The notes under the pieces: model-generated
What the model was told of the DNA's origin: nothing
Database searches by the model: none
What the model saw: the letters and a program-made list of their open reading frames with translations, nothing else
Part shown: piece by piece, positions 1-64,000 of the stretch
How the letters are laid out: every line of letters begins with the position of its first letter
Numbering within the stretch: position 1 is the stretch's first letter
Translations under genes and position numbers: made by a program
IMG/VR virus record: IMGVR_UViG_3300043449_002563
Span: 1-64,000 of that record
Direction: 5' to 3' (one strand)
DNA length: 64,000 nt
Source: a virus

Positions 1-17
1 ATGCTATTCCGTTCATA

Positions 18-875
18 TTGTGTTTCTTATTCAAGGGTATTTGCCTTGCAAATTTACAGTACACCGATTACAACACTAGGATTCAGTTTTTGCAATTGTT
101 GGACTGGGAGAAAGATGTGGAGCAGCCCATTAAGTTCAAGAAGGGTGATGTAAGGGAAGACGGCAAAATATTTTGGGCTTATGAGGGAAAAGTGTGTCTT
201 AGACGTCCTGTTTGGTTAACTCCAGAATCATTTGCAAAAATGGAGAGAAGTGTAAAGTCCAGAAATAAGAGACATTTAGAAAGATACAAAGAGGAGCAGA
301 GCAAATTGCCTCCAGAACAAAGAAACTATAGAGGAAAATTTATACCTGAAACCGGACTGTATTTTGCTTATGTTAGCACAAGTGGCAAAGCGGTTTATAA
401 AACTGCCGAAGAATACAAAGCTTGGATATTCAAACTTAGAAAAACCTGCCGCAATTATCATAGTCGTTGCAAGAAATTACCGCCACCATCTTGTGTAGTT
501 GGTGATCGTCATCCAACTAATCCTAATTTGTATGTACGCAGAATTTATGGTCATAAAGTTTTTTATGGCACATATGAAGAGGCGCAAAGATGCATCAAGG
601 CCGCACAAGAAAGAAACATCAAGCATAAGCTCAAAAATAGAATTAAAATCAAGGAAAGGTGTAATGAACTCAGGAATGAAAGGTTAAAGCATACGATTGA
701 CAATCCTGAATTACGTAGGAAGAGAGGGGATATAGATCCTGTTCTAGGCAGAGTATTTTGGGAATATTCTCATTGTGGATTTGAAAGGTGGGTTAGCAAA
801 GAAAAATATGACGAGAAGATTGCTAAGAGGAGGATAGCTCATTTGAAAAGGACTGAGAAAAAAAATAAAAGTTAA
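18..875 (+). CDS. Basic protein of four tandem ~50-aa repeats, possibly 5'-partial
   Basis: Not recognised as a named family. The protein contains four diverged units beginning near residues 42, 105, 162 and 236. Each has a G-D/K-x-x-P/E-x-x-G opening, an aromatic F-W/Y-x-Y strand, a second W/Y-V/Y strand, then a Lys/Arg-rich helix; compare KGDVREDGKIFWAY with RGDIDPVLGRVFWEY. The strong positive charge suggests nucleic-acid binding (inference). The reading frame is open to the left edge of the window and the first possible start here is a TTG, so the true N-terminus may lie upstream. Confidence 0.65.
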   Translation: MCFLFKGICLANLQYTDYNTRIQFLQLLDWEKDVEQPIKFKKGDVREDGKIFWAYEGKVCLRRPVWLTPESFAKMERSVKSRNKRHLERYKEEQSKLPPEQRNYRGKFIPETGLYFAYVSTSGKAVYKTAEEYKAWIFKLRKTCRNYHSRCKKLPPPSCVVGDRHPTNPNLYVRRIYGHKVFYGTYEEAQRCIKAAQERNIKHKLKNRIKIKERCNELRNERLKHTIDNPELRRKRGDIDPVLGRVFWEYSHCGFERWVSKEKYDEKIAKRRIAHLKRTEKKNKS

Positions 876-929
876 AAATGTTTATTTCTTCGCAATGCAT
901 ATAATTTTATAATTATTGCGAGGAATAAA

Positions 930-1451
930 ATGATAGAGTTACCGTTGGATCAGGAAATTCTTAATGCAGCAAAAGATAAAGCTATAGCACAAGGAAGTAA
1001 CCGAACTTCTTTTATGCGTGGCAAGGGAAATTATGTTGGTTATGTAGGTGAGTATGCTGTAAAGAAAGCTTTGGGTATTCCCTTTGAGCCTTCTACAAGA
1101 GATTATGATTTTATTTTGAATGAAAAGCGTTATGACGTTAAGTCTAAGAAGACAAGCGTTATTCCGAAGATGACTTATGATGCGAGCATCTGCAAATTTA
1201 GCAAAGCGCAAGAATGTGACTTTTACATTTTTTGCAGGGTTTATTTTCCAATCAAAGACGCTGGTCCCGAAAAAGTATTTGTAATGTCGTATTATCCTAA
1301 GAGTGATTACATGGCGGAGGCCAAGTTTCTACAGAAGGGTGAATACGATCCATCTAACAGGTATTCGGTTATGGAAGACTGTTACAACTTGAGGTATGAC
1401 CAGTTGAAATGTGCTAAGGAAATATTTGGAGAAGTATGTTGTTTAGGTTAA
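930..1451 (+). CDS. PD-(D/E)XK-type nuclease-like protein
   Basis: A 173-residue protein with the signature order of the PD-(D/E)XK fold: a helix-borne Glu (GEYAVKK, E41), an acidic residue in RDYDF (D60) and a D-x-K strand (YDVKSKK, D69 and K71). This spacing is usual for small phage or restriction-type endonucleases. The substrate and role (host DNA degradation, recombination, packaging) cannot be read from sequence. The ATG is preceded by GAGGAA at good spacing. The nuclease assignment is from motif pattern only. Confidence 0.6.
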   Translation: MIELPLDQEILNAAKDKAIAQGSNRTSFMRGKGNYVGYVGEYAVKKALGIPFEPSTRDYDFILNEKRYDVKSKKTSVIPKMTYDASICKFSKAQECDFYIFCRVYFPIKDAGPEKVFVMSYYPKSDYMAEAKFLQKGEYDPSNRYSVMEDCYNLRYDQLKCAKEIFGEVCCLG

Positions 1452-1935
1452 AACCTGAAATGTTGATAGTTAGGGGTGAGACATTTGAAAGTGCCCCCAA
1501 GTACGGCAGATCATTTTCTTGTCACTGGATGAGGAGTTGGTATTGGAGTTGGACCAAGATATTTAATTACAATGACAATTTTTGTTATTGTTGGGGCAGC
1601 AAAACGATGTCGCAGTACACTTGGTATGGTATAAGGCATGATAAGAGCAAGGTGTGATGCTAATTTAACAGGCGTACCATTGGACAGGGCGACTCCGTTT
1701 TCTCTTTATAGATTCGGGCTGAATTATTCGCAATTATTAACTAATAGTAAGGTTTTTGGTGATAGCTCTGGTAGTAACTTTAAAGGCTATTCTTGTTCAC
1801 ATTCTTGGAAGCAAATTTCATTTAGACATGTTGGCAGTATATTTGGTAGGCAGCCTGAAAGCAATATTAAATTAATAGTCAATAATTAATATTTTTAAAT
1901 ACATACCAATATAGTCCCGATATAGTGGAGTTGGT
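1452..1935 (+). other. Unclear 480-bp stretch with two short candidate ORFs
   Basis: No convincing gene. Two short open frames exist: 1436-1657 (73 aa, GGAG just before its ATG, very rich in Trp, Tyr and Cys) and 1638-1889 (83 aa, weak AAGG upstream). Neither resembles a family I know, and they overlap in different frames, so this could be two small genes, one decayed gene, or non-coding DNA between the nuclease and the fibre block. A TTTAAATA box (1894-1901) lies upstream of the next gene. Confidence 0.3.
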
Positions 1936-2490
1936 ATGCCTACGTGTATTACGCTTAATAGTAATGTAGATTTTACAGTAACGTCCTTGAGTGCTCCTCA
2001 GGATGGATACAGTATTTCGATTGCGCAAGCAACTCCAACACCTACTCCTACTGATACGTCAGCGCCAGTTGCAACACCTACGCCAACACCATCGCCGACA
2101 CCGGCAGCTTCTTTTAGCACTGATGCTTGTTCCCCAAGTAGTCCAACGGGTTATGGTTCTGGATTTACAATGTCGATAACTTTCCAATCATCAAATGCTG
2201 GCGATCCAACAAGTTATGTTTGGTTCCAACTAGATCAAGCAAATAGATTACTGCACATCGACAACGCAGTAGATATGGGATTAGACAGTGCCGGATTGGT
2301 AAGAGCTGCTTTCTTCTCGAATGATCCGGGATGCCCGGGGCCAAGTAATCCAGTAGGAACACAAGCTCTCAAGTACAGTGATCTTACAGGTGCTGGTAAA
2401 GATTTAGCTAGTGTAACTTTGGTTGGACTGGCATATACGACATCCACAGTTGGCGGAGGACCCGGACCTTATACGGTATGGTTTGAATGA
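1936..2490 (+). CDS. Small probable virion protein with Thr/Pro linker
   Basis: 184 residues: a short N-terminal beta-rich segment, a low-complexity linker of T-P and P-T repeats (about residues 32-58), and a compact C-terminal beta domain (about 60-184) rich in Gly, Ser and aromatic residues. The same linker style occurs in the three giant proteins downstream, so it likely belongs to the same virion surface apparatus (inference). GGAG precedes the ATG. The C-terminal domain is not recognised. Confidence 0.6.
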   Translation: MPTCITLNSNVDFTVTSLSAPQDGYSISIAQATPTPTPTDTSAPVATPTPTPSPTPAASFSTDACSPSSPTGYGSGFTMSITFQSSNAGDPTSYVWFQLDQANRLLHIDNAVDMGLDSAGLVRAAFFSNDPGCPGPSNPVGTQALKYSDLTGAGKDLASVTLVGLAYTTSTVGGGPGPYTVWFE

Positions 2491-2537
2491 TATGTAGGGT
2501 TTTTTGATTCTTTAAAATTTAACCATGGGTTTTAAAA

Positions 2538-5500
2538 ATGAGTAATAAAAGCGAAGCGTCCCCTGTAATTTTTGCTTTATCTACACAGCCTACCGTTGTA
2601 TTTGACGTTATTTGCAATGGAACTGTAAGTGTAAATTTGACGGTGGCTGGTGGAAGTGCATCTCCAGCAATTGTTCAGTTGAATGGTGCCACACAAGGTA
2701 CTGTAACAGCAGGAAATACGCAGACAGTAAATTTTGCAGCAGTCAACGGGGATAGTGTAACTGTTTTGACAAATAGTGGTGTATATGTTTCTCCTAGTGA
2801 TATTGCCGGCACAGTAGAGTTTATTGCTGCCGCAACGCCAACGCCTACTGCTCCTCCCAATCCAACATCTACGCCTGCACCTACCGGAGCTGGCGGTAGT
2901 CTATTTGTTGCTGGATATGCTGGATATGGGCAGATTGATTTGGATTTAGATAGTGGATATGTTTCGCTGCTTACACAGTCTGGTATAGATACAACTTGGC
3001 AAAAAGTTGCTGGCGGATATACCAAATACATGTTTGCACAAAAGAATGATAACACATGGTGGTTTACAGGATATAACCAATATGGAATGTCAGGAAATTC
3101 AGATACAACGGATAGAAGTAGTTTTGTTCAGTTTAGCACGGACACAGATTGGCTAGAAGTTTATCCAGATACATATTCTGTATTTGCCAAAAAGTCAAAT
3201 GGATCTTTGTGGTCATGGGGTTCAGCTACCACGGCTTATAATGCTCAAATATCTGGAATTAGTTATAGCAGTCCGGTACAAGTTATTGCTGGTACATTCA
3301 ATTCAATTTCTTTGTACCTTGGTGGACTAGCCGTATTTAGTGATAATAATGTTTATGCATGGGGCACAAACAGCGCATATAGATTTACTGATATTATTGC
3401 TCCCGGTGGTTTTGGAGAATATTTATCTTCGCCTGTACAAATTTTAAGTGGCGGTGATTGGTCCAAGGTAGCTCTAAATAATAGTCATAGTGCATTTTTG
3501 AAAACCAATGGTACTCTGTGGGCCATGGGCGATAATTCGACTGGACAATTGGGACAAAATAATACTGATGACACGTCAAGTCCTGTTCAGGTAGGTTCTG
3601 ATACTACTTGGACTCAAGTTTATGCCGGATATTTTTCAACATACGGATTAAAAAGTGACAATACTTTATGGGCTTGGGGATATAACTATGAAGGTCAATT
3701 TGGCAATTTAGAAAGTGGAAACTATTATAGCAGTCCTATTCAGGTCTTAGGTAATATTAATTGGCAATTTGTTAATGTAGGACATAAATTTGTCACCGGC
3801 ATAGATAATGCTGGGCAACTATGGAGATGGGGTTATAACAGTTACTATAACTTAGCTGATGGCACTTTTGATCCAATGAGTAGCCCAGTACAGGTATCTA
3901 TTCCAGCAGCAAATTGGTTATCGGTCGCATCGGGTTACGGATTTGTGTTTGGAGTTGGAGACACTAATGTTCCTACTCCTACAACAACAACAAGCCCTAT
4001 TCCAACTGATACGCCGACACCAACACCTTCACCGAGTCCTAGCGAATCGCCTAGTCCAACACCAAGTGACAGTCCTAGTCCAACACCGTCACCAACACCT
4101 AGTGATAGTCCTAGTCCAACACCAAGTGACAGTCCTAGTCCGACACCGTCACCGAGTCCTAGCGAATCACCTAGTCCAACACCAAGTGATAGTCCTAGTC
4201 CGACACCGTCACCAACACCTAGTGATAGTCCTAGTCCGACACCTTCGCCGAGTCCTAGTGAATCACCGGTGCCAACTGGTACTCCAATTCCGACGAATTT
4301 GCCGACTGCAACAGAGACGCCCAGTCCTACTGTAAGTCCTGATCCAACTTCCACGCCATCGCCAACACCAAGTGATAGTCCTAGTCCAACACCAAGTGAT
4401 AGTCCTAGTCCGACACCTTCGCCGAGTCCTAGTGAATCACCTAGTCCTACGCCAAGTGATAGTCCTAGTCCGACACCGTCACCGAGTCCTAGTGAATCAC
4501 CGGTGCCAACTGGTACTCCAATTCCGACGAATTTGCCGACTGCAACAGAGACGCCCAGTCCTACTGTAAGTCCTGATCCAACTTCCACGCCATCGCCAAC
4601 ACCAAGTGATAGTCCTAGTCCGACACCGTCACCGAGTCCTAGTGAATCACCTAGTCCTACGCCAAGTGATAGTCCTAGTCCGACACCTTCGCCGAGTCCT
4701 AGTGAATCACCTAGTCCAACACCTTCGCCGAGTCCTAGTGAATCACCTAGTCCAACACCAAGTGATAGTCCTAGTCCAACACCTTCACCGAGTCCTAGCG
4801 AATCACCTAGTCCAACACCAAGTGATAGTCCTAGTCCGACACCGTCACCGAGTCCTAGTGAATCACCTAGTCCTACGCCAAGTGATAGTCCTAGTCCGAC
4901 ACCGTCACCAACACCATCTGCCACACCGAGCCCTATAGTCCTTAGTCCTTCTGTTTTGAGTCTGATGCAGGTAGGCGAGTTATTTAGTGAGACTATATCT
5001 GCTACTGGAGGAACACCGCCTTATACGTATGCTGTTACATCTGGTGTATTGCCGAGTGGATTGTCATTGAATTCTCTTACTGGGGTTATAAGCGGAACGC
5101 CGACAACTGCAGGCGCTTATGGATTTACAATAACAGCAACTGACAGTGTTTTAGATACAGGAAGCACCACTTATACAGGCATAGTAGCTGGGCCAACTAT
5201 TGACGTTGTAACACAGACAAACTTTATAACTACTCCAGTGGTAGTTCCCGGATCCGGATTTGCCTTTACAAATATCGGCACTGGACTTGGAAATCTTTAT
5301 TTGCAATTTGCACAAACTAATTCCAAGCCTCAAAGTGTTGAGGTAACAACAAGAAATGGTTCTTCAAATATTATTCGTGTAAATGTAAACAGCATAAATT
5401 ATCAGGTAAATCCCGGCGAAAACTTAGCCAGAACATTTGTGATTCCTTTCATGGGATTAATGACGATAAGCAGTCTGGTGACAGCAACTTATGTGGCTGG

Positions 5501-5777
5501 AAGTGTAACTGGAGAAGTTTATGTAGCAGGTTCAGATAATTGTTTGTACACTTTACATTTAACGCCAGCCGATAGAGCTGTTGAGGGAGACGAAGGCAGC
5601 TTGGACACCTCTGTAATTAATGGCAGAAGTATACAGAGGACAGGCTATTTTACTATTACAGAGAATGTAACGCAGGTAAAAGTTATGGAAATAAAAGATG
5701 AAGGATGTATAAATACACAAATACAACAATTACCAGAAGTAATACCGTTGGTTTGTTCTGGATATCCTAAAGGTTAA
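2538..5777 (+). CDS. Giant fibre-like protein 1: RCC1 propeller, S/P/T linker, Ig-like domain, shared C-module
   Basis: 1079 residues. Order: N-terminal beta domain (1-95); T/P linker; RCC1-type propeller (about 115-480) with repeated units ending in motifs such as GSLWSWG and NTLWAWGYN followed by SSPVQV; a very long Ser/Pro/Thr/Asp/Glu linker (about 490-800); a putative Ig/cadherin-like domain of the He_PIG type (about 802-885, with GTPPYTYAV and [10 protein letters not shown]); and a C-terminal module (about 888-1079) shared with the next two genes. Likely an adhesive virion protein acting outside the cell (inference from architecture). The start lacks a clear Shine-Dalgarno. Confidence 0.8.
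4015..4930 (+). repeat. Degenerate coding minisatellite for S/P/T/D/E linker
   Basis: A run of about 0.9 kb built from 12-36 nt units encoding variants of [21 protein letters not shown] block of about 120 nt beginning at 4261 is repeated nearly identically starting at 4495 (offset 234 nt), showing recent duplication inside the tract. All units keep the reading frame, so copy number could change by recombination and alter linker length without frameshift. Confidence 0.85.
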
Positions 5778-5785
5778 GGTGTAAA

Positions 5786-8700
5786 ATGTCAATAAGTCCT
5801 ATTTTTGTATGTGGTAATAATGCTTACGGACAGTTAGGTTTAAACGATAGTGTAGATCGTTATAGTCCAACGCAATTTTTAAGTGATAAGAATTGGGCAA
5901 AGGTTTTAGTAGGATCGCAATTTTTTTGTGGTATTACTGATACTGGGGACATGTGGGTTTGCGGCAAAAACAGTTCCGGCCAGTTGTGTCAAAATGATAC
6001 CGTATCTAGATCTAGCATAGTTCAATTTGGCCCATCAGGTGTTTGGCAAGATGTTACAAATGAATCTGACATAATAATTGCTTTACGAAAAGACGGAACG
6101 CTTTGGTCTTCTGCTGGCTTCGATCAATATGGTACAAGCGCATACCCAGTTCCGCCAAATCCCCCCCTGTCCTCAGTAATTCAGATTGGTGCTGAAAATG
6201 ACTGGACACGTATTGCTCAGAGCAACATGGGTAAATGTACATTTGCTTGGAGAGGCAGTAATTTATATGGATGGGGATACAATGAATCCGGTAATTTGGG
6301 TGTAGGCACGGTAATAAATTACTCAAGTCCTGTGTTGATCGATTCTTCAGGAACTTGGAGTATGATTCATTCGAGTGGAAACTACGGTTTTTTCAACTAC
6401 AGTATGGGTGTAAAAACTGATGGCACTTTATGGGCAGCAGGGGGGCTAGGTTATACTGCTGTTCTTGGAACTGGGGACTTGACAGCTGTTAGTTCGTGGA
6501 CACAGGTAGGGAATGATACAAATTGGAGTTCTGTTGCTTGTGCTCTGGATTTCACTGTGGCTCTTAAAAAAGACGGAACATTATGGGCTTGGGGCTATAG
6601 AATAGAAATAGTTCCTAATGAAGGTTCCGATTTTTCTAGTCCAGTTCAAGTAGGACGAAGAAATAATTGGGTTGAAATTAGCGCAGGGCTTTCTACTGTT
6701 AGGGCGTTGAAAAATGATAATACTTTGTGGGTTGGTAAAGCTAATGTAAGTGGAGTTTTTGGTACTGGTTCTCTTGAACCATATAAGGTGAGTTTTCCTA
6801 CACAAATAAATTCCAATGCCTTTTGGAATTCTCCAATAGGCGGTACTGGTGCTGCTATGTTTGGTGTAAAAATGGCTGATGGCCCAACACCGACACAAAC
6901 ACCTACTCCACCACCACCAACGGCAACCCCAGCACCGTGGCCAAGCTCAATTCCATCAACAGGGCAACTAGGTTGCATGGGAAGGCAGTCAAGTGGGGAT
7001 TTTGGCAATAACACTCCTCGTGGAAACTATGGTTCTTTAGTAACCACAACTGCAAACGATTGGAAAAGTATTGCAACTGGAAATGATGATAGATCATATG
7101 CTAAGAAATCAGATAATACTTGGTGGTGTACTGGTTATAATTTTAATGGAGTTTTGGGAATAGGCATTGGTTCAAGTGTTGATTCTATAAGTAATTTTGT
7201 GCAATTTAGCCCTGATACAGATTGGACTAACATTTATTATGATTGGTATATCGGAGCTGGCACAAAAACAGATGGATCGTTGTGGACTTGGGGTACTGGA
7301 GGACTTAATGCTTACAATGGAAATATTTATTTGGAAAATACAAGTAGTCCTACACAATTAATATCTAGTGGAGTTATTTGGGTTGCAATTGGCGCAGGTG
7401 GAATGGCTATAAAAAATGACAACAGTATTTACGCTTGGGGTCCTCCAGCGGCAAAGTTAGGAACTACAGAGGTTTTATCGTCTCCAACGCAAATTTTTAC
7501 TCCCGGCGTTTGGGCCAAATGTGCTATGACTCCTGATACATTATGGGGCAACCCAACGGATAACAGTGTGCTAATACGAACTGATGGCACATTATGGACA
7601 TGTGGAGCAAATTCTTATGGACAATTAGGTGTAAATAATACAATATCTGTTTCATCTCCTGTGCAAGTAGGAACAGAATCAACATGGACTCAATGTTGGG
7701 TTGGATATTATTCCACATTTGGTTTGAAGGCAGATAACACCTTGTGGTGCTGGGGTTACAATTATCAAGGTGTATTTGGAAATTTACAATCAGACAATTC
7801 TTTTAGTAGCCCTGTGCAAGTATTAGGCAACGTCGATTATGATAAAATCGTAGTAAATATAGATTATGTGGCGGCTATAGATAAAAGCAAAAATTTGTGG
7901 GTTTGGGGCAACAACAATTATCAGCAATTTGGATTAGGTGAGGGAATTGATACTTGTTTTAGCAGTCCTACTCAAGCTACTTGGTTGGGCAAAGGCTATC
8001 TTGATGTAGGCATACCTTATTTTTCTATACAGGGAATAGTTTTCCCTGCGTTAAGTCCTACACCCACAGGGTTGCCAGCTACAGCTACACCGACACCAAC
8101 GCCTAGTGGCACGCCAGCGCCGACACCTAGTCCAACACCGACATTACCTGTTGTAACCAACATAAACTTCTTGGCGACTGAAAATGGTGCGACATTAGAC
8201 AGTGCAATAGTCAATGTAGGCAATGTCGATGCTTCTTACTTTGGGCCTAACGGTTATAATTTGAGCATGAATACAGCCGCAGGTTATACTGCAATTGGCA
8301 CATTATTCACAAACAATAGTAACACTAATAATATTAAAAGAAGCGTTAAGAATTTTACTTCGGCTTCAACTTTTACAGGACGTGGATCATATGCAGCGCC
8401 TTTTAATATGGTTGTAGATTTAGGTCAGATAAGAACATTCAATCAGCTTCGGGCCTATCAATCCCAAGGCAATGGCAGATGTACTGCGATTGCGCTCGAT
8501 ATTTCGTCTGATGGCAATCTCAATTCTTATTCATCGCCAAATTGGACACAGGCTTGTCCATACATAAAAGTAGAAAATCTTGTATCTGGCTATTTTGCAA
8601 ACTTCCCCGATACTACTGCAAGATATATAAGATTAAGATTGTATAATGATGGGACTATTGGCGGAGCCCCTTACACACAACTATATAATGCAAAGTTATT

Positions 8701-9898
8701 TTATGTTCCCCAAGATAGAGCAAATTTTGCAGCAATTGATAATGGTGCAACTCTTGGAGGTGCTATAGTTGGAGGTGGCAATGTTAGTAGCAATTACTAT
8801 GGGCCTAGCGGTTTTAATTTGAGCATGAATACAGCCGCAAACTACACTGCTCCTCAATGTTTGTTCACAAATAGCAACAACACAAACACCATTGCCAGAA
8901 GCATTAAAAAAAATGGCTTTGCATCGACATTTTATGGCAAAGGTTCTGCTGGTAGTCCGTTCTATATCGTGGTAGATTTGGGTCAAGAAAGAACCTTCAA
9001 TCAGGCAAGATATTATCAAACTTTTGAATCTGCCAAAACAACCCATGCTGCACTTGATATTTCTTCTGATGGTAATCTCAATACTTATTCTTCACCAAAC
9101 TGGACACAGGTTTCTAGTTATACTGTATTGGATAACAGCAACACTTCTGCTGGTGTTGCTGCAAACTTCCCTGATACTACTGCAAGATATATAAGATTGA
9201 GAATATACAATGATGGCAGATATAAAGGCGCTGCTTATACACAATTTTACAACTTCAAGTTGTTTTATACTGTGCCTGCACCTGCTGTTGCTGTGCCTTA
9301 TGCTTTGAATATGCGATACTCAACATTAACCGCCACAGCCTTGGCTGTGGCACCGCCAGTGTATGAGGACGGCGTCGAGTTTAACAGTGATGCAGGAACC
9401 GACATAGAATTAATGATTCAGTTTTTACAGGATAGTCCTAATCCCAAACAGTGGTTTATCGAATTAACTAATGACAGTCTAGTTAACATGTTAATTACTA
9501 TCGGAAGCTATGTCTATGTTGTAGAACCATCTAATTATTTTAGCATCACGACTATGATGCCATTTGGTCAGAAAATAACAGTTCAAAGTGCCTCTAATTC
9601 TGATTTTACCACTAGTTCTGTGTTTGGCAAGGTTTTATCTCTGCCAACTCCCGATCCTACGCCAACTGAGTATGTAAAATTACAGCCAAATTTAATTGCT
9701 GCCGAAGGCTCTCCCGGCAGTGTTGACACAAGTTTGTTGAATGGTCAGAGCATTCAGCAAACAGCTTATTTGACAATTACGCAAGACTTTAATCAAGTAA
9801 AGGTTATGGAATTGCCAAATGGCGCACCAATTGACCAATCTATACAGCAATTGCCACAGGTAATACCGTTGGTTTGTTCTGGTTATCCACAAGGTTGA
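5786..9898 (+). CDS. Giant fibre-like protein 2: two RCC1 propellers, two discoidin-like domains, shared C-module
   Basis: 1370 residues. Two RCC1-type propellers (about 1-365 and 388-755) are separated by a T/P/A linker, and a second T/P linker lies at about 756-787. Two tandem homologous ~180-residue domains follow (about 792-972 and 976-1163), each with N-GATL, VVDLGQ-RTFNQ, LDISSDGNLN and FPDTTARYIRLR; these resemble F5/8 type C (discoidin) carbohydrate-binding domains. The C-terminal module ends [24 protein letters not shown] precedes the ATG, 8 bp after the previous stop. Likely co-expressed with the neighbouring fibres. Confidence 0.8.
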   Translation: MSISPIFVCGNNAYGQLGLNDSVDRYSPTQFLSDKNWAKVLVGSQFFCGITDTGDMWVCGKNSSGQLCQNDTVSRSSIVQFGPSGVWQDVTNESDIIIALRKDGTLWSSAGFDQYGTSAYPVPPNPPLSSVIQIGAENDWTRIAQSNMGKCTFAWRGSNLYGWGYNESGNLGVGTVINYSSPVLIDSSGTWSMIHSSGNYGFFNYSMGVKTDGTLWAAGGLGYTAVLGTGDLTAVSSWTQVGNDTNWSSVACALDFTVALKKDGTLWAWGYRIEIVPNEGSDFSSPVQVGRRNNWVEISAGLSTVRALKNDNTLWVGKANVSGVFGTGSLEPYKVSFPTQINSNAFWNSPIGGTGAAMFGVKMADGPTPTQTPTPPPPTATPAPWPSSIPSTGQLGCMGRQSSGDFGNNTPRGNYGSLVTTTANDWKSIATGNDDRSYAKKSDNTWWCTGYNFNGVLGIGIGSSVDSISNFVQFSPDTDWTNIYYDWYIGAGTKTDGSLWTWGTGGLNAYNGNIYLENTSSPTQLISSGVIWVAIGAGGMAIKNDNSIYAWGPPAAKLGTTEVLSSPTQIFTPGVWAKCAMTPDTLWGNPTDNSVLIRTDGTLWTCGANSYGQLGVNNTISVSSPVQVGTESTWTQCWVGYYSTFGLKADNTLWCWGYNYQGVFGNLQSDNSFSSPVQVLGNVDYDKIVVNIDYVAAIDKSKNLWVWGNNNYQQFGLGEGIDTCFSSPTQATWLGKGYLDVGIPYFSIQGIVFPALSPTPTGLPATATPTPTPSGTPAPTPSPTPTLPVVTNINFLATENGATLDSAIVNVGNVDASYFGPNGYNLSMNTAAGYTAIGTLFTNNSNTNNIKRSVKNFTSASTFTGRGSYAAPFNMVVDLGQIRTFNQLRAYQSQGNGRCTAIALDISSDGNLNSYSSPNWTQACPYIKVENLVSGYFANFPDTTARYIRLRLYNDGTIGGAPYTQLYNAKLFYVPQDRANFAAIDNGATLGGAIVGGGNVSSNYYGPSGFNLSMNTAANYTAPQCLFTNSNNTNTIARSIKKNGFASTFYGKGSAGSPFYIVVDLGQERTFNQARYYQTFESAKTTHAALDISSDGNLNTYSSPNWTQVSSYTVLDNSNTSAGVAANFPDTTARYIRLRIYNDGRYKGAAYTQFYNFKLFYTVPAPAVAVPYALNMRYSTLTATALAVAPPVYEDGVEFNSDAGTDIELMIQFLQDSPNPKQWFIELTNDSLVNMLITIGSYVYVVEPSNYFSITTMMPFGQKITVQSASNSDFTTSSVFGKVLSLPTPDPTPTEYVKLQPNLIAAEGSPGSVDTSLLNGQSIQQTAYLTITQDFNQVKVMELPNGAPIDQSIQQLPQVIPLVCSGYPQG

Positions 9899-9960
9899 TA
9901 TTTGCAAAATATTTTTGTATGTTTTCCAAATGGTTCCAATAAATACTTTGGAGAAATAAT

Positions 9961-12900
9961 ATGACTGATATATCATTATTTGCATGTGGCGATAACCAAA
10001 ATGGCCAATTGGGTTTAAATGACCGCAATAATAGAAGCACGTTTATTCAGATTGGTGCCGAAGGAGATCATAATTGGAGGCAAGTGCCACAACAAGGAAG
10101 CACAGAATGTGCAACCGTTGCTATTGATGGAAATGGAAATATTTGGACATGGGGAAGAGGTCAATTTGGAACACATGGAAATAATTTTAGTGATGGCGGA
10201 ATTAGTTCGCCTTCTCAGCTAACAACATCTGGAGATTGGGCTTCTTTTTATGCCGCACCTTACACCGTATATGCTTTAAAAAATACTGGTAAATTATGGG
10301 GATGGGGTCGTAATAGTTATGGACAGCTAGGGCAGGATAATTACATAGATTTCAGCAGTCCAATTCAAATTGCAGCCGATAAAAATTGGATTTATATTTT
10401 CGGTGCAGATAAAACTTTTTTTGGCATTGATGATAATGAGGATTTATGGGTATGTGGGCAAACCGGGCCTAATACAGGAATTAGCGGCGGATATATTACA
10501 AGGCCGTCTCCGGTTATGGTTTCTAAAAATCCTGATGAATACTGGTACTCAGTTGTTTCCGACGACATATCATCTGTGGCAATAAAAAAAATATATCAAG
10601 GTGGTACATTTTACTACTATCTTTTTTCCACAGGTCAAAATAATTATGGACAGCTTGGACTAAACAATACCACAGATGTTTCTTCATGGACTATGATAGG
10701 AAGCAGCGGCACTTGGAGAAGTATTTGTGCTGGAGAGAATTATTTTGGCGCTTTTAAAGCGGATAATACAGGTTGGGCTTGGGGAAGAAATGACGTGGGG
10801 CAGCTAGCACAATTTAATTTTAACAATATAAGCAGTCCAGTTCAAATTCTTGCATCTGGGCCTGATAGGTCTTTGGGTATATTTGGAAAAAGTACTTATA
10901 TTACTCTATCGAATCCCGGTTCCCAATTAGCTGGAACAGGAGCCAATGAATCTGGTCAATTAGGTATTAACAATAATATAAATCAAGATTATTATGAGTT
11001 AGTTAATACAACTTTTCTTACCAAACCAAATAAGAAATTAAATCCATCTTCTGGTTTTAGCAAATCTTTTTATGTATTAAATTTTACAATAACCCCAACA
11101 CCGACTCCGCAGCCAACTAGTCTTCCTAGTACTGTAGATTTTGGATGGGGTGATAATGGTACGGGTCGGCTTGGATTAAATAATACTGGTTATTATAGCA
11201 GCCCTGTTGTTGCGGTTGGCAAAAACTGGATTCAATCTCCCACTGGAAATGATGGCACAATGGCGGGAATAGATTCCAACGGAAATATATGGTGTGCTGG
11301 GCTTAACAACAACGGACAAATTGGCGATAACACTGCTATAAACAAAAGTAGTTTTGTACAAATAACGACATCTGGAAACTGGGTATCTGTTTCTGGTAAT
11401 TCTACAAACAAAAATGCATTTATAGCATTGAATTCATCTGGCCAGCTTTGGGGCTGGGGACAAAACGCATACGGATCTTTGGGTGTAGGCGCAAATACAA
11501 ACTTTAGTTCTATGATTCAAGTTCATGCTGATAAAACATGGACTGATTTTTCGATGAGCGGATCTACCTGTCTGGCTCTCGATGATTCCGGCATTCTTTG
11601 GGCTTGGGGTCAAAATAGTTTTGGTATATTTGGAATTAACAATGCCTCACCAGCATCATCTAGTTCGCCAGTACAGGTGTTAGGATCTGCTAGTGAAACG
11701 TGGTTGTCTTTTCAGGTAGCGAGAGATGGCGCTGTTGCTATAAAGCAAAAAAATACGGGTGAAAAATTTATTGCAAGCATTGGCTCAGGTTCTAGTGGTG
11801 CTAATGGAATCGGCAATACATTAAATCAAAGTTCTTGGGTAATGGTTGGTAATTACGAAGATTGGAAATCTTGTTCGGTTGGTTACAATGGTATTTCTAA
11901 AGGCGCACTTACAAATGATGGTAGATTGTATGTTTGGGGTAATAATGGATTTGGAAAATTAGGCAATAATAGCATCCTTGACGTTTCTACACCAATACAG
12001 GTATCTGGTAGTTGGCAGCTTTTCAGAATGGAGTCGTCCTCTACTTTGGCAATTGACAACTATGGAAAAGTTTATTCTTGGGGCAGAAATAATCTTGGGC
12101 AATTAGGAACAAATACAGTTGTAAATTCATCAATTCCAATACAAATATTGGAAGGCAATGTGCCAACTTATTATTCTATTAATGAATTGCAATCAACCAC
12201 TTATGTAGACACTGGGAATCCTGCTAATAAATCTGGTGAACTTTGGGGCATAGGCAGAAATCTGCAGGGACAATTAGGCAATGGTATAAAATTAAATACA
12301 TCGAATTTTATACAATTATCTTCTTTTGCATGGGGAAGCAAGTATCCTATTGCAGCACAAAGATCTGGATACGTATTAGATTCAAGTAATGAATTATGGG
12401 GATGGGGTTATAATGGCGACGGTCAATTCGGAATCGATACCACAATCAGTACTTCTAGTCCAACCCAATTAACTAATTTTCTTTTTTATAAATTCAGTAA
12501 TTTTTCTGCTGGAGCCGCTAATACTTATGGCATAACAAGTAACTTTGAACTTTATGCTACTGGATTTAACTCATTTGGTTATGTTGGTGATGACACTGTT
12601 ATTGCTAAATCTTCTTATGTTCAAATTGCCGGTGCTTGGCAGGAGGTTTGGGTTAGCCGAACAGAGAATGCTGACACTTCGGTATGGGCACGTGACGATG
12701 GAAATAATATTCATTGTTGGGGTCGTAATAATTTTGGACAATTAGGCACAAATAATGTGGTAAGCACATCATCTCCAATACTTATCAGTAGCACACAAGA
12801 TTGGTCATACATTGCGCCCGGATATCAAGTTACTGTTGGTATAAAAACAGATGGTAGTTTGTGGGCGACAGGCCGAAATAATTTCGGTCAATTAGGTTTG

Positions 12901-14541
12901 GGAAATACTGTTAGCACTAGCACTATGACTCAAGTCGGAACATCAAAAGATTGGGCAAGTGTCGAACTATCTAAGTCTAATTTGTTTGCCTTAAAAGTAG
13001 ATGGCAGTTTGTGGGGATGCGGAAGAAACTTGGTTGGATCTCTTGGATTAAATAATACCATTGCTTATTCTTCTTTGGTTCAAATAGGTTCTGATACTGA
13101 TTGGTATTCTGTTTCGGCAGGTGCAAATACCGTTGCTGGCATCAAGCGGGATGGAACCATGTGGGTTTGGGGACAAAATAGCTACGGACAGCTTGATAAT
13201 GGTAATCAATTAAATGTTAGCAGTCCAATTCAAACATCCTTAAATGACAATCTATGGCAAAGTGTTTCTGTTGGCACTGATTTTATACTCGGTTTTAGGT
13301 ATCCGGCTCCTACAGCTTCGCCTTCGCCTACGCCAACACCTAGCGGCACTGAGCCTACGGCAACGCCAACACCTAGTGGCACTGAGCCTACGGCAACACC
13401 TACGGCAACACCTAGTGCAACACCTAGTGCAACACCTAGCGCAACACCTAGTGCAACACCTAGCGCAACACCTAGCGCAACACCTAGCGCTACACCTAGC
13501 GCTACACCAAGTGCTACACCTAGCGCTACACCTAGTCCGACACCTAGTGCAAGTCCTACGCCAACTCCAAGTGGCACAGAGCCAACACCGACAGCAACAT
13601 TACAGCCGACCCCAACGGCTACGTCATTACCAAACCCGACAGCAACTGCAATGCCATCGCCAACGGCTACGGCACCACCAACGCCAACAGCTACCGCATC
13701 GCCAACACCAACTCCTCTGCCAACACCTCCGGGCGGCTATTATTATTACAATTTGTTAGATTGTTCTTTGAGCTATAACAAAGTGGGGCGCAGTAGTAAG
13801 AGCCCATCTCAAATGGCAGCAACTCCTAATTGGTTTGTTGGACCAACTCTTTGCTTTACAATTGTTGGATATGAAGTTGGCCCAGCATATGACTATGATC
13901 TAGATGCCACCACTTCGGCTCCTATTAATGGTTGTGATGCGCCAGTATGCGGCACTCCAGTAATTGATGTTGTTAGCCAAACAGGATTTAATACCAGCAC
14001 CATGCTTCCGAATGCAGATGGTATCGAATACTACAACTTTGGAACATTAGGCAATCTAAGTCTGACATTCCAGAATGTTTCTTGTAAATCACAAGCAGTT
14101 ATGGTTGGATTGTTCAATAATTCTACCGAAACCATGTTGGTTAATGTAAATGGCATCAACATACCTGTATACGCAGGACAAAGCTTGGCGCAAATATTCA
14201 CAATAAAAAGCAATGCACTTGTTACAGTAAATAGCTTGTCTCCAAGCACATTTACCTTCGATACTGTGCGTGGTCAAATTTATGTGGCAAGGCCTTCACA
14301 ATGTGCTTACATTGCGAAGCTTACACCTACCATGAGGGCGGTTGAAGGAGACGAAGGAAGTTTGGACACTTCTGTTGTGAATGGAATAAGCCAGCAAAGA
14401 AATGCCTATATAACCATAGTTGAGAACGGACGTGTAAAAGTTATTGAAACGAAAATAGATGAGAACAATTGTTTCAATACCAACATCCAGCAATTACAGG
14501 ATGTTCTTCCGCTTGAGTGCTCTGACTGTGACGAGTGTTAA
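9961..14541 (+). CDS. Giant fibre-like protein 3: multiple RCC1 propellers, ATPS linker, shared C-module
   Basis: 1526 residues, the largest protein in the window. RCC1-type repeats fill residues 1-375 and 391-1115 (recurring W-G-x-N-x-x-G-Q-L-G and SSPVQI units), enough for about three propellers. A linker of ATPS and T/P repeats occupies about 1116-1257. The C-terminal part (about 1258-1526) shares IDVVSQTGF and [13 protein letters not shown] with protein 1 but ends in a Cys/Asp-rich tail. GGAG precedes the ATG. It meets the glycosyltransferase gene on the other strand tail-to-tail with a 4-bp overlap. Confidence 0.8.
13388..13550 (+). repeat. 12-bp tandem repeat coding ATPS
   Basis: About 13 copies of a 12-bp unit (GCA/T-ACA-CCT/A-AGT/C) encoding Ala-Thr-Pro-Ser, differing mainly at third codon positions. 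The unit is a multiple of three, so slippage or recombination changes only linker length. Confidence 0.85.
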
Positions 14542-15254
14542 AATGTGCCAGTCCAGTGGTGCATTTTAAATTCTTCGTACATGCGTTTTTTTTCTAATTC
14601 GTAATCTATCAAGTCAAACTCTGGTGTTGCTTTAAACACCAGAGTGTCTTTCCATGGGACTTCCCTGTAGGTTTTTGCAAAGCCAGTTTTTTCAATTTGT
14701 TCTCTTAATTTTTGCATGGTGTCCTCGCCGGGACTTGATTCAATTACTTGTCCAGTAAGATTTTTAGTGACTGCGTTCATGTATGTCTGCGGACCCAAAC
14801 CGTAAATGTGGTTCCATCCCATGCGTCTTCTGTGCATGTTTAAATTAGCAGCGTCTAAAAACATAGGATTATTTGGAGCGCACAGCATTAAGTCCTGTGA
14901 AAAATCATGATCAAGATGAGTGGGCAATACACAACGAATGCCATCTGTGACTATTTTTGATAAAGGAATATTGTAAAATCTATCTAAATCTATGTAAAGG
15001 CCGCCTTCAAGGTACATTTTTAGCAGCCGCCATAAGTCTAATTTTTCTACTATGGTTTTTTGTTTTATCAATTCGTAATCAATTTGACTTATGTTTTCTT
15101 TTAAATAAGCGTCAACTTTTTCGTCATTGCTAAAATAAACTTTCCAGTCGGCATTCAATTTGATGAGGTTTTGAAGCCCTTGTTGGATCATAAATGATTT
15201 GCCAGAAAATATTTTATCTGTCTTCCAAGAAATATGTACAATTTTTGGTATCAT
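14538..15254 (-). CDS. Glycosyltransferase with DXD motif (GT32 / Gly_transf_sug type)
   Basis: 238 residues starting [12 protein letters not shown], the typical opening of the DXD sugar-binding glycosyltransferase family, followed by [21 protein letters not shown], which holds the D-x-D nucleotide-sugar/metal site. It probably transfers a sugar from a nucleotide donor to a cell-surface or virion glycan (family knowledge; acceptor unknown). I chose the ATG at 15254, not the TTG 30 nt upstream, because the family starts there and a TATATT box lies 12 to 7 nt before it. Confidence 0.8.
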
Positions 15255-15260
15255 GTAATT

Positions 15261-15266
15261 AATATA
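15261..15266 (-). promoter_or_regulatory. -10-like box at leaderless spacing (glycosyltransferase gene)
   Basis: TATATT on the minus strand occupies positions -12 to -7 relative to the ATG at 15254, with no Shine-Dalgarno between. If used, transcription would begin at or next to the start codon. Confidence 0.4.
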
Positions 15267-15350
15267 GTTTAAATTTTTGCGCAATGCTATTTTGATTAAA
15301 ATGATTATTTGTTTGGATTAATACGTCTTTCAATTGAATTGTTGTTCGGT

Positions 15351-15356
15351 TAGAAT
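15351..15356 (+). promoter_or_regulatory. -10-like box at leaderless spacing (helicase gene)
   Basis: TAGAAT lies at -12 to -7 relative to the helicase ATG; the nucleotides between (TCTTTT) contain no Shine-Dalgarno. No good -35 is visible. Confidence 0.4.
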
Positions 15357-15362
15357 TCTTTT

Positions 15363-16868
15363 ATGGACCTAACCGATGAACAGAAATCAATTGTCTCGCA
15401 GTTGTCTAAGACAGAAGAAAATTCTGTCAAATACAATTGGGATGAAAATTTTCAACGCAGAATTATTGGAATGGCGCTCACGGATGGGCAATTCCTTTTA
15501 CAAGCTATTAGTCTAATTAAACCAGAATATTTTAACAACGAATGCCATTTTCTTACATGCAAAAAGCTTTTTGAATATTTTGAAACTTACAAAAATATTC
15601 CAGAGAAATTTGTAATTCAGGATCTTATCAACAAAGATATTGCTACAAAAGACGACCCTGTAAAGATTTATTTCAGCGCAGAGTTAGAGTCTATTTACGA
15701 AGCTTTTGTACCAACAGCAAATTCGAGAGATATTTTATTAGATAAAGTCTTGAAATTTGCAAGAATTCAAGAACTCAAGATTGCTATGAGCATAAGTACT
15801 AAGGAATTGAAGGAAAAACCAGAAGACCAAGAGGTTTGGGAAAAAGCCGAAGAAAGAATTAAAAAGGCTTTATCAACTAACAAAACAGTTGATTCTGGTT
15901 ATGATTTTTTGGTAGATAGGGAGAAATTTTATCAAGAACTCAGTGTAGCCACTAGTGGTGTAGAAAAGTTTAGTCCCGGACTACACATGATTGACAGCCT
16001 TGTGAAAAGTGGCTGGCAGAGGGGAGAACTGCACGCATATATGGCCCTTACTGGGCAAGGTAAATCATTAGCCCTTTCAAAAGTAGCAGTCGAAAATCTC
16101 AAACGACACAAGAAGGTAGTATTTATAAGCTTGGAATTAGCTTGGGTTACAGTATGCCAGAGATTTGTTGGACAATTTGCACAGGTTGATATTAACGAAA
16201 TTCTTCAACAAAAACATAATGTTGAGGAAGTATTTGAAGAATATCTTAAGGATTTGCAAGACAAAAACCTTTTTAATGTTAAACAATATGCTCTCGGTAG
16301 TCCTACTGTCATGGATATCAGGGCGTATTTGACTAACTTAAAATCCAAAGGTTTTAACTTTGATGTCGTAATTGTGGACTATGCCGGCGAAGTTAAACAA
16401 TACTCCGGTGTTAAAACCTACGAATCCCAAGCCATGATTATGCGTGACTTAAAGTGTCTTGCTCAGGAAGAGAATTGCGTAGTAGTTACCGCTATGCAAA
16501 GCAATAAAGAAGGCACAAGGCTAGGGGAAGCTGAAAGTTTAAATTTGGGCAATATTGCAGCTAGTTTTGATCAAGCACAAAAATTAGATAGTATATGGTC
16601 AATTACTAGAAGTCCAGATGAGGTCAACGCAGGGCTTGGTAGAGTTACCGGCATCAAGGTGAGAAACGGTCAGACAGGATCTGTTTTTCCCGTAAGATTC
16701 AATAGAAACACCTTGGACATCAACTGTATAACAGATAGCGAATACAAAACAGTCATGCAGGAGTACAGAGAACGCATGGCCGGTGCTGTTGAAGAAATCA
16801 ACATGGACAACAGAAACAATCGCAGGACTAGAGTAGAAAGGAATGCGGTAGAAGACGATGAAGAATGA
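15363..16868 (+). CDS. dnaB: Replicative DNA helicase, DnaB family
   Basis: 501 residues. The N-terminal half matches the DnaB N-domain (short helices, about 30-175). The RecA-like C-domain has Walker A LTGQGKS (about 228-234), an LELAW segment, and Walker B FDVVIVDY (about 333-340); a C-terminal region after ITRSPDE completes the motor. It would unwind DNA 5' to 3' as a hexameric ring at the phage fork. The next gene overlaps its end by 11 bp, so the two are co-translated. No Shine-Dalgarno; see the -10-like box. Confidence 0.92.
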   Translation: MDLTDEQKSIVSQLSKTEENSVKYNWDENFQRRIIGMALTDGQFLLQAISLIKPEYFNNECHFLTCKKLFEYFETYKNIPEKFVIQDLINKDIATKDDPVKIYFSAELESIYEAFVPTANSRDILLDKVLKFARIQELKIAMSISTKELKEKPEDQEVWEKAEERIKKALSTNKTVDSGYDFLVDREKFYQELSVATSGVEKFSPGLHMIDSLVKSGWQRGELHAYMALTGQGKSLALSKVAVENLKRHKKVVFISLELAWVTVCQRFVGQFAQVDINEILQQKHNVEEVFEEYLKDLQDKNLFNVKQYALGSPTVMDIRAYLTNLKSKGFNFDVVIVDYAGEVKQYSGVKTYESQAMIMRDLKCLAQEENCVVVTAMQSNKEGTRLGEAESLNLGNIAASFDQAQKLDSIWSITRSPDEVNAGLGRVTGIKVRNGQTGSVFPVRFNRNTLDINCITDSEYKTVMQEYRERMAGAVEEINMDNRNNRRTRVERNAVEDDEE

Positions 16869-17292
16869 GATTATAATTGATGCAGAAATTTGGGAAATAG
16901 ACTCTGAAAATTTAAAATTTTCAGATGCTACATTAAACTCATTTTTCGAAAAGGTAAGTGGCATAATTGACTATGTTGGTGCCGGATTGGCTAAGGCTAA
17001 TATGTGGCACACCATGATGGAACATTCATACAAACAGAAGTACATTCAAAAGTACAAGGAATTCAAGGAGCAGGGCAAAAGTGATAAAACAGCCGAGCTT
17101 AGTGCTGAAGGCGATGAAGAAGTTTCAGCTATTAAGCTGAAAGCAATTCAGGCCAAGTATCACAAGGACTTGCTTTACAGCCATCTGCAAGCATTAAATT
17201 CTGCCAGAGAAGATGCTCATAATCGTGGGCACATGCTGCGCAAAGAAATGGCTAAACTTAATATGGACATCATGTCTCCTTCAGAGTTTTAA
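16858..17292 (+). CDS. Unknown helical protein next to helicase
   Basis: Not recognised. 144 residues, mostly predicted helix, with a Lys/Glu-rich coiled-coil-like centre and a His/Met-rich C-terminal helix (HNRGHMLRKEM). It overlaps the helicase stop by 11 bp and precedes the sigma factor, so a role in replication, such as helicase loading or accessory function, is possible but only inferred from position. Confidence 0.7.
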   Translation: MKNEIIIDAEIWEIDSENLKFSDATLNSFFEKVSGIIDYVGAGLAKANMWHTMMEHSYKQKYIQKYKEFKEQGKSDKTAELSAEGDEEVSAIKLKAIQAKYHKDLLYSHLQALNSAREDAHNRGHMLRKEMAKLNMDIMSPSEF

Positions 17293-17303
17293 GGGATTTG
17301 CAC

Positions 17304-18143
17304 ATGAAGATTGTTGTGGCAAATGTCGATTATAATCGTCTCCGCAGGTCAAATGATCTGGCATGGAAATGGTTTGACCGCACTAAACTTCACAAGAATA
17401 AATACATTAATTGGGTGCTTAATCTTAAGAAGAACCCACAGGAGTTCAAGGATACATTATCGCCGTCCATGAAGAGTGCATTTAGTAAAGATTTAAAAGA
17501 ATTATTTTACGCTGCCGAAATAGAAGATGCTCTTGTTTCTCAATATGTTCCTTTGGTACATCACATTCTCAAAAAGGTTTCATACAGACAAACTCACGAA
17601 GATGAATTATTATCCATTGGTTTTATTGCTATAAGGAATGCCGTCTGGCAATACAGAAATGTAGGGGTTAAATGCGGATTCACAACGTATTGTCATAGTT
17701 CTGTGTATATGCGAATAACTGGGGAAATTAGCAAGCTTAAAACCATATTTCGTCGTAGGGCCAAAAAATGTACTATGACCCTATATTCAGATATCAATAA
17801 TGATATAAAGTTTAATGACATAGCTGTCTGTTCAGATGAAGACCGAAACTCTGAAACAGCGGAAATTTTAAATAAAACTATCGAATTGATGAATTTGAAA
17901 AGTGAAGAAAAGTATTTGTTTAATTTATTGATTAATCGTGCTGGGGCGATAAGGGGACAAGAAGTATGGTACCAGCCGTATTTAAATAATTGTAAAAAAA
18001 GCTTTCCTAATGGAAAACTAACCAAAGAGGCTGTGCGTCTCAGGGTTTTAAAGTTGCAAAAGAATTTCTGGATCAATTGGCATATTGCTCAAGGACTTGA
18101 TGTTCCTGTAATGCCAAAACCCAAAATGGCAGTTGCCATATAA
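17304..18143 (+). CDS. RNA polymerase sigma-70 family factor
   Basis: 279 residues. Region 2 is clear at about 75-145: LVHHILKKV, EDELLSIGFIAIRNAVWQY and GFTTYCHSSVYMRITGEISK, matching the core-binding and -10-recognition helices. The C-terminal third (about 190-270) looks like a region-4-type helix-turn-helix but is divergent. It should redirect host RNA polymerase to phage promoters. I use the ATG at 17304 with AAGGGA seven bases upstream, rather than the in-frame TTG at 17298. Confidence 0.88.
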   Translation: MKIVVANVDYNRLRRSNDLAWKWFDRTKLHKNKYINWVLNLKKNPQEFKDTLSPSMKSAFSKDLKELFYAAEIEDALVSQYVPLVHHILKKVSYRQTHEDELLSIGFIAIRNAVWQYRNVGVKCGFTTYCHSSVYMRITGEISKLKTIFRRRAKKCTMTLYSDINNDIKFNDIAVCSDEDRNSETAEILNKTIELMNLKSEEKYLFNLLINRAGAIRGQEVWYQPYLNNCKKSFPNGKLTKEAVRLRVLKLQKNFWINWHIAQGLDVPVMPKPKMAVAI

Positions 18144-18154
18144 TAATATATGGC
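18135..18154. repeat. 20-bp perfect palindrome at sigma gene end
   Basis: GCCATATA-ATAA-TATATGGC, an 8-bp inverted repeat with a 4-nt spacer, covering the sigma stop codon and a TATAAT box. It could be an operator for the downstream genes or an RNA hairpin; the short AT-rich stem makes it a poor terminator. Confidence 0.5.
18139..18144 (+). promoter_or_regulatory. -10-like TATAAT before small ORF
   Basis: Consensus TATAAT at -11 to -6 relative to the ATG at 18150, embedded in the palindrome; no Shine-Dalgarno is present. Confidence 0.4.
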
Positions 18155-18257
18155 ATATGAATATCAAACAATCATAACCGTACCCGACACGGACACGAAT
18201 TACAGTAAGCCTATAGAGGTTAACAACCTACCTAGGGGTATTACTTTTTCGTTTTGA
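18150..18257 (+). CDS. Small 35-aa ORF between sigma factor and dCMP deaminase
   Basis: Begins MAYEYQTIITVPDTD and ends PRGITFSF. It fills the only sizeable gap between two certain genes, has a balanced amino-acid composition, and has a TATAAT box at leaderless spacing. No Shine-Dalgarno and no recognised family, so it stays tentative. Confidence 0.4.
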   Translation: MAYEYQTIITVPDTDTNYSKPIEVNNLPRGITFSF

Positions 18258-18269
18258 TGAGGGTTAAAA

Positions 18270-18854
18270 ATGGTTAGTGATAAATTTATAAAAAAGTATC
18301 TTAGGCTAGCTAAATTTATAGCCGAAGACCAAAATCCGTGCTACTCTAGGCACGTTGGTGCTGTTATTGTTGATCCAGTAATCAACAAGGTGGTTGGTAC
18401 TGGCTACAATGGACCTCCTAAAAGTGTGCCGCATTGTGATAGCAAGGAGCACTTGGAGAATGTTGTATGGCCGCAACTGTCTCAATTTGAAAGAGATTTT
18501 ATAGAATTAAAACCTATAACACGTGAAGAGTTTTGTGAAAAATGGGCAGGCTGCAAAGTATGTCCAAGAAAGTTAATAAAGGCGGAAGCTGGCAAAAGAC
18601 TTGAGCTTTGCTCATGCGCTCATGCCGAGGCTAATGCAATTGTTAATGCCAGTCAAAATCTTACTGGTTGTTTCATATTTTGTTGGTGTCCTTTGCCATG
18701 TGTTGAGTGTACCAAATTGATCATAAATGCCGGAATTACAAGGGTTTACTGTTATAAAGAAGCCGTTGATTATTCGGTAGGCAGCCGATTTTTGTTTAAA
18801 GAGGCTTGCGTGACAATTGAGGAAGTCGAAAAGAATTTTATTGACACGGACTAA
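18270..18854 (+). CDS. Deoxycytidylate (dCMP) deaminase
   Basis: 194 residues of the zinc cytidine/dCMP deaminase family. It has the HAEANAI motif (catalytic Glu, zinc His, about 117) and the PCVEC zinc motif (about 142), plus the family's GAVIVD and TGYNGPP segments. The extra Cys residues CKVCPRK and CSCAHAE suggest the second, structural zinc of T4-type enzymes. It makes dUMP from dCMP, feeding the ThyX encoded downstream. GAGG precedes the ATG. Confidence 0.93.
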   Translation: MVSDKFIKKYLRLAKFIAEDQNPCYSRHVGAVIVDPVINKVVGTGYNGPPKSVPHCDSKEHLENVVWPQLSQFERDFIELKPITREEFCEKWAGCKVCPRKLIKAEAGKRLELCSCAHAEANAIVNASQNLTGCFIFCWCPLPCVECTKLIINAGITRVYCYKEAVDYSVGSRFLFKEACVTIEEVEKNFIDTD

Positions 18855-18862
18855 TTTAAATT

Positions 18863-19621
18863 ATGGGATACGAAGTTTCATTTTCCTATTATGAAAAATT
18901 GAAAGAATCCTTCGATTACGATAGGGAAAATTTACTCAATTTTAAAAAGGTTTATGGCAAAGCTACTGAGGATTATCCTTTAGAAAAGCTGTGTCAGGCC
19001 TTAATGCAGCAGCTTGCACGTCGTGACATACTTATTGTCGATTGGGAAATTTACGAGTTTGTACGCAAGAAGGTTACTTCACGGCTAACCAAATCTGATT
19101 TAATCATCAAGAATAAAAAATTTAGTCTCAAAAATAATGTTGTGGAAAGTCTTGATGATTACGAAGAAGAAGATACTGCGTTATGTTGTCCTGTACAAAA
19201 ACCAGCACCACCGCCAGTAAGCAGTTCTCCTGCTGTAATCCACTCTGCGCCAGCAGTAAATATAGCTGCGCCTAATCGTCCGATTAACTTGGCTGCTCCT
19301 GTGAGACAGTCAGATAAGATAGTGAAATACATGCAGTTTTTGCCAAGTAAAATGTTGCGTCCTATTGGCAAATTTACAATAGAAAAAACGTATCCAGTGT
19401 TTAGAGAATCTTTAAGTAACACTGGCATAGGCATGATGATTGAAACTCAAGACGATGCGGGCCAAAGAGTTACCGTTCCTGATGAACATTTTGTGCCAGC
19501 TCAAACAAGCTTGTTGGGCGAAGAAGAAGCAAGGTTTAGTCAGACCAGTAATAATTTTGTCAGCGATAAAAATTTAAACTGGAATGGTGTGATTAAAGAC
19601 TCAGTGCCTGCGATCAGGTGA
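18863..19621 (+). CDS. Unknown protein with Pro/Ala linker
   Basis: Not recognised. 252 residues: a helical N-domain (1-100), a Pro/Ala/Ser-rich linker (about 113-150) and a C-domain with a beta-rich centre and a Gln/Asn-rich tail. It lies 8 bp after the dCMP deaminase in the replication/nucleotide block. No clear Shine-Dalgarno. Confidence 0.65.
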   Translation: MGYEVSFSYYEKLKESFDYDRENLLNFKKVYGKATEDYPLEKLCQALMQQLARRDILIVDWEIYEFVRKKVTSRLTKSDLIIKNKKFSLKNNVVESLDDYEEEDTALCCPVQKPAPPPVSSSPAVIHSAPAVNIAAPNRPINLAAPVRQSDKIVKYMQFLPSKMLRPIGKFTIEKTYPVFRESLSNTGIGMMIETQDDAGQRVTVPDEHFVPAQTSLLGEEEARFSQTSNNFVSDKNLNWNGVIKDSVPAIR

Positions 19622-19659
19622 GCAAGATAACAAGAAACAGTTGTTTCAAGGAGTAAAAC

Positions 19660-20142
19660 ATGTCAATTAGAAGAAGCGCCAAACACGTGGCGAAAAAGAG
19701 AGAAAGACAAAAGGAAGTCAAAAAGGCTTTGATTGAAAAAAGACTTAATGATCGCAAGCAAAAGCGTTTAGATTGGGAAAGAGAAAAGGCTTTTGAAAGA
19801 GAATTTAACGAGAAAAATAAGATTGGTTTGAGTCAGCAAGAGGTTAATGAAAAACTTGCGCACAATATGGAATTGTTGACTGCGTTAGAGAATGAATTAA
19901 TTGAGGAAGAAAAGAATAGATCCACTGGAGAAACAAGCGAAAAAGCTCTGGCGCAGTTACAAGCAATTGAAGAATTTGGAAAAATTCAGGGCGACATAAT
20001 TGCCTTGGAACAGGAAAAAGCAAATCTTATCAAAGAAGAAAAATTTACTCCTGAAAAAGCAGAAGAACATGCAGCTAAACTTGACGAACTAAATAAAAAA
20101 GTTGACCTACTGCAAAAGGTAAGAGAACAGAACGCTTTGTAA
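19660..20142 (+). CDS. Unknown highly charged coiled-coil protein
   Basis: Not recognised. 160 residues dominated by Lys, Arg, Glu and Gln with heptad-like Leu/Ile spacing through most of the length, so probably one long alpha-helical coiled coil with a basic N-terminus (SIRRSAKHVAKKRERQKE). AAGGAG precedes the ATG and a terminator follows. It could be a scaffold or DNA-associated protein, but nothing decides this. Confidence 0.65.
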   Translation: MSIRRSAKHVAKKRERQKEVKKALIEKRLNDRKQKRLDWEREKAFEREFNEKNKIGLSQQEVNEKLAHNMELLTALENELIEEEKNRSTGETSEKALAQLQAIEEFGKIQGDIIALEQEKANLIKEEKFTPEKAEEHAAKLDELNKKVDLLQKVREQNAL

Positions 20143-20174
20143 TTTGTCTAGAAATTGCAGTGCTCTTAAAATGA

Positions 20175-20210
20175 CTTGTAAGGTTCGAAAGCCTTACAAG
20201 TTTCTTTTTT
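20175..20210 (+). terminator. Rho-independent terminator
   Basis: CTTGTAAGG / CCTTACAAG stem with an 8-nt loop, then TTTCTTTTTT. It separates the coiled-coil gene from the ssDNA-binding gene. Confidence 0.85.
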
Positions 20211-20231
20211 ACATTTAACCACGAGGATAAC

Positions 20232-21194
20232 ATGAGTTACGAATTTCAAGACATCAACATGAACGAAATCAACCAAGAAGCTGCGGCTATTAACAAAGAT
20301 TCCACCATTATGGATATGTTTGTTAAGATGCCAGAGAAGGACGGGTTCGTCCTTTTGAGGTTCTTGCCTCCTATGAAGGACAAGCCTTTATTTTCCGTCA
20401 CCAGAATTCATCGTTTGGGCAATAGAAGCTTTCATTGCACCCGTCAAAGAAAGCATTTCCCGAATGGCATTTACTGGGTGAATGCGACCAATAATCCCGC
20501 TGACGATTGCCCAATCTGTCAGGAATACAGCCGATTATGGAAGGTTAGCAATTCGCAGACTGGCGATCAGCAGGCTAGAACTCAGGCTCAAGCCAGAGAG
20601 ATCAAGCCCATTGAACGCTATTACTGGAATGTGATAGTTCGCCAGCAGATCAATGCAAGGAACGGGCAGATTGAAAAGAACGTTGGTCCCAAGATTTTGA
20701 GCTGTGGTAAAACCCTACAGAGCATCATTCTTGAGTCGATCAATGGCAGCGAACTGACTGGCCGTCCTCGTCTAGGCAACATTACTCACCCCGTCTCTGG
20801 CAGGGACTTCAGGATCATCAAAAAGATCACGAAGGGTAGTGGTGGCAGCGAGTATCCCAAGTACGACCAGTCCCGTTTTGAAGACCCATCACAATTGGGA
20901 GATGACGAGCAGATCAAACAATGGCTCGCAGCCCTGCATGATCTGGAGGCTTTGAAACAATACAGGGACCGTAACGAGCTTGCCGAAGCTATGCGTGAGC
21001 ATTTCGAAGGCAAAGGTGTTTCTTCAACTAACTCTTGGGAAACCAAGGCTGGTGTGAAAGCACCAACGCAGCCTCCTGTGGAGGAAGCGGCTACTGCAAA
21101 GGCAGCAACTGCTCCTTCAGTTCCGCCGACAGATGATATCGATAGCGTGATGGACGATGAGTTCAGCGCCGCTATCAGTCGTATTAGCGGCTAA
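20232..21194 (+). CDS. Single-stranded DNA-binding protein, T4 gp32-like
   Basis: 320 residues. The core has FVLLRFLPPMKD near residue 35, then FHCTRQRKH and DDCPICQEY (about 66-97), which supply the Cys/His ligands of a gp32-type zinc site within the OB fold. The C-terminus is a Pro/Ala linker ending in an acidic tail (DDIDSVMDDEF), as expected for recruiting replication partners. It coats ssDNA during replication and recombination. Its own terminator pair and a strong AGGA Shine-Dalgarno, plus more host-like GC-richer codons than its neighbours, suggest high expression. Confidence 0.88.
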   Translation: MSYEFQDINMNEINQEAAAINKDSTIMDMFVKMPEKDGFVLLRFLPPMKDKPLFSVTRIHRLGNRSFHCTRQRKHFPNGIYWVNATNNPADDCPICQEYSRLWKVSNSQTGDQQARTQAQAREIKPIERYYWNVIVRQQINARNGQIEKNVGPKILSCGKTLQSIILESINGSELTGRPRLGNITHPVSGRDFRIIKKITKGSGGSEYPKYDQSRFEDPSQLGDDEQIKQWLAALHDLEALKQYRDRNELAEAMREHFEGKGVSSTNSWETKAGVKAPTQPPVEEAATAKAATAPSVPPTDDIDSVMDDEFSAAISRISG

Positions 21195-21206
21195 TAACTT
21201 CTCTTA

Positions 21207-21240
21207 GGGGGATGGTGCAGAAATGTACCATCCCCTTTTC
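21207..21240 (+). terminator. Rho-independent terminator
   Basis: GGGGATGGT / ACCATCCCC stem extended by weak pairs, then CCTTTTC. Between the ssDNA-binding gene and uvsX. Confidence 0.8.
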
Positions 21241-21268
21241 TTACACCAACATATACGAGGAGAAAATC

Positions 21269-22492
21269 ATGGGTCGCAAGAAAATTTCTGACGGCGGTGA
21301 CGATATTTTTGCCGAATTGGCCGCTCAAACTGGCGGTGAAGTTGTCGGTGAGAGCGATAAAGCAAGTTCTTATTACATCGACACTGGCAACCTTGCTCTC
21401 AACTATTGCTGCTCTGGCAGATTTATTACAGGTGGTGTGCCCGGTGGCAGACTAACTGAAATTTATGGACCTAGTGCAAGTAGCAAAAGCTTGATTGGCA
21501 CCAATCTTCTTTTTGGTTGCCAGAAGCTTGGTGGAATTCCAATTCTTATTGACAGTGAAAATGCTGTTAACAAAGAATTTATTCAAAAGGCAAGCCATGC
21601 TGATTTGAATAAAATTATCCGTTATACACCTGAGACTTTGGAAGCCTGCTTCCACAAAATGTATGCGGCCATTGAATTTATTCGTAAGAATGAAAAGTAT
21701 AAGGATAAACCTATTGTAATTGTTTACGATAGTATTTCTGTAAGTCCTTGTGCTAGAGAATTCAGGGAAGTTGATCTCCCAGAAGGATACAGCAAAGAAA
21801 CCTTCAAAAAAATTGTCGGCGGCAACGAGCAGCCCGGCGAAAGAGCTAAGATTTGCAGTAAAGAGCTTAGAAAACTCAATACTGTAATGGAAGAAGCTAA
21901 TGTTAGCGTCGTTATCATGAATCAAATTCGTGATAAAATCGGCGTTATGTATGGCAATCCAGAAACAACCGCTGGTGGCGGAAATGCTTTGCCTTTCTAT
22001 GCCAGCTTAAGGTTCCGCACCCAGACTCAAAAGAAAATTGAGGAGAAGGTTGCGGGATTGGCTAAAAAGAAAGCCATAGGAATCAATCTCAAGATACAGA
22101 ACAAAAAGAACCGTTCCGTGCGTCCATTTATTGAGATTGAAAACATTCCGCTGTTCTTTGAGGCCGGCATAAATCCTGTAGGAGGCCTTTTGGGTGCCTT
22201 GCTAGATGCTGGCAGACTTGAGGCTGGCGGTGCTGGAAACTTTAAAGTTAAGCCAGATTTTATTGGCAATGGCGAATCGGAGTATAAGTTCAAGAGCAGT
22301 CTTGAGCGTAACGATGTGCCATTACAAGTTCTTTACGACAATCCAAAGCTTATTGATGCATCTTCAACCGAAGATGTAAGAAAGTATTTGGAGCCATTCC
22401 GGTCTGCGATTGAGCTTTCTGACAATCCAGATGTTGAAGCTTTTGACGTTAATGAAGATACCGATCAAGAGCTTGACAGTTTGCTCGGTTGA
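21269..22492 (+). CDS. RecA/UvsX-like strand-exchange recombinase
   Basis: 407 residues. Walker A is GPSASSKS (67-74), with Ser in place of the usual Gly before Lys, as also seen in T4 UvsX (GPSKSFKS). ILIDSENA, Walker B PIVIVYDS and the NQIRDKIG loop follow in RecA order. It forms filaments on ssDNA for recombination-dependent replication together with the gp32-like protein upstream. The ATG at 21269 has AGGAG; an upstream in-frame start would run through the terminator and is rejected. Confidence 0.93.
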   Translation: MGRKKISDGGDDIFAELAAQTGGEVVGESDKASSYYIDTGNLALNYCCSGRFITGGVPGGRLTEIYGPSASSKSLIGTNLLFGCQKLGGIPILIDSENAVNKEFIQKASHADLNKIIRYTPETLEACFHKMYAAIEFIRKNEKYKDKPIVIVYDSISVSPCAREFREVDLPEGYSKETFKKIVGGNEQPGERAKICSKELRKLNTVMEEANVSVVIMNQIRDKIGVMYGNPETTAGGGNALPFYASLRFRTQTQKKIEEKVAGLAKKKAIGINLKIQNKKNRSVRPFIEIENIPLFFEAGINPVGGLLGALLDAGRLEAGGAGNFKVKPDFIGNGESEYKFKSSLERNDVPLQVLYDNPKLIDASSTEDVRKYLEPFRSAIELSDNPDVEAFDVNEDTDQELDSLLG

Positions 22493-22516
22493 TGTTAAAA
22501 CAATTTGGTTGTTTTT

Positions 22517-22543
22517 GGCCCGTCTAACAAACGGGCCTTTTTT
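22517..22543 (+). terminator. Rho-independent terminator
   Basis: GGCCCGT / ACGGGCC stem, 7-nt loop, TTTTTT run, directly after the recombinase gene. Confidence 0.9.
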
Positions 22544-22560
22544 ATGTTTAGGATGAAGTC

Positions 22561-22809
22561 ATGCAGGATAAAAAAGAAAAGTTTTTGGAACTGCTAAAAG
22601 AAAATTACGACCTCACTTTTGTTGAGGGTAAAAATTTAGATTCATGCAAATTAAAAGATCTAAAATTAGATAGCCTTGATTTTTCTCAAATGGTTTATGA
22701 TATAGAAACCATTTACAATTATAGGTTTTCAAAAGCTGAACAGGATGACCTAGCAGATATGACTTTTGCTCAGCTTCTTAACTTTTTGGAAACTGTTTGC
22801 ACTTCATAA
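22561..22809 (+). CDS. Acyl carrier protein-like
   Basis: 82 residues with the acyl carrier protein hallmark LKLDSLDFSQMVYDIE: Ser38 in the D-S-L motif is the site where 4'-phosphopantetheine would be attached by a host transferase. The following acidic helix and the ending TFAQLLNFLE also fit the four-helix ACP fold and length. Its job in a phage is unknown; it could feed or block host fatty-acid or lipid A synthesis (inference). Its last 40 bp overlap the end of the gene on the opposite strand. Confidence 0.75.
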   Translation: MQDKKEKFLELLKENYDLTFVEGKNLDSCKLKDLKLDSLDFSQMVYDIETIYNYRFSKAEQDDLADMTFAQLLNFLETVCTS

Positions 22810-23261
22810 AATCCGTTTTTGATTTTTTTAACATGCACGCCTTTTTGTCCCAAATCATGACGCACTTGTGTGAAATGATTTGATAAGGCGCTGGTGCTTA
22901 TATTTTCTTTTTCAAATTTTTTCTGTATTTCTTGAAAGGTGACAGTGCCTTTTTTGGCAATAAATGCAGCCATTTTATCTCTGATTTGATGTGCTTTGCT
23001 GGTTATTATTTTTCTGGTGTCCCTTTTTGATCCAATATTCTTTTTGATTATCTTATACTGTTCGGGAGATTTATAAGTCTGATCACAAAAGTATTTGGCC
23101 ACTTTTTCAAGCCCAACTATATTGGTGCTGTCAGTTTTAGCGTAATGAAGTTTCAAATTAAAATTTTTTGCAAATTCCAAAATGTAATTTAGGTTTTTTT
23201 TGTTCGTGAATATAAGCCTGTTGTTATCACATTCTATCATTATACAAACTTGTTTTTGCAT
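22770..23261 (-). CDS. Unknown protein with C-terminal winged-helix-like segment
   Basis: 163 residues, not recognised. The N-terminal half is a mixed alpha/beta domain; the C-terminal part (about 85-160) reads as a winged helix, with FIAKKGTVTFQEIQKKF, a helix SALSNHFTQVRHDLG and a beta wing VHVKKIKNGFYEV, so DNA binding is plausible. It runs opposite to, and overlaps tail-to-tail with, the ACP-like gene. A TATAAA box lies at -10 to -5 before its ATG. Confidence 0.65.
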   Translation of the reverse strand: MQKQVCIMIECDNNRLIFTNKKNLNYILEFAKNFNLKLHYAKTDSTNIVGLEKVAKYFCDQTYKSPEQYKIIKKNIGSKRDTRKIITSKAHQIRDKMAAFIAKKGTVTFQEIQKKFEKENISTSALSNHFTQVRHDLGQKGVHVKKIKNGFYEVQTVSKKLRS

Positions 23262-23313
23262 TGATTTTATACCTATAATTCATGTGCTTTATTATATTAT
23301 ACGGTAGTTCAAA

Positions 23314-24258
23314 ATGACAGCAACGTACCGAAATACATCTAGAAGGATTGGCGTTGAAATGGAATACAACGCCATGGATGGGGAAAATAGATCTAGGGGT
23401 GAAAATGATTTGCCTGTAGGAATATATGATTTTGCTAACATAATAAAAAACACAATTTTAAAATGTGTTGATGTTACTAAATGGCAATACACAAATAACA
23501 ATTACCGCTGGGCAGTAAAACCCGATTCGAGTTGCGGAGTAGAGGTGTGTTCTCCGCCTAGAGTTGCTAATTTAGCAATTGAAGACATATCCAAGGTAGT
23601 TGAAAGCCTGACTTCTAGTGGCATAGTTAAATCTGATTTCAGATGTAGTTTTCATGTACATGTAGAAATAGCGGATCTGACAGAAAGCCAAATTGTTTTG
23701 CTTATCAAAAAATGGGTAGCAGCAGAATTATTTTTCTTTATGTTAACAAATCCTACTAGATGGCTTAATCAGTATTGTATGCCGGTTGGTTTTTTTTGCG
23801 AATTTGACACGCAACAGACGTATTTTTATAGCAACATTTTGCATAAATTCAGTGAAACTAAATACTATTCAGTAAACCTTTATCATTTCGGTAAAGGCAA
23901 GAAGAAAACAATTGAATTCAGAATAATGGGAAATGAAGCTTGTTTGAGTGGGGAAGATGCAGAAAATTGGTGTAAATTATTGACCTGTTTTGTTGATAGA
24001 GCAAGTAAATTTGCTGGTGTAACTCGTACAACATTTGAATATGACAGCTTTACGGATGTTATAGATTTTCTAAGTTTGGACACGTATTTTGAGGATGCTT
24101 CTGTCATTCAATGGATGATAGAAAAACTCAGTAACACTATTGATAATACAGACTTTGAAGTTTATACTAAGTCCAAGTTTTTTTGGAAGAATTTACTTGA
24201 GGCCAAGCGAGAGGAAATAATGGAAGTTCTTGCTCGGCTAGAAAGCGTGCTGAAGTGA
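23314..24258 (+). CDS. Putative amidoligase (glutamine-synthetase-like fold)
   Basis: 314 residues. RRIGVEMEYN at the start, then VKPDSSCGVEVCSPP and a CSFHVHVEI segment, match the Glu/His metal- and ATP-binding motifs of the COOH-NH2 amidoligase family (related to glutamine synthetase and gamma-glutamyl-cysteine ligases). Family members join carboxylates to amines on small molecules or peptides. The next gene overlaps by 4 bp (GTGA) and is probably a functional partner. The substrate is unknown. Confidence 0.75.
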   Translation: MTATYRNTSRRIGVEMEYNAMDGENRSRGENDLPVGIYDFANIIKNTILKCVDVTKWQYTNNNYRWAVKPDSSCGVEVCSPPRVANLAIEDISKVVESLTSSGIVKSDFRCSFHVHVEIADLTESQIVLLIKKWVAAELFFFMLTNPTRWLNQYCMPVGFFCEFDTQQTYFYSNILHKFSETKYYSVNLYHFGKGKKKTIEFRIMGNEACLSGEDAENWCKLLTCFVDRASKFAGVTRTTFEYDSFTDVIDFLSLDTYFEDASVIQWMIEKLSNTIDNTDFEVYTKSKFFWKNLLEAKREEIMEVLARLESVLK

Positions 24259-24686
24259 TAAAAGTTAAAAATTTAAAGCAAGCTACCAAATATTTGTCAT
24301 TGCTTGTAAAAATCCTGCGTGATTATTCCTATCCTCAGACCCCTGTGGATGTAGAAAATGAATTCTTGCAGTATAAAACTTGGGGTTTTGCACTAGACGG
24401 TTATGATGTTTGCGTCCATTTCACAGAATTCTGTGTACAGGATGCAATAATCCAAAACTTACAGATATTTCCTAAAAAGTTGTATTCTTTACCTTTTCAT
24501 GTTAATTTCAAAGTTGCAGTTGCTTTTCTGGGCACAAATGATCTAGTTAATTTCACTATGCTGAAAGATGGGCATGTAGTAAGTTGTTGGACTAGGCTAA
24601 AAAAGCATGGCGAAAGCGGCGCTGTAAGCGTTAAGCAGTCTATACCGATTTCTAATTACATGGGCGTAGAATACGGCGTTTTATAA
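24255..24686 (+). CDS. Unknown partner protein of amidoligase
   Basis: 143 residues, not recognised. It begins with GTG, overlapping the amidoligase stop, so it is translationally coupled. It appears to be a compact alpha/beta domain. In other genomes small proteins next to amidoligases often act in the same pathway, for example as cyclotransferase-like enzymes, but no catalytic motif is visible here. Confidence 0.65.
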   Translation: MIKVKNLKQATKYLSLLVKILRDYSYPQTPVDVENEFLQYKTWGFALDGYDVCVHFTEFCVQDAIIQNLQIFPKKLYSLPFHVNFKVAVAFLGTNDLVNFTMLKDGHVVSCWTRLKKHGESGAVSVKQSIPISNYMGVEYGVL

Positions 24687-24746
24687 AATTATTTCCGGTG
24701 TGTTGACGAATAAATAATAGAGTCCTTTTACACAAGGAGTTCTATT

Positions 24747-25046
24747 ATGAAAGTCAACAAAATTCAATCTCTTCTCATTACCCATTTAACAAAACACGGA
24801 ATAATACAATTAAAACTACCTGATAATATGACTATTGAAATAGGGATAACAGCTGAAAAGGAGAATGGCGGCATAGAAAAGATCCAAGACTATTGTTGGG
24901 TCATTGCAAAAAAAGATAATAAAGCAACTTGTTTGGATTCTTACAACATCGGCATTCGTTTCGATGACGAAGAAAACAATATAGTATTAGATGACACTTT
25001 TACAGATAGCGATGGCGTACATGTACGCCAACTAAGTGTTGTTTAA
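24747..25046 (+). CDS. Unknown 99-aa protein
   Basis: Not recognised. A beta-rich small protein: HLTKHGIIQLKLPDN near the start and an Asp-rich C-terminal half. AAGGAG precedes its ATG. An AATAAATA box (24709-24716) lies about 30 bp upstream, a possible promoter. Its end overlaps the convergent gene by 15 bp. Confidence 0.7.
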   Translation: MKVNKIQSLLITHLTKHGIIQLKLPDNMTIEIGITAEKENGGIEKIQDYCWVIAKKDNKATCLDSYNIGIRFDDEENNIVLDDTFTDSDGVHVRQLSVV

Positions 25047-25367
25047 GTAAAAATTACCTGTAACTTGTGATACTATAGGTTGCTTTCCAATGGCGCATTT
25101 AAGCTCTAGTGTGCCCACAGCAGTTCTTTCTTTATATGGAACTTCAAAGCTAAACCACATTAGTAGTTGGTTATCTGCAGTAAAGTCTATTTTGCTTAGA
25201 GTTATCTTTCTAGTATTGAAATTTTTAGTAGCAATTAATGTAGTCCAATTATTTGCATATAATTGTAATGTATTGATTATCAGGGCAGATAAATCTTTGA
25301 AGTCAATATACTTTGTCCAATTTGTAAACAAAGTTTCTTGTAACTTTTCGTATTTCAGGATTTTCAT
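25032..25367 (-). CDS. Unknown 111-aa protein
   Basis: Not recognised. An alpha/beta protein opening MKILKYEKLQETLFTNWTKY and ending in a beta strand. AGGA precedes the ATG. The start codon is only 11 bp from that of the divergent gene at 25379, so the promoters of both genes must lie inside coding sequence. An open frame on the plus strand over the same bases (25090-25389) was judged a shadow, because this frame has the better Shine-Dalgarno and composition. Confidence 0.65.
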   Translation of the reverse strand: MKILKYEKLQETLFTNWTKYIDFKDLSALIINTLQLYANNWTTLIATKNFNTRKITLSKIDFTADNQLLMWFSFEVPYKERTAVGTLELKCAIGKQPIVSQVTGNFYLNNT

Positions 25368-25378
25368 AGGAGATTCCT

Positions 25379-25672
25379 GTGGCTACTAGAAAAAGTGATC
25401 AGCTGTTAAAGAATTTTACCAATTCTCTAAGTGATAGTAATCTGCAGTTTTTTACTAGCAGGCTTCACTATCAATATCAAGATGACTTGGCGGAAATATT
25501 TGACAGAGTTGCGGATATGAAATCAAAAAACCAATTAGACAACTGTGATGTTGACTATTGGTTGCTTGGAGCCAAGAGTTCAGCTGATTTTTATCGTCAG
25601 GTCGATCAATTGAGTTCATTTTGCCTTCGTGAATACGAAAGGCGAGGCGGTAATAAGCTGAATCTTGTTTAG
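25379..25672 (+). CDS. Unknown 97-aa helical protein
   Basis: Not recognised. It uses GTG with AGGAG seven bases upstream. The protein is mainly helical (LLKNFTNSLSDSNLQFFTSR) with a cluster of Asp and Arg. It is followed by a strong terminator. Confidence 0.65.
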   Translation: MATRKSDQLLKNFTNSLSDSNLQFFTSRLHYQYQDDLAEIFDRVADMKSKNQLDNCDVDYWLLGAKSSADFYRQVDQLSSFCLREYERRGGNKLNLV

Positions 25673-25717
25673 AATCCCACTTACTTTGTTAGGGGGTGAT
25701 TAACAATCGGGATTCGG

Positions 25718-25745
25718 ACAGGCCGACATTGTCGGCCTGTTTTTT
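25718..25745 (+). terminator. Rho-independent terminator
   Basis: ACAGGCCGAC / GTCGGCCTGT perfect 10-bp stem, 3-nt loop, then TTTTT. Confidence 0.92.
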
Positions 25746-25746
25746 A

Positions 25747-25775
25747 TTGTATTTGCAGTGTTTTTATGCTAGAAT
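25747..25775 (+). promoter_or_regulatory. Sigma70-like extended -10 promoter at leaderless spacing
   Basis: TTGTAT, a 17-bp spacer, then TGC-TAGAAT (extended -10). The -10 box is 6-11 nt before the helicase ATG at 25781, so transcription should start at or very near the ATG. GAGG lies too close (one base from the ATG) to act as a Shine-Dalgarno. Confidence 0.55.
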
Positions 25776-25780
25776 GAGGC

Positions 25781-27766
25781 ATGGAAACTACACCTCTTGT
25801 TCATTTTACAGATGCAGAAACAAATGTAAAAGCAAATGATTTTCCATTTGCAAAATTTCCATTTGAAGAATTCAATCCTGTCCAATCTGCCTTAGTGCCT
25901 TGGGCACCCAAAGATGTTAACGGATTGATCGCCGCAGCAACAAGTTGTGGCAAAACTGTAATGTCGGAAATGTTTGCAAGTTACACAGTAAGGGTGCAAA
26001 AGAAAAAATTTATATTTCTTTGCCCTCTTAGAGCCTTGGCCTACGAAAAGTATGCTGATTGGACCAAGGAAGGGCATCATTTCTCTGATCTAAACATCGG
26101 TATTTACACCGGAGATTTCAGAGAGAAAGATGGATTTGAAAAAAATGATATCATAATTATGACTAGCGAGATGTTAAACCACAAAGTACGTGGTTCTGGT
26201 GAAAAGTGGCTAGATGAAATTGGACTACTAACTGTTGATGAGTCGCATACCTTAGCTATGGACGGCAGAGGTCCACATCTTGAAGCTGCCCTGATGGGAT
26301 TTACAAGGCTGAATAAATCCAGCCGCATAATTCTATTGTCTGGCACCCTGCCAAACGTTGATGAAATAGCAAGCTGGATACAGAGTTTAAACGGAAAAGA
26401 AACATTCTGCATCAAAAGCACCTTTAGACCTTGTCAGCTAAAAATAAATACGATGACTTATGATGAAGACATGAATGTTAGAGATGCTATATCCGAAGAA
26501 TGTTGTTCACTCATAAGCAAGTTTTCTGCCGACAAGTTTATAATCTTTGTTCATGTCAAAGCTATTGGTAACTACATTGTTGATAAATTAGCAAATAGAG
26601 GAGTTGAGGCTCTTTTTCATAATGCTAACCTTGAAAGTAAGCAACGAATTGACATCGAAAACAGATTCAAAAACGACAAATCTCTTCGGGTAATAGTTGC
26701 CACTAGCACATTGGCACAGGGCTTAAATCTGCCTGCTAGGCGGGTCATTGTAGCAGGGGTACATAGAGGTACCAAATTGGTCCCTTCTTACGATATATTG
26801 CAGATGTGTGGCAGAGCCGGCAGACCTGCTTTTGATAAGCAGGGAGACGCTTATATCCTTCTGCCAAATAGAGATTTTCATCACCTAAGCAAGATTTGTA
26901 CTAAAGCTTGGCCAGTTACAAGCAAGATGTTGGAAACCCACGATGCCACAGGCGAATATAACACTCTGATATTTCATTTATTAGCAGAAATACAAGAAGA
27001 GAGAGTAAAAACCATAGATCAAGTTGAAGAATGGTATTCGAAAACATTAGCCAGTTTCCAAAATATGAAACTGCGTATGGGGCATCTTTTAGATAGCTTA
27101 GATAAGTTATCTAAACTTGGCATAATCAAAATCGACAGAGCTACAAAATCAATTGAAATAAAAACATTAGGCACTATTTCTGTAAGGTTTTACATTAGTC
27201 CTTACACTGTATTTAGTTACAGCAAAAACTTTGAAAGCTTGTTTGGACAAAAAGAATTTACTGATGTGGATATTTGTGTAGCATTAGCAAATCATCAAGA
27301 TAATTTTGTCGGATCTTTGTCAAAAGAAGACAAGCTTAACATGAGAGCTTTTATAGAAAGGGTAAATGCTAGCACAACACGGGAGATACCTGAAGGCGTA
27401 ATTAAAAGCGCCTATATTCATTATCGAGCATTGCATGGCGTTTTTGACAGCAAATATGCAAGCATAGCAAAAACAATTCAACAGGATTTCCCAAGAACTG
27501 CTGCTGTTTTACAGGCAATTGATTCATGGGGCAAAAAATGGGATCGTAAAGATTTTTTCAGTACATTAGAAAAAAGAATGAAACATGGAGTGCCAGCACG
27601 ACTTGTTGATTTAGTTGAGATCAAAAATATTGGCAAAATACGTGCTGAGAAGTTATATAATGCAGGGTTTAAAACAAAAGCAGATATTTTGCAAAAACCC
27701 GAAGCGGCAGCCAAGGCTGCTGGGGTTAGCGTAGAAACCCTAAAAGCAAATGCAGAGTATAATTAG
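25781..27766 (+). CDS. Ski2/Hel308-type superfamily 2 helicase
   Basis: 661 residues. Motif I AATSCGKT (about 51-58), motif Ia CPLRALAYEKY, motif II VDESH (about 152-156), motif III LSGTLPN, motif IV FIIFVHVKA, motif V VATSTLAQGLNLPARRVI, motif VI QMCGRAGRP. The C-terminus carries a helix-hairpin-helix DNA-binding segment (IKNIGKIRAEKLYNAGF). This order and length match archaeal Hel308 and phage relatives acting on forks or recombination intermediates. The Asp-Glu-Ser-His box replaces DEAH. Confidence 0.9.
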   Translation: METTPLVHFTDAETNVKANDFPFAKFPFEEFNPVQSALVPWAPKDVNGLIAAATSCGKTVMSEMFASYTVRVQKKKFIFLCPLRALAYEKYADWTKEGHHFSDLNIGIYTGDFREKDGFEKNDIIIMTSEMLNHKVRGSGEKWLDEIGLLTVDESHTLAMDGRGPHLEAALMGFTRLNKSSRIILLSGTLPNVDEIASWIQSLNGKETFCIKSTFRPCQLKINTMTYDEDMNVRDAISEECCSLISKFSADKFIIFVHVKAIGNYIVDKLANRGVEALFHNANLESKQRIDIENRFKNDKSLRVIVATSTLAQGLNLPARRVIVAGVHRGTKLVPSYDILQMCGRAGRPAFDKQGDAYILLPNRDFHHLSKICTKAWPVTSKMLETHDATGEYNTLIFHLLAEIQEERVKTIDQVEEWYSKTLASFQNMKLRMGHLLDSLDKLSKLGIIKIDRATKSIEIKTLGTISVRFYISPYTVFSYSKNFESLFGQKEFTDVDICVALANHQDNFVGSLSKEDKLNMRAFIERVNASTTREIPEGVIKSAYIHYRALHGVFDSKYASIAKTIQQDFPRTAAVLQAIDSWGKKWDRKDFFSTLEKRMKHGVPARLVDLVEIKNIGKIRAEKLYNAGFKTKADILQKPEAAAKAAGVSVETLKANAEYN

Positions 27767-27780
27767 AAAGGGAGAAAATC

Positions 27781-28224
27781 ATGGCAAAGAATGAAGATGA
27801 TGACATCATCGAAGTTGGATTCCACATGGGTCTTTGCCCTGAATATGAGGCAAAAAAACTCATAGACTGCATGGAATATATCAAGGATACAATCAAGTAC
27901 ATCTTGATAATCGAATGCGAAGAGGGCATGAAATACCCTTACAATCGCATTATTTGTAATGGCAAATATCTAATCGAAGCTTTTGACTTTGATGAAGCCA
28001 CAGTTGATCTGGAAATAAAGAAGGGTAAGGTCAAAAAGTGCTTAGCCCAGATTGAAAAAGAAGTAACCGATCATTACTTTTTATTCGACTTCAGCAAGGA
28101 AATTGCCAAAGATGATTTCGAAAATTTTATTACAAGTGGAATATTAATTAGCAGAGTAGCCATTGAAGGTGATTTGCCGGGAATGGCATCTAAGATGGCA
28201 TTTGTTTGTATCACGAATCCTTGA
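27781..28224 (+). CDS. Unknown 147-aa acidic protein
   Basis: Not recognised. A mixed alpha/beta acidic protein (MAKNEDDDIIEVGFHMG start) with several Cys residues but no CxxC pair. It follows the Ski2-type helicase by 14 bp with GGGAG as Shine-Dalgarno, so it is probably in the same operon. Its last 14 bp overlap the opposing small Cys protein gene. Confidence 0.7.
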   Translation: MAKNEDDDIIEVGFHMGLCPEYEAKKLIDCMEYIKDTIKYILIIECEEGMKYPYNRIICNGKYLIEAFDFDEATVDLEIKKGKVKKCLAQIEKEVTDHYFLFDFSKEIAKDDFENFITSGILISRVAIEGDLPGMASKMAFVCITNP

Positions 28225-28486
28225 CTTCTTTACCAAAGAAGTCAGAAGGATATTCCACTTTTACAGTGCCATCCTTGTCGGTTGGCTTGCCGTCCTCGTC
28301 TTCTACCCACCATCTAACCTGCTTAATTTCTATGCCAATTTCTTCAAAGTGGCACTTGTCACTTGGGAATACTGGCATGTGATATTCTTGGCCGTCTACC
28401 AGAACTCCTACCTTGCATTGTTGCTTGGTTCTATCATATAACAAACAGTTATTACATATTTTTTCTATTTTTTTACTTTTTTCCAT
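28211..28486 (-). CDS. Small Cys-containing, probable zinc-binding protein
   Basis: 91 residues. ICNNCLLYDRTKQQC and DKCHFEE give a C-x2-C-x9-C...C set near residues 11-45, suggestive of a zinc-binding site; the rest is acidic with WWVEDEDGKP. Role unknown. No Shine-Dalgarno; a TATAAT box sits 9-14 nt upstream of the ATG. A competing plus-strand frame over the same region was rejected. Confidence 0.65.
   Translation of the reverse strand: MEKSKKIEKICNNCLLYDRTKQQCKVGVLVDGQEYHMPVFPSDKCHFEEIGIEIKQVRWWVEDEDGKPTDKDGTVKVEYPSDFFGKEVKDS
28222..28244. repeat. 10-bp perfect inverted repeat at convergent gene ends
   Basis: TGACTTCTTT-acc-AAAGAAGTCA covers the stop codon of the plus-strand gene and the C-terminal codons of the minus-strand gene. 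There is no T-run on either strand, so it is not a standard terminator; it may stall or protect both transcripts. Confidence 0.5.
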
Positions 28487-28494
28487 GGCAACTT

Positions 28495-28504
28495 ATTATA
28501 ATAG
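28495..28504. promoter_or_regulatory. Palindromic bidirectional -10 box
   Basis: TATTATAATA reads TATAAT on both strands and lies between divergent genes (minus ATG at 28486, plus ATG at 28535), so one site could drive transcription both ways. Confidence 0.4.
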
Positions 28505-28534
28505 TTAAAATGTATTTTTACAAATAGGATGTAT

Positions 28535-29161
28535 ATGAAAACACATGATAAGCCATTTTTAAGTCGCATGGAATTTCATAATGCTATAAGTTACGGATTG
28601 ATGGAAACTTTATTTACAAGAAAAATAATTTCAAAATTTGACAAGGCTATTACTGAAGAAGATAAAGAAGGAGTAGATTATTTTTTTAAATGGGCAGAAA
28701 AAGATCCAAGATATACTGATGGACGAATAAGAATACAGTTTAAAAATAGAGAAGATACTTATCCTGATTTTCCAGTCTTAAGATTTCAACCTTTATACGG
28801 CGTAGATCATCCTAAAAATAATATTGGCAGAGACTACAAAGCTCTAAAAAATCAAATGAATGATTTGTACTTTACAGCGATCAAGCCAGATGGCAAGAAC
28901 TATTCAAAAATACTGGTTATTGACTCCAAGAAATTATTTGGTATTGTAGAAGAATCAGAAAATGAATGGTTTGGTGACGATGTTCCTTGGGCTTTTCTGA
29001 CCGAGGAGTTTTGTGCAAAAACTACCTCTTGGAATAAAAAAATTTTACAGGCAAAAAACGGTGTTCAGGCTTGGTTCAAAAGAACTAAAAGTGAAAAATC
29101 ACCTAAAATAAATTTGTATGTTCCCAAAGGATATGCTGATCAGGTAATTGATTTATTTTAA
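28535..29161 (+). CDS. Unknown 208-aa protein
   Basis: Not recognised with certainty. An acidic helix (VDYFFKWAEKD) is followed by a strand GRIRIQFKNRED, which loosely recalls a nuclease core, and by ILVIDSKKLFGIVEES. That pattern is compatible with a divergent PD-(D/E)XK or related fold, but the motif spacing is not decisive. I choose the ATG at 28535 (AGGA five bases upstream), not the one at 28529 that touches AGG. Confidence 0.65.
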   Translation: MKTHDKPFLSRMEFHNAISYGLMETLFTRKIISKFDKAITEEDKEGVDYFFKWAEKDPRYTDGRIRIQFKNREDTYPDFPVLRFQPLYGVDHPKNNIGRDYKALKNQMNDLYFTAIKPDGKNYSKILVIDSKKLFGIVEESENEWFGDDVPWAFLTEEFCAKTTSWNKKILQAKNGVQAWFKRTKSEKSPKINLYVPKGYADQVIDLF

Positions 29162-29172
29162 GGAGTTAACGC

Positions 29173-29805
29173 ATGGCTACTGAAGGGTTGAGTATTATTG
29201 GCGCTCATGGACAGGCTGGCATGGGCAAAGACACCCTATGCGATTATTTGGAAAAGAAGTTAAATAAGGGCAGGAAGAAGGAGTGGAAGAGGACTGCCTT
29301 TGCTAATGCTGTTAAAAATAATTTTTGCGAGTCTTTTGGTTACACAAGGGAATTCGTAGAGGAATGGAAGCGCAAGGATGAAATTCCAGCCGGAATGAAG
29401 GTCACAGTTCGTCAAGCTTTGCAGAAAATTGGCGACGGTTTCAGGGAAATCAATTCTGACATTTGGATTGATATTGCACTTAGGGAATCCGGTAAGCTCA
29501 TCCTAAGCGATGGGCGATATATCAACGAGGCTAAGAAGATCAAGGAAAAGAACGGAGTAAACATCCTCATTTACAGAACGGGATTTCTGAATAATGATCC
29601 TAATCCAAGTGAGAGCAGCCTTCGCCCTCTGATTGAGCATTGCTCAAACCTTATTCCTGATGGCAAGATTTATCATGGCACCTTGGTAAGGTACCCAGAG
29701 GGATTGGATTATTATGATATATTTTTAAGGAATGATGGTGATCTTGAAAGCTTTTACAAGAAAATAGATAAGCTTGTGCTGCCATATTTGCAGGCAATGC
29801 TATAA
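29173..29805 (+). CDS. Deoxynucleoside monophosphate kinase, T4 gp1-like
   Basis: 210 residues. P-loop GQAGMGKDT (13-21), then a substrate-binding region with FGYTREFVEEWKR and VRQALQKIGDGFREIN, and LILSDGRYINEAKKIKEKNG, in the order of T4-type dNMP kinases. It phosphorylates dNMPs (family: dTMP, dGMP and modified dCMP) using ATP, working downstream of ThyX and dCMP deaminase. AAGGAG precedes the ATG. Its last 6 bp overlap the convergent nuclease gene. Confidence 0.88.
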   Translation: MATEGLSIIGAHGQAGMGKDTLCDYLEKKLNKGRKKEWKRTAFANAVKNNFCESFGYTREFVEEWKRKDEIPAGMKVTVRQALQKIGDGFREINSDIWIDIALRESGKLILSDGRYINEAKKIKEKNGVNILIYRTGFLNNDPNPSESSLRPLIEHCSNLIPDGKIYHGTLVRYPEGLDYYDIFLRNDGDLESFYKKIDKLVLPYLQAML

Positions 29806-30429
29806 TTTCTTGTTCTTTAGCATTCGCAGACCTTTTTCTGTGAATACTATAAACTCGATGTTCCTTTTGCGGCAGTACTCATCTGCCGCTTTCCATTTAG
29901 CTAGATTCTTTGGAATCTTAGTTTGATTTTTTGGTTTAATTTCCCAAAGTTCTTTTTTGCCTGTGTTATATTCCACAAGTATATCAGGAATGTATTTTCT
30001 TAGCTTTCCTTCGTATACGTATTCTATTTCCAAGCTCTCAACTTGATATTTTACAACGTCATTTTTCTTTTCTAAACACTTATAAAATTCAGATTCCATG
30101 CCGCTTCTGAAGAATAATTGCTTATTGTTCTTTTTGCTGTAAAAATTACCTTGTTTAAAAGCCGTTTTTCTTTTTTTTTTGAACTTGCTGTCCCTGAGAA
30201 TAACAGGGCGAACAGGGTACCCTTCGGGTATTTTGAATTCTGGATGTTTCAAAGCAACATGAGTTCTTAAATCCCTGACAGGTATTTTGCAAGTTTCACA
30301 AGGGCAAATAATAAAATCTGTACCTTCTTCATGTTCTGTTACTATGTGGCTACGAAACTCTTCTAAAGTTTCGAATATATTGTCACAGACAAAACAACAG
30401 AAATTTTTAATTCTAGGTTTTTCACTCAT
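29800..30429 (-). CDS. Zinc-finger plus TnsA-like PD-(D/E)XK endonuclease
   Basis: 209 residues. Two C2H2-type fingers at the N-terminus (C12/C15/H28/H33 and C44/C47/H57/H62) are followed by a basic linker and a TnsA-type nuclease domain: RSGMESEF (E112/E114), KYIPDILVEY (D149) and LWEIKPK (E163, K165), giving the E...D...ExK active site. Family members nick or cut DNA. The two fingers probably set DNA specificity (inference). It overlaps the next minus-strand gene by 8 bp. Confidence 0.78.
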   Translation of the reverse strand: MSEKPRIKNFCCFVCDNIFETLEEFRSHIVTEHEEGTDFIICPCETCKIPVRDLRTHVALKHPEFKIPEGYPVRPVILRDSKFKKKRKTAFKQGNFYSKKNNKQLFFRSGMESEFYKCLEKKNDVVKYQVESLEIEYVYEGKLRKYIPDILVEYNTGKKELWEIKPKNQTKIPKNLAKWKAADEYCRKRNIEFIVFTEKGLRMLKNKKL

Positions 30430-30901
30430 CGTCTAGATTTGCTTCCTTGTCTTCAGGTGTGTCAACAGGCTTAAGTTTCTTTCCAAGTCTCTTGCTGCTA
30501 AGCTTTTTAACGGCATATTCCTGAGGAACAATTTTTATTTTGTTGAGGTCTTTGCGATTAAAAATCTTGATTCTTTGTAAATCTTCTGGTTCATCACTTT
30601 GATCAATCAAGGTTTGTAGGTCAAATGCTTGAAAACTGTCTTCAGCCTTTATAGGATCATCAGGATTGGGTGATTTCATCTTGGCAAATGCTAGGCGGCC
30701 ATCTTCTGTAGTTCCGTAAAGTTTTACGGTCTTTTTGTTTTTACGATCTTTTGCCGGATATAGGAAGAACATTACAAGTTCTTTATGGGTTAGGAACTTG
30801 TCTATCTCATCTTGGACACTTTCTTTAAATACGTGGTTATCCCACAAGTCCATAAGCTGTCTGAATTGCGAAAAACCCGGTGATTGTGTATTGTAATCCA
30901 T
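30422..30901 (-). CDS. Unknown acidic protein co-transcribed with nuclease
   Basis: Not recognised. 159 residues, with a helical N-terminus (FSQFRQLMDLWDNHVF) and a charged Lys/Asp-rich C-terminal tail. I use the ATG at 30901 (GAGG nine bases upstream), not the TTG at 30910. It overlaps the nuclease gene by 8 bp, so the two are coupled and may form a complex. Confidence 0.65.
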   Translation of the reverse strand: MDYNTQSPGFSQFRQLMDLWDNHVFKESVQDEIDKFLTHKELVMFFLYPAKDRKNKKTVKLYGTTEDGRLAFAKMKSPNPDDPIKAEDSFQAFDLQTLIDQSDEPEDLQRIKIFNRKDLNKIKIVPQEYAVKKLSSKRLGKKLKPVDTPEDKEANLDDE

Positions 30902-30965
30902 AGTAGTCAACCTCGTAATATAATAATATATAATAGTTTATTTGGTTTTTCTGGATAGATAAAGT

Positions 30966-31394
30966 ATGGACAATTTGTCATTTCGTAGATTTATTGAAGA
31001 GCAGGAAAAAGACAAGGAAGTAAAGTCCTCGTTGCCGAACGCTGCCAGAGTCAATCTGGGCATAAAAAAGAGCGAATTCGAGCAAGCTTTAAAAGGTATG
31101 TTTCCTACTGTAAATTCTCAAATGATCATGCCCACAAATAAAGCCAGCAAAGTTCAAATTTCAGTTGCACCAGTTGATTACAAATTGTCTGCTGACGGCA
31201 AAAGAGCCAGCATGAATATCATGGCTGATGACACTCCTTATGTGTTTGTGAATGACAGGGATATTTATAAGGGTGGCAACATCAAGTTAAGATTGGCTCC
31301 ATCTAGCGTAGACAAAATGATGTTTCAAGGCATGCCTATACAGCAGGGTGCTCCTCCTGCAGGTGGCGCACCGCCTATGATGCCCCCATCATAA
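30966..31394 (+). CDS. Small tagged protein (CTS-like N-terminus), Pro/Met-rich tail
   Basis: 142 residues opening MDNLSFRRFIEEQEK, one of the set of proteins here that share an N-terminal pattern like the T4 capsid-targeting sequence (MKTYQEFIAEA). The middle is a small alpha/beta domain; the tail is Gly/Pro/Met-rich. Probably packaged in or assembled with the capsid (inference). No Shine-Dalgarno; TAGATA lies at -10 to -5. Confidence 0.7.
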   Translation: MDNLSFRRFIEEQEKDKEVKSSLPNAARVNLGIKKSEFEQALKGMFPTVNSQMIMPTNKASKVQISVAPVDYKLSADGKRASMNIMADDTPYVFVNDRDIYKGGNIKLRLAPSSVDKMMFQGMPIQQGAPPAGGAPPMMPPS

Positions 31395-32261
31395 TTTAAG
31401 TTTAAGATTATCAATTACTGTTTCTGGTTTTTGATTAAACATACAAGAGTTGTAAATATTCCTTGCTATGTTTTCTTCTTTTGCCCAAGCATACTGCATT
31501 TTTTCCAAAAATGGGAAATACATCATGACTTGCGGAACATCTATGTTGTCGGCCAATATGTTTAATCCAGATTGGTAGCCAATGAAACAAATAGAATGCT
31601 TGATAATGTGCATCACGTTGCCGGGAAAACTGTCACAATAAATATGAGATTTAATAGCTACTTCTTTTAATTTTTTTTGCATGACATCCATGCTTTCTTT
31701 GTCATATGATGCACCAACAAAAATAATTGGGTTTTTCAACGAATATTTTTTATAAAACAGCCTTATAAACTTAGTCCAGTTATTGTAACCCCATTGGTTT
31801 ACTTTCAAAGCATGATTGTTTTTTTCGCTACCGCTTATGTAAACACAAACATAAGTGTTTTCCTGATATTTTAAGGGTGCGTAGTCTGACTTAATATTTA
31901 CTTTCTTTTCTATTTTGTGGCCTTCGTCAATTTTTTCTATCCTGATTCCTTGTTCTAATGGCTTATTACAAGCGTAAGTAAATGTAGTTACTCCATTTTC
32001 GTATGCCGATAATATATCCTCCATTTTATAATCTGCTTCGATCATGTTTGCGTATTCTTTATCTGACATATCGCAGTTTTGGACATTGCCTGTTTTAGGC
32101 AGCAGATTTAGAAAACCCATAGCTCTAGTTGCTATTTTATTGTCGTTGCTGGGAACTTTTCCTATGTGGAAATTTATCTTGTCGAAATAGGGAGAAAATT
32201 TCTGATATATCCAGAAGATGTCTCCTACGCCCTGTGGTACTCTAAGATTTATTGTCTTCAT
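31389..32261 (-). CDS. GT-B glycosyltransferase, GT9/heptosyltransferase-like
   Basis: 290 residues. It begins MKTINLRVPQGVGDIFW, like the G-x-G-D-x-x-W opening of GT9 enzymes, and has FIGYQSGLNILADNI followed by VPQVMMYF near the C-terminus, the donor-site region where these enzymes bind nucleotide-sugar. It probably transfers heptose or a similar sugar. Its gene overlaps the sulfotransferase-like gene by 20 bp; the HldE-like gene 3.3 kb away could make its donor. Acceptor unknown. Confidence 0.6.
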   Translation of the reverse strand: MKTINLRVPQGVGDIFWIYQKFSPYFDKINFHIGKVPSNDNKIATRAMGFLNLLPKTGNVQNCDMSDKEYANMIEADYKMEDILSAYENGVTTFTYACNKPLEQGIRIEKIDEGHKIEKKVNIKSDYAPLKYQENTYVCVYISGSEKNNHALKVNQWGYNNWTKFIRLFYKKYSLKNPIIFVGASYDKESMDVMQKKLKEVAIKSHIYCDSFPGNVMHIIKHSICFIGYQSGLNILADNIDVPQVMMYFPFLEKMQYAWAKEENIARNIYNSCMFNQKPETVIDNLKLKL

Positions 32262-32913
32262 TTTCCATTCCTTTTTGTATTTTTTCTATTAATTCCTTGC
32301 TTAAAATTTTATGGTAATAATCATCAGAACCTTTATATTTTGATATTTGGTTTTTGCGATATTGCGTATAGGGATCAGCTTCCGTTTTAAGTGATTTACA
32401 AATTTGCTCTACTTTGTCTAGACTGCAATTCTTAGCTATTTTGTTGCATGTATCTTGTGATAAATCTGCTTTTAAGTATTGTCCTATCGACCTGACTACT
32501 GACAAAATATTATTTGTAATATCATCATATTTCACAACTAATATTTTATCATTTTTTTTGTACTTTAAGTAATTGGCATAGTTTTTAATACATTCAGAAT
32601 AAATTTTGTTTTCATCCCAGTTTGGCATAGTATTAGCAATGCTTGCTGCCGAAGACAGGGGTGATCGATAAGTGTATACCAGTTTTATATTTTCACTAAC
32701 ATCTTCGGGATAGTAGTCGTGGGTCTTTATTACATACCTATGTGTTAAAAAAATAGGGTGGAGATCAACAAAACTTTGTATCTGGGAATGATTAGCGCCT
32801 ACGGAACGAAAATCTTTTCCGAGTATTCCGGACTCAGAAACAATGTTGAGTATGATGTTAAACGCTGCGGTTGAACCGGTTCTGTAACCGCCGTTACAAA
32901 TTATAGCATGCAT
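32242..32913 (-). CDS. Sulfotransferase-like protein
   Basis: 223 residues. The N-terminal CNGGYRTGSTAAFNIIL is the phosphosulfate-binding loop of sulfotransferases, and KLVYTYRSPLSSAAS matches the second PAPS-binding (R...S) motif. It would move sulfate from PAPS to a hydroxyl on a glycan, lipid or protein. Coupled to a glycosyltransferase gene, it may decorate a surface glycan (inference). No Shine-Dalgarno; TATATA at -12 to -7. Confidence 0.7.
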   Translation of the reverse strand: MHAIICNGGYRTGSTAAFNIILNIVSESGILGKDFRSVGANHSQIQSFVDLHPIFLTHRYVIKTHDYYPEDVSENIKLVYTYRSPLSSAASIANTMPNWDENKIYSECIKNYANYLKYKKNDKILVVKYDDITNNILSVVRSIGQYLKADLSQDTCNKIAKNCSLDKVEQICKSLKTEADPYTQYRKNQISKYKGSDDYYHKILSKELIEKIQKGMENEDNKS

Positions 32914-32919
32914 AAGGTA

Positions 32920-32925
32920 TATATA
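32920..32925 (-). promoter_or_regulatory. -10-like box at leaderless spacing (sulfotransferase-like gene)
   Basis: TATATA on the minus strand, -12 to -7 from the ATG at 32913. The AT-rich run also lies upstream of the plus-strand gene at 32953. Confidence 0.35.
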
Positions 32926-32952
32926 TTAAAGTAACTCTTTGTAGAGGTTTGT

Positions 32953-33162
32953 TTGAACACTTTAAGTTTTAAAAAATGGTTACAGAAAACAGAAGCGGCT
33001 ACGACAACAGCCAGTGTAGCTCATGTTCCAACTATGGCCTTGGGTAATCCCGGCAATGCATTCATACACGGCAACCCACAAAAACAAGCTAAGAAATGCG
33101 GATTAGCCATGTGCCCAGACGATTTGAATGGAAATCCAATAGTAAAAAAAGACAAAAAATAA
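32953..33162 (+). CDS. Small tagged protein with KCGLAMCP motif
   Basis: 69 residues starting at TTG with AGAGG seven bases upstream. The N-terminus MNTLSFKKWLQKTEA is of the shared CTS-like type. The C-terminal half has KKCGLAMCPDDL, also present in the next coding gene, so the two are paralogs. The two Cys residues may bind metal or form a disulfide. Function unknown; packaged cargo is the leading idea. Confidence 0.65.
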   Translation: MNTLSFKKWLQKTEAATTTASVAHVPTMALGNPGNAFIHGNPQKQAKKCGLAMCPDDLNGNPIVKKDKK

Positions 33163-33228
33163 ATTCCGATTACTAAATAATTATGTCTCCTTCTAATAAT
33201 TATTTGTTTCGGGTTAAATTTAAATTTC

Positions 33229-33234
33229 TATAAT
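33229..33234 (+). promoter_or_regulatory. TATAAT -10 box upstream of candidate small RNA
   Basis: Consensus TATAAT; the best -35 (TTTCGG, 16-bp spacer) is weak. Predicted start near 33241. Confidence 0.4.
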
Positions 33235-33240
33235 TAAGTA

Positions 33241-33343
33241 ACGAAGCGTTTTAAAAGTGAGTACTTAGGAGACAGCCCTTTTGGGGGCAAGAGCTTATGC
33301 TCTAAAGGTTCGTGGGGATAGCCTTCAAAACCCCACTTTTTTT
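33241..33343 (+). ncRNA. Candidate ~100-nt structured RNA ending in intrinsic terminator
   Basis: In the gap between two tagged-protein genes. Three successive hairpins can be drawn: GCCC/GGGC (275-288 within 33 kb), AGAGC-ttat-GCTCT (33290-33303), and GTGGGG/CCCCAC (33312-33336) followed by TTTTTTT. A TATAAT box lies just upstream. It matches no riboswitch or RNA family I recognise. It could be a phage regulatory RNA or a leader for the next gene, but the terminator argues for a separate transcript. Confidence 0.5.
33312..33343 (+). terminator. Rho-independent terminator
   Basis: GTGGGG / CCCCAC stem, 13-nt loop, then seven T residues; the 3' end of the candidate RNA. Confidence 0.75.
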
Positions 33344-33355
33344 ATTTCTTCTGCA

Positions 33356-33361
33356 TATATA
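33356..33361 (+). promoter_or_regulatory. -10-like box at leaderless spacing (tagged-protein gene)
   Basis: TATATA at -11 to -6 from the ATG at 33367; only AAAAGT separates them. Confidence 0.4.
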
Positions 33362-33366
33362 AAAGT

Positions 33367-33633
33367 ATGAATACTTTCACAGAATGGTTACGCTTACGTG
33401 AAGAAGCAAAAGCCAATAAGTTGGATTTAACGTACAAAAGGCCATACGGTGGGGGTTATGAGGGCAGTCCAGTTCTCAACGACCCTGACGAATTCGTAGG
33501 CAGGGATTCGCAAGCACAAGCTGAGAAATGTGGTTTGGCTATGTGTCCCCATGATTTAACTGTTGGCAGCATGCTTACCGATAAGAAAAGAACAAATCAG
33601 ACTTTAAAAAATTCTGACAAAAAGTCTAAGTAA
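33367..33633 (+). CDS. Small tagged protein with KCGLAMCP motif (paralog)
   Basis: 88 residues. MNTFTEWLRLREEAKA is one of the clearest CTS-like N-termini here. Shared C-terminal segment EKCGLAMCPHDL pairs it with the 32953 gene. The middle is Gly/Pro/Tyr-rich and probably disordered. No Shine-Dalgarno. A terminator-like hairpin follows. Confidence 0.7.
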   Translation: MNTFTEWLRLREEAKANKLDLTYKRPYGGGYEGSPVLNDPDEFVGRDSQAQAEKCGLAMCPHDLTVGSMLTDKKRTNQTLKNSDKKSK

Positions 33634-33652
33634 ACCAAATCTTTTGTAGCAT

Positions 33653-33699
33653 AACTCCTTTGCTTCGATTACAATAAGTAATAAGCAAAGGAGTTTTTT
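33653..33699 (+). promoter_or_regulatory. 13-bp hairpin with poly-T that contains the thyX ribosome-binding site
   Basis: AACTCCTTTGCTT (33653-33665) and AAGCAAAGGAGTT (33683-33695) form a perfect 13-bp stem with a 17-nt loop, followed by TTTTTT and then CATG. It looks like an intrinsic terminator for the upstream gene, but its 3' arm holds AAGGAG, the thyX Shine-Dalgarno. Folding would therefore both terminate transcription and hide the ribosome site. Confidence 0.7.
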
Positions 33700-33700
33700 C

Positions 33701-34591
33701 ATGGACGCATTAGATCTGGTTCCTCAAAAGAAAATCCAATGTCTTGATCTGGGTTTTGTGGAACTTGTAGATGTAATGCCAAGAATAATTCCTGATGGTC
33801 AGACATGTGATTATGCCATAGCGCAAATGGCAAGAGTAAGTTATGGGGATGGTACTAAATCTGTCAACGAAGATAAAGGGCTAATTAGATACCTTTTAAG
33901 GCACCAGCACACTTCACCATTTGAAGGCATTACTTTTAAACTTCACATGAAATTGCCCGTGTTTTTGGCTAGGCAGGCAATTAGACATCGCACTGTATCA
34001 CTTAATGAGATCAGCGGCAGATATTCTGTCATGAAAGATGAATTCTACTTTCCTAACTCCGATGAGTTAAGGAAGCAGTCCAAAACTAATAAGCAAGGTT
34101 CAGATGGTACCATTGATGATATACAGTCTGCTGTATTTGCAGAAGGAATCAAATCTCAGTGTAAGTCTGCTTACGACCTTTATTTAAGAATGCTGGATGC
34201 TGGCGTTGCAAGGGAACAGGCAAGAATGGTTTTGCCTCTCAATTTGTATACTGAATGGTATTGGTGTCAAAACCTGCATAATTTGTTGCATTTTTTGGCT
34301 TTGAGAGCTGATAGCCATGCACAGTATGAAATTCAGGTTTATGCTAATGCAATTCTTGAATTGATTCGTCCTCTTGTGCCTTGGACTATTGAGGCATGGG
34401 AAGATTATCACATTATGCGTGGCGCTGTCAAATTAACATCTTTGGAAACTGAAGCTATTAAAAAGCACAACTTACACCGTGATCAGACTCAGGGTGTAAG
34501 TTGGATTGGTCAAATAGAAAGCGAAAATAAGAGAGAAAAGTCAGAATGGAAAGATAAAGCTGCTGATTTAGGCTTTAACATTCTGAATTAA
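33701..34591 (+). CDS. thyX: Flavin-dependent thymidylate synthase
   Basis: 296 residues. It carries the ThyX signature RHRTVSLNEISGRYS (from R95), plus SPFEGITFKLHMKLPVF and, near the C-terminus, the LNLYTEWYWCQNLHNLLHFL segment with further substrate-binding residues. It converts dUMP to dTMP using FAD and methylene-tetrahydrofolate; dUMP would come from the phage dCMP deaminase and dUTPase. Its ribosome site lies in the hairpin just upstream. The end overlaps the opposing gene by 24 bp. Confidence 0.95.
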   Translation: MDALDLVPQKKIQCLDLGFVELVDVMPRIIPDGQTCDYAIAQMARVSYGDGTKSVNEDKGLIRYLLRHQHTSPFEGITFKLHMKLPVFLARQAIRHRTVSLNEISGRYSVMKDEFYFPNSDELRKQSKTNKQGSDGTIDDIQSAVFAEGIKSQCKSAYDLYLRMLDAGVAREQARMVLPLNLYTEWYWCQNLHNLLHFLALRADSHAQYEIQVYANAILELIRPLVPWTIEAWEDYHIMRGAVKLTSLETEAIKKHNLHRDQTQGVSWIGQIESENKREKSEWKDKAADLGFNILN

Positions 34592-35050
34592 ATTTGCAAA
34601 TCTGGCGCTTTCCTTCTCGTTAAACGCATTCTGTAGTGCGTCTAGAAGGGCCTTTACAATCTGGTCGCCATAGTTCTTTATAACGTAGGGGATAATCTTC
34701 TCTACCATTAGCTTCATAAGAATTGGAGCAAAATTCTGTGCATCTTTATCATTAAGGAAGTCAGCTAGCGTGGCATCAGATGGTGCCATGCCTTTTTGCT
34801 CTGCCATAGAAAATGATTTGTTGCTGGTTTTAAAAAGTGATAGGATAAAATCCAAAACTACTGGTCCAAAAAGTCGAACTAGCTCAATTACAAATCCTAC
34901 TGAGAAGCCATTTTTGATGCCTTCAATAGCTACGCTGAGTACTTCAGGTCCATATTTGTTTAGACATTCTGCAATAAAATCAGCGGAAAGTCCGAAATTT
35001 TCTGCTGTGCTGGTCAGTTCTTTTACTTCTTCTGCATTCAATACATTCAT
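34568..35050 (-). CDS. Unknown helical protein with hydrophobic segments
   Basis: Not recognised. 160 residues, mostly helix. A hydrophobic stretch (GFVIELVRLFGPVVLDFI, about 52-69) and a second (KIIPYVIKNYG, about 118) suggest membrane contact or an amphipathic bundle. AAGGAG before the ATG; 12 bp downstream of a secreted-protein gene, with which it forms an operon. A holin-like role is conceivable but unsupported. Confidence 0.65.
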   Translation of the reverse strand: MNVLNAEEVKELTSTAENFGLSADFIAECLNKYGPEVLSVAIEGIKNGFSVGFVIELVRLFGPVVLDFILSLFKTSNKSFSMAEQKGMAPSDATLADFLNDKDAQNFAPILMKLMVEKIIPYVIKNYGDQIVKALLDALQNAFNEKESARFANLIQNVKA

Positions 35051-35062
35051 TTTTGCTCCTTA

Positions 35063-35479
35063 TTAGTGCCACCTGATTTTATAATTAAGTGTTTCTGTAA
35101 CGGTTTCTTTTGGAGCAGTGTTACTTTTTTTCTCAACAACTTTAGTTGATACAAAATCTGTTATTTTCCCATCGACTAAACCAACTGCAAATACAGTGAT
35201 TTGCGAATTTTCTGGAACACTGGCCAAAACAATAGCTTTTTTGCCGTTGTCTTCTAAGTAATTGATATTTTTATCAGATACCACAAGCCATTTGACTGTT
35301 CCTGCGCATTTGGCTTGAACCATAGTGAAACCGCCAACGGTAGCAACAACTTCATTTGGAAGTTCAATGCCTTCTGCTTTTGCCACAGATTTAGCTGGAA
35401 CAATAGGTTTTTGCGCCATAGATTGCATTGGCAGACACATAAAAACTGCTAAAACTGCATAAGATAGGTACTTTAACAT
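35063..35479 (-). CDS. Secreted protein with Sec signal peptide
   Basis: 138 residues. MLKYLSYAVLAVFMCLPMQS followed by MAQ is a typical signal peptide with an Ala-Gln cleavage region near residue 22. The mature part is a small, Val-rich beta protein, probably Ig-like (VQAKCAGTVKWLVVSD), exported to the periplasm or surface. Strong AAGGAG. It is the only clear signal peptide in the window. Possible roles are superinfection exclusion, lysis or envelope change; none can be chosen. Confidence 0.72.
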   Translation of the reverse strand: MLKYLSYAVLAVFMCLPMQSMAQKPIVPAKSVAKAEGIELPNEVVATVGGFTMVQAKCAGTVKWLVVSDKNINYLEDNGKKAIVLASVPENSQITVFAVGLVDGKITDFVSTKVVEKKSNTAPKETVTETLNYKIRWH

Positions 35480-35543
35480 ATTAGCTCCTTTCTAACTACA
35501 ATAATATATATCCTTAGAGCAAATTAATACTAGAGGTTGAAAA

Positions 35544-36929
35544 ATGAATAGTTCAGCAGGCGATCTTTTGCTGGCTTTTTTAGATAAAGATTCGCAAAAA
35601 ACAATCGATATAAATGTTGTCGGCGATGTAATGTTCGATGAGTATCATGAAGTTGAAGTAGAAAGAATAAGTCCTGAGTTCCCTATACCAGTATACAAAT
35701 CCAATTCAGTAGATCCATGTTCCGGCATAATTCCCGGCGGAGCCGCAAATGTTGCGTATCAATTCAAACACTTTAACGTACAGTCAGAACTTGTAGCTCT
35801 CATCAATAAAGTTGGAGAGGTGTCTTTTAATGCAAAAGGCATAAGTACTACTAATTGCAAGGTTTACAACAACATTACCATCCCAACTAAAAAAAGATTT
35901 TATTCTCAAGGCGTACCGCTTGTTCGTCACGACATTGAGAAAGAAAACTACGGGATAGATGAAATTAAGAAGTACTTGTTTGATCTACAGGTGCCAGATG
36001 CAGACTTCACAATATTTAGTGATTATTCCAAAGGATTGTTTAGCAATCCATGGTTCCGAAAGTTCATTACCAAAACCAAAAGCATAGTAGACCCCAAAAG
36101 CAGCTTTATAGACATGTGGGAAGGATGTAGCTATTTCAAACCTAATGCCTCAGAAGCTGAAAAATTGAGCGAGAAAAAGAATATCCATGATCAGCTTGAA
36201 TTTTTTATTGATAGTTTGAAATGCCAAGGGGTTGTGATTACCCGTAGTGGAGCTGGTGTCATTGGCAAAGATGATCGCAATAACACTTTCGAAGTAGTAC
36301 CAGATTTCAAACTTCCAAATCCAGAAAGTGTTATAGGTGCCGGCGACTGCTTTATATCATTTCTTACAATGGCATTGGCTAGAGGATTTAGCTTAGAGAA
36401 AGCAGCTCAGATAGCATTCGCTGCAGGTTGCTGTTATGTTAGAAAAAGGCATAACAGTCCTCTCAGTCCAGCAGAACTGTTATCATATTGTGGTGTTAAA
36501 GTAATTAACAATCCTGATATTTTGAAGCGTAGAAATTTTAAACTTGTCGCAACTAATGGATGTTTTGATGCAGGCTGCACTTTGGCTCATGTAGATTGTT
36601 TGAAATTCGCTAAAAGTCATGGTGATAAACTTCTCGTTGCTATCAATTCTGATGCGAGTGTTACAAAATTAAAAGGAAGAGGCCGGCCTATTTTACCGGC
36701 TGTAGAGAGGGCCAAGATAATTGCTGCTCTAGAATTTGTTGACTTTGTTGCTATTTTTGACGAAGACACACCTTATGAAATATACAAGAAGGTTATGCCT
36801 GATCTTATTGTTAAAGGTGGGGATTATAGGAAGAATGAAGTAGTTGGTAATGATTTGGCTGATGTTATAATATTCCCTTATGTTAATTGTGTTAGCACAA
36901 CAGAAAAGGTTAAGAAACTAGCAGATTAG
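35544..36929 (+). CDS. HldE-like bifunctional heptose-7-P kinase / heptose-1-P adenylyltransferase
   Basis: 461 residues, two domains as in bacterial HldE. The ribokinase-like domain (about 20-325) has VVGDVMFDEY, GGAANVAYQF and the catalytic GAGDCF. The nucleotidyltransferase domain (about 333-461) has TNGCFD, VKGGDY and VSTTEKV. HldE makes ADP-heptose for LPS. Oddity: the catalytic HxGH after NGCFD, normally L-H-A-G-H-V, reads G-C-T-L-A-H-V here, so the first His and the Gly are lost and one residue is added; adenylyltransferase activity is doubtful. Confidence 0.82.
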   Translation: MNSSAGDLLLAFLDKDSQKTIDINVVGDVMFDEYHEVEVERISPEFPIPVYKSNSVDPCSGIIPGGAANVAYQFKHFNVQSELVALINKVGEVSFNAKGISTTNCKVYNNITIPTKKRFYSQGVPLVRHDIEKENYGIDEIKKYLFDLQVPDADFTIFSDYSKGLFSNPWFRKFITKTKSIVDPKSSFIDMWEGCSYFKPNASEAEKLSEKKNIHDQLEFFIDSLKCQGVVITRSGAGVIGKDDRNNTFEVVPDFKLPNPESVIGAGDCFISFLTMALARGFSLEKAAQIAFAAGCCYVRKRHNSPLSPAELLSYCGVKVINNPDILKRRNFKLVATNGCFDAGCTLAHVDCLKFAKSHGDKLLVAINSDASVTKLKGRGRPILPAVERAKIIAALEFVDFVAIFDEDTPYEIYKKVMPDLIVKGGDYRKNEVVGNDLADVIIFPYVNCVSTTEKVKKLAD

Positions 36930-36932
36930 TAA

Positions 36933-36938
36933 TATATA
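36933..36938 (+). promoter_or_regulatory. -10-like box at leaderless spacing (tagged-protein gene)
   Basis: TATATA at -11 to -6 from the ATG at 36944, no Shine-Dalgarno. Confidence 0.4.
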
Positions 36939-36943
36939 AATTT

Positions 36944-37393
36944 ATGAAGTTAAATTTCGCCAAATGGCTCGCTGAGGAATCGAAGCCAGATTTCACAGGT
37001 ATGATAGCACAGTCTTTAGTGCCTGCGCTGCTTGACCCTTTGTCAAATCAACTAGCTAACAAAATGAAACCAGCTGTTGAAAAAATAGTAGCCGACTCTT
37101 CTGCTAAAACAGCAAAGGATTTAGCTAATCAACAGAGAATGCAACAACAACAGCAACAAAATAAACCAGCTTTTCCGGCTAAAGACAAAATGAATGACAC
37201 GCAGCCCGGCAAAGCTTTCAACCCTGCTACCGAGCAAAAACCAGCTACTACTCAGTATGGGCAAGTTAATACGCCTAATCCCGGCGATAAGAAAACGGCT
37301 GATATGATTACAAAGCAAGTAACCCAGAATGTTGTAAAAGCCATGGAAGGAAAGCCTATAGGACAGGGTACCGTGCCTAAGGGTACTCCATGA
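36944..37393 (+). CDS. Tagged protein, Gln/Pro-rich
   Basis: 149 residues. MKLNFAKWLAEESKP is the N-terminus closest to T4's capsid-targeting sequence, including L-A-E, which fits the T4 prohead protease cleavage rule (Leu/Ile-x-Glu). After an amphipathic helix the sequence is Gln-, Lys- and Pro-rich and probably disordered, with a poly-Gln run. The next small tagged gene overlaps its stop (ATGA). Confidence 0.7.
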   Translation: MKLNFAKWLAEESKPDFTGMIAQSLVPALLDPLSNQLANKMKPAVEKIVADSSAKTAKDLANQQRMQQQQQQNKPAFPAKDKMNDTQPGKAFNPATEQKPATTQYGQVNTPNPGDKKTADMITKQVTQNVVKAMEGKPIGQGTVPKGTP

Positions 37394-37557
37394 GTTTCAA
37401 AGAGTGGCTTCAATTAGATGAAAAAGATAATCGTGGTGGCGACAGATACAAGACATTTGCATCACATCTTCGCAACCACATGACAAGGTCCATGAACAAA
37501 TTTAAAAATCCATATAAAGATACATTCAAAGGCGTATTCAAAGTCAAAAATGTATAA
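37390..37557 (+). CDS. Small 55-aa tagged basic protein
   Basis: MSFKEWLQLDEKDNR, again the shared N-terminal type, followed by a basic segment rich in His, Arg and Lys that could bind DNA. The ATG overlaps the preceding TGA, indicating coupled translation. Clear continuity with the neighbouring tagged gene makes it likely real despite its size. Confidence 0.65.
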   Translation: MSFKEWLQLDEKDNRGGDRYKTFASHLRNHMTRSMNKFKNPYKDTFKGVFKVKNV

Positions 37558-37626
37558 AAATATATTTATTTCACTATATTAGGTTTAAATTTATTCCGAA
37601 ATTTAATTCTTTCGATTAGTGGTAAG

Positions 37627-37634
37627 TATAAATA
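37627..37634 (+). promoter_or_regulatory. TATAAATA box, identical to T4 late promoter core
   Basis: Exact TATAAATA in a 145-bp non-coding gap (37558-37702), about 70 bp before the next gene. Only an 11-codon open frame starts in between. A matching late sigma factor is not proven, though the phage encodes a sigma factor. Confidence 0.35.
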
Positions 37635-37702
37635 CAAGGAATGGCCAGTAAGTGTAAATTGAAAAGAATCAAATGAAGGATTTTAAAAATTAAGGTGGCC
37701 AC

Positions 37703-37993
37703 ATGTCAAGATTCAGTTTTGACTCAGATTATGATGATGACGAAGAAGAGCGAGATCAGGAGCGAGAGGAAAATCTTGCCGATGAACTTTTTCTTAAAGA
37801 TCAAATAATCACAGTCCAGCAAGAAAATAATGATATTCTCAAAATGGAAGTTGAACAAAAGCTAATAGAAATTTCTATTGCTGTTTGTCAAAAAAGTTGG
37901 TTCTGGTCATTTAGAAGTCTATCAAGCAAAATAAAAGCTGTTAGAAAAGTTTTTAAACAATTTAAAAATATGCTACTAAACGAAAAGTTCTAA
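37703..37993 (+). CDS. Unknown 96-aa acidic/basic protein
   Basis: Not recognised. An acidic N-terminal part (DYDDDEEERDQEREEN), a helix and a basic C-terminal part (SSKIKAVRKVFKQFKN). AAGGTGG precedes the ATG. A terminator follows. Confidence 0.65.
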   Translation: MSRFSFDSDYDDDEEERDQEREENLADELFLKDQIITVQQENNDILKMEVEQKLIEISIAVCQKSWFWSFRSLSSKIKAVRKVFKQFKNMLLNEKF

Positions 37994-38016
37994 AAATTAC
38001 CAATCTACCACACTGT

Positions 38017-38050
38017 AATAACCGAGGATAATGTTCTCGGTTATTTTTTT
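38017..38050 (+). terminator. Rho-independent terminator
   Basis: AATAACCGAG / CTCGGTTATT 10-bp stem, 9-nt loop, T7 run. Confidence 0.9.
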
Positions 38051-38064
38051 ATAAAGGGGTTAAT

Positions 38065-38394
38065 ATGCCTTCTTATTGTTTCCAATGTGGAAAGTGCAAG
38101 AAAGAATATAGTGATCTAGTTTCATTCGATCCAACCGGAAAGTACAAGGATACTGAATGTCCTAGCTGTGGAAGCAAAAAGAAGAAAATGCTTCTTACAG
38201 CAGCAGAATTAAAATTTTCAAATCCTACAGACACTTCGAAATTTGATAACTTTAGTTATCGTGCAGGATATAATTTAGAGGCTGCACAAGATTTGAGAAA
38301 GGCAGCCGAAGAAGTTTCGCATATGGGAACTGAACCATATGCAGACGGCATAGACGATATAAATCGTGGTGATCTGTTTGGTGAGGTCAAGTAA
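38065..38394 (+). CDS. FmdB-type zinc-ribbon protein
   Basis: 109 residues. CGKCKKEYSD and CPSCGSKKKK give a C-x2-C...C-x2-C ribbon in the first 40 residues, as in FmdB/DUF-type regulators. The rest is acidic and helical. It lies 11 bp before prkA in the same orientation, so it may belong with that set. Confidence 0.7.
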   Translation: MPSYCFQCGKCKKEYSDLVSFDPTGKYKDTECPSCGSKKKKMLLTAAELKFSNPTDTSKFDNFSYRAGYNLEAAQDLRKAAEEVSHMGTEPYADGIDDINRGDLFGEVK

Positions 38395-38405
38395 AGGAGC
38401 CCGTT

Positions 38406-40481
38406 ATGACCACTAAGCTTGAAAAAATCTCAGCCCTGTATAACAAAGATGAATTCGTAACGATCAATGAGGAAATGAGCTTCGAGGATTACCTTGAGCT
38501 TTGCTACAAGCGTCCCAAGCTTGTAAGGACTGCGTATCAGAGAATCTATGACATGGTTATCTCCAAGGGAGTAACTGAAGTAGAGCAGTATCGCAAAGTT
38601 CTTACAAAGTACAATTTCTTCAGTGATACTCAAATTCCTATCTTTGGTTTGGAAGACACTATTGACAGGCTGATGAAGCATGTCAAAGGCGCAGCCGGTG
38701 GTTTTGGCACCGAGAAGCGTATTCTTCTGCTCCACGGTCCAGTAGGAAGTAGCAAATCAACTATCTGTCGTTTGCTGAAGAGGGGTCTTGAAAATTACAG
38801 CAAGACGGATGAAGGTGCATGGTACAGCTTTAAGTGGGTTAATTTACCTACAGGTGCCGATGGCATTTATACGAGTGAGTGCGATGACTGCCCGATGCAT
38901 GAGGAGCCGCTCAAGCTGATTCCGGCAGACATGCGTAAGACTGTTCTGGCCGAGCTAAATGAAATCCACATGCAGCAAACGCCAGAAGCGGACAGGGTAT
39001 CCCAATACAACTTGGCTATTGATGGAGAGCTTGACCCACGTTGCAAGTTTTTCATGCAACAATTGCTCAAGCGTTATAAGGGTGATTGGAAGCAGGTTGT
39101 AGACAATCATATTCGTGTTGTACGAAAGGTTTATAGCGAAGCTGATCGTACTGGTGTCGCTACTTTCCAACCTAAAGATGAGAAAAATCAGGATGCGACG
39201 GAACTTACTGGTGATATTAATTTCGCTAAGATTAGTCACTTTGGAAGCGATAGTGATCCTAGAGCTTTTAGTTTCGATGGTGAGCTATGCGTTGGCAACC
39301 GAGGAGTAGTTGAATTCATCGAAATGTTAAAATTGGAGCAGGCCTTCTTGTATGACCTTTTAGGTGCTTCACAAGAGCGTAGTATCAAGCCAAAGAAATT
39401 TAGCCAGATTACCGTGGATATGGCAATTATTGGACATACTAATCAGCCCGAATTTGAAAAGCTGAAGAACAATCAATTCATGGAAGCTTTGCGTGACCGA
39501 ACTGTCAAGATTGACGTTCCTTACCTGACTCGTTGGGACGATGAGATCAAGGTTTTAAGGCAGGACTATGATCAAGATAAGGTAAGGCAGCACATTGCTC
39601 CTCACACTATTGAGGTTGCAGCTTTGTGGGCCGTACTTACCAGATTGCAAGATGACAAGGATGGAAAGCTCAGCTTAGTAGAAAAAGCCGAATTGTATAA
39701 CGGCAAGATGATTCCCGGCTGGACGGAAGACAGTGTCAAGGAACTTCGTGACAAGTACGAAGAAGAAGGTATGAACGGCGGTGTTAGCGCCCGTTATGTT
39801 CAAGATAAGATTTCTAATTGCCTAGCAGATAGGCATGATTACATCAACCCATTTATGGTCTTGAACGCCCTCAAGGATGGCCTTGAGAATAACTCTTTAA
39901 TTACTAACAAGGATCAGGTAGTCCGTTACAACACCTGCATCGATCTTGCTAGTAAAAAACTTGATGAAATTCTCAAAGCGGAGGTGCAAAAAGCTCTAGT
40001 GGGAGATGAAGAAGCAGTTGTAAGGTTGTGCAGCAATTATATTGATAACCTCATGGCCTATATTAACAAGTCCAAGGTACGTAATCCTTACACTGGCAGG
40101 GAAGAAAGTCCAGATGAAAGGTTTATGCGTGGTATTGAAACCAAGATCGATGTGCCAGAAAACGGCGTTGATGATTTCCGGCGCATGATCGCTGCCTTTA
40201 TTGGCGAATTGGCTCACAAGGGCAAGACATTTTCATGGGATAGTAACCCTCTTCTCAAAAAGGCTTTTGAATCCAAGCTATATGAGGATACAAAAGACCA
40301 CATCAAGCTTTCTGCTTTGCATGTAAGTGGAGCGTCCGTTGTTGATCCCAAGGTTCAAGAAAAGATTGATGCAGTATCTAAGAGGCTGCAGGAAATGGGA
40401 TACAACGAGCAGAGCGCAAGGGATGTGCTTGATTATGTTGGATCCATATTCGCAAGAGGCGACTTGGCAGATCAAGACTAA
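38406..40481 (+). CDS. prkA: PrkA-type serine protein kinase (AAA+ domain)
   Basis: 691 residues, near the usual length of bacterial PrkA/YeaG. It has the AAA+ N-domain with IPIFGLEDTIDRLM and Walker A GPVGSSKST (about 108-116), NRGVVEFIEMLK, and the kinase-like C-terminal region that ends this family, including MIPGWTEDSVKELRDKYEEEG and GVSARYVQDKIS. Bacterial PrkA phosphorylates or acts on proteins in starvation and stress, and is encoded with YeaH and SpoVR. Both partners follow here. GGAG precedes the ATG. Confidence 0.9.
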   Translation: MTTKLEKISALYNKDEFVTINEEMSFEDYLELCYKRPKLVRTAYQRIYDMVISKGVTEVEQYRKVLTKYNFFSDTQIPIFGLEDTIDRLMKHVKGAAGGFGTEKRILLLHGPVGSSKSTICRLLKRGLENYSKTDEGAWYSFKWVNLPTGADGIYTSECDDCPMHEEPLKLIPADMRKTVLAELNEIHMQQTPEADRVSQYNLAIDGELDPRCKFFMQQLLKRYKGDWKQVVDNHIRVVRKVYSEADRTGVATFQPKDEKNQDATELTGDINFAKISHFGSDSDPRAFSFDGELCVGNRGVVEFIEMLKLEQAFLYDLLGASQERSIKPKKFSQITVDMAIIGHTNQPEFEKLKNNQFMEALRDRTVKIDVPYLTRWDDEIKVLRQDYDQDKVRQHIAPHTIEVAALWAVLTRLQDDKDGKLSLVEKAELYNGKMIPGWTEDSVKELRDKYEEEGMNGGVSARYVQDKISNCLADRHDYINPFMVLNALKDGLENNSLITNKDQVVRYNTCIDLASKKLDEILKAEVQKALVGDEEAVVRLCSNYIDNLMAYINKSKVRNPYTGREESPDERFMRGIETKIDVPENGVDDFRRMIAAFIGELAHKGKTFSWDSNPLLKKAFESKLYEDTKDHIKLSALHVSGASVVDPKVQEKIDAVSKRLQEMGYNEQSARDVLDYVGSIFARGDLADQD

Positions 40482-40489
40482 TAAAAGTA

Positions 40490-40556
40490 CCGTTTCGCAG
40501 ACGGAATCTATTTAAAGCTTGGGGAGACAAATGTCTAGGAACCAAGAATCTGCTTT
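40490..40556 (+). other. Structured intergenic segment after prkA
   Basis: Nested inverted repeats: CCGT-ttcgcag-ACGG (40490-40504); AGAC-aaat-GTCT (40525-40536) enclosed by CTTGG/CCAAG (40518-40546), itself enclosed by AAAG/CTTT (40514-40556). Just before the next Shine-Dalgarno. It may be a processing or translational control site in the prkA transcript. Confidence 0.4.
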
Positions 40557-40571
40557 ACAAAGGAGATGATC

Positions 40572-40781
40572 ATGGGTGTATGTAAGAAGAACAACAAGAA
40601 CAATCTTCGCTTGTTAGAAGAGATCGATGATGTTATGATGGAGTCTTGGGCTCAAGGATTTGACTTGGGCCAAGCCATCGACACCATGCCAAATTATTTA
40701 AGGGAAGCTTTCCTTAAGTTTTCGTTTGGCACTCCGGTGAAAACCGACGATGGCAGTTATGTCATCACCCTTAGGCCATAA
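40572..40781 (+). CDS. Unknown 69-aa protein in prkA-spoVR cluster
   Basis: Not recognised. MGVCKKNNKNN start, then a helical acidic protein (LLEEIDDVMMESWAQGFDLG). AGGAG lies seven bases before the ATG at 40572; the ATG six bases earlier is too close. It sits between prkA and the DUF444 gene, so it may modulate them. Confidence 0.65.
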   Translation: MGVCKKNNKNNLRLLEEIDDVMMESWAQGFDLGQAIDTMPNYLREAFLKFSFGTPVKTDDGSYVITLRP

Positions 40782-40789
40782 GGTGCAAC

Positions 40790-41137
40790 ATGCTCGGAAT
40801 CCTCCTTTCTGCCTTGTTTCAATTTGTTCTTCTTAACAACTTGGATAACAGAAAGGAGTATTCCGGAAATGTTTTTCACACAGAGTCTTACTCTGAGTTC
40901 TATGGAAGCTTGGATCAGGATGAATCCGGAAACTTTGTATTTTATCATGTGCCGTCTGGTGTGATTAAACCAGCAGTAATTTTCAAACATCAAATGACAT
41001 TTGTAAAACGCAGCGACCGTATGAAAGCTTTGAAAAATGTTGGTAAAAATGTTAGAATTAAAGGACAAATTTTAAAAACAGAAGATTTTGAAATCCTTAT
41101 CGTAGAGAGTATAGATATTTTGCAATTAGAAATTTAA
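40790..41137 (+). CDS. Unknown 115-aa protein in prkA-spoVR cluster
   Basis: Not recognised. A short hydrophobic N-terminus (MLGILLSALFQFVLLNN) could be a membrane anchor, followed by a beta-rich domain with an OB-like ending (KNVRIKGQILKTEDFEILIV). AAGGTG precedes the ATG. Confidence 0.65.
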   Translation: MLGILLSALFQFVLLNNLDNRKEYSGNVFHTESYSEFYGSLDQDESGNFVFYHVPSGVIKPAVIFKHQMTFVKRSDRMKALKNVGKNVRIKGQILKTEDFEILIVESIDILQLEI

Positions 41138-41168
41138 GCTCACATATCTTATCGAAAGAGGTATCCCA

Positions 41169-42359
41169 ATGTGTCCTCGCCGTATTGAAGAAGATCACAA
41201 CAGTTTTAGAGATGTAGTTTCTGGTAAAATAAGAAAAGCTTTGAAAAAGTTCGTTAAGAACGGTTCTATGTTCAAGAACCGTGGCAAAAACGGCAAAGTA
41301 CAGATAACCATTCCCCGTATTGATATTCCTCACATTGTTTACGGCGATAACAATTCGGGCGTTGGTAGAGGTAATGTAAAAAAAGGCGATGTAATAGGCA
41401 AAGATGATCCTAAAAACGGCAAAGGCAATCAAGCTGGGGAGGATGAAGGAGAAGGCATCGTCATTAATCTTGACATGGAAGAACTTCTTCAGTTCATGCA
41501 AGAAGAGCTACAGCTGCCTAATCTACAGCCTAGAGAAGATGATGTAATTGATGAAGTAAAAATTAAATACAACAACATAAGTCTAGTTGGCCCAGAAAGC
41601 CTTAGACATACCAGAAGAACCATGCTTACAGCCTTAAAAAGGTTATGCAGTACTGGAGAGATAAACAAGTTACATCACATTCCCGGATTCAAAGATCCGG
41701 TGAAATTGATTACTCCTATTAACAGCGATAAACGCTACAGGCAGCATAAAGAAATCAAAATGCCTAGTAGCAATGCCTTGATTATATACGCAAGAGATGG
41801 CTCTGCGTCTATGGATGAAACAAAGTGTGAAATAGTTTCTGATATGGCTTGGTGGATAGACGTTTGGATAAAGAGATTTTATAAGCGCACGGAAAGATTT
41901 TTTGTTTGGCATGATGTTACTGCACAGGAAGTGTCAGAAGATAAGTTCTACAAGTACAGGTATGGCGGCGGAACAACTTGCAGCAGTGCATTAAAGCTTA
42001 TTGCAAAACAATTTGAGAACAGATTCCCACCAAAGAAATGGAACATTTACGTGTTCTATTTCACCGATGGAGAGAATCAGTACAATGATAATCCTGAATT
42101 TATCAATGTGCTTAAAGAAAAGTTTGGAACAAATACGGTAAATCTTTTCGGCGTTACGCAGATAAATGCTTATGATTATAGAAACAGCGTCATGGAAGCA
42201 GTAGACACAGCTATTGTTGACAATGTTCTTGAAGACAATGTCAAAACTACTGACATTAATGCAAATAACCTGAATCCAGAAGATAGAAGCAAAACCATCC
42301 TAGAGGCCATCAGGCAACTCATGGGAGCTAAGGGTTCGAGCAAGCTTGGGAGCGAATAA
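41169..42359 (+). CDS. yeaH: YeaH/YhbH family protein (DUF444, VWA-like)
   Basis: 396 residues. It opens with the DUF444 pattern RRIEEDHNSFRDVVSGKIR and has PRIDIPHIVYG. The von Willebrand A-like core has YARDGSASMDETKCE (D-x-S-x-S metal site, about 207-220), a GGGTTCSSAL segment and FYFTDGENQY. In bacteria this is the partner of PrkA and SpoVR. GAGG precedes the ATG; SpoVR begins the base after its stop, so the pair are co-translated. Confidence 0.9.
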   Translation: MCPRRIEEDHNSFRDVVSGKIRKALKKFVKNGSMFKNRGKNGKVQITIPRIDIPHIVYGDNNSGVGRGNVKKGDVIGKDDPKNGKGNQAGEDEGEGIVINLDMEELLQFMQEELQLPNLQPREDDVIDEVKIKYNNISLVGPESLRHTRRTMLTALKRLCSTGEINKLHHIPGFKDPVKLITPINSDKRYRQHKEIKMPSSNALIIYARDGSASMDETKCEIVSDMAWWIDVWIKRFYKRTERFFVWHDVTAQEVSEDKFYKYRYGGGTTCSSALKLIAKQFENRFPPKKWNIYVFYFTDGENQYNDNPEFINVLKEKFGTNTVNLFGVTQINAYDYRNSVMEAVDTAIVDNVLEDNVKTTDINANNLNPEDRSKTILEAIRQLMGAKGSSKLGSE

Positions 42360-43970
42360 ATGAGCAACAAATTTATGTATGGCAGCCCTATTCTTATGGG
42401 CAGCAATACAACGCCCGGTGTCCAAATACCACCGGAATTGAAGCGTGTCATACCTGATATTTTCAAAGCCTGTCAGGAATTTGGTTTAGATTATTACGCT
42501 CCTATTATCCAAATGCTCACCCATGACGAAATGTCAGAGGTTGCCAGCTATGGCGGTTTCGGCGTTCGTTATCCACATTGGAAATGGGGCATGGAATATG
42601 AAGAGATGCAGCGTGGCTATATGCACGGCATGCACCGCATTTATGAAATGGTCATCAATTGTGATCCTTGTTACATCTATTGTTTGAACAGCAACACCTT
42701 ACTGGATAATGTCACTGTAATTGCCCATGCCTTGGGTCATTCACACTACTTTAAAAACAATTTGTTCTTCAAACACACCAATAAAAACATGCTCAATGAG
42801 TTCGCTAATCATGGAACTCGTATTAGGCGTTATATGAGCCGCTGGGGCAAGGAAAGAGTTATAGAATTTATTGACAACGTTTTAAGAATAGAAACTTTAG
42901 TTGATAATGCCAAAGCATGGAACCAAAGAGAAATCAAGCAACCTGTAATTAGAGATCAAAGGAAGTACCGTCAACCAAAACGCATGCAGACAGATAAATC
43001 TCGCATGTACATGGATGATTGGATTAATACTAAGGAATTTCTTGAATCAGAACATAGAAAAATTGAGAAAGCTGAAAAAGCTGATGATTTAGGTCTTATG
43101 CTAAGGCCTGAAAAAGATATTTTTGGCTGGATTAAAGATAATGCAAATTTGAAGCCTTGGCAAGCCGACATCATGAGCATGTTGTATGACGAGGCTATGT
43201 ATTATGCTCCGCAAGGCGCTACTAAAGTCGCCAATGAAGGATTTGCTAGTTACTGCGATTATAAATTGATTGCAGAGCAGGGTTTGTGCGCTTTAGGCCA
43301 ACCATCGCATGACCACGGGATTGTTGAATATGCCAAACACAAAATGGGCGTCTTAGGAGGAAAATATAGTACCAATCCTTATAAGCTAGGCTTCTGCATG
43401 CTTTTAGATATAGAAGAAAGATGGAATAAAGGCATGTTCGGCAGCGAATGGGATAACGTTGCTTCCTACAAGGAAAAAGAAAATTGGGATCAGAAGTTGG
43501 GTTTAGGAAAAGATAAAGTCTTTGAGGTCGTAAGAAATTACGATGACGTAAATTTGATCAACGAATACTTCGATCAAGATTTCTGTGATAAATATCAGTT
43601 TTTTGATTGGGAAAAGCAAGAGAACGGAGAGTATGTAGTTGCAAGTAAGGATGCCAAACAAATCAAGAAGAAGCTTATTGAAAAGCATGCAAACCGTGGC
43701 TTGCCTATGATTTCGCTTGTTGATTCAAATCATTTGGGCAAAGGAATTATGTTACTTGAACACAAGTGGACAGGACGTACACTTTACAATCCTTATGTTA
43801 ATGAAACTCTTGTATCAATAAATTTCCTAACAGGAAGACCTGTACTTTTGGCTTCCAAAAAGAAAACTGGCGAGGAAATCATATTTTATTGTGAGGGCTT
43901 TGGTGATTCACAGGTTCATCAGCTTACAAGAGAACAATATCGTAGAGAATTTGGAATTACACAAAAATAA
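42360..43970 (+). CDS. spoVR: SpoVR family protein
   Basis: 536 residues, the usual length of SpoVR/YcgB. Conserved features: FGLDYYAPIIQMLTHDEMSE, YGGFGVRYPHWKWGMEYE, VIAHALGHSHYFKNN (about 121-135) and WQADIMSMLYDEAMYYAPQG. SpoVR is linked to spore cortex formation and cell envelope or stress functions. It starts one base after the YeaH stop. A terminator follows 70 bp downstream. Third member of a complete PrkA-YeaH-SpoVR set. Confidence 0.92.
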   Translation: MSNKFMYGSPILMGSNTTPGVQIPPELKRVIPDIFKACQEFGLDYYAPIIQMLTHDEMSEVASYGGFGVRYPHWKWGMEYEEMQRGYMHGMHRIYEMVINCDPCYIYCLNSNTLLDNVTVIAHALGHSHYFKNNLFFKHTNKNMLNEFANHGTRIRRYMSRWGKERVIEFIDNVLRIETLVDNAKAWNQREIKQPVIRDQRKYRQPKRMQTDKSRMYMDDWINTKEFLESEHRKIEKAEKADDLGLMLRPEKDIFGWIKDNANLKPWQADIMSMLYDEAMYYAPQGATKVANEGFASYCDYKLIAEQGLCALGQPSHDHGIVEYAKHKMGVLGGKYSTNPYKLGFCMLLDIEERWNKGMFGSEWDNVASYKEKENWDQKLGLGKDKVFEVVRNYDDVNLINEYFDQDFCDKYQFFDWEKQENGEYVVASKDAKQIKKKLIEKHANRGLPMISLVDSNHLGKGIMLLEHKWTGRTLYNPYVNETLVSINFLTGRPVLLASKKKTGEEIIFYCEGFGDSQVHQLTREQYRREFGITQK

Positions 43971-44036
43971 TTTGAATTTTAATTCCAAATGGATATAATA
44001 ATGTAACAAGAAAGATTAAAACATGTAGGCGAATTA

Positions 44037-44076
44037 GCCTCCCCAGTTACAGGTGTTGACTGGGGAGGCTTTTTTT
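44037..44076 (+). terminator. Rho-independent terminator
   Basis: GCCTCCCCAGT / ACTGGGGAGGC 11-bp stem, 11-nt loop, T7 run; end of the spoVR transcript. Confidence 0.93.
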
Positions 44077-44079
44077 GTT

Positions 44080-44118
44080 TGCTAGAATTTAAATTTTTGA
44101 CGGCTATTCTACTATATA
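44080..44118 (+). promoter_or_regulatory. Two -10-like boxes before HNH gene
   Basis: TGC-TAGAAT (44080-44088, extended -10) and TATATA (44113-44118, at -11 to -6 from the ATG). The HNH gene thus has its own promoter between the upstream terminator and its start. No Shine-Dalgarno. Confidence 0.4.
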
Positions 44119-44123
44119 AGAGT

Positions 44124-45293
44124 ATGAAGAAAACATTCGATGAAATAAGTAAATATTTTAAAGAACATGACTGTGAGCTTTTGGAAAGCGAATATTTAAA
44201 TGCGCATGAGAAAATGAAATATCGTTGTTCTTGCGGAAACATTTCTTTTATACATTGGAATAACTTTAAATCAGGTAGAAGATGTGGTTGCAGAAGAATT
44301 GGCGCACAAAGATTTACAGAATTTCAAGTCAAAAATGAAGTTGAGTCATTGGGTTTTTCTTTTGTTTCATCTAAATTTGTCAATAATCAACATATAGTTA
44401 AATGCGTATGTAAATGTGGTGTGTTGCGTGAAGTTCAACTGAAAAGCATACGTAGGTCTGATGGTTGTTTTACTTGTAGAAATCAAAATTTTGCTTTGAA
44501 ATATCAAGAAGTATTTGATTATTTTGCACAACATAATTGTAAGCTTTTGGAAAAAGAATATAAAAATGCACGAACAAAATTGAAATATATTTGTAGTTGT
44601 GGCTCAGAATCTTCAATTGTATTCGATAGCTTCAAAAGAGGCAATCGTTGTAGGAAATGTGGTAACAAAAAGAATTCATTACAACAAAGATTATCACAGG
44701 AAGAGGTAACAAAACAATTTTCTGATCATGGGTGTGTTTTGCAAGATAAATATAAAAAAGCAAGCACACCTTTAAAATTTATATGTAAGTGTGGCAGACA
44801 AGGTCTGAAGAGTTTGAACAATTTTAAAAAAATGCCGAGGTGCAAATCATGTAGCTTACAGGCAAGAAGTGGACAAAATCATTATGAATGGATATCAGAT
44901 AGAAAAATGAAAATAGAGTATGATTTGTTCAGGGATAAATGTTATAAGATGTTAAAAATTGTCTTAGGAAAATTTGGTGGGATCAAGTCGAAAAGAACAG
45001 AGGAAATGCTTGGATTTTCACCGGAGGAATTAATAGCCCACATAAGTGGTCATCCAAATTGGAGTAATTTGAAAAACGAAAGATGGCATTTAGATCATAT
45101 TTTTCCAATAAAAGCTTTTTTTGATTATAGCATAAAAGATTTGAAACTTATTAATTGTTTGGAAAATTTACAGCCATTGACAGCAAAACAAAATTGTGTT
45201 AAAAATTGCAAGTATGATGCGGTTGCTTTTGAAAACTGGCTTCAGTCAAAAGGTGTAAAGGTAACATCATGTCTAACCAAGGGTCAAGTGTGA
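44124..45293 (+). CDS. HNH endonuclease with four zinc-binding repeats (homing type)
   Basis: 389 residues. Four tandem ~55-65-residue units each have an F/Y-x-F...C-x-L-L...Y-x-N-A opening, then C-x-C-G and R-C-x-x-C; they probably bind zinc and DNA. The C-terminal HNH domain has WHLDHIFPIKAFFDYSIKDL and CLENLQPLTAKQN. Such fusions are typical of free-standing homing endonucleases. Flanked by its own terminator/promoter, and its stop overlaps the start of the interrupted polymerase gene. I use the ATG at 44124; the upstream TTG is rejected. Confidence 0.82.
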   Translation: MKKTFDEISKYFKEHDCELLESEYLNAHEKMKYRCSCGNISFIHWNNFKSGRRCGCRRIGAQRFTEFQVKNEVESLGFSFVSSKFVNNQHIVKCVCKCGVLREVQLKSIRRSDGCFTCRNQNFALKYQEVFDYFAQHNCKLLEKEYKNARTKLKYICSCGSESSIVFDSFKRGNRCRKCGNKKNSLQQRLSQEEVTKQFSDHGCVLQDKYKKASTPLKFICKCGRQGLKSLNNFKKMPRCKSCSLQARSGQNHYEWISDRKMKIEYDLFRDKCYKMLKIVLGKFGGIKSKRTEEMLGFSPEELIAHISGHPNWSNLKNERWHLDHIFPIKAFFDYSIKDLKLINCLENLQPLTAKQNCVKNCKYDAVAFENWLQSKGVKVTSCLTKGQV

Positions 45294-45327
45294 AGATAGT
45301 AGGTTTTGAACACCTACATCTTCACAC
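45288..45327 (+). repeat. Imperfect 15-bp inverted repeat spanning HNH stop and polymerase start
   Basis: GTGTGAAGAT (45288-45297) pairs with ATCTTCACAC (45318-45327); inner TAGGT/ACCTA pair around a 7-nt loop. It contains the GTG start codon (45290) of the polymerase N-half and its first His codons. Confidence 0.75.
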
Positions 45328-46679
45328 TGACATACTGCCCCCGGCATAATTCAATGCCGGGGGCGCAAGAATATAGTCTTCTCGATGGATTTGGCCAGTG
45401 TGAAGAATATGCCGATCATTGGCATCACCATGGGAATTTTATTTGTGTAAGTGACCATGGAATGATGGGTGCAATACCCAGACAAATAAAAGCATGTGAG
45501 TCTATTAATGACAAGCATGGCAAAAATAAATTAACTCCTCTCTTCGCATGCGAGCTGTATGTTAATAAGGCGCATTTTGAAGCTACTCCAACAGAAGAAT
45601 CTAGAAAAGCCTTCGTTGAGAGACTTGACCCTGAGCAGCTGGCTGATTTTAAAATAAGAGGGAATCATTTATTAGCTATTGCACTGACCAACGAAGGTTA
45701 TCAGAATCTTGTGCGATTATGCAGCTGGGGGCATCTAAATGGATTCTATGGAAGGCCAAGGGTCAATTATGAGGTGCTTAAGGCTCACAAGGCGGGACTT
45801 GTTTTTACAAGTTGCTGCTACGCCTCTGAAATTGGTCGTACTTTCGACACCAAAGGTGAGGAAGCCGCTGAGGAAACTCTTAAGGTTTATATGGAAATGT
45901 TTCGGGGGCAATTTTATCTAGAAATCATGATGCTTGATTTCCCTAAGCAAAAACCCTATGACAAATTCATTATAAAGATGAAAGAAAAGTATGGTCTGCC
46001 TATTATATTAACCCAAGATTGCCATTATTGTAAACAAGAAGACAGCCATTATCAACGCTTGATGCTCATGGTGCAAACTAAAAGAACCTTGCCAGAGCTT
46101 GAAAAAGCTATGAAGGAAAATGAATTTCAGGATTTTTTTGAGTTGCAGGATCAAAACCTCTGGATGAAAAGCGAAGAGGAATTGAATTCTTTTTGGCTGG
46201 AAAAATATACTGATATTATTCCTCTGGAGATTTTTGAGGAAGCAAAAAAGACTACTGTAGATATTGCGAGAATGGCGAATGTCACTATAGATCGGAGCCT
46301 CAAGTTTCCTACTTTTCCTGAAGAAGGAGCAAAATTACTAGATTTAATAGTCCAGAGCTGTAAGAAGCGCAACATTACTTTGAATAAAGAATACAAGATG
46401 CGTTTGTATGAGGAATATGACATCATTACCAGAAAAGGTTTTGCTAGTTATTTTATAGTGCAGAAAATGATGGCAGACGAAGCCAGACGTATTTTGCCGG
46501 AATTGATTTTGGGATCAAATGGCAGAGAAGCTATTGGACCGGGCAGAGGCTCGGGAGCCGGAAGCTTGATCCTTTACCTTTTGGGTGTCACTGATGTTGA
46601 TCCGATCAAACACGGACTTTTATTCAGTAGATTTTTGTCTGAAGCTAGAGGTGGCAAGCAAATAAAATTGCGGTGGTAG
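45290..46679 (+). CDS. dnaE: DNA polymerase III alpha, N-terminal part (PHP and partial palm), frame-interrupted
   Basis: Starts at GTG 45290 with AAGGG six bases upstream and encodes VKIVGFEHLHLHTD, the first PHP metal motif, then reaches a TAA at 45347. The frame resumes at +1 and continues EYSLLDGFGQ..., the next PHP residues, through ICVSDHGMMG, the AIGPGRGSGAGS palm motif and ending FSRFLSEARGGKQIKLRW. The catalytic PDxDxD part is in a separate gene (48021-50552). A 40-nt hairpin segment (45332-45371) breaks the frame. Full product requires frameshift or bypass; otherwise a shorter start is used. Confidence 0.8.
45332..45371 (+). other. 40-nt hairpin insertion in the PHP motif
   Basis: Removing these 40 nt joins HLHLHTD to YSLLDGFG, the expected conserved PHP sequence, and restores one frame. 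It contains a perfect 10-bp hairpin, CCCCCGGCAT / ATGCCGGGGG with a 6-nt loop, and an in-frame TAA inside the 5' arm and loop. Its edges are ambiguous by a few bases, because GAC before and GAA after both fit the D/E position. Confidence 0.8.
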
Positions 46680-46702
46680 TATATAATTATTTGAGGTGCA
46701 AT

Positions 46703-46993
46703 ATGAAATTATTCACAGAGTGGATGTCGATTCGTCAAATGAATGAGCCTCTAACTCCTTCAGGCTCTTATCAGTTTTCTGGTACTTACAACCTTGACCA
46801 AATGCCAGATTTGATTGAGAATAGCGAGAAGCTAGAATTAGCTGATGCACTCAAGATGATCCCAGAACAATACAACGGGCAATTTGGCGGTATGAGTGAG
46901 TGCCAAGCCGGTAAAGGCGTTACAGCCGATGAGCAGGAAGTTGTTTGGGTTGCTAACGAAGCAGGTACAGTTTATATTTTCGCCAAAACTTGA
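46703..46993 (+). CDS. Small tagged protein
   Basis: 96 residues. MKLFTEWMSIRQMNE is of the shared CTS-like N-terminal type; the rest is a small domain ending EVVWVANEAGTVYIFAKT. GAGGTG precedes the ATG at 46703; an upstream in-frame GTG is less likely. It is the first of three genes between the two polymerase halves. Confidence 0.7.
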   Translation: MKLFTEWMSIRQMNEPLTPSGSYQFSGTYNLDQMPDLIENSEKLELADALKMIPEQYNGQFGGMSECQAGKGVTADEQEVVWVANEAGTVYIFAKT

Positions 46994-47007
46994 TAGAGGA
47001 TTGATCT

Positions 47008-47457
47008 ATGAGCACTAGGTGTTCATTTTTTTACAGTCATGATGGCAAAGGCCAAACTCACGTTTTCGAGGATTTGGCTGAAGAAAACGGTTTAATATTC
47101 ATAGAAAAAACACAGACCATAGACAGTAGGCTTGCTCTTTCACTAGAGGAGCTGCTGTCTATTGGTCAAAGTTTTGATATAAATGAGCTTCGTAGACAAG
47201 TCAATTTGACTGACGAGCAGCTATTAAAAGGCGCAACAAATTATGTTGAAAAATGCCTTAACACTAAATCTTTTTTTCAAGGTATTTATTTTGCTGATTT
47301 TCCTGAAAAAGAAAACACGCCAAAAGAAGCTCAGATTGAATTCAGATTTGTTCAATTTAAAAAGACAAGGGATAAACTAAAAGAGTTGCTAACCAAGGTG
47401 GAAAGCAACTCTAAATCTGGTCATAAATTTTATTTTGGTCTAGAAGATATCAAATAA
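47008..47457 (+). CDS. Unknown 149-aa protein
   Basis: Not recognised. A beta-rich start (MSTRCSFFYSHDGKGQTHVF) then helices, with a Lys-rich end. GAGG-type Shine-Dalgarno upstream. It lies between the polymerase halves and overlaps the convergent tagged gene by 8 bp. Confidence 0.65.
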   Translation: MSTRCSFFYSHDGKGQTHVFEDLAEENGLIFIEKTQTIDSRLALSLEELLSIGQSFDINELRRQVNLTDEQLLKGATNYVEKCLNTKSFFQGIYFADFPEKENTPKEAQIEFRFVQFKKTRDKLKELLTKVESNSKSGHKFYFGLEDIK

Positions 47458-47965
47458 TATTTGATTTTTTAAGTTCTTGTAGCAGTGCATTTCGATAAAG
47501 CTCGCTATTTTCTGCAAGATAGCTCACGTATTTAATTGATTGGATTGGGTCTGGATGAAACATGTTTCCAGACTCTGACAATACTTTTGGAGCTTTGCTT
47601 TTTACCTGCCAGTGAGTGTTTAGCATGCTATCCACTTCACCAGCTGTGTCTGTACTCCATGGGCTTTGTTGGCTGTAATCTCCAATGTCTATTTCTTGGT
47701 CGTATCCATCAAAAGGATTGTTTTCTCCCAAAGGAATGTCTGTATCCTGTGGATAAACACCTGCGGAATAAGGGAAATACCCGTGATCTTCCTTGGGGGC
47801 GACCATAATATCGTTAGGTTCTTTTCGGTAATTAGGAATATCCCTCTTTGGAATCAAGTTGTCTTCTGGGCTGTTAGGCTGCTCGAAGTTCAATGGATCT
47901 AAGCAACTTACGGCATCTACACTTGTTTTTCCATTCGCATCTAGGTATTCTTTAATTGTAATCAT
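47450..47965 (-). CDS. Tagged protein, Asp/Pro-rich
   Basis: 171 residues. MITIKEYLDANGK is a looser member of the shared N-terminal type; the middle is Asp, Pro and Asn-rich (probably extended) and the C-terminus is a helix ending LLQELKKSNII. I use the ATG at 47965 with GAGAGG upstream. On the opposite strand between the polymerase halves, which rules out a simple intron reading. Confidence 0.65.
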   Translation of the reverse strand: MITIKEYLDANGKTSVDAVSCLDPLNFEQPNSPEDNLIPKRDIPNYRKEPNDIMVAPKEDHGYFPYSAGVYPQDTDIPLGENNPFDGYDQEIDIGDYSQQSPWSTDTAGEVDSMLNTHWQVKSKAPKVLSESGNMFHPDPIQSIKYVSYLAENSELYRNALLQELKKSNII

Positions 47966-48020
47966 GATTTTACCTCTCAAATTATATTTACTTACGAATT
48001 AACATTTTTGGGAGAAATTA

Positions 48021-50552
48021 ATGGAGCGTCTTCGTTTAATTATTTCTGAAAGAAAAGATCAGTACGCAGAATTGAAAAATCACTCTAATTTTGAGAAAAG
48101 ATTACGTTGGGAATTGATTGAAATAGAAGTTCAAGATGAAGAAAAATATTTCTTGGACATGTTTGAAAACAATGAGAAAAAGCCTAACCCACATAATTTA
48201 CTTATTCCTGTGCTACTAGGAATTTGCGAGAGTGTAGATTTAAACAAAGAACCTTTATACAAAATAGGTGATTTCCCTGATGTAGACGTTGATTATTTAC
48301 CACCGGTTAGAGATTATCTAAAAAACACATGGGCTCCACTCACGTTCGGCAAGGAAAATGTTTGCAGCATTGGTAATTATGGCACATTTGGCTTGAAGAG
48401 TAGCCTGATAGACATGGCCAGAGTGCATGGCTATGATAGGAATGAAATACTTAAAATTACTACAAATATTGGACTTAAAGATGATGAAGGTCAAGTATTG
48501 ACTTTTGATAAGGCCTTGGAGTTATATCCTGAACTCAAAGCATATTTAGATGACCATCAAGATGTAGAAGTGGCCGTGAGAAAGCTTCTGCACAGAAACC
48601 GCAGCATGGGCAAACATGCTGGGGGTCTTATTATATGCAATAGTAGAATTGACAACTTTGTCCCCTTGGTTAGAGGGACAGATGGAAGTCCTGTTAGTTC
48701 TTGGGTAGAAGGTCTGCATGGACAAGATTTAGGACCTGTAGGTCTTATTAAGTTTGATTTACTTGTGGTTGACGGACTGTATCAGGTGGCTTTAGCTACA
48801 AGATATGTTAAAGAACGCCATAAATTGAGTTCTGTGTGCGCTCTGGAAGGAGATTGGGACTGGAGCGACACTTCTTACCTGAATGATCCAGATAGCCTTT
48901 CTATGGCTAATGAAGGTGATTTAAAATGCATATTTCAGTATGACAGTGATGGTATTCGTGCATTGGCTACCAAAGGTGGAGTTGATGGGTTTGAGGACTT
49001 GGTTGCTTACGTAAGCCTATATCGTCCAAGCTGCTTGATGATGAAAATGGACGAGGAGTTTGTCGAAAGAAAGCGTGGGCGTAAACTTTATGAAGTGCCA
49101 GAAATCTTAAAAAGCGCCTTGGACAAAACCTACGGGGTTTTGATTTATCAAGAGCAGGTTATGCAGATTTTGAACATAGTTGGCAAAATTCCTCTTAGGG
49201 ACTGCTATCAAGTAATCAAAGCTATATCTAAGAAAAAAGTAGATGGGTTTAAAAAATATAAAGAGAAGTTTATTGAGAATGGACAACAGACATTAAATAA
49301 AAGCGCCAAGGAAATGGACGAATACTTTCAGCTTATTGAAAGCTTTGCTGGTTACGGCTTCAATGCAAGTCATGCGACGGCGTACAGTTATATTTCTGCT
49401 AGGCAATTGTACCTGAAATCGCATTACCCCCTTGAATTCTTTACGAGCAGTTTGCAGTGCCAAGATAACGAAGAAAAAAGAAGAGATTATATTACAGAGG
49501 CTTTAAACCATGGTGTTAATGTCAAGGGGTTGGACATTAACAAGTCCAAACAAACATTTGATATAATCGATGATACAATCTATATTGGATTCGGTAATGT
49601 TAAAGGTATTGGCGAAGATAAGGCAAAGAGGATCGCTGAATTGCAACCTTATGCCGGTTTCGAAGACTTTTTGGAACGTTATGGTACTGAAGCCGGCACA
49701 GTCAAACCATTGATCGGATTAAGAATATTTGGGGACAACGTCCAAGATCAATATGCTTACTGGCTTAAGTTTACCGAAGTGAGGAAGCAAATCAAGGATA
49801 AAGACAAAAGATTTGAGAACAATATAAAAGAAATACTTGCTAAATTAGTAGAAATTTTACCTTCTTCTATGCGTAATGCCTTGTCCAAAGTGGCAAGATT
49901 AGAGCAAAGAATTTTTGATGTCGTAATAAGTCATGTAGAAAAGCTGAATGATGCAATCTTGCTTTCTAAAGTTAAAGAACTGCAAAAGAAATTTGCTGGT
50001 GCCACAACCAGATACGCAACTAGTCAAACCAAGGTTGAGATGCCTAAATTAGGATTAGTAAAACTTGAGGATTGCAAGGAGGTTGATGAAAAATTTGTAA
50101 AAGCTATAGCTGATAAAGAAGAATGTGAAGTGGCATATTATGGGTTTGTTTGGTCGAACAAGGTTAGGGAATTTGCAAAATATAAAGGTGGTTTCAATTT
50201 TGATTTGGCCAAACGTAAGAGCATAACCAATCCCAAGCCATATTACATGATTTACGGGGTGGTTCAGTCTTGCACATTGAAAAGTTTCAAAAACGGCAAC
50301 GGCAAATATGCAAGTTTAGAACTGATGGATGATAATTTGCAGACAAATAAGGTTACTATTTGGGAGGATGATTATATTATATTTAAAGAAGATTTAAAAA
50401 AGGGAAACTTTATTAGTATACAGGTCACTGTGTCTACTAAAGGATATCAGGGTTTTACTCTGTTTGGTCCACCGAGACACAAGAGGCATACTCTTCCTGC
50501 AAAACGTTACGATACAAGACTGGTAGTTTTAGAGGATGTTTCAAATGTCTGA
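48021..50552 (+). CDS. dnaE: DNA polymerase III alpha, C-terminal catalytic part
   Basis: 843 residues. After an ~85-residue lead comes the catalytic PDVDVDY (86-92). Further family motifs: GKHAGGLIICN, KFDLLVVDGLYQVA (third catalytic Asp region), YRPSCLMMKMDEEFVERK, KTYGVLIYQEQVMQI, NASHATAYSYISARQLYLK, and a helix-hairpin-helix GFGNVKGIGEDKAKRIAE. The C-terminus is OB-fold-like (YYMIYGVVQSCTLKSFKNGN). GGGAG precedes the ATG. Together with the N-part it would make the replicative polymerase as two chains. Confidence 0.9.
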   Translation: MERLRLIISERKDQYAELKNHSNFEKRLRWELIEIEVQDEEKYFLDMFENNEKKPNPHNLLIPVLLGICESVDLNKEPLYKIGDFPDVDVDYLPPVRDYLKNTWAPLTFGKENVCSIGNYGTFGLKSSLIDMARVHGYDRNEILKITTNIGLKDDEGQVLTFDKALELYPELKAYLDDHQDVEVAVRKLLHRNRSMGKHAGGLIICNSRIDNFVPLVRGTDGSPVSSWVEGLHGQDLGPVGLIKFDLLVVDGLYQVALATRYVKERHKLSSVCALEGDWDWSDTSYLNDPDSLSMANEGDLKCIFQYDSDGIRALATKGGVDGFEDLVAYVSLYRPSCLMMKMDEEFVERKRGRKLYEVPEILKSALDKTYGVLIYQEQVMQILNIVGKIPLRDCYQVIKAISKKKVDGFKKYKEKFIENGQQTLNKSAKEMDEYFQLIESFAGYGFNASHATAYSYISARQLYLKSHYPLEFFTSSLQCQDNEEKRRDYITEALNHGVNVKGLDINKSKQTFDIIDDTIYIGFGNVKGIGEDKAKRIAELQPYAGFEDFLERYGTEAGTVKPLIGLRIFGDNVQDQYAYWLKFTEVRKQIKDKDKRFENNIKEILAKLVEILPSSMRNALSKVARLEQRIFDVVISHVEKLNDAILLSKVKELQKKFAGATTRYATSQTKVEMPKLGLVKLEDCKEVDEKFVKAIADKEECEVAYYGFVWSNKVREFAKYKGGFNFDLAKRKSITNPKPYYMIYGVVQSCTLKSFKNGNGKYASLELMDDNLQTNKVTIWEDDYIIFKEDLKKGNFISIQVTVSTKGYQGFTLFGPPRHKRHTLPAKRYDTRLVVLEDVSNV

Positions 50553-50994
50553 TGAAAAAATTGTTATAGATGAAAATAATTTTGCCCAACATTTCAAGGA
50601 AGCTGGAAAATTTCCCCCTGATAAAGGGGATTCTATGGCTATATTCAGGGCATGTGCTGAGTTTGTGGATGGCGATATAAAAAGAGATGTAGTTAATAAA
50701 TTGAAGCAAACAGATGGCGGAGCAAGATTTGCTATACAAATACTTATGAAAAAATGTAATATGAGTTACAGGGAATCAATTAAAATATGCAAGGAAGTTT
50801 GTAAAGACCTTGAAAGTATGTCCGAAGAAGATGTTCTAAATAAACCATATAAGTTTTTATATGAGAACAAATACTTTGTAAAGAAGGAGTTGGTACCTGA
50901 AAATAACCCGCATTGGGAACTAGTAAACCTGAAGAGTGTTACGGTAGAAGAAAAAAAAGCTGATGTTCCATCTGAAAAAATAGAGTTAGAATAA
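50545..50994 (+). CDS. Unknown 149-aa acidic helical protein
   Basis: Not recognised. Its ATG (50545) lies within the polymerase C-part, overlapping by 8 bp with GAGG upstream, so it is coupled to the polymerase and may be an accessory factor. A helical, Lys/Asp-rich protein with Cys residues in MKKCNMSYRESIKICKEVC. Confidence 0.65.
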   Translation: MSDEKIVIDENNFAQHFKEAGKFPPDKGDSMAIFRACAEFVDGDIKRDVVNKLKQTDGGARFAIQILMKKCNMSYRESIKICKEVCKDLESMSEEDVLNKPYKFLYENKYFVKKELVPENNPHWELVNLKSVTVEEKKADVPSEKIELE

Positions 50995-51019
50995 TATATA
51001 CATCTCAAGGAGAAATTCT

Positions 51020-51799
51020 ATGAATCACGACTCATCATGGCATCAACAGAAGCAAGATTTTGACGAATTGTGCAGAATCTGGGACAAAGCTCAGGCTGAT
51101 GGTATTTTCTCTGAGCGCAAGACCGAGGTTGAAACTCGATCTGATTTCTTTGGAAATTATGATTTGCCTGAGGATGAAGGCATCAAGCATTCTGAAGCCG
51201 ATTACTGGCGAGATGTTATTAGCCGTTCTGGAGAATTAGCTCCCGATGAGTCTATGGTTTTGATGGAAGCAGCTAGGAAAAAGGCTGCTGCTAAGAAAAA
51301 AAAAATAAATAAAGCCAAAAATTCCACGAAAAACCTTGATGAGCTTGGAATTGAAGATACCGAGAAAGAAGTTAAGCGCTTCAAGAAGGCAAAGTCAGGT
51401 AAAGGTGGCGATACCGCAACAGGTGATGTTGATATCACGCCTCCTTACAAAAGAGTACAGGCATCTGTTGAATATGGCGATATTCCAAGCCTAAAAAAAA
51501 AGGTAAAAAATCTCGCTAATCAACCACAGCACGTTAAACCTGATACAGCCGGTGCAGATCAACAAGATCAACACGGCAGAGTAAAGGTTAATGCCGGATT
51601 GGCTGCTCATCCTAGATATGGGGAAATTGAAGACCTCAAGCACAAGATTGAGCAAGCTGGTGCGGAAATGAGTTCTTTAACTGGGCTAGACATGAAAAAA
51701 GCCCAAGCTTTTGATAAGAAGTATATTAAATTGATGGCTAAGCTTGAGAAACTCAGCAGTGATTTGGTAACAAGCTATCGCAAGAACCAGTACTATTAA
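51020..51799 (+). CDS. Unknown 259-aa charged helical protein
   Basis: Not recognised. Helical N-domain (DFDELCRIWDKAQADG), a Lys/Ala-rich segment about 87-110, an acidic/Gly-rich linker, and a C-terminal coiled coil (about 215-255). AAGGAG before the ATG. Composition resembles scaffold or core proteins, but no motif decides. Confidence 0.65.
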   Translation: MNHDSSWHQQKQDFDELCRIWDKAQADGIFSERKTEVETRSDFFGNYDLPEDEGIKHSEADYWRDVISRSGELAPDESMVLMEAARKKAAAKKKKINKAKNSTKNLDELGIEDTEKEVKRFKKAKSGKGGDTATGDVDITPPYKRVQASVEYGDIPSLKKKVKNLANQPQHVKPDTAGADQQDQHGRVKVNAGLAAHPRYGEIEDLKHKIEQAGAEMSSLTGLDMKKAQAFDKKYIKLMAKLEKLSSDLVTSYRKNQYY

Positions 51800-51820
51800 T
51801 AGTTAAAAGGATATAATTCC

Positions 51821-52030
51821 ATGGAGCAGCAACAATTTATTTGTAGGTGCCTTAAGTGTAGATGGATAAGGCAGTCTGAGAATGGACATGACAGTTTCAA
51901 CGACTTGGTGCCAATCAAGACCTGCTCCAACTGTCATGGTCCGAGGAAATATAAGTGTCCACAGTGCGGTCAAATAATGAAAGCGATACCGTTAAACCAA
52001 AGACCCGGATTCACGGGCACCTCTTCGTAA
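51821..52030 (+). CDS. Small zinc-ribbon protein
   Basis: 69 residues with C-x2-C-like pairs: CRCLKCRW, KTCSNCHG and YKCPQCGQ, enough for one or two zinc ribbons. Its 3' third overlaps the next gene's start by 76 bp in another frame. Confidence 0.65.
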   Translation: MEQQQFICRCLKCRWIRQSENGHDSFNDLVPIKTCSNCHGPRKYKCPQCGQIMKAIPLNQRPGFTGTSS

Positions 52031-53187
52031 AAGGTAACTTAGATTACAATCATAGTAATTTTTGTGAGTCCGAAGAACTCTACGATTTAGTATTGTTCCA
52101 CAAAAATGTATTCAATAGAAATACTAACAAACCTGTAGTGTTTTTAAGTTGCTTAGTTGAATTTGGATGCGAGTCTTTACTTCCTCACTATTACTTACCA
52201 CATTTCAAAAAGAAATTTAGATGGTTTCACACGATTGCGATTGGATGGCCCGGCCGTGATTTCCTATACAAAGACTATGTTGATGAATTTTGGCATATAG
52301 ATGATAAATTTACCAATTTAAGACATTACACTAAAGCGTTCAGCGGAATGTCCAAAAATATAGCTTTGATAGAAAATGGATTTAAAAAATTTGGAAGGGT
52401 ATTCAATTCAAAAAGTCTAAACAATTTTTTCTGTGAAGGAGTTTGCAAAGACTGCAAGCAGCCTTTTATGAGCATGCATAAAAAGCAAAACTGCGATAAT
52501 TGCAAATCATTTAACATCATAAACAGTATACTTTCTGACACAAGTTATCACAAAGAAAAGTATGTTCCATTACAATTTGACTTCTCTAAATTTGCAAACC
52601 TTATGAAAAAGGTTCCGCAAAACAAAAAAACCATAGGAATTTTTGCCAGAGAAAGACTTGCATATGGCAGAAATTTGCCTGCCAAATTTTACAGACGTAT
52701 GTGTCGCAGGCTAGAAAAGAATGGATTTAATATTATTTGGCTGGGCGAAAAGGTAAGCACTCTGCCGTGTATCAATAAAAGGTACTTTGATTTTACGAAG
52801 TCAGAATATGCTGATAATGTTGAAGCGTGCATGGCATTAGTTTCAGGTTGTGCTGCAACATTTCAAGCATGGACTGCCTCTACACGTTTTGCGCAAGCTA
52901 CTGGTACGCCATACTGTTTAGTCGAAAGTTTCGATCAGCTTTTTGGAAGCGGACAGGAGGGAAAAAGAATAAATTTGCTAACCAAAGATATGAATAAGAA
53001 AAAAATTATTATAGCAAATTACAAAGATTCCATGGATAAGCTAAATTATTTTGCAGACCTTTGTGCAGATGAAACACAAAATTTAGCAATAAATGGCGAC
53101 TCTACCGATGTAGTAGGCCCAGTGCATAACACGCAGTCTATCAGAGCATTAATAGAAAATAATGATTTATGGAAACTGATATCGTAG
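51955..53187 (+). CDS. GT-B glycosyltransferase-like protein A, with internal Cys cluster
   Basis: 410 residues. It starts at GTG with GAGG eight bases upstream, inside the zinc-ribbon gene. WFHTIAIGWPGRDF near residue 90 and KTIGIFARERLAYGRN plus NIIWLGEKVSTLPC near the C-half suggest a two-Rossmann GT-B fold. A zinc-like cluster (CEGVCKDCKQPF...CDNC) is unusual. Homologous in part to the next protein. Donor and acceptor unknown; the assignment is tentative. Confidence 0.5.
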   Translation: MSTVRSNNESDTVKPKTRIHGHLFVKGNLDYNHSNFCESEELYDLVLFHKNVFNRNTNKPVVFLSCLVEFGCESLLPHYYLPHFKKKFRWFHTIAIGWPGRDFLYKDYVDEFWHIDDKFTNLRHYTKAFSGMSKNIALIENGFKKFGRVFNSKSLNNFFCEGVCKDCKQPFMSMHKKQNCDNCKSFNIINSILSDTSYHKEKYVPLQFDFSKFANLMKKVPQNKKTIGIFARERLAYGRNLPAKFYRRMCRRLEKNGFNIIWLGEKVSTLPCINKRYFDFTKSEYADNVEACMALVSGCAATFQAWTASTRFAQATGTPYCLVESFDQLFGSGQEGKRINLLTKDMNKKKIIIANYKDSMDKLNYFADLCADETQNLAINGDSTDVVGPVHNTQSIRALIENNDLWKLIS

Positions 53188-54293
53188 CCAAGTTTGCTAA
53201 TAAAACTGGCTTTATAAGAAATAGAAGACCAAGCGGCAAGAATTTTGCTGCCAGCGATATAAATGTTTTTACTTTTTTTGGAGATATGCACCATACTATT
53301 CTAAGCGGGGCTTTATTTTTTGATAGACTTGTAGATAATTCAAAATACAATATTGTTTTAACTTGGCCCGGAATGGAATGTTTCTTCAGCACGGCTGATG
53401 AAATACTTACCTTGAGTCCCGACTTACAGTATGAAAAGATTTATAACAATGCAAACGACAGTAAAAACAATTCAGTAAACCATGATTTGATAGTAAGAAC
53501 TGCTAATGAATATTTTTTGAATGTTAAAACAGCAGATAATTTTGTGGGATCAACACAGAATGCCATGCAAAAAATACTGGACAGTAATTTTCTAAACTAT
53601 CAATATCACAAGTTTCTTGAGCAAAGTGGCAATTTCAAGTCTCCGCCTAAACAAAAAAAATCAGTGGTTTTTTTCCCGATCAAAGAATACAAAACAATAA
53701 TATCAAATGCAGAAATTCCTGTTATATTCAATGATAAGGCATATAGAGAAATATTCAGGATTCTTGGAGACAGAGGTTTTCAAGTAGTTTGCATACAGAA
53801 CAAGTGGACATTTAATTTGCAAAATGAGAATTTTGGGAATGTAGTTTTTGTAAACGAATATAAATTTGAAAATATATTGCAATGCATAAGAAAATATGGA
53901 TGTTATTTCGATTTGTTCACAGACAATTCTATATTAGCCATGTTGGCGCAGGTTCCTGTGTTCTCGGTTAATTTACGATCTATATACAACAAATACAAAA
54001 GAGACGTAGAATCTTATATTTTCGATTTTGAAAACAAAAATAAGACCATATATTCATTTTTTGAATCTTTATTTAATGATACATCCTTGAATTATGACTA
54101 TCTTATTAGTATAATTGATAGGTTTGCGGACTTTTATGAAGAAAGTAGTATTGGTTACAAACCGGATTTAGTTAAAGAAAAAGAAATAAACTTGGCTGGG
54201 TATATTAAACAAATAAACAGATATAAAAAAGCCAAGTTTATTTCAAAATGTTTGTTCACTAAAGAGAGAGAAAAAAAAGATGCGCAAGGCTAA
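53169..54293 (+). CDS. GT-B glycosyltransferase-like protein B (paralog of A)
   Basis: 374 residues. [14 protein letters not shown] aligns with IAIGWPGRDFLY of the previous protein, and [11 protein letters not shown] with its GFNIIWLGEKV, so the pair look like diverged paralogs. The C-terminal end is helical and basic. Overlaps the previous gene by 19 bp and the bS21 gene by 14 bp, so all are coupled. Confidence 0.5.
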
Positions 54294-54561
54294 TATCAGA
54301 GTAGAAGCAAGGGATTTGGGATACAATCCTTCACAAGATGAGGTTGATCGTAATTTCAGGAATCTAATGGCCGCATTCAGACAGCAATGCAACAAAGCTG
54401 GGATTCTTAAGGAAATCAAGAAGAGAGAGTATTACGAAACTCCTAGTCGTGTTGCTAGGAAGAAGAAGAAGGAAAAGGAAGTTCTGCTATTAAAACTTAA
54501 AATGAAAGAGGCCTTCATTGAGCGACCAAAGATCAAGAGAAAAAGAGATGGCAAAAATTAA
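54280..54561 (+). CDS. rpsU: Ribosomal protein bS21
   Basis: 93 residues. [20 protein letters not shown] and [13 protein letters not shown] followed by a Lys-rich tail match bacterial bS21, including the K-R-E-Y-Y-E-x-P-S signature and basic C-terminal helix. bS21 sits at the 30S platform near the anti-Shine-Dalgarno. The phage version would replace or add to the host protein. GAGAGAG precedes the ATG. Overlaps the previous and next genes by 14 bp. Confidence 0.92.
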
Positions 54562-54799
54562 AAACATGAGTGTTGCCTTGGATGCTGATTTCCAAGACAA
54601 GCTCAAGAATTTGGCTACCTCAAAAGGTATTTCTGTAAGTAGTTTAATTCGTGAAACGCTGGATAAATATTTATTTGCGGACAATAATACCGTGAAAATT
54701 GTGTTTAATGTACCTAAGGATCTAAAAACAGATTCAGAAAAGTTGGGTATATGGCTGAATCAGAAATGTCAAGCAATCGTAGCGCACTTCAAATCATAA
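54548..54799 (+). CDS. Ribbon-helix-helix DNA-binding protein
   Basis: 83 residues. [20 protein letters not shown] followed by [16 protein letters not shown] is a CopG/Arc-type ribbon-helix-helix: a strand then two helices, binding DNA as a dimer. The C-terminal half is unknown. It overlaps the bS21 gene's end by 14 bp, so it may regulate its own operon. Confidence 0.8.
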
Positions 54800-55284
54800 G
54801 AGAAGCTGTGTTATGTGATTCAAGTAAAATTCAAAGGGTTTCTGCCGATAAGAAATTAGATTGGCAGGACCCTTTTGTTTTAGCTGCTGTGGCAAAAAAG
54901 CTGATTCAGGTATGCGAAGAAAAAAATATACCTTACTTGCACGCAATAATGTTTGGTATGAATTTGGATTTATTTGTAATGAAATTAGAACAAACACATA
55001 AAGTTCTTTTGAATTGCCAATATGCTAAGACTGGTGAAAGTGGACCTTGTATTGAACACAATTATTATGAACACAGGAAAGATGGTAAATACAAGAGCTA
55101 TTTTACGACCAGATCATATTCGGTTGCTGTTGTTGGTTTGGAAATAATTAATTTAAATAATCCAGAAATAAAAGAGTTGGAAATTCAGGCAGATGGTCAG
55201 GAAGCAATCACAATTCAACAAGCTGTGGATCTGCAAAATTGTACCTATCTTGAAGATCTAGGTGTAGAAGTGGAGACTTTTTAA
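54751..55284 (+). CDS. Unknown 177-aa protein
   Basis: Not recognised. A helical N-terminal half (LDWQDPFVLAAVAKKLIQV) and a beta-rich C-terminal half with Cys, ending in acidic DLGVEVETF. Starts inside the RHH gene (49-bp overlap), so probably coupled. Confidence 0.6.
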   Translation: MAESEMSSNRSALQIIREAVLCDSSKIQRVSADKKLDWQDPFVLAAVAKKLIQVCEEKNIPYLHAIMFGMNLDLFVMKLEQTHKVLLNCQYAKTGESGPCIEHNYYEHRKDGKYKSYFTTRSYSVAVVGLEIINLNNPEIKELEIQADGQEAITIQQAVDLQNCTYLEDLGVEVETF

Positions 55285-55550
55285 TGCCTTTAACCCATTT
55301 GCATGTGCTTGACGTTTGTAAAGTAGGCACAAAAAATCAGTGCAAGTATTTGCACGAAGATGATTTAGATGGAAACATTTACCATTGTTTAAAATTGAGC
55401 AGCCAAAAGAAGTATGTTGATGGCATGACGGAAAGTAAAAACTACAGCTCAGACCCTGCAGACCGTGTAAATTTCTCAAATAACGATAATTGCGCAGGTT
55501 ATCCAATTTTGCATGATTTTTTTGTAGGTTATGACCAAAAAAAAGCTTGA
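55284..55550 (+). CDS. Unknown small Cys/His protein
   Basis: Not recognised. 88 residues with His and Cys at LTHLHVLDVC, CKYLHEDD, YHCLKL and NDNCAGYP, spaced as if to bind a metal. GGAG precedes the ATG, which overlaps the preceding stop by one base. Confidence 0.6.
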   Translation: MPLTHLHVLDVCKVGTKNQCKYLHEDDLDGNIYHCLKLSSQKKYVDGMTESKNYSSDPADRVNFSNNDNCAGYPILHDFFVGYDQKKA

Positions 55551-55574
55551 CACAAATTGCATTCGTAGTAATAT
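55547..55574 (+). promoter_or_regulatory. Sigma70-type promoter
   Basis: Perfect -35 TTGACA, 16-bp spacer, -10 TAATAT; start predicted near 55581, 40 bp before the next gene, which has AGGGA as Shine-Dalgarno. The best host-type promoter seen in the window, so likely active early. Confidence 0.65.
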
Positions 55575-55619
55575 GTGAGAGGTGTCTAGGATGACTGTTT
55601 TCATGGGAAGGGATTTCCA

Positions 55620-56015
55620 ATGATTGAGAGTTTTGTGTGTGAAGATGTTATTGACAATGAAGAATTATCAGTAAATGAGGTTCTTGATCAGGATGGCGAT
55701 TCTTTCTATCTGAATAGAAGATCATTTCTTGACAACTGGTACAACAAGACTGTTGCTGCTTATGCTGGCTCTGGCCGTGTTATTGGCAGAACAGAACTAA
55801 CCGACAGAGAGTACGAGTTTGTTTTGGCAAACTCCGTAGTTAGCGGCATAGATGTTTGTTATTCACTTCTTAGCCGTTTTACTGTTCTTGATGATGAAGC
55901 ACAGATTGGCATAGTCTTGCAAATGCTTGCATATTTGAGCGAGTGCAGACTGCCAAAGGAATATGCGGGCGGCTTTATTATTCTTATGGTAAAATACCAT
56001 ATTTTGCCAGCGTAG
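55620..56015 (+). CDS. Unknown 131-aa protein
   Basis: Not recognised. An acidic N-terminus (MIESFVCEDVIDNEELSVNE) then helices ending FIILMVKYHILPA. First gene after a strong sigma70-type promoter, so perhaps expressed early. AGGGA precedes the ATG. Confidence 0.65.
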   Translation: MIESFVCEDVIDNEELSVNEVLDQDGDSFYLNRRSFLDNWYNKTVAAYAGSGRVIGRTELTDREYEFVLANSVVSGIDVCYSLLSRFTVLDDEAQIGIVLQMLAYLSECRLPKEYAGGFIILMVKYHILPA

Positions 56016-56032
56016 TTTCTCTTATAGATTGG

Positions 56033-56362
56033 ATGAACAAGCCAAGCTATTATGAAATGAATTTGCATTTTATATCCCTTGGGAGTGTCCCTGTGGTCAT
56101 TCCCAAGGATCATTCATTTCTTAAAAAGTATTTTAAAACAAAAATTCAAAGACAATTTTTGTTTTATTATTATGTATTTCGTGACAGCCACAACTTCCAA
56201 CACCATGTAGGAGTACGTTGTGACGCTTCATTTGTTTATAAAATGACTGTAAAATTTGAATGGATCATGGCGCAATATAATACTGCAAAACGAACTTTGA
56301 ATTTTGAATTGCTGGGAAAAATACAAAGAAGAAGATTAAAGCTTTTAAAAAATATGCTGTGA
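56033..56362 (+). CDS. Unknown 109-aa basic protein
   Basis: Not recognised. A basic, aromatic protein (FLKKYFKTKIQRQFLFYYY; ending KIQRRRLKLLKNML). The start is uncertain: the frame is open upstream into the previous gene, but the ATG at 56033 has a TTATAG box at -11 to -6 and no overlap, so I prefer it. No Shine-Dalgarno. Confidence 0.5.
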   Translation: MNKPSYYEMNLHFISLGSVPVVIPKDHSFLKKYFKTKIQRQFLFYYYVFRDSHNFQHHVGVRCDASFVYKMTVKFEWIMAQYNTAKRTLNFELLGKIQRRRLKLLKNML

Positions 56363-56375
56363 AAATAAATAATAT

Positions 56376-56570
56376 ATGCTAAGTTTTCATGATTGGGTTA
56401 AAAGTTTTGAAAGTAGCCCTGCTACTAGAAACAAAATGGCAGCTGCTTTAGGCCTTCAGCCCATGTATTCTGCTGATGTTTTTGGACATGCAACTCCACC
56501 ACCATGGGTTGCCAAGCGCCTTCTTAAAAAGCTTAAAAAGCATAAGAAACGCAAGAAGAAAAAGCACTGA
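56376..56570 (+). CDS. Small tagged protein, Lys-rich C-terminus
   Basis: 64 residues. MLSFHDWVKSFESSPATRN is of the shared N-terminal type. The C-terminus is strongly basic (about 13 Lys/Arg in the last 20 residues), which suits DNA binding inside a capsid. No Shine-Dalgarno; TAAATA at -10 to -5. Confidence 0.65.
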   Translation: MLSFHDWVKSFESSPATRNKMAAALGLQPMYSADVFGHATPPPWVAKRLLKKLKKHKKRKKKKH

Positions 56571-56573
56571 TAC

Positions 56574-56579
56574 TATAAT
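56574..56579 (+). promoter_or_regulatory. Consensus TATAAT at leaderless spacing
   Basis: TATAAT at -11 to -6 before the ATG at 56585, with TTGGT between and no Shine-Dalgarno. Confidence 0.45.
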
Positions 56580-56584
56580 TTGGT

Positions 56585-56941
56585 ATGCCACGCAATTTTT
56601 TTGTAGGTCTTGGACCAACCAATTTTGTTCGCAAAAATGGTACTGTAGAAATATACTTTGTCAAGAATCCTACATCACACAACAAACTCTACATACCAAT
56701 ATCAGGCACAGAGGCCTTAACACCAGCTATTTATGATAACAATTCCCTGAGGTATGTGCTTTACGGGGAAGAAGTAATCTTAATAAAAAAATTTCCATTC
56801 GTTCCCTGTTTGAAAATCGATAATTTGGAACAGGTTTTCCCATTTCCAAAAGAATATGTTTTGCAAAAGCTCAATAAGAAAGAAAAAGAAAATATAAAAA
56901 CAGACATTCCTTTCGATTTATTTCAAACGGTAGTGCTATGA
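56585..56941 (+). CDS. Unknown 118-aa protein
   Basis: Not recognised. MPRNFFVGLGPTNFVRKNGT start and a beta-rich body with IYFVKNPTSHNKLYIPI. Overlaps the next ATG by 4 bp, so the two are coupled. It lies upstream of the baseplate-like gene and may be structural. Confidence 0.65.
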   Translation: MPRNFFVGLGPTNFVRKNGTVEIYFVKNPTSHNKLYIPISGTEALTPAIYDNNSLRYVLYGEEVILIKKFPFVPCLKIDNLEQVFPFPKEYVLQKLNKKEKENIKTDIPFDLFQTVVL

Positions 56942-57339
56942 AAAATGATCTGTTTTTTATGAGCGTTGCTATTTTAGCAGTTTGGAGAGAGCATGACCCC
57001 AAGTCGGTGCTTGGCGTAGTAATTAGTGACGAGGCCGGAACTGATTATGAAATAAAAATGGTAATAAAGAAAAATAATAAATTTGAAATGTTGTTAGATT
57101 TATTTGATGATTTCAGTTTTGATAATGCTAACATTTACATGACTATGACACCTTGGGCAGAACTTATAAGCGCTGCAGAAGCCAAAAATGTACAGAAATT
57201 ACTGTATATTCCTACCACAACAGCTTTAGCACCCACGTCCCCAAACATAATAGTCCACCCATTCGAACATACCTTTGGAAGAATTATTGATATGTTATCT
57301 TGTTATAAACTGAGAGATCTAAGTATAAATAAGGTATGA
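56938..57339 (+). CDS. Unknown 133-aa protein
   Basis: Not recognised. An alpha/beta protein with a hydrophobic start (LFFMSVAILAVWREHD) and a C-terminal His/Pro segment (NIIVHPFEHTFGRIIDML). Overlaps both neighbours by 4 bp, forming one translational unit with the baseplate-like gene. Confidence 0.65.
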   Translation: MKNDLFFMSVAILAVWREHDPKSVLGVVISDEAGTDYEIKMVIKKNNKFEMLLDLFDDFSFDNANIYMTMTPWAELISAAEAKNVQKLLYIPTTTALAPTSPNIIVHPFEHTFGRIIDMLSCYKLRDLSINKV

Positions 57340-58223
57340 GCTGCATACCAAATAATGTAAGTATACAAAATTGCAACCCAAACAATCTAAACTATGTTTG
57401 TGGTGTGCCAACCAATTGTCCAAACTTTGTCATCAAACAGCATGATACTCGTCCTCCTTTTCAGGTAGATATCACAGAGTGTGAAGCGCCTGTAGATTTG
57501 CAGAATTTGGTAATAGAAGCTTCAATGTGGGCAACTGCCAAATTAAAGTGCAATATTACTGCTGAAACAGCAGTTATACAGTTTGCCGACAATCTAGGTT
57601 TTCAACAAATAAACTATGACACCATCATTCAGATTGGAGATGGCAGACTATTTGAAAGAATGTTAGTAGACAAAATAAATGACATGGATAACTCTGTGAC
57701 AGTTTACAGAGGGCAGATGGATACTGGAGCATACCCATGGAAAAGAGGAACTAATATCAAGCTTATTAGATTTCTTAATGCACCTGCCTTGGGCGAGTTA
57801 GTATATCAAAACGTCGAAGAATTAGACGGAACTATAAGGCCAAATGTGCTAACACGAAGCTCACTTATATACGAATGGAAGCCCGGTGATACATGTATGG
57901 CTGGTCTATACATTTTCGAATTTAAGATTTTGAAAATGAATATACCACCTGACCCATGTGCAAGTGGGGATATAATAATAATAACTGCACCACCTATTGG
58001 GAATCCAAATATGCCTCCGTTGAATGGTATGCCGACATATATGCCGCCTTGGGGAGGAGCAACTCCTTCTAATGCCATTTATAGTTTTTCAACAGCACAA
58101 ACCCCAGTATCACAGGTTAACTATCACTGTGGCATTGGCGCAGATGTTGAATGGGTCAGACGTTGGCCAAATAACCGTGCAGGTTTCTTGATAGAGATTT
58201 TCCCCTCACCAACAGCCGAATAA
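57336..58223 (+). CDS. Probable baseplate/tail protein, BppU-like N-domain
   Basis: 295 residues. FVIKQHDTRPPFQVDITECE then APVDLQNLVIEASMWATAKL fits the pattern of BppU-type N-terminal domains (K-x-D-T-x-P-x-F ... P-V-D-L), which attach receptor-binding modules in tails. The C-terminal part is Pro/Gly-rich with MPPLNGMPTYMPPWGG. It may link to the RCC1 fibres, which lie far away. Tentative. Confidence 0.55.
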   Translation: MSCIPNNVSIQNCNPNNLNYVCGVPTNCPNFVIKQHDTRPPFQVDITECEAPVDLQNLVIEASMWATAKLKCNITAETAVIQFADNLGFQQINYDTIIQIGDGRLFERMLVDKINDMDNSVTVYRGQMDTGAYPWKRGTNIKLIRFLNAPALGELVYQNVEELDGTIRPNVLTRSSLIYEWKPGDTCMAGLYIFEFKILKMNIPPDPCASGDIIIITAPPIGNPNMPPLNGMPTYMPPWGGATPSNAIYSFSTAQTPVSQVNYHCGIGADVEWVRRWPNNRAGFLIEIFPSPTAE

Positions 58224-58235
58224 GGAGATTTTTTT

Positions 58236-58760
58236 GTGATTTTAAATAGTAAAATTCGTTATCGTTTGAATTATCAGATTAGGTGTCCAGAAGTAAGAGT
58301 TTACCAAGAACAAAAACAATTAGGCATTATGTCAATCGAGAGAGCTAGGGTATTGGCTCATGACCAAGGTTTAGATTTGATAGAGGTTACTCCAAGAGCT
58401 AATCCGCCCGTTTGCATGATTGCCGATTTTGGTCGTTTGAAGTACGAAAGTAAAATCAGGGAAAAAGAACTAGCAAAGAAACAAAAAGAGGCAATCCAAG
58501 AACTAAAAGAAGTTCGTCTTACGCCTACAATTGCCGAGCATGATATCGAATACAAGGCAAAGAATATTGAAAAGTTTTTGACTTCAGGAAAAAAAGTTCA
58601 ATTAACAATGAAATTCAGCCCAAGAGAATTAGCACACAAAGATATTGGCTTGGCTACAATTAATACGGTAATTGAAAAATTTAAGGAAATTTCAATAATC
58701 GAACAAGCTCCAAGGTTCAATGGCCGACATTTGAACTGCTTGCTCGCCCCCAAGGGTTAG
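58236..58760 (+). CDS. infC: Translation initiation factor IF-3
   Basis: 174 residues, full length. The N-domain has YQIRCPEVRVY and GLDLIEVTPRANPPVCMIAD; the linker is Lys/Glu-rich; the C-domain has EVRLTPTIAEHDIEYKAKN, KVQLTMKFSPRELAHKDIG and ends in a basic strand. IF-3 controls start-codon selection on the 30S subunit. It begins with GTG preceded by AGGAG. Together with bS21 it gives the phage two 30S-subunit factors. Confidence 0.94.
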   Translation: MILNSKIRYRLNYQIRCPEVRVYQEQKQLGIMSIERARVLAHDQGLDLIEVTPRANPPVCMIADFGRLKYESKIREKELAKKQKEAIQELKEVRLTPTIAEHDIEYKAKNIEKFLTSGKKVQLTMKFSPRELAHKDIGLATINTVIEKFKEISIIEQAPRFNGRHLNCLLAPKG

Positions 58761-58763
58761 AAA

Positions 58764-59738
58764 ATGAAATTAGAAATATGGAAAAATTTCAACCAAGAAA
58801 TTTTGCATTCCATAAATTCTTACAAATTTCATAACACTAATTTCGATGCATACTATTCCGTAATAGAATGTTTGCTGTCAAAAGCTAATCCAGAAACCAT
58901 TTATGGCGAATTGGGTGCAAGACTTAAATCCTTTTTTACTCATGCTGATTTAGAGCATCCAGAACTCAAGATATTTTTGAGAAATCTAATCAGCAATGAG
59001 GCGATCAGGGAAATAAATGAAATCAATGATATTGCCTCTTTCTGTATCAGGAAAGGCTATATGAACTATTTGCCAAAATTAAAAAACATTTTATCTCATT
59101 TTGTGAAAAATAAATTCTTTTTAAATGGCAAGACTATCGGCAGTCCTTCTGAAACCAATACGCACATTCGTTTTATAAAGACAAATGATTTGTGGCTTTA
59201 TAGAAAAAACAAAAAGTCACAAAAAATTAATGTAATAAGCGATGTCCCAACCGATATAGGACTGTTGCCATATGATGCACTATCTTGTTACCATCATAAT
59301 TCTGAGAAAACCAAAAAATTAAGAGAAGACTTGTTGCATCAAAGAAGTATATTTGAAAAACTGCAATGCCATAATTTGCTTTCGGAAATTGACGAAGCAA
59401 TAGATAAGTTAGATTTGGAAATAAATGGAACAAATATGGGATTTAGAAGGATAACCCTTAATTCCATAGGTTCTGTTTTGTTTAAAATGTTTGATTCTGT
59501 AAAAAATGTTTATATAATTCCTATCACAGAGCAAATTGCAAAATCTAATGAAGACATAGAAAAATTAGTTGCAGGATGTGACAAGTTTGCAGGATTTGGT
59601 CATAACTATGCTGTATTTGACCATTATGCCGCAATAAAAGATTTTGATGCTGATTATGGATTTCTGGTAGGCGAAAGAGATAGCAAGACTTATTTTATTG
59701 GTTATTTTCAAGGAGGTTTTGACAATGGCCAATGTTAA
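58764..59738 (+). CDS. Unknown 324-aa protein
   Basis: Not recognised. A helical N-terminal half; a beta-rich C-terminal half with a cluster FAGFGHNYAVFDHYAAIKDFDA and GFLVGERDSKTYFIGYF. It follows IF-3 by 3 bp and overlaps the next gene by 14 bp, so it is in the same unit. Confidence 0.65.
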   Translation: MKLEIWKNFNQEILHSINSYKFHNTNFDAYYSVIECLLSKANPETIYGELGARLKSFFTHADLEHPELKIFLRNLISNEAIREINEINDIASFCIRKGYMNYLPKLKNILSHFVKNKFFLNGKTIGSPSETNTHIRFIKTNDLWLYRKNKKSQKINVISDVPTDIGLLPYDALSCYHHNSEKTKKLREDLLHQRSIFEKLQCHNLLSEIDEAIDKLDLEINGTNMGFRRITLNSIGSVLFKMFDSVKNVYIIPITEQIAKSNEDIEKLVAGCDKFAGFGHNYAVFDHYAAIKDFDADYGFLVGERDSKTYFIGYFQGGFDNGQC

Positions 59739-60003
59739 GACCGAACAAGTGCTCAGTATATTGAAAAAAGCTTATTGTTCTGGAGTTTACGGTAACATTG
59801 ATTTGTGTGATACAATTTGTATTGAAATATTGAATGATTTTATAAAATCAGTATTAAGTGTCACCGAAGATAAAAAAGAAATTGATATTGATTTGTCTTC
59901 TAAAAATTCTTGGTCAACTGTAAGTATAGCTGGTGATTATCAGAACTTTATAAATTTTGATGCATGGACTAATGTAATAGTGCCTAACGGCACGACGATT
60001 TGA
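59725..60003 (+). CDS. Unknown 92-aa protein
   Basis: Not recognised. I use the ATG at 59725 with a strong AAGGAGG; the in-frame start 27 nt upstream lacks one. A helical N-terminus (VLSILKKAYCSGVYGN) and an acidic C-terminus. Confidence 0.65.
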   Translation: MANVKTEQVLSILKKAYCSGVYGNIDLCDTICIEILNDFIKSVLSVTEDKKEIDIDLSSKNSWSTVSIAGDYQNFINFDAWTNVIVPNGTTI

Positions 60004-60006
60004 TAC

Positions 60007-60012
60007 TATAAT
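60007..60012 (+). promoter_or_regulatory. TATAAT -10 box
   Basis: TATAAT with predicted start near 60019, 24 nt before the GroES-like ATG, whose leader has AAGGA. An ordinary leadered promoter, unlike the leaderless-type boxes elsewhere. Confidence 0.4.
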
Positions 60013-60042
60013 ATATTAGTCATCTTTTTAAAGGAAATTAAA

Positions 60043-60417
60043 ATGGCAAAGAAGGAAGAAAAGTGCGAAGAAGGCACTTGCTGCAAGTCTAAATGCTCCG
60101 GTCAATTTAAGGTACCGGATGAAATTCCTCCAGTTACAGGCGTTAAACCCTGTGGAGCGCAAGTATTATTGGAGCTTCTGACTGTCCAAGAAATGATGGG
60201 CACCAAGCTTATTCTGAAGAATAACCAGCAATCTCATGCAGAGTATCAGGCCTATGTTATAGCCGCAGGCCCCACGATTGATCTGAGCATTTACGGCTTT
60301 AAGGTTGGCGACAGAGTATTGTTGTCTGGTAATGGGACACCAGTTCCTAACTATGACAATAGCGAGCGTGAGCGCATTTTGATGGACCCTTTTGCGATTA
60401 AGGCAGTTCTCACATAA
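60043..60417 (+). CDS. GroES-like co-chaperonin
   Basis: 124 residues. After a Cys-rich N-terminal extension (EEGTCCKSKCSG), the Cpn10 core has VKPCGAQVLLELL, an expected mobile-loop region (VQEMMGTKLILKNNQQSHA), AYVIAAGP and KVGDRVLLSGNGTP. Likely caps host GroEL to fold phage proteins, as T4 gp31 does. The DnaJ gene follows by 4 bp. Confidence 0.82.
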   Translation: MAKKEEKCEEGTCCKSKCSGQFKVPDEIPPVTGVKPCGAQVLLELLTVQEMMGTKLILKNNQQSHAEYQAYVIAAGPTIDLSIYGFKVGDRVLLSGNGTPVPNYDNSERERILMDPFAIKAVLT

Positions 60418-60421
60418 TTGA

Positions 60422-61387
60422 ATGAGCGACAATCATTATGAAATACTTGAGCTAAGTCAAGATTGTAAACAAGAAGAAATTGACAAAGCTTACAAGAAAT
60501 TAGCGCTTCGCTATCATCCTGACCGAAATCCGGGTGATAGCGAATGTGCTTCTAAATTTGTTAAAATACAGCAGGCATATGACGTTTTAAAAGACCCTGC
60601 CAAAAGACGCATGTATGATATGCAGTCGCAAGGTGGTGCCATGCCACACTTTGCTCATATGCATATGCATGATATGGAAGACCTAAACATCAAGATGTCT
60701 TCAATGCTTACCTTTGAAGACTCAGTGCTTGGCACCAAGAAAACAATAAGTATTTTCAGGAAAGAACCCTGCTTTGATTGCGCAGGAGAGGGACACAAGT
60801 CTTTTAACACGTGTCCTTTGTGTAATGGAAGAGGCAGTACGATAGCCCAATTTGGCGGTATGATTCAGTTTGCAACTATGTGCCCTAACTGCCACGGTAG
60901 AGGAAAATTAGGAGTAGATAAGTGCAAAACTTGTAATGCTTCAAAATATTTAACAGGGTCTGAAACCCAAATAGAAATCGCCTTCCCTGCAGGAATAATA
61001 AATGGAATGACCTTGTCTGTAAATGGAGCAGGTCATAAAGGAAAGAATGGAAATCAGGGCAACATCTTAGTTCAGTGTAATATTGTTGAACAAAAGAAAT
61101 ATTCTCTCAAAGGTCTAGACATTTTTTTCAATTTCGAAGTAGCATTTAGTACTATGTTATTTGGCGGCACAATTGAAATACCGACTTTTGAAAATGATCT
61201 TATAGAAATTAATATACCAGCAAGAACTCAAAATTTGACTAACTTTAGAATAAAAGGCAAAGGCATGCCTGCAATAAACAACAAGATGTTGCGAGGTGAT
61301 TTAGTTGCTGTTGTGATTACCAAAGTGCCCACAGACACTGATTTTATTCCAGAGCTTCAAGGCATATTAGAGCATCATGGCATCTGA
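60422..61387 (+). CDS. dnaJ: DnaJ-type co-chaperone (J domain plus four zinc motifs)
   Basis: 321 residues. J domain with YHPDRNPGD (HPD at about 31-33). The Cys-rich region carries four C-x2-C units: CFDCAGEG, CPLCNGRG, CPNCHGRG and CKTCNASK (about 117-180), the last lacking the second Gly. The substrate-binding C-domain follows and ends FIPELQGILEHHGI. It would direct DnaK to phage substrates. Four bp after the GroES-like gene; its end overlaps the convergent tagged gene by 21 bp. Confidence 0.92.
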   Translation: MSDNHYEILELSQDCKQEEIDKAYKKLALRYHPDRNPGDSECASKFVKIQQAYDVLKDPAKRRMYDMQSQGGAMPHFAHMHMHDMEDLNIKMSSMLTFEDSVLGTKKTISIFRKEPCFDCAGEGHKSFNTCPLCNGRGSTIAQFGGMIQFATMCPNCHGRGKLGVDKCKTCNASKYLTGSETQIEIAFPAGIINGMTLSVNGAGHKGKNGNQGNILVQCNIVEQKKYSLKGLDIFFNFEVAFSTMLFGGTIEIPTFENDLIEINIPARTQNLTNFRIKGKGMPAINNKMLRGDLVAVVITKVPTDTDFIPELQGILEHHGI

Positions 61388-61837
61388 GTTTGGTTTAATA
61401 TTGTATTGAGCGGCCAAACCGCTGTTCCCCAAGAACTTGCAAATAATTTTATCTATTTTACTAACGTTAAGAGATTTATCCATAGGCAGTCTTTGAAATG
61501 TTACCTCTAGCTCAGAATGATTTGGAACTATTGGCAAATCACCCTTTATCCTTCGGTATTCATCTACTGTCAGAAACATTTTGGTGCCATCTTTTAGCTC
61601 AATGTACATAGGATTCTTTTTGTCTTCGAATCTTACCACCATGGCTTTTTTCTTAATTATTGGTATGTTTACATTACTCTGGCCTATTTTTACGTCCGTG
61701 TAAGGAAGCTGAGGCTCAGGAATTCCTGTGAGATATGAGTCTGAATTACTCCAGATGTCTGGGACCATACTGCCAGCGCCAATACCCGGAGTATCGTAAG
61801 TGCTGTCTTCGAAAAATTTCTTAAAATTTAATTTCAT
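61367..61837 (-). CDS. Tagged protein with beta domain
   Basis: 156 residues. MKLNFKKFFEDSTYDTPG is of the shared N-terminal type. The rest is mainly beta (PIIKKKAMVVRFEDKKNPMY; MFLTVDEYRRIKGD). No Shine-Dalgarno; TATAAA at -12 to -7 (61844-61849). Confidence 0.7.
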   Translation of the reverse strand: MKLNFKKFFEDSTYDTPGIGAGSMVPDIWSNSDSYLTGIPEPQLPYTDVKIGQSNVNIPIIKKKAMVVRFEDKKNPMYIELKDGTKMFLTVDEYRRIKGDLPIVPNHSELEVTFQRLPMDKSLNVSKIDKIICKFLGNSGLAAQYNIKPNSDAMML

Positions 61838-61843
61838 CTCTAC

Positions 61844-61849
61844 TTTATA
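61844..61849 (-). promoter_or_regulatory. -10-like box at leaderless spacing (tagged-protein gene)
   Basis: TATAAA on the minus strand at -12 to -7 from the ATG at 61837; GTAGAG lies between but is not at Shine-Dalgarno spacing. Confidence 0.4.
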
Positions 61850-61893
61850 TATCGATTTGATTCTTGAAATACTACATTAAATCGAGGTGAAAT

Positions 61894-62403
61894 ATGACCG
61901 CAGAAAGAACAAATGCAAAATTCCATTTGGAAAATAAGAAACCGCTTAACGATTACGATAAGGCAATCAGAGCAATTAAACCTAGGATTCCAATCTACCT
62001 AGACAATTGCTTGGCATATGTCAACAACAAAGATTATCCTCCTGAAGTCAAAAAAATTGTAATTAAAAGACTTAAATCTAATACTGCTAATTTATTCAAT
62101 GACATTTATCCTAAACTTGATAAAATGTTAACTCAAGCTGCTATTGAAGTATCAAGTAAGAAAAGCGGCATTGTTAAAAAATTAAAAAGTTCTGATGTCA
62201 CTCAAACACATGTTTCTGCCGACGATATGGACAGCATTTATGATTCTTTACATGTTGACCCACAATCTGAAGCTTTGCAACCAGACGAAGAACCTGTAAA
62301 TGAAGGGGAACTAAAAGTTGATCCGCAAGAGGAGCTTGTTGATCCGGAAACTGCTCAGCAAAAAGAGCTTGAGCAGCAAAATGCTGCTATGGAAAATTTC
62401 TAA
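61894..62403 (+). CDS. Unknown 169-aa protein with acidic C-terminus
   Basis: Not recognised. A basic helical N-domain (KKPLNDYDKAIRAIKPRIP) then an acidic, Gln/Pro/Glu-rich tail (about 120-169). GAGGTG precedes the ATG. Composition suits a scaffold-like or core protein; not proven. Confidence 0.65.
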   Translation: MTAERTNAKFHLENKKPLNDYDKAIRAIKPRIPIYLDNCLAYVNNKDYPPEVKKIVIKRLKSNTANLFNDIYPKLDKMLTQAAIEVSSKKSGIVKKLKSSDVTQTHVSADDMDSIYDSLHVDPQSEALQPDEEPVNEGELKVDPQEELVDPETAQQKELEQQNAAMENF

Positions 62404-62461
62404 AAGCTTATAATTCAACAGACACATGGATTTAAAGTATTTTGCCTACAGGACTCGTAAA

Positions 62462-62896
62462 ATGTCTAGTGTGGTAGTTAAAATTGTTGCTGAATCAACG
62501 GAATTTATTCCAGTATTTCACTCTAATGAAGCTGCTGGAGCTGACATTAGAAGCAGCATAGATGCGGTTATAGCGCCAAATAAAGTTGAAATGATTCCTG
62601 CTGGTTTCAAGTGTGAAATACCAGCAGGTTACCATGCTAAAATAACTGCCAGAAGTTCTATGGGGAAAAAAGGTATTATTGTCCCTAATGGACCGGGAAT
62701 AATTGATAGCGATTACAGAGGTGATATTAGGGTATTGCTGCTTAATCTTTCAGGTGAACCATTCGAAATTAAAAGAGGCGATAGAATAGCACAATGGTTG
62801 TTAGAGAAAAATATTCAGTATGTTTGGCAGGTAGTAGAAACTCTAAATCAAACAGATAGAGATCCTGCTGGTTTTGGTACTACGGGGCGAAACTGA
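62462..62896 (+). CDS. dut: dUTPase
   Basis: 144 residues with all five trimeric dUTPase motifs: AGADIRSS, ARSSMGKKG, IIDSDYRGDI, RGDRIAQW and GFGTTGR. It splits dUTP to dUMP and pyrophosphate, protecting phage DNA from uracil and supplying ThyX. I use the ATG at 62462 (AGGA eight bases upstream). An in-frame ATG at 62426 with TATAAT upstream (62409-62414) would add 12 residues and cannot be excluded. Confidence 0.93.
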   Translation: MSSVVVKIVAESTEFIPVFHSNEAAGADIRSSIDAVIAPNKVEMIPAGFKCEIPAGYHAKITARSSMGKKGIIVPNGPGIIDSDYRGDIRVLLLNLSGEPFEIKRGDRIAQWLLEKNIQYVWQVVETLNQTDRDPAGFGTTGRN

Positions 62897-62897
62897 T

Positions 62898-63128
62898 ATG
62901 AAAGCATACATGTCTATCATTGTAGGACAAGAAATTGACGGAAAGAACCTTGTTATAAAGGTTGAGAAAGTGTCCTGCAAGAAAGAAGTTATAGATCAGC
63001 TTTTGACTGCTGGAAGAAATAACTGGGTCGAAAGGCACAAGGTTCCAGAAGGAGAAGTGCCTATGTATTTTTCACGTAATGCACAGGAGATTCTTGTAGA
63101 AGATGTCGAGCATAATCAACAAACTTGA
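62898..63128 (+). CDS. Unknown 76-aa protein
   Basis: Not recognised. A beta-alpha protein (MKAYMSIIVGQEIDGKNLVI) with an acidic end. I use the ATG at 62898; an upstream start would overlap dUTPase. It overlaps the GT2 gene by 26 bp. Confidence 0.6.
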   Translation: MKAYMSIIVGQEIDGKNLVIKVEKVSCKKEVIDQLLTAGRNNWVERHKVPEGEVPMYFSRNAQEILVEDVEHNQQT

Positions 63129-63840
63129 TCCTGACAAACCGCAGTTTGTTCTAGACATTAAGAATCATATTCATGATTCTGTAAGTATAATCGTTATTCA
63201 CAAAGATAAACCTGAATTCTTAAATATTTGCCTGCAATCAATAGTGGTTATGTCCGCCAATAACAATTATGAATTAATAGTCGTAGACAACAATTCAGGA
63301 CCAGAAACGCAAGAATTCTTAGATGAAATAAAAGATCAAGTTAAAGTTGTCAAAAATAAAGAGAATTTGTTTTGGAGCGCCGCTGCAAACGCAGGTGTAA
63401 AAGCTGCTGACCCGCACACAAGATACTTTATATTTCTACACTCTGATGTGGTAATTTTAAATCCTGCTTGGATTGATTTGTTGATAAATGTAAATGACAC
63501 AAATAATGCCGGAATGGTAGGGTTGGAAACCGCATCGTGTTCAATCTATAACCAAACCGCTAGCTTTGTACAGGAATGGTGCGTTCTATTTACCAGAGAA
63601 TGTTTTAGCAAAACTGGAGGGTGGCCCGAAAATTTACCTTTGATTGGTCATAGTTTTATTATGACTATGAAGGCACAATTAAAGGGCTTCAAACCTCAAG
63701 TTATGCAAAATACTATCGCCCACCATTACAGAATTTTTGGTATTGATATCAACGAATATGAACAACAGGATCTGATGTCAAAGACCGCTTTGCCACAGGC
63801 TTATATGGATGCTCAAACAAGAAGCTTTGAAAGTGTGTAG
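63103..63840 (+). CDS. Family 2 glycosyltransferase (GT-A)
   Basis: 245 residues. VSIIVIHKDKPEFLNICL start, LIVVDNNSGPET (about 60-71) and IFLHSDVVILNPAW (the D-x-D-like metal site region, here H-S-D) match GT2 enzymes. Then KTGGWPENLPLIGHSFIM, the usual acceptor region. It likely builds or modifies a glycan. Overlaps the preceding gene by 26 bp. Confidence 0.8.
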   Translation: MSSIINKLDPDKPQFVLDIKNHIHDSVSIIVIHKDKPEFLNICLQSIVVMSANNNYELIVVDNNSGPETQEFLDEIKDQVKVVKNKENLFWSAAANAGVKAADPHTRYFIFLHSDVVILNPAWIDLLINVNDTNNAGMVGLETASCSIYNQTASFVQEWCVLFTRECFSKTGGWPENLPLIGHSFIMTMKAQLKGFKPQVMQNTIAHHYRIFGIDINEYEQQDLMSKTALPQAYMDAQTRSFESV

Positions 63841-63847
63841 ATAAGGT

Positions 63848-64000
63848 ATGCGTAAAAATAAAAAAGTTGCTAGAAAAACCAAGGTTGAAACCGAAGTTCA
63901 AGCCCCAGTAAAAAAAACTGCTGGTAATTTTCACATAGAATTCAAAAACCAAGCACAAAAAGATGCTTGGAAAACTATTGAAAAAAATGAAATTACATTC
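63848..64000 (+). CDS. Probable PhoH-like ATPase, 3'-truncated by the window
   Basis: First 51 residues. A basic N-terminus (RKNKKVARKTKVETE) then FKNQAQKDAWKTIEKNEITF, which matches the N-Q-x-x-x-x-W ... N-x-I-T-F segment that precedes the P-loop in PhoH-type proteins. The Walker motif lies beyond the window, so this is provisional. No strong Shine-Dalgarno (AAGG). Confidence 0.5.
   Translation, partial: MRKNKKVARKTKVETEVQAPVKKTAGNFHIEFKNQAQKDAWKTIEKNEITF

Follow-up and report, generated by a model that had tools for sequence, protein, structure and literature searches.

The prkA-yhbH/yeaH-spoVR operon is widespread in bacteria, and the kinase label of PrkA is disputed. Bacteria switch the trio on under starvation; the counterpart of the operon in E. 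coli is yeaG-yeaH, and ycgB is the SpoVR homologue of that species. Among viruses, spoVR has been noted as one of the auxiliary genes of a marine oxygen minimum zone (PMC8940887), and the jumbo Ralstonia phage RsoM2USA is reported to have SpoVR as ORF28 and PrkA as ORF30 (PMC8504454). Neither SpoVR nor PrkA is mentioned in the main text of the paper on huge phages (PMC7162821), and no paper on the three-gene cassette in huge phages was found in open-licence full texts. In Thermus phages the trio has been annotated before; the lineage-wide cassette reported here appears to be undescribed.

The window, that is the whole 64,000-nucleotide stretch analysed, is part of an IMG/VR virus record of 69,491 bp that also encodes homologues of DnaB, UvsX, SSB, ThyX and DnaE. 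PrkA, the DUF444/YeaH VWA protein and SpoVR are intact open reading frames within the following unit:

38017..38045, + strand: hairpin resembling a terminator, ahead of the unit (13 pairs followed by a T-run)
38065..38394, + strand: opening gene of the unit, encoding a small FmdB-like zinc-ribbon protein of 109 aa (Pfam Zn_ribbon_8)
38406..40481, + strand: PrkA/YeaG-type AAA+ ATPase, 691 aa (Pfam AAA_PrkA and PrkA)
38736..38762, + strand: PrkA Walker A, GPVGSSKST, residues 111–119 (alignment)
39435..39443, + strand: PrkA sensor-1-like HTN, residues 344–346 (alignment A1; role inferred from the AAA+ family)
39495..39500, + strand: PrkA candidate arginine finger, DR of LRDRT, residues 364–365 (alignment A1; role inferred)
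40566..40781, + strand: small ORF A of 71 aa, probably starting at 40572 (family in relatives)
40790..41137, + strand: small ORF B, 115 aa (tblastn, phmmer)
41169..42359, + strand: DUF444/YeaH-YhbH VWA protein, 396 aa (Pfam DUF444, AlphaFold2 model)
41796..41810, + strand: MIDAS DxSxS of the VWA protein (DGSAS), residues 210–214 (invariant residues)
42360..43970, + strand: SpoVR, 536 aa (Pfam SpoVR)
42726..42740, + strand: SpoVR HALGH, the HxxxH metal-site motif, residues 123–127 (invariant His pair)
43233..43241, + strand: SpoVR NEG, residues 292–294, with the candidate third ligand Glu (invariant residues)
44036..44070, + strand: strong hairpin resembling a terminator, downstream of SpoVR (14 pairs, 8 of them GC, T-run)

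An earlier note had described the trio as complete, in bacterial order and equipped with its key motifs. This description holds: the Pfam matches are far beyond chance, no loss of essential active-site residues was seen, with Walker A, sensor, MIDAS and HxxxH/NEG all preserved, and the order PrkA-DUF444-SpoVR is that of 53 out of 80 bacterial loci fetched.

PrkA is preceded by the Shine-Dalgarno sequence AAAGGAG. Its two Pfam domains, AAA_PrkA (5.8e-81, residues 24–418) and the PrkA C-terminal domain (6.1e-72, residues 425–677), lie far above the cut-off and span the full length of the protein. A PDB search returned 9xip_A as the nearest solved PrkA chain, aligned over residues 17–684 with an E-value of 1.5e-209. 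Residues G111, P112, G114, K117 and S118 are invariant over a range that takes in the window phage, Thermus phages and Enterobacter YeaG, as are H344, N346, D364 and R365 across 12 diverse members (alignment A1). Pfam placed the protein in the PrkA AAA family, with no assignment to MoxR, and the match of the PrkA profile to RavA in the PDB was weak and sub-threshold. The earlier note had proposed a kinase assay for the PrkA homologue; the kinase label is doubtful and the name historical, the kinase and protease activities of B. anthracis PrkA being negligible in vitro (PMC13001217). The link to sporulation, which the note gave for the bacterial cluster, is weak because the trio is carried by phages of non-sporulating hosts such as the genus Thermus. 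Both ‘kinase’ and ‘sporulation’ are probably misnomers for the trio.

The second protein matches DUF444 with an E-value of 1e-62. In its AlphaFold2 model (pLDDT 79) it has a VWA fold, with VWA-domain matches at Z up to 15.7, and a Foldseek search with this model listed the VWA part of the NorQD complex at rank 4, followed by Rea1/MDN1 MIDAS domains. Residues D210, S212, S214, T269 and D300 are invariant among 50 sequences.

The start codon of SpoVR directly follows the stop codon of the VWA gene, with GGGAG just ahead of it, and in 35 of the 59 loci the two genes either adjoin or share some sequence. The Pfam match (E 2.3e-98) covers profile positions 6–404 of 407. H123 and H127 (44 sequences), N292, E293 and G294 are invariant. 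Among copies with a recognised motif, phages have HATGH, HAIGH or HALGH and bacteria HV[YCLFTM][GA]H; HExxH with its catalytic Glu was absent from every one of them and hence SpoVR is not filed as a peptidase. Of the structural matches spanning the main domain, all with Z of at least 5 were zincins (LTA4H, M32, M3, M61, ACE). The best of these, LTA4H, reached a middling Z of 9.1 over 184 residues at 4.2 Å, and Foldseek gave no significant match. No sequence link to peptidases was found by hhalign against Legionella PepN (probability 1.7) or by Pfam at E 10, and a PDB sequence search with SpoVR returned nothing useful. By fold prediction, SpoVR may have a gluzincin-like metallopeptidase fold; it lacks the catalytic Glu of HExxH. 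Some relatives carry inteins in SpoVR and PrkA; the SpoVR intein lies after residue 296, two residues beyond NEG.

The zinc-ribbon gene, overlooked in the earlier note, ends 11 bp upstream of PrkA and matches Zn_ribbon_8 at E 2.5e-6, under the Pfam cut-off. Of 62 representative phage loci, 43 have a member of its family, mostly just upstream of PrkA, whereas 80 bacterial loci yielded none. The two small genes described as lying inside the cluster are indeed both situated between PrkA and DUF444; neither looks like a core component, since the family of ORF A persists also in loci without the trio and ORF B is confined by BLAST to near-identical records. ORF A probably starts at 40572, as the first ATG abuts a Shine-Dalgarno sequence. 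Members of its family stand directly downstream of PrkA in 15 of the 62 representative loci and occur also in the trio-less loci L247, L248 and L256. At the sensitivity of tblastn, ORF B was matched only by the window virus and near-identical records; phmmer added weak relatives in near kin.

In the window, the terminator-like sites at 38017–38045 and 44036–44070 bracket the unit, and a site resembling the first hairpin lies ≈370 nt upstream of PrkA in the close relatives L043 and L047. Bracketing terminators were rejected as a lineage-wide trait, their occurrence in 12 of 59 loci being near the control frequency (37 of 310 control windows). A search of Rfam gave no match.

Scans of viral sequences returned 40 SpoVR loci and 133 PrkA candidates, 80 of which were kept, the gene order being the same in nearly all. 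A further census was anchored on the unrelated neighbour gene DnaE (DNA polymerase III alpha) and comprised 64 viral loci; the scans with HldE and the C-terminal part of DnaE used alignments, single-sequence queries being too narrow. The co-occurrence in other phages that the earlier note had asked about is extensive: the trio is present in 59 of the 64 loci and is complete wherever the contig allows. The remaining 5 lack PrkA and SpoVR and retain the flanking genes, which argues that the trio is gained or lost as a block; these 5 loci also show that not every relative needs it.

In each of the three protein trees the phage copies group as a single clade (SH-aLRT 100 each), and this clade stands beside the same bacterial clade in all three, the bacterial sequences being the 80 best matches to the phage query. 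Patristic correlations between the trees are 0.85–0.89. Hence the three genes travelled together, as expected of the unit proposed earlier, and the different sources that would have spoken against it were not seen. Separate acquisitions of the trio are evident in Thermus phages and in some phages of 634–642 kb. Observed differences are 0.81–0.87 at synonymous against 0.16–0.22 at nonsynonymous sites; the trio is under strong purifying selection.

The neighbours of the trio in the lineage are HldE-like, ThyX and DnaE genes, conserved in the 595-kb genome LR756511 and across dozens of virus contigs, the longest of 458 kb. DnaJ is carried by all 11 large contigs of the lineage. As part of the joint best explanation, the trio may well constitute a near-core cassette of a huge-phage lineage, placed in a region of replication and nucleotide metabolism.

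Our preferred reading, given a probability of roughly 0.5, is that an ancestor of the lineage took over from bacteria, as a single block, a genuine PrkA-YeaH(DUF444)-SpoVR module, which works as an AAA+/VWA/SpoVR machine for proteostasis or cell control. We infer a complex in which PrkA would form an ATP-driven AAA+ ring and the VWA protein would bind this ring via its MIDAS metal site, as adaptor or brake. The two might remodel, load or activate SpoVR, or use it to recognise clients; SpoVR itself would bind metal and be built on a gluzincin-like scaffold without the usual catalytic Glu. The machine may act alongside other phage-encoded chaperones in protein quality control or in the physiological control of the infected cell, conceivably in slow hosts with long infection cycles. 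Inheritance as one block throughout the lineage suggests that the viruses use it during infection. A fuller version is tentative and, taken as a whole, somewhat unlikely: SpoVR would be a catalytically altered gluzincin (HxxxH and NEG, without the general-base Glu), the PrkA-VWA AAA+ machine would install or switch its metal centre, and the whole machine would have been adopted independently by huge phages of several lineages as a dedicated infection-stage controller of proteostasis or cell state.

The full-length, motif-intact phage copies would also suit the takeover of host dormancy raised in the earlier note, in which they feed a starvation or RpoS-type response of the host and hold the cell in quiescence, or release it, so that infection proceeds. 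However, phage PrkA is at best 50–55% identical to bacterial PrkA, which makes interchange with host subunits uncertain, and a complete phage-owned set suggests self-sufficiency over mimicry. We consider this explanation unlikely.

Counter-defence or superinfection exclusion, with an AAA+/VWA machine that takes apart or blocks a defence complex or shields the infected cell, is improbable. The AAA+ machinery, the conserved cassette with its all-or-none presence and at least three separate phage acquisitions would fit such a role, but the bacterial module is a stress operon and the trio lies among replication and metabolism genes, outside any variable anti-defence island. None of the five proteins matched a PADLOC model at E 0.1, and the trio was accordingly rejected as a known defence system.

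We give similarly little credence to the remodelling of structural proteins during virion assembly. In Thermus phage Lalka27a the trio is flanked by portal/minor head genes on one side and TerL on the other, and in phiYS40 TerL is a few genes away at most; yet it is found beside dCTP deaminase and SSB in Thermus phage MN1 and next to HldE-like, ThyX and DnaE genes in the window lineage.

That the genes are passengers, either host genes picked up recently that serve no function in the phage or host DNA misjoined to a virus contig, is very improbable: yeaG-yeaH at the genome end of Enterobacter phage LAU1 do look like host flank, but in the window lineage the phage-only clade and the neighbours conserved in dozens of virus contigs, on which host contamination was rejected, are joined by inteins and strong purifying selection.

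At least three uptakes by large phages together with the all-or-none block in one lineage indicate that the three proteins act together and that their function is useful in infection. Thermus phages, which can be cultivated, would allow the trio to be studied genetically in a small genome, and both the divergence of the phage sequences and the intein sites help to single out the residues that matter.

In comparison with known systems, the phage set shares with the bacterial operon the three families, their order, close spacing and intact Walker A, MIDAS and HxxxH/NEG. It differs in the separate clade of its proteins, in the phage-specific zinc-ribbon gene that usually stands ahead of PrkA, in the small genes or homing elements inserted between its members and in the inteins of some relatives. 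The uncultured huge phage LR756511 (595 kb, from metagenomic surveys; record unannotated) has the same order, zinc ribbon-PrkA-VWA-SpoVR, with identities to the window of 68% (PrkA), 54% (VWA) and 57% (SpoVR), but ≈566 bp separate PrkA from VWA. The cultivated, lytic Thermus phages phiYS40, TMA, phiLo, MN1 and Lalka have all three families in one neighbourhood, annotated as serine kinase, SpoVR and conserved bacterial protein; the order, however, is VWA-SpoVR-PrkA, identity is ≈31% and the clade is separate in all trees. PrkA, DUF444 and SpoVR are also present in the huge phages LR745206, LR756502 and LR756504 (634–642 kb), and SpoVR of LR756504 is interrupted by an intein-like insert where the lineage relatives have theirs; in these phages, by contrast, PrkA groups with proteobacterial YeaG, and in LR756502 a long distance separates SpoVR from PrkA-VWA. 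Finally, the MoxR AAA+/VWA pairs (RavA-ViaA, NorQ-NorD, CbbQ-CbbO) likewise place an AAA+ ATPase and a MIDAS-bearing VWA partner side by side, whereas PrkA belongs to another AAA+ subfamily, carries a C-terminal domain of its own and is accompanied by a third gene, SpoVR.

The earlier note had claimed a complete, near-full-length PrkA-DUF444-SpoVR set at 38406–43970, and this is borne out: the reading frames of PrkA (691 residues), the DUF444/YeaH protein (396) and SpoVR (536) are intact and co-oriented, and all three gave strong full-length Pfam matches. The window covers bases 1–64000 of an IMG/VR virus record 69,491 bp long; the unit and its borders are as follows.

38017–38045, terminator-like hairpin just before the unit
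38065–38394, FmdB-like zinc-ribbon gene (109 aa), first of the unit, 11 bp upstream of PrkA
38406–40481, PrkA
40566–40781, ORF A (71 aa)
40790–41137, ORF B (115 aa)
41169–42359, DUF444 protein (VWA), same strand as PrkA
42360–43970, SpoVR, same strand as PrkA
44036–44070, terminator-like hairpin after SpoVR

The ribosome site of PrkA is AAAGGAG, and the solved PrkA chain 9xip_A aligns with the phage protein nearly end to end. The stop codon of the VWA gene directly precedes the start codon of SpoVR, suggesting that the two are translationally coupled. ORF A and ORF B look accessory; the ORF A family lies just after PrkA in 15 of 62 representative loci and occurs also in loci lacking the trio, and ORF B is limited to this virus and its very near kin.

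The key motifs to which the earlier note referred are present, and no loss of essential residues was found. PrkA shows no variation in Walker A, HTN or the DR of LRDRT between the window phage, Thermus phages and Enterobacter YeaG, all MIDAS residues are kept in the VWA protein, and HxxxH and NEG of SpoVR are invariant among 44 phage and bacterial sequences. Compared with two relatives (67–81% protein identity), observed synonymous differences were 0.81–0.87 per site, with saturation, versus 0.16–0.22 for nonsynonymous ones, pointing to strong purifying selection on the trio.

IMG/VR scans returned 40 relatives with the SpoVR query and 133 with PrkA, the 80 closest to the window being kept from the latter. 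The order PrkA-VWA-SpoVR on one strand is found in almost all of them, on contigs reaching 459 kb; of 11 large records, 6 had an identifiable terminase large subunit, so the carriers are tailed phages. In order not to count only query-selected loci, a second search started from a nearby gene unrelated to the trio, that for the N-terminal part of DnaE, although the DnaE alignment was made from loci originally found via the trio. Among 64 DnaE-anchored loci with 9.5 kb or more of upstream sequence, the three genes occur together in 50. Seven hold a partial set at a locus or contig edge; for six of these, other loci of that contig hold the missing genes, and L277, the seventh, is a fragment of 17 kb. 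Two further loci carry the set elsewhere on the contig, and PrkA and SpoVR are absent from five (4 of 46 after removal of near-duplicates). Since the three genes are missing together while DnaE is kept downstream in all trio-less loci, and two or three of HldE, the 96-residue gene and the zinc ribbon upstream in L322, L256 and L247, the trio behaves as a cassette in this lineage.

Other genes of the window showed further features. An HldE-like PfkB kinase-cytidylyltransferase fusion (35544–36929), upstream of the trio in 48/62 representative loci, suggests sugar-nucleotide synthesis by the phage. The 96-aa protein at 37703–37993, whose family lies just upstream of the zinc-ribbon gene in 45/62, had no match in Pfam or PHROG. 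Two ORFs, N-terminal (45306–46679, ~457 aa) and C-terminal (48021–50552, ~843 aa), separated by three small genes, make up DNA polymerase III alpha; the sizes of the two parts recur across the lineage. Three giant ORFs with RCC1-type repeats at 2538–14541 (1079, 1370 and 1526 aa), one also with F5/8 type C domains, are possibly fibre or adhesion proteins.

In quick maximum-likelihood trees (70 sequences, the bacterial ones picked by similarity and several outgroup branches long), 33 representatives of the window's lineage formed a single clade for each protein (SH-aLRT 100), beside a clade drawn from Myxococcota, Bdellovibrionota, Planctomycetota and Chloroflexota (support 94, 92, 86). The trees thus give no sign of different sources for the three genes. 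Together with between-gene distance correlations of 0.85–0.89 within the phage clade, this indicates that the set was probably transferred once as a block and then inherited jointly. Thermus phages form another clade and 634–642-kb phages group with proteobacterial YeaG; phages overall are indicated to have acquired the set at least three times.

The predicted DUF444 fold is a VWA domain (known VWA structures match it with Z scores as high as 15.7), with the NorQD AAA+/VWA complex as the fourth Foldseek match and Rea1/MDN1 MIDAS domains also among the matches. The SpoVR model (pLDDT 86) gave no significant match in a Foldseek search. Upon realignment, all matches of Z ≥5 spanning the main domain were zincin metallopeptidases (LTA4H, ERAP1, M3, M32, M61, ACE, BepA, lethal factor) or the related ACE2. 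These matches and the invariant HxxxH and NEG suggest a predicted gluzincin-derived metal site. The label of peptidase was withheld because the Glu of HExxH is missing in every SpoVR copy with a recognised motif.

Inteins, which favour functionally critical sites, occur in relatives with splicing and LAGLIDADG domains (loci L012, L032, L069, L040, L029 and others; L124). They interrupt PrkA after residue ~286 and SpoVR after residues ~101 and ~296, one of these being two residues past NEG; certain SpoVR copies hold two inteins. In L256 (12674–13768) and L247 (12714–13808), the two parts of DnaE flank a 364-aa ORF that matches the merged PrkA/SpoVR family cluster (E 1e-3), presumably as a homing-endonuclease- or intein-derived sequence.

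A literal role in sporulation, to which the earlier note had linked the set, is disfavoured because it is carried by phages of Thermus, a genus not known to sporulate. The best-supported model is a predicted ATP-driven AAA+/VWA machine in which PrkA and DUF444 would work with or on SpoVR. PrkA of B. anthracis has negligible kinase and protease activity, but the bacterium needs it for sporulation and when osmotically stressed (PMC13001217). The style of the genome is in keeping with a role in proteostasis or cell state: it encodes DnaJ (as do 11/11 large contigs of the lineage), a divergent Cpn10 and a two-domain translation initiation factor IF-3 (58236–58760). The GroES-like Cpn10 (60043–60417) lies directly upstream of full-length DnaJ (60422–61387), an adjacency seen in at least three related large contigs.

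The trio is real, well conserved and co-inherited, and its carriage by phages offers a way to test what an obscure bacterial module does. The open papers searched appear to contain no account of the lineage-wide cassette, of the comparison loci that lack the trio or of the reading of the SpoVR fold. The trio itself is already annotated in Thermus phages and was reported in part in Ralstonia phage RsoM2USA (PMC8504454); a study of marine viromes had noted spoVR (PMC8940887).
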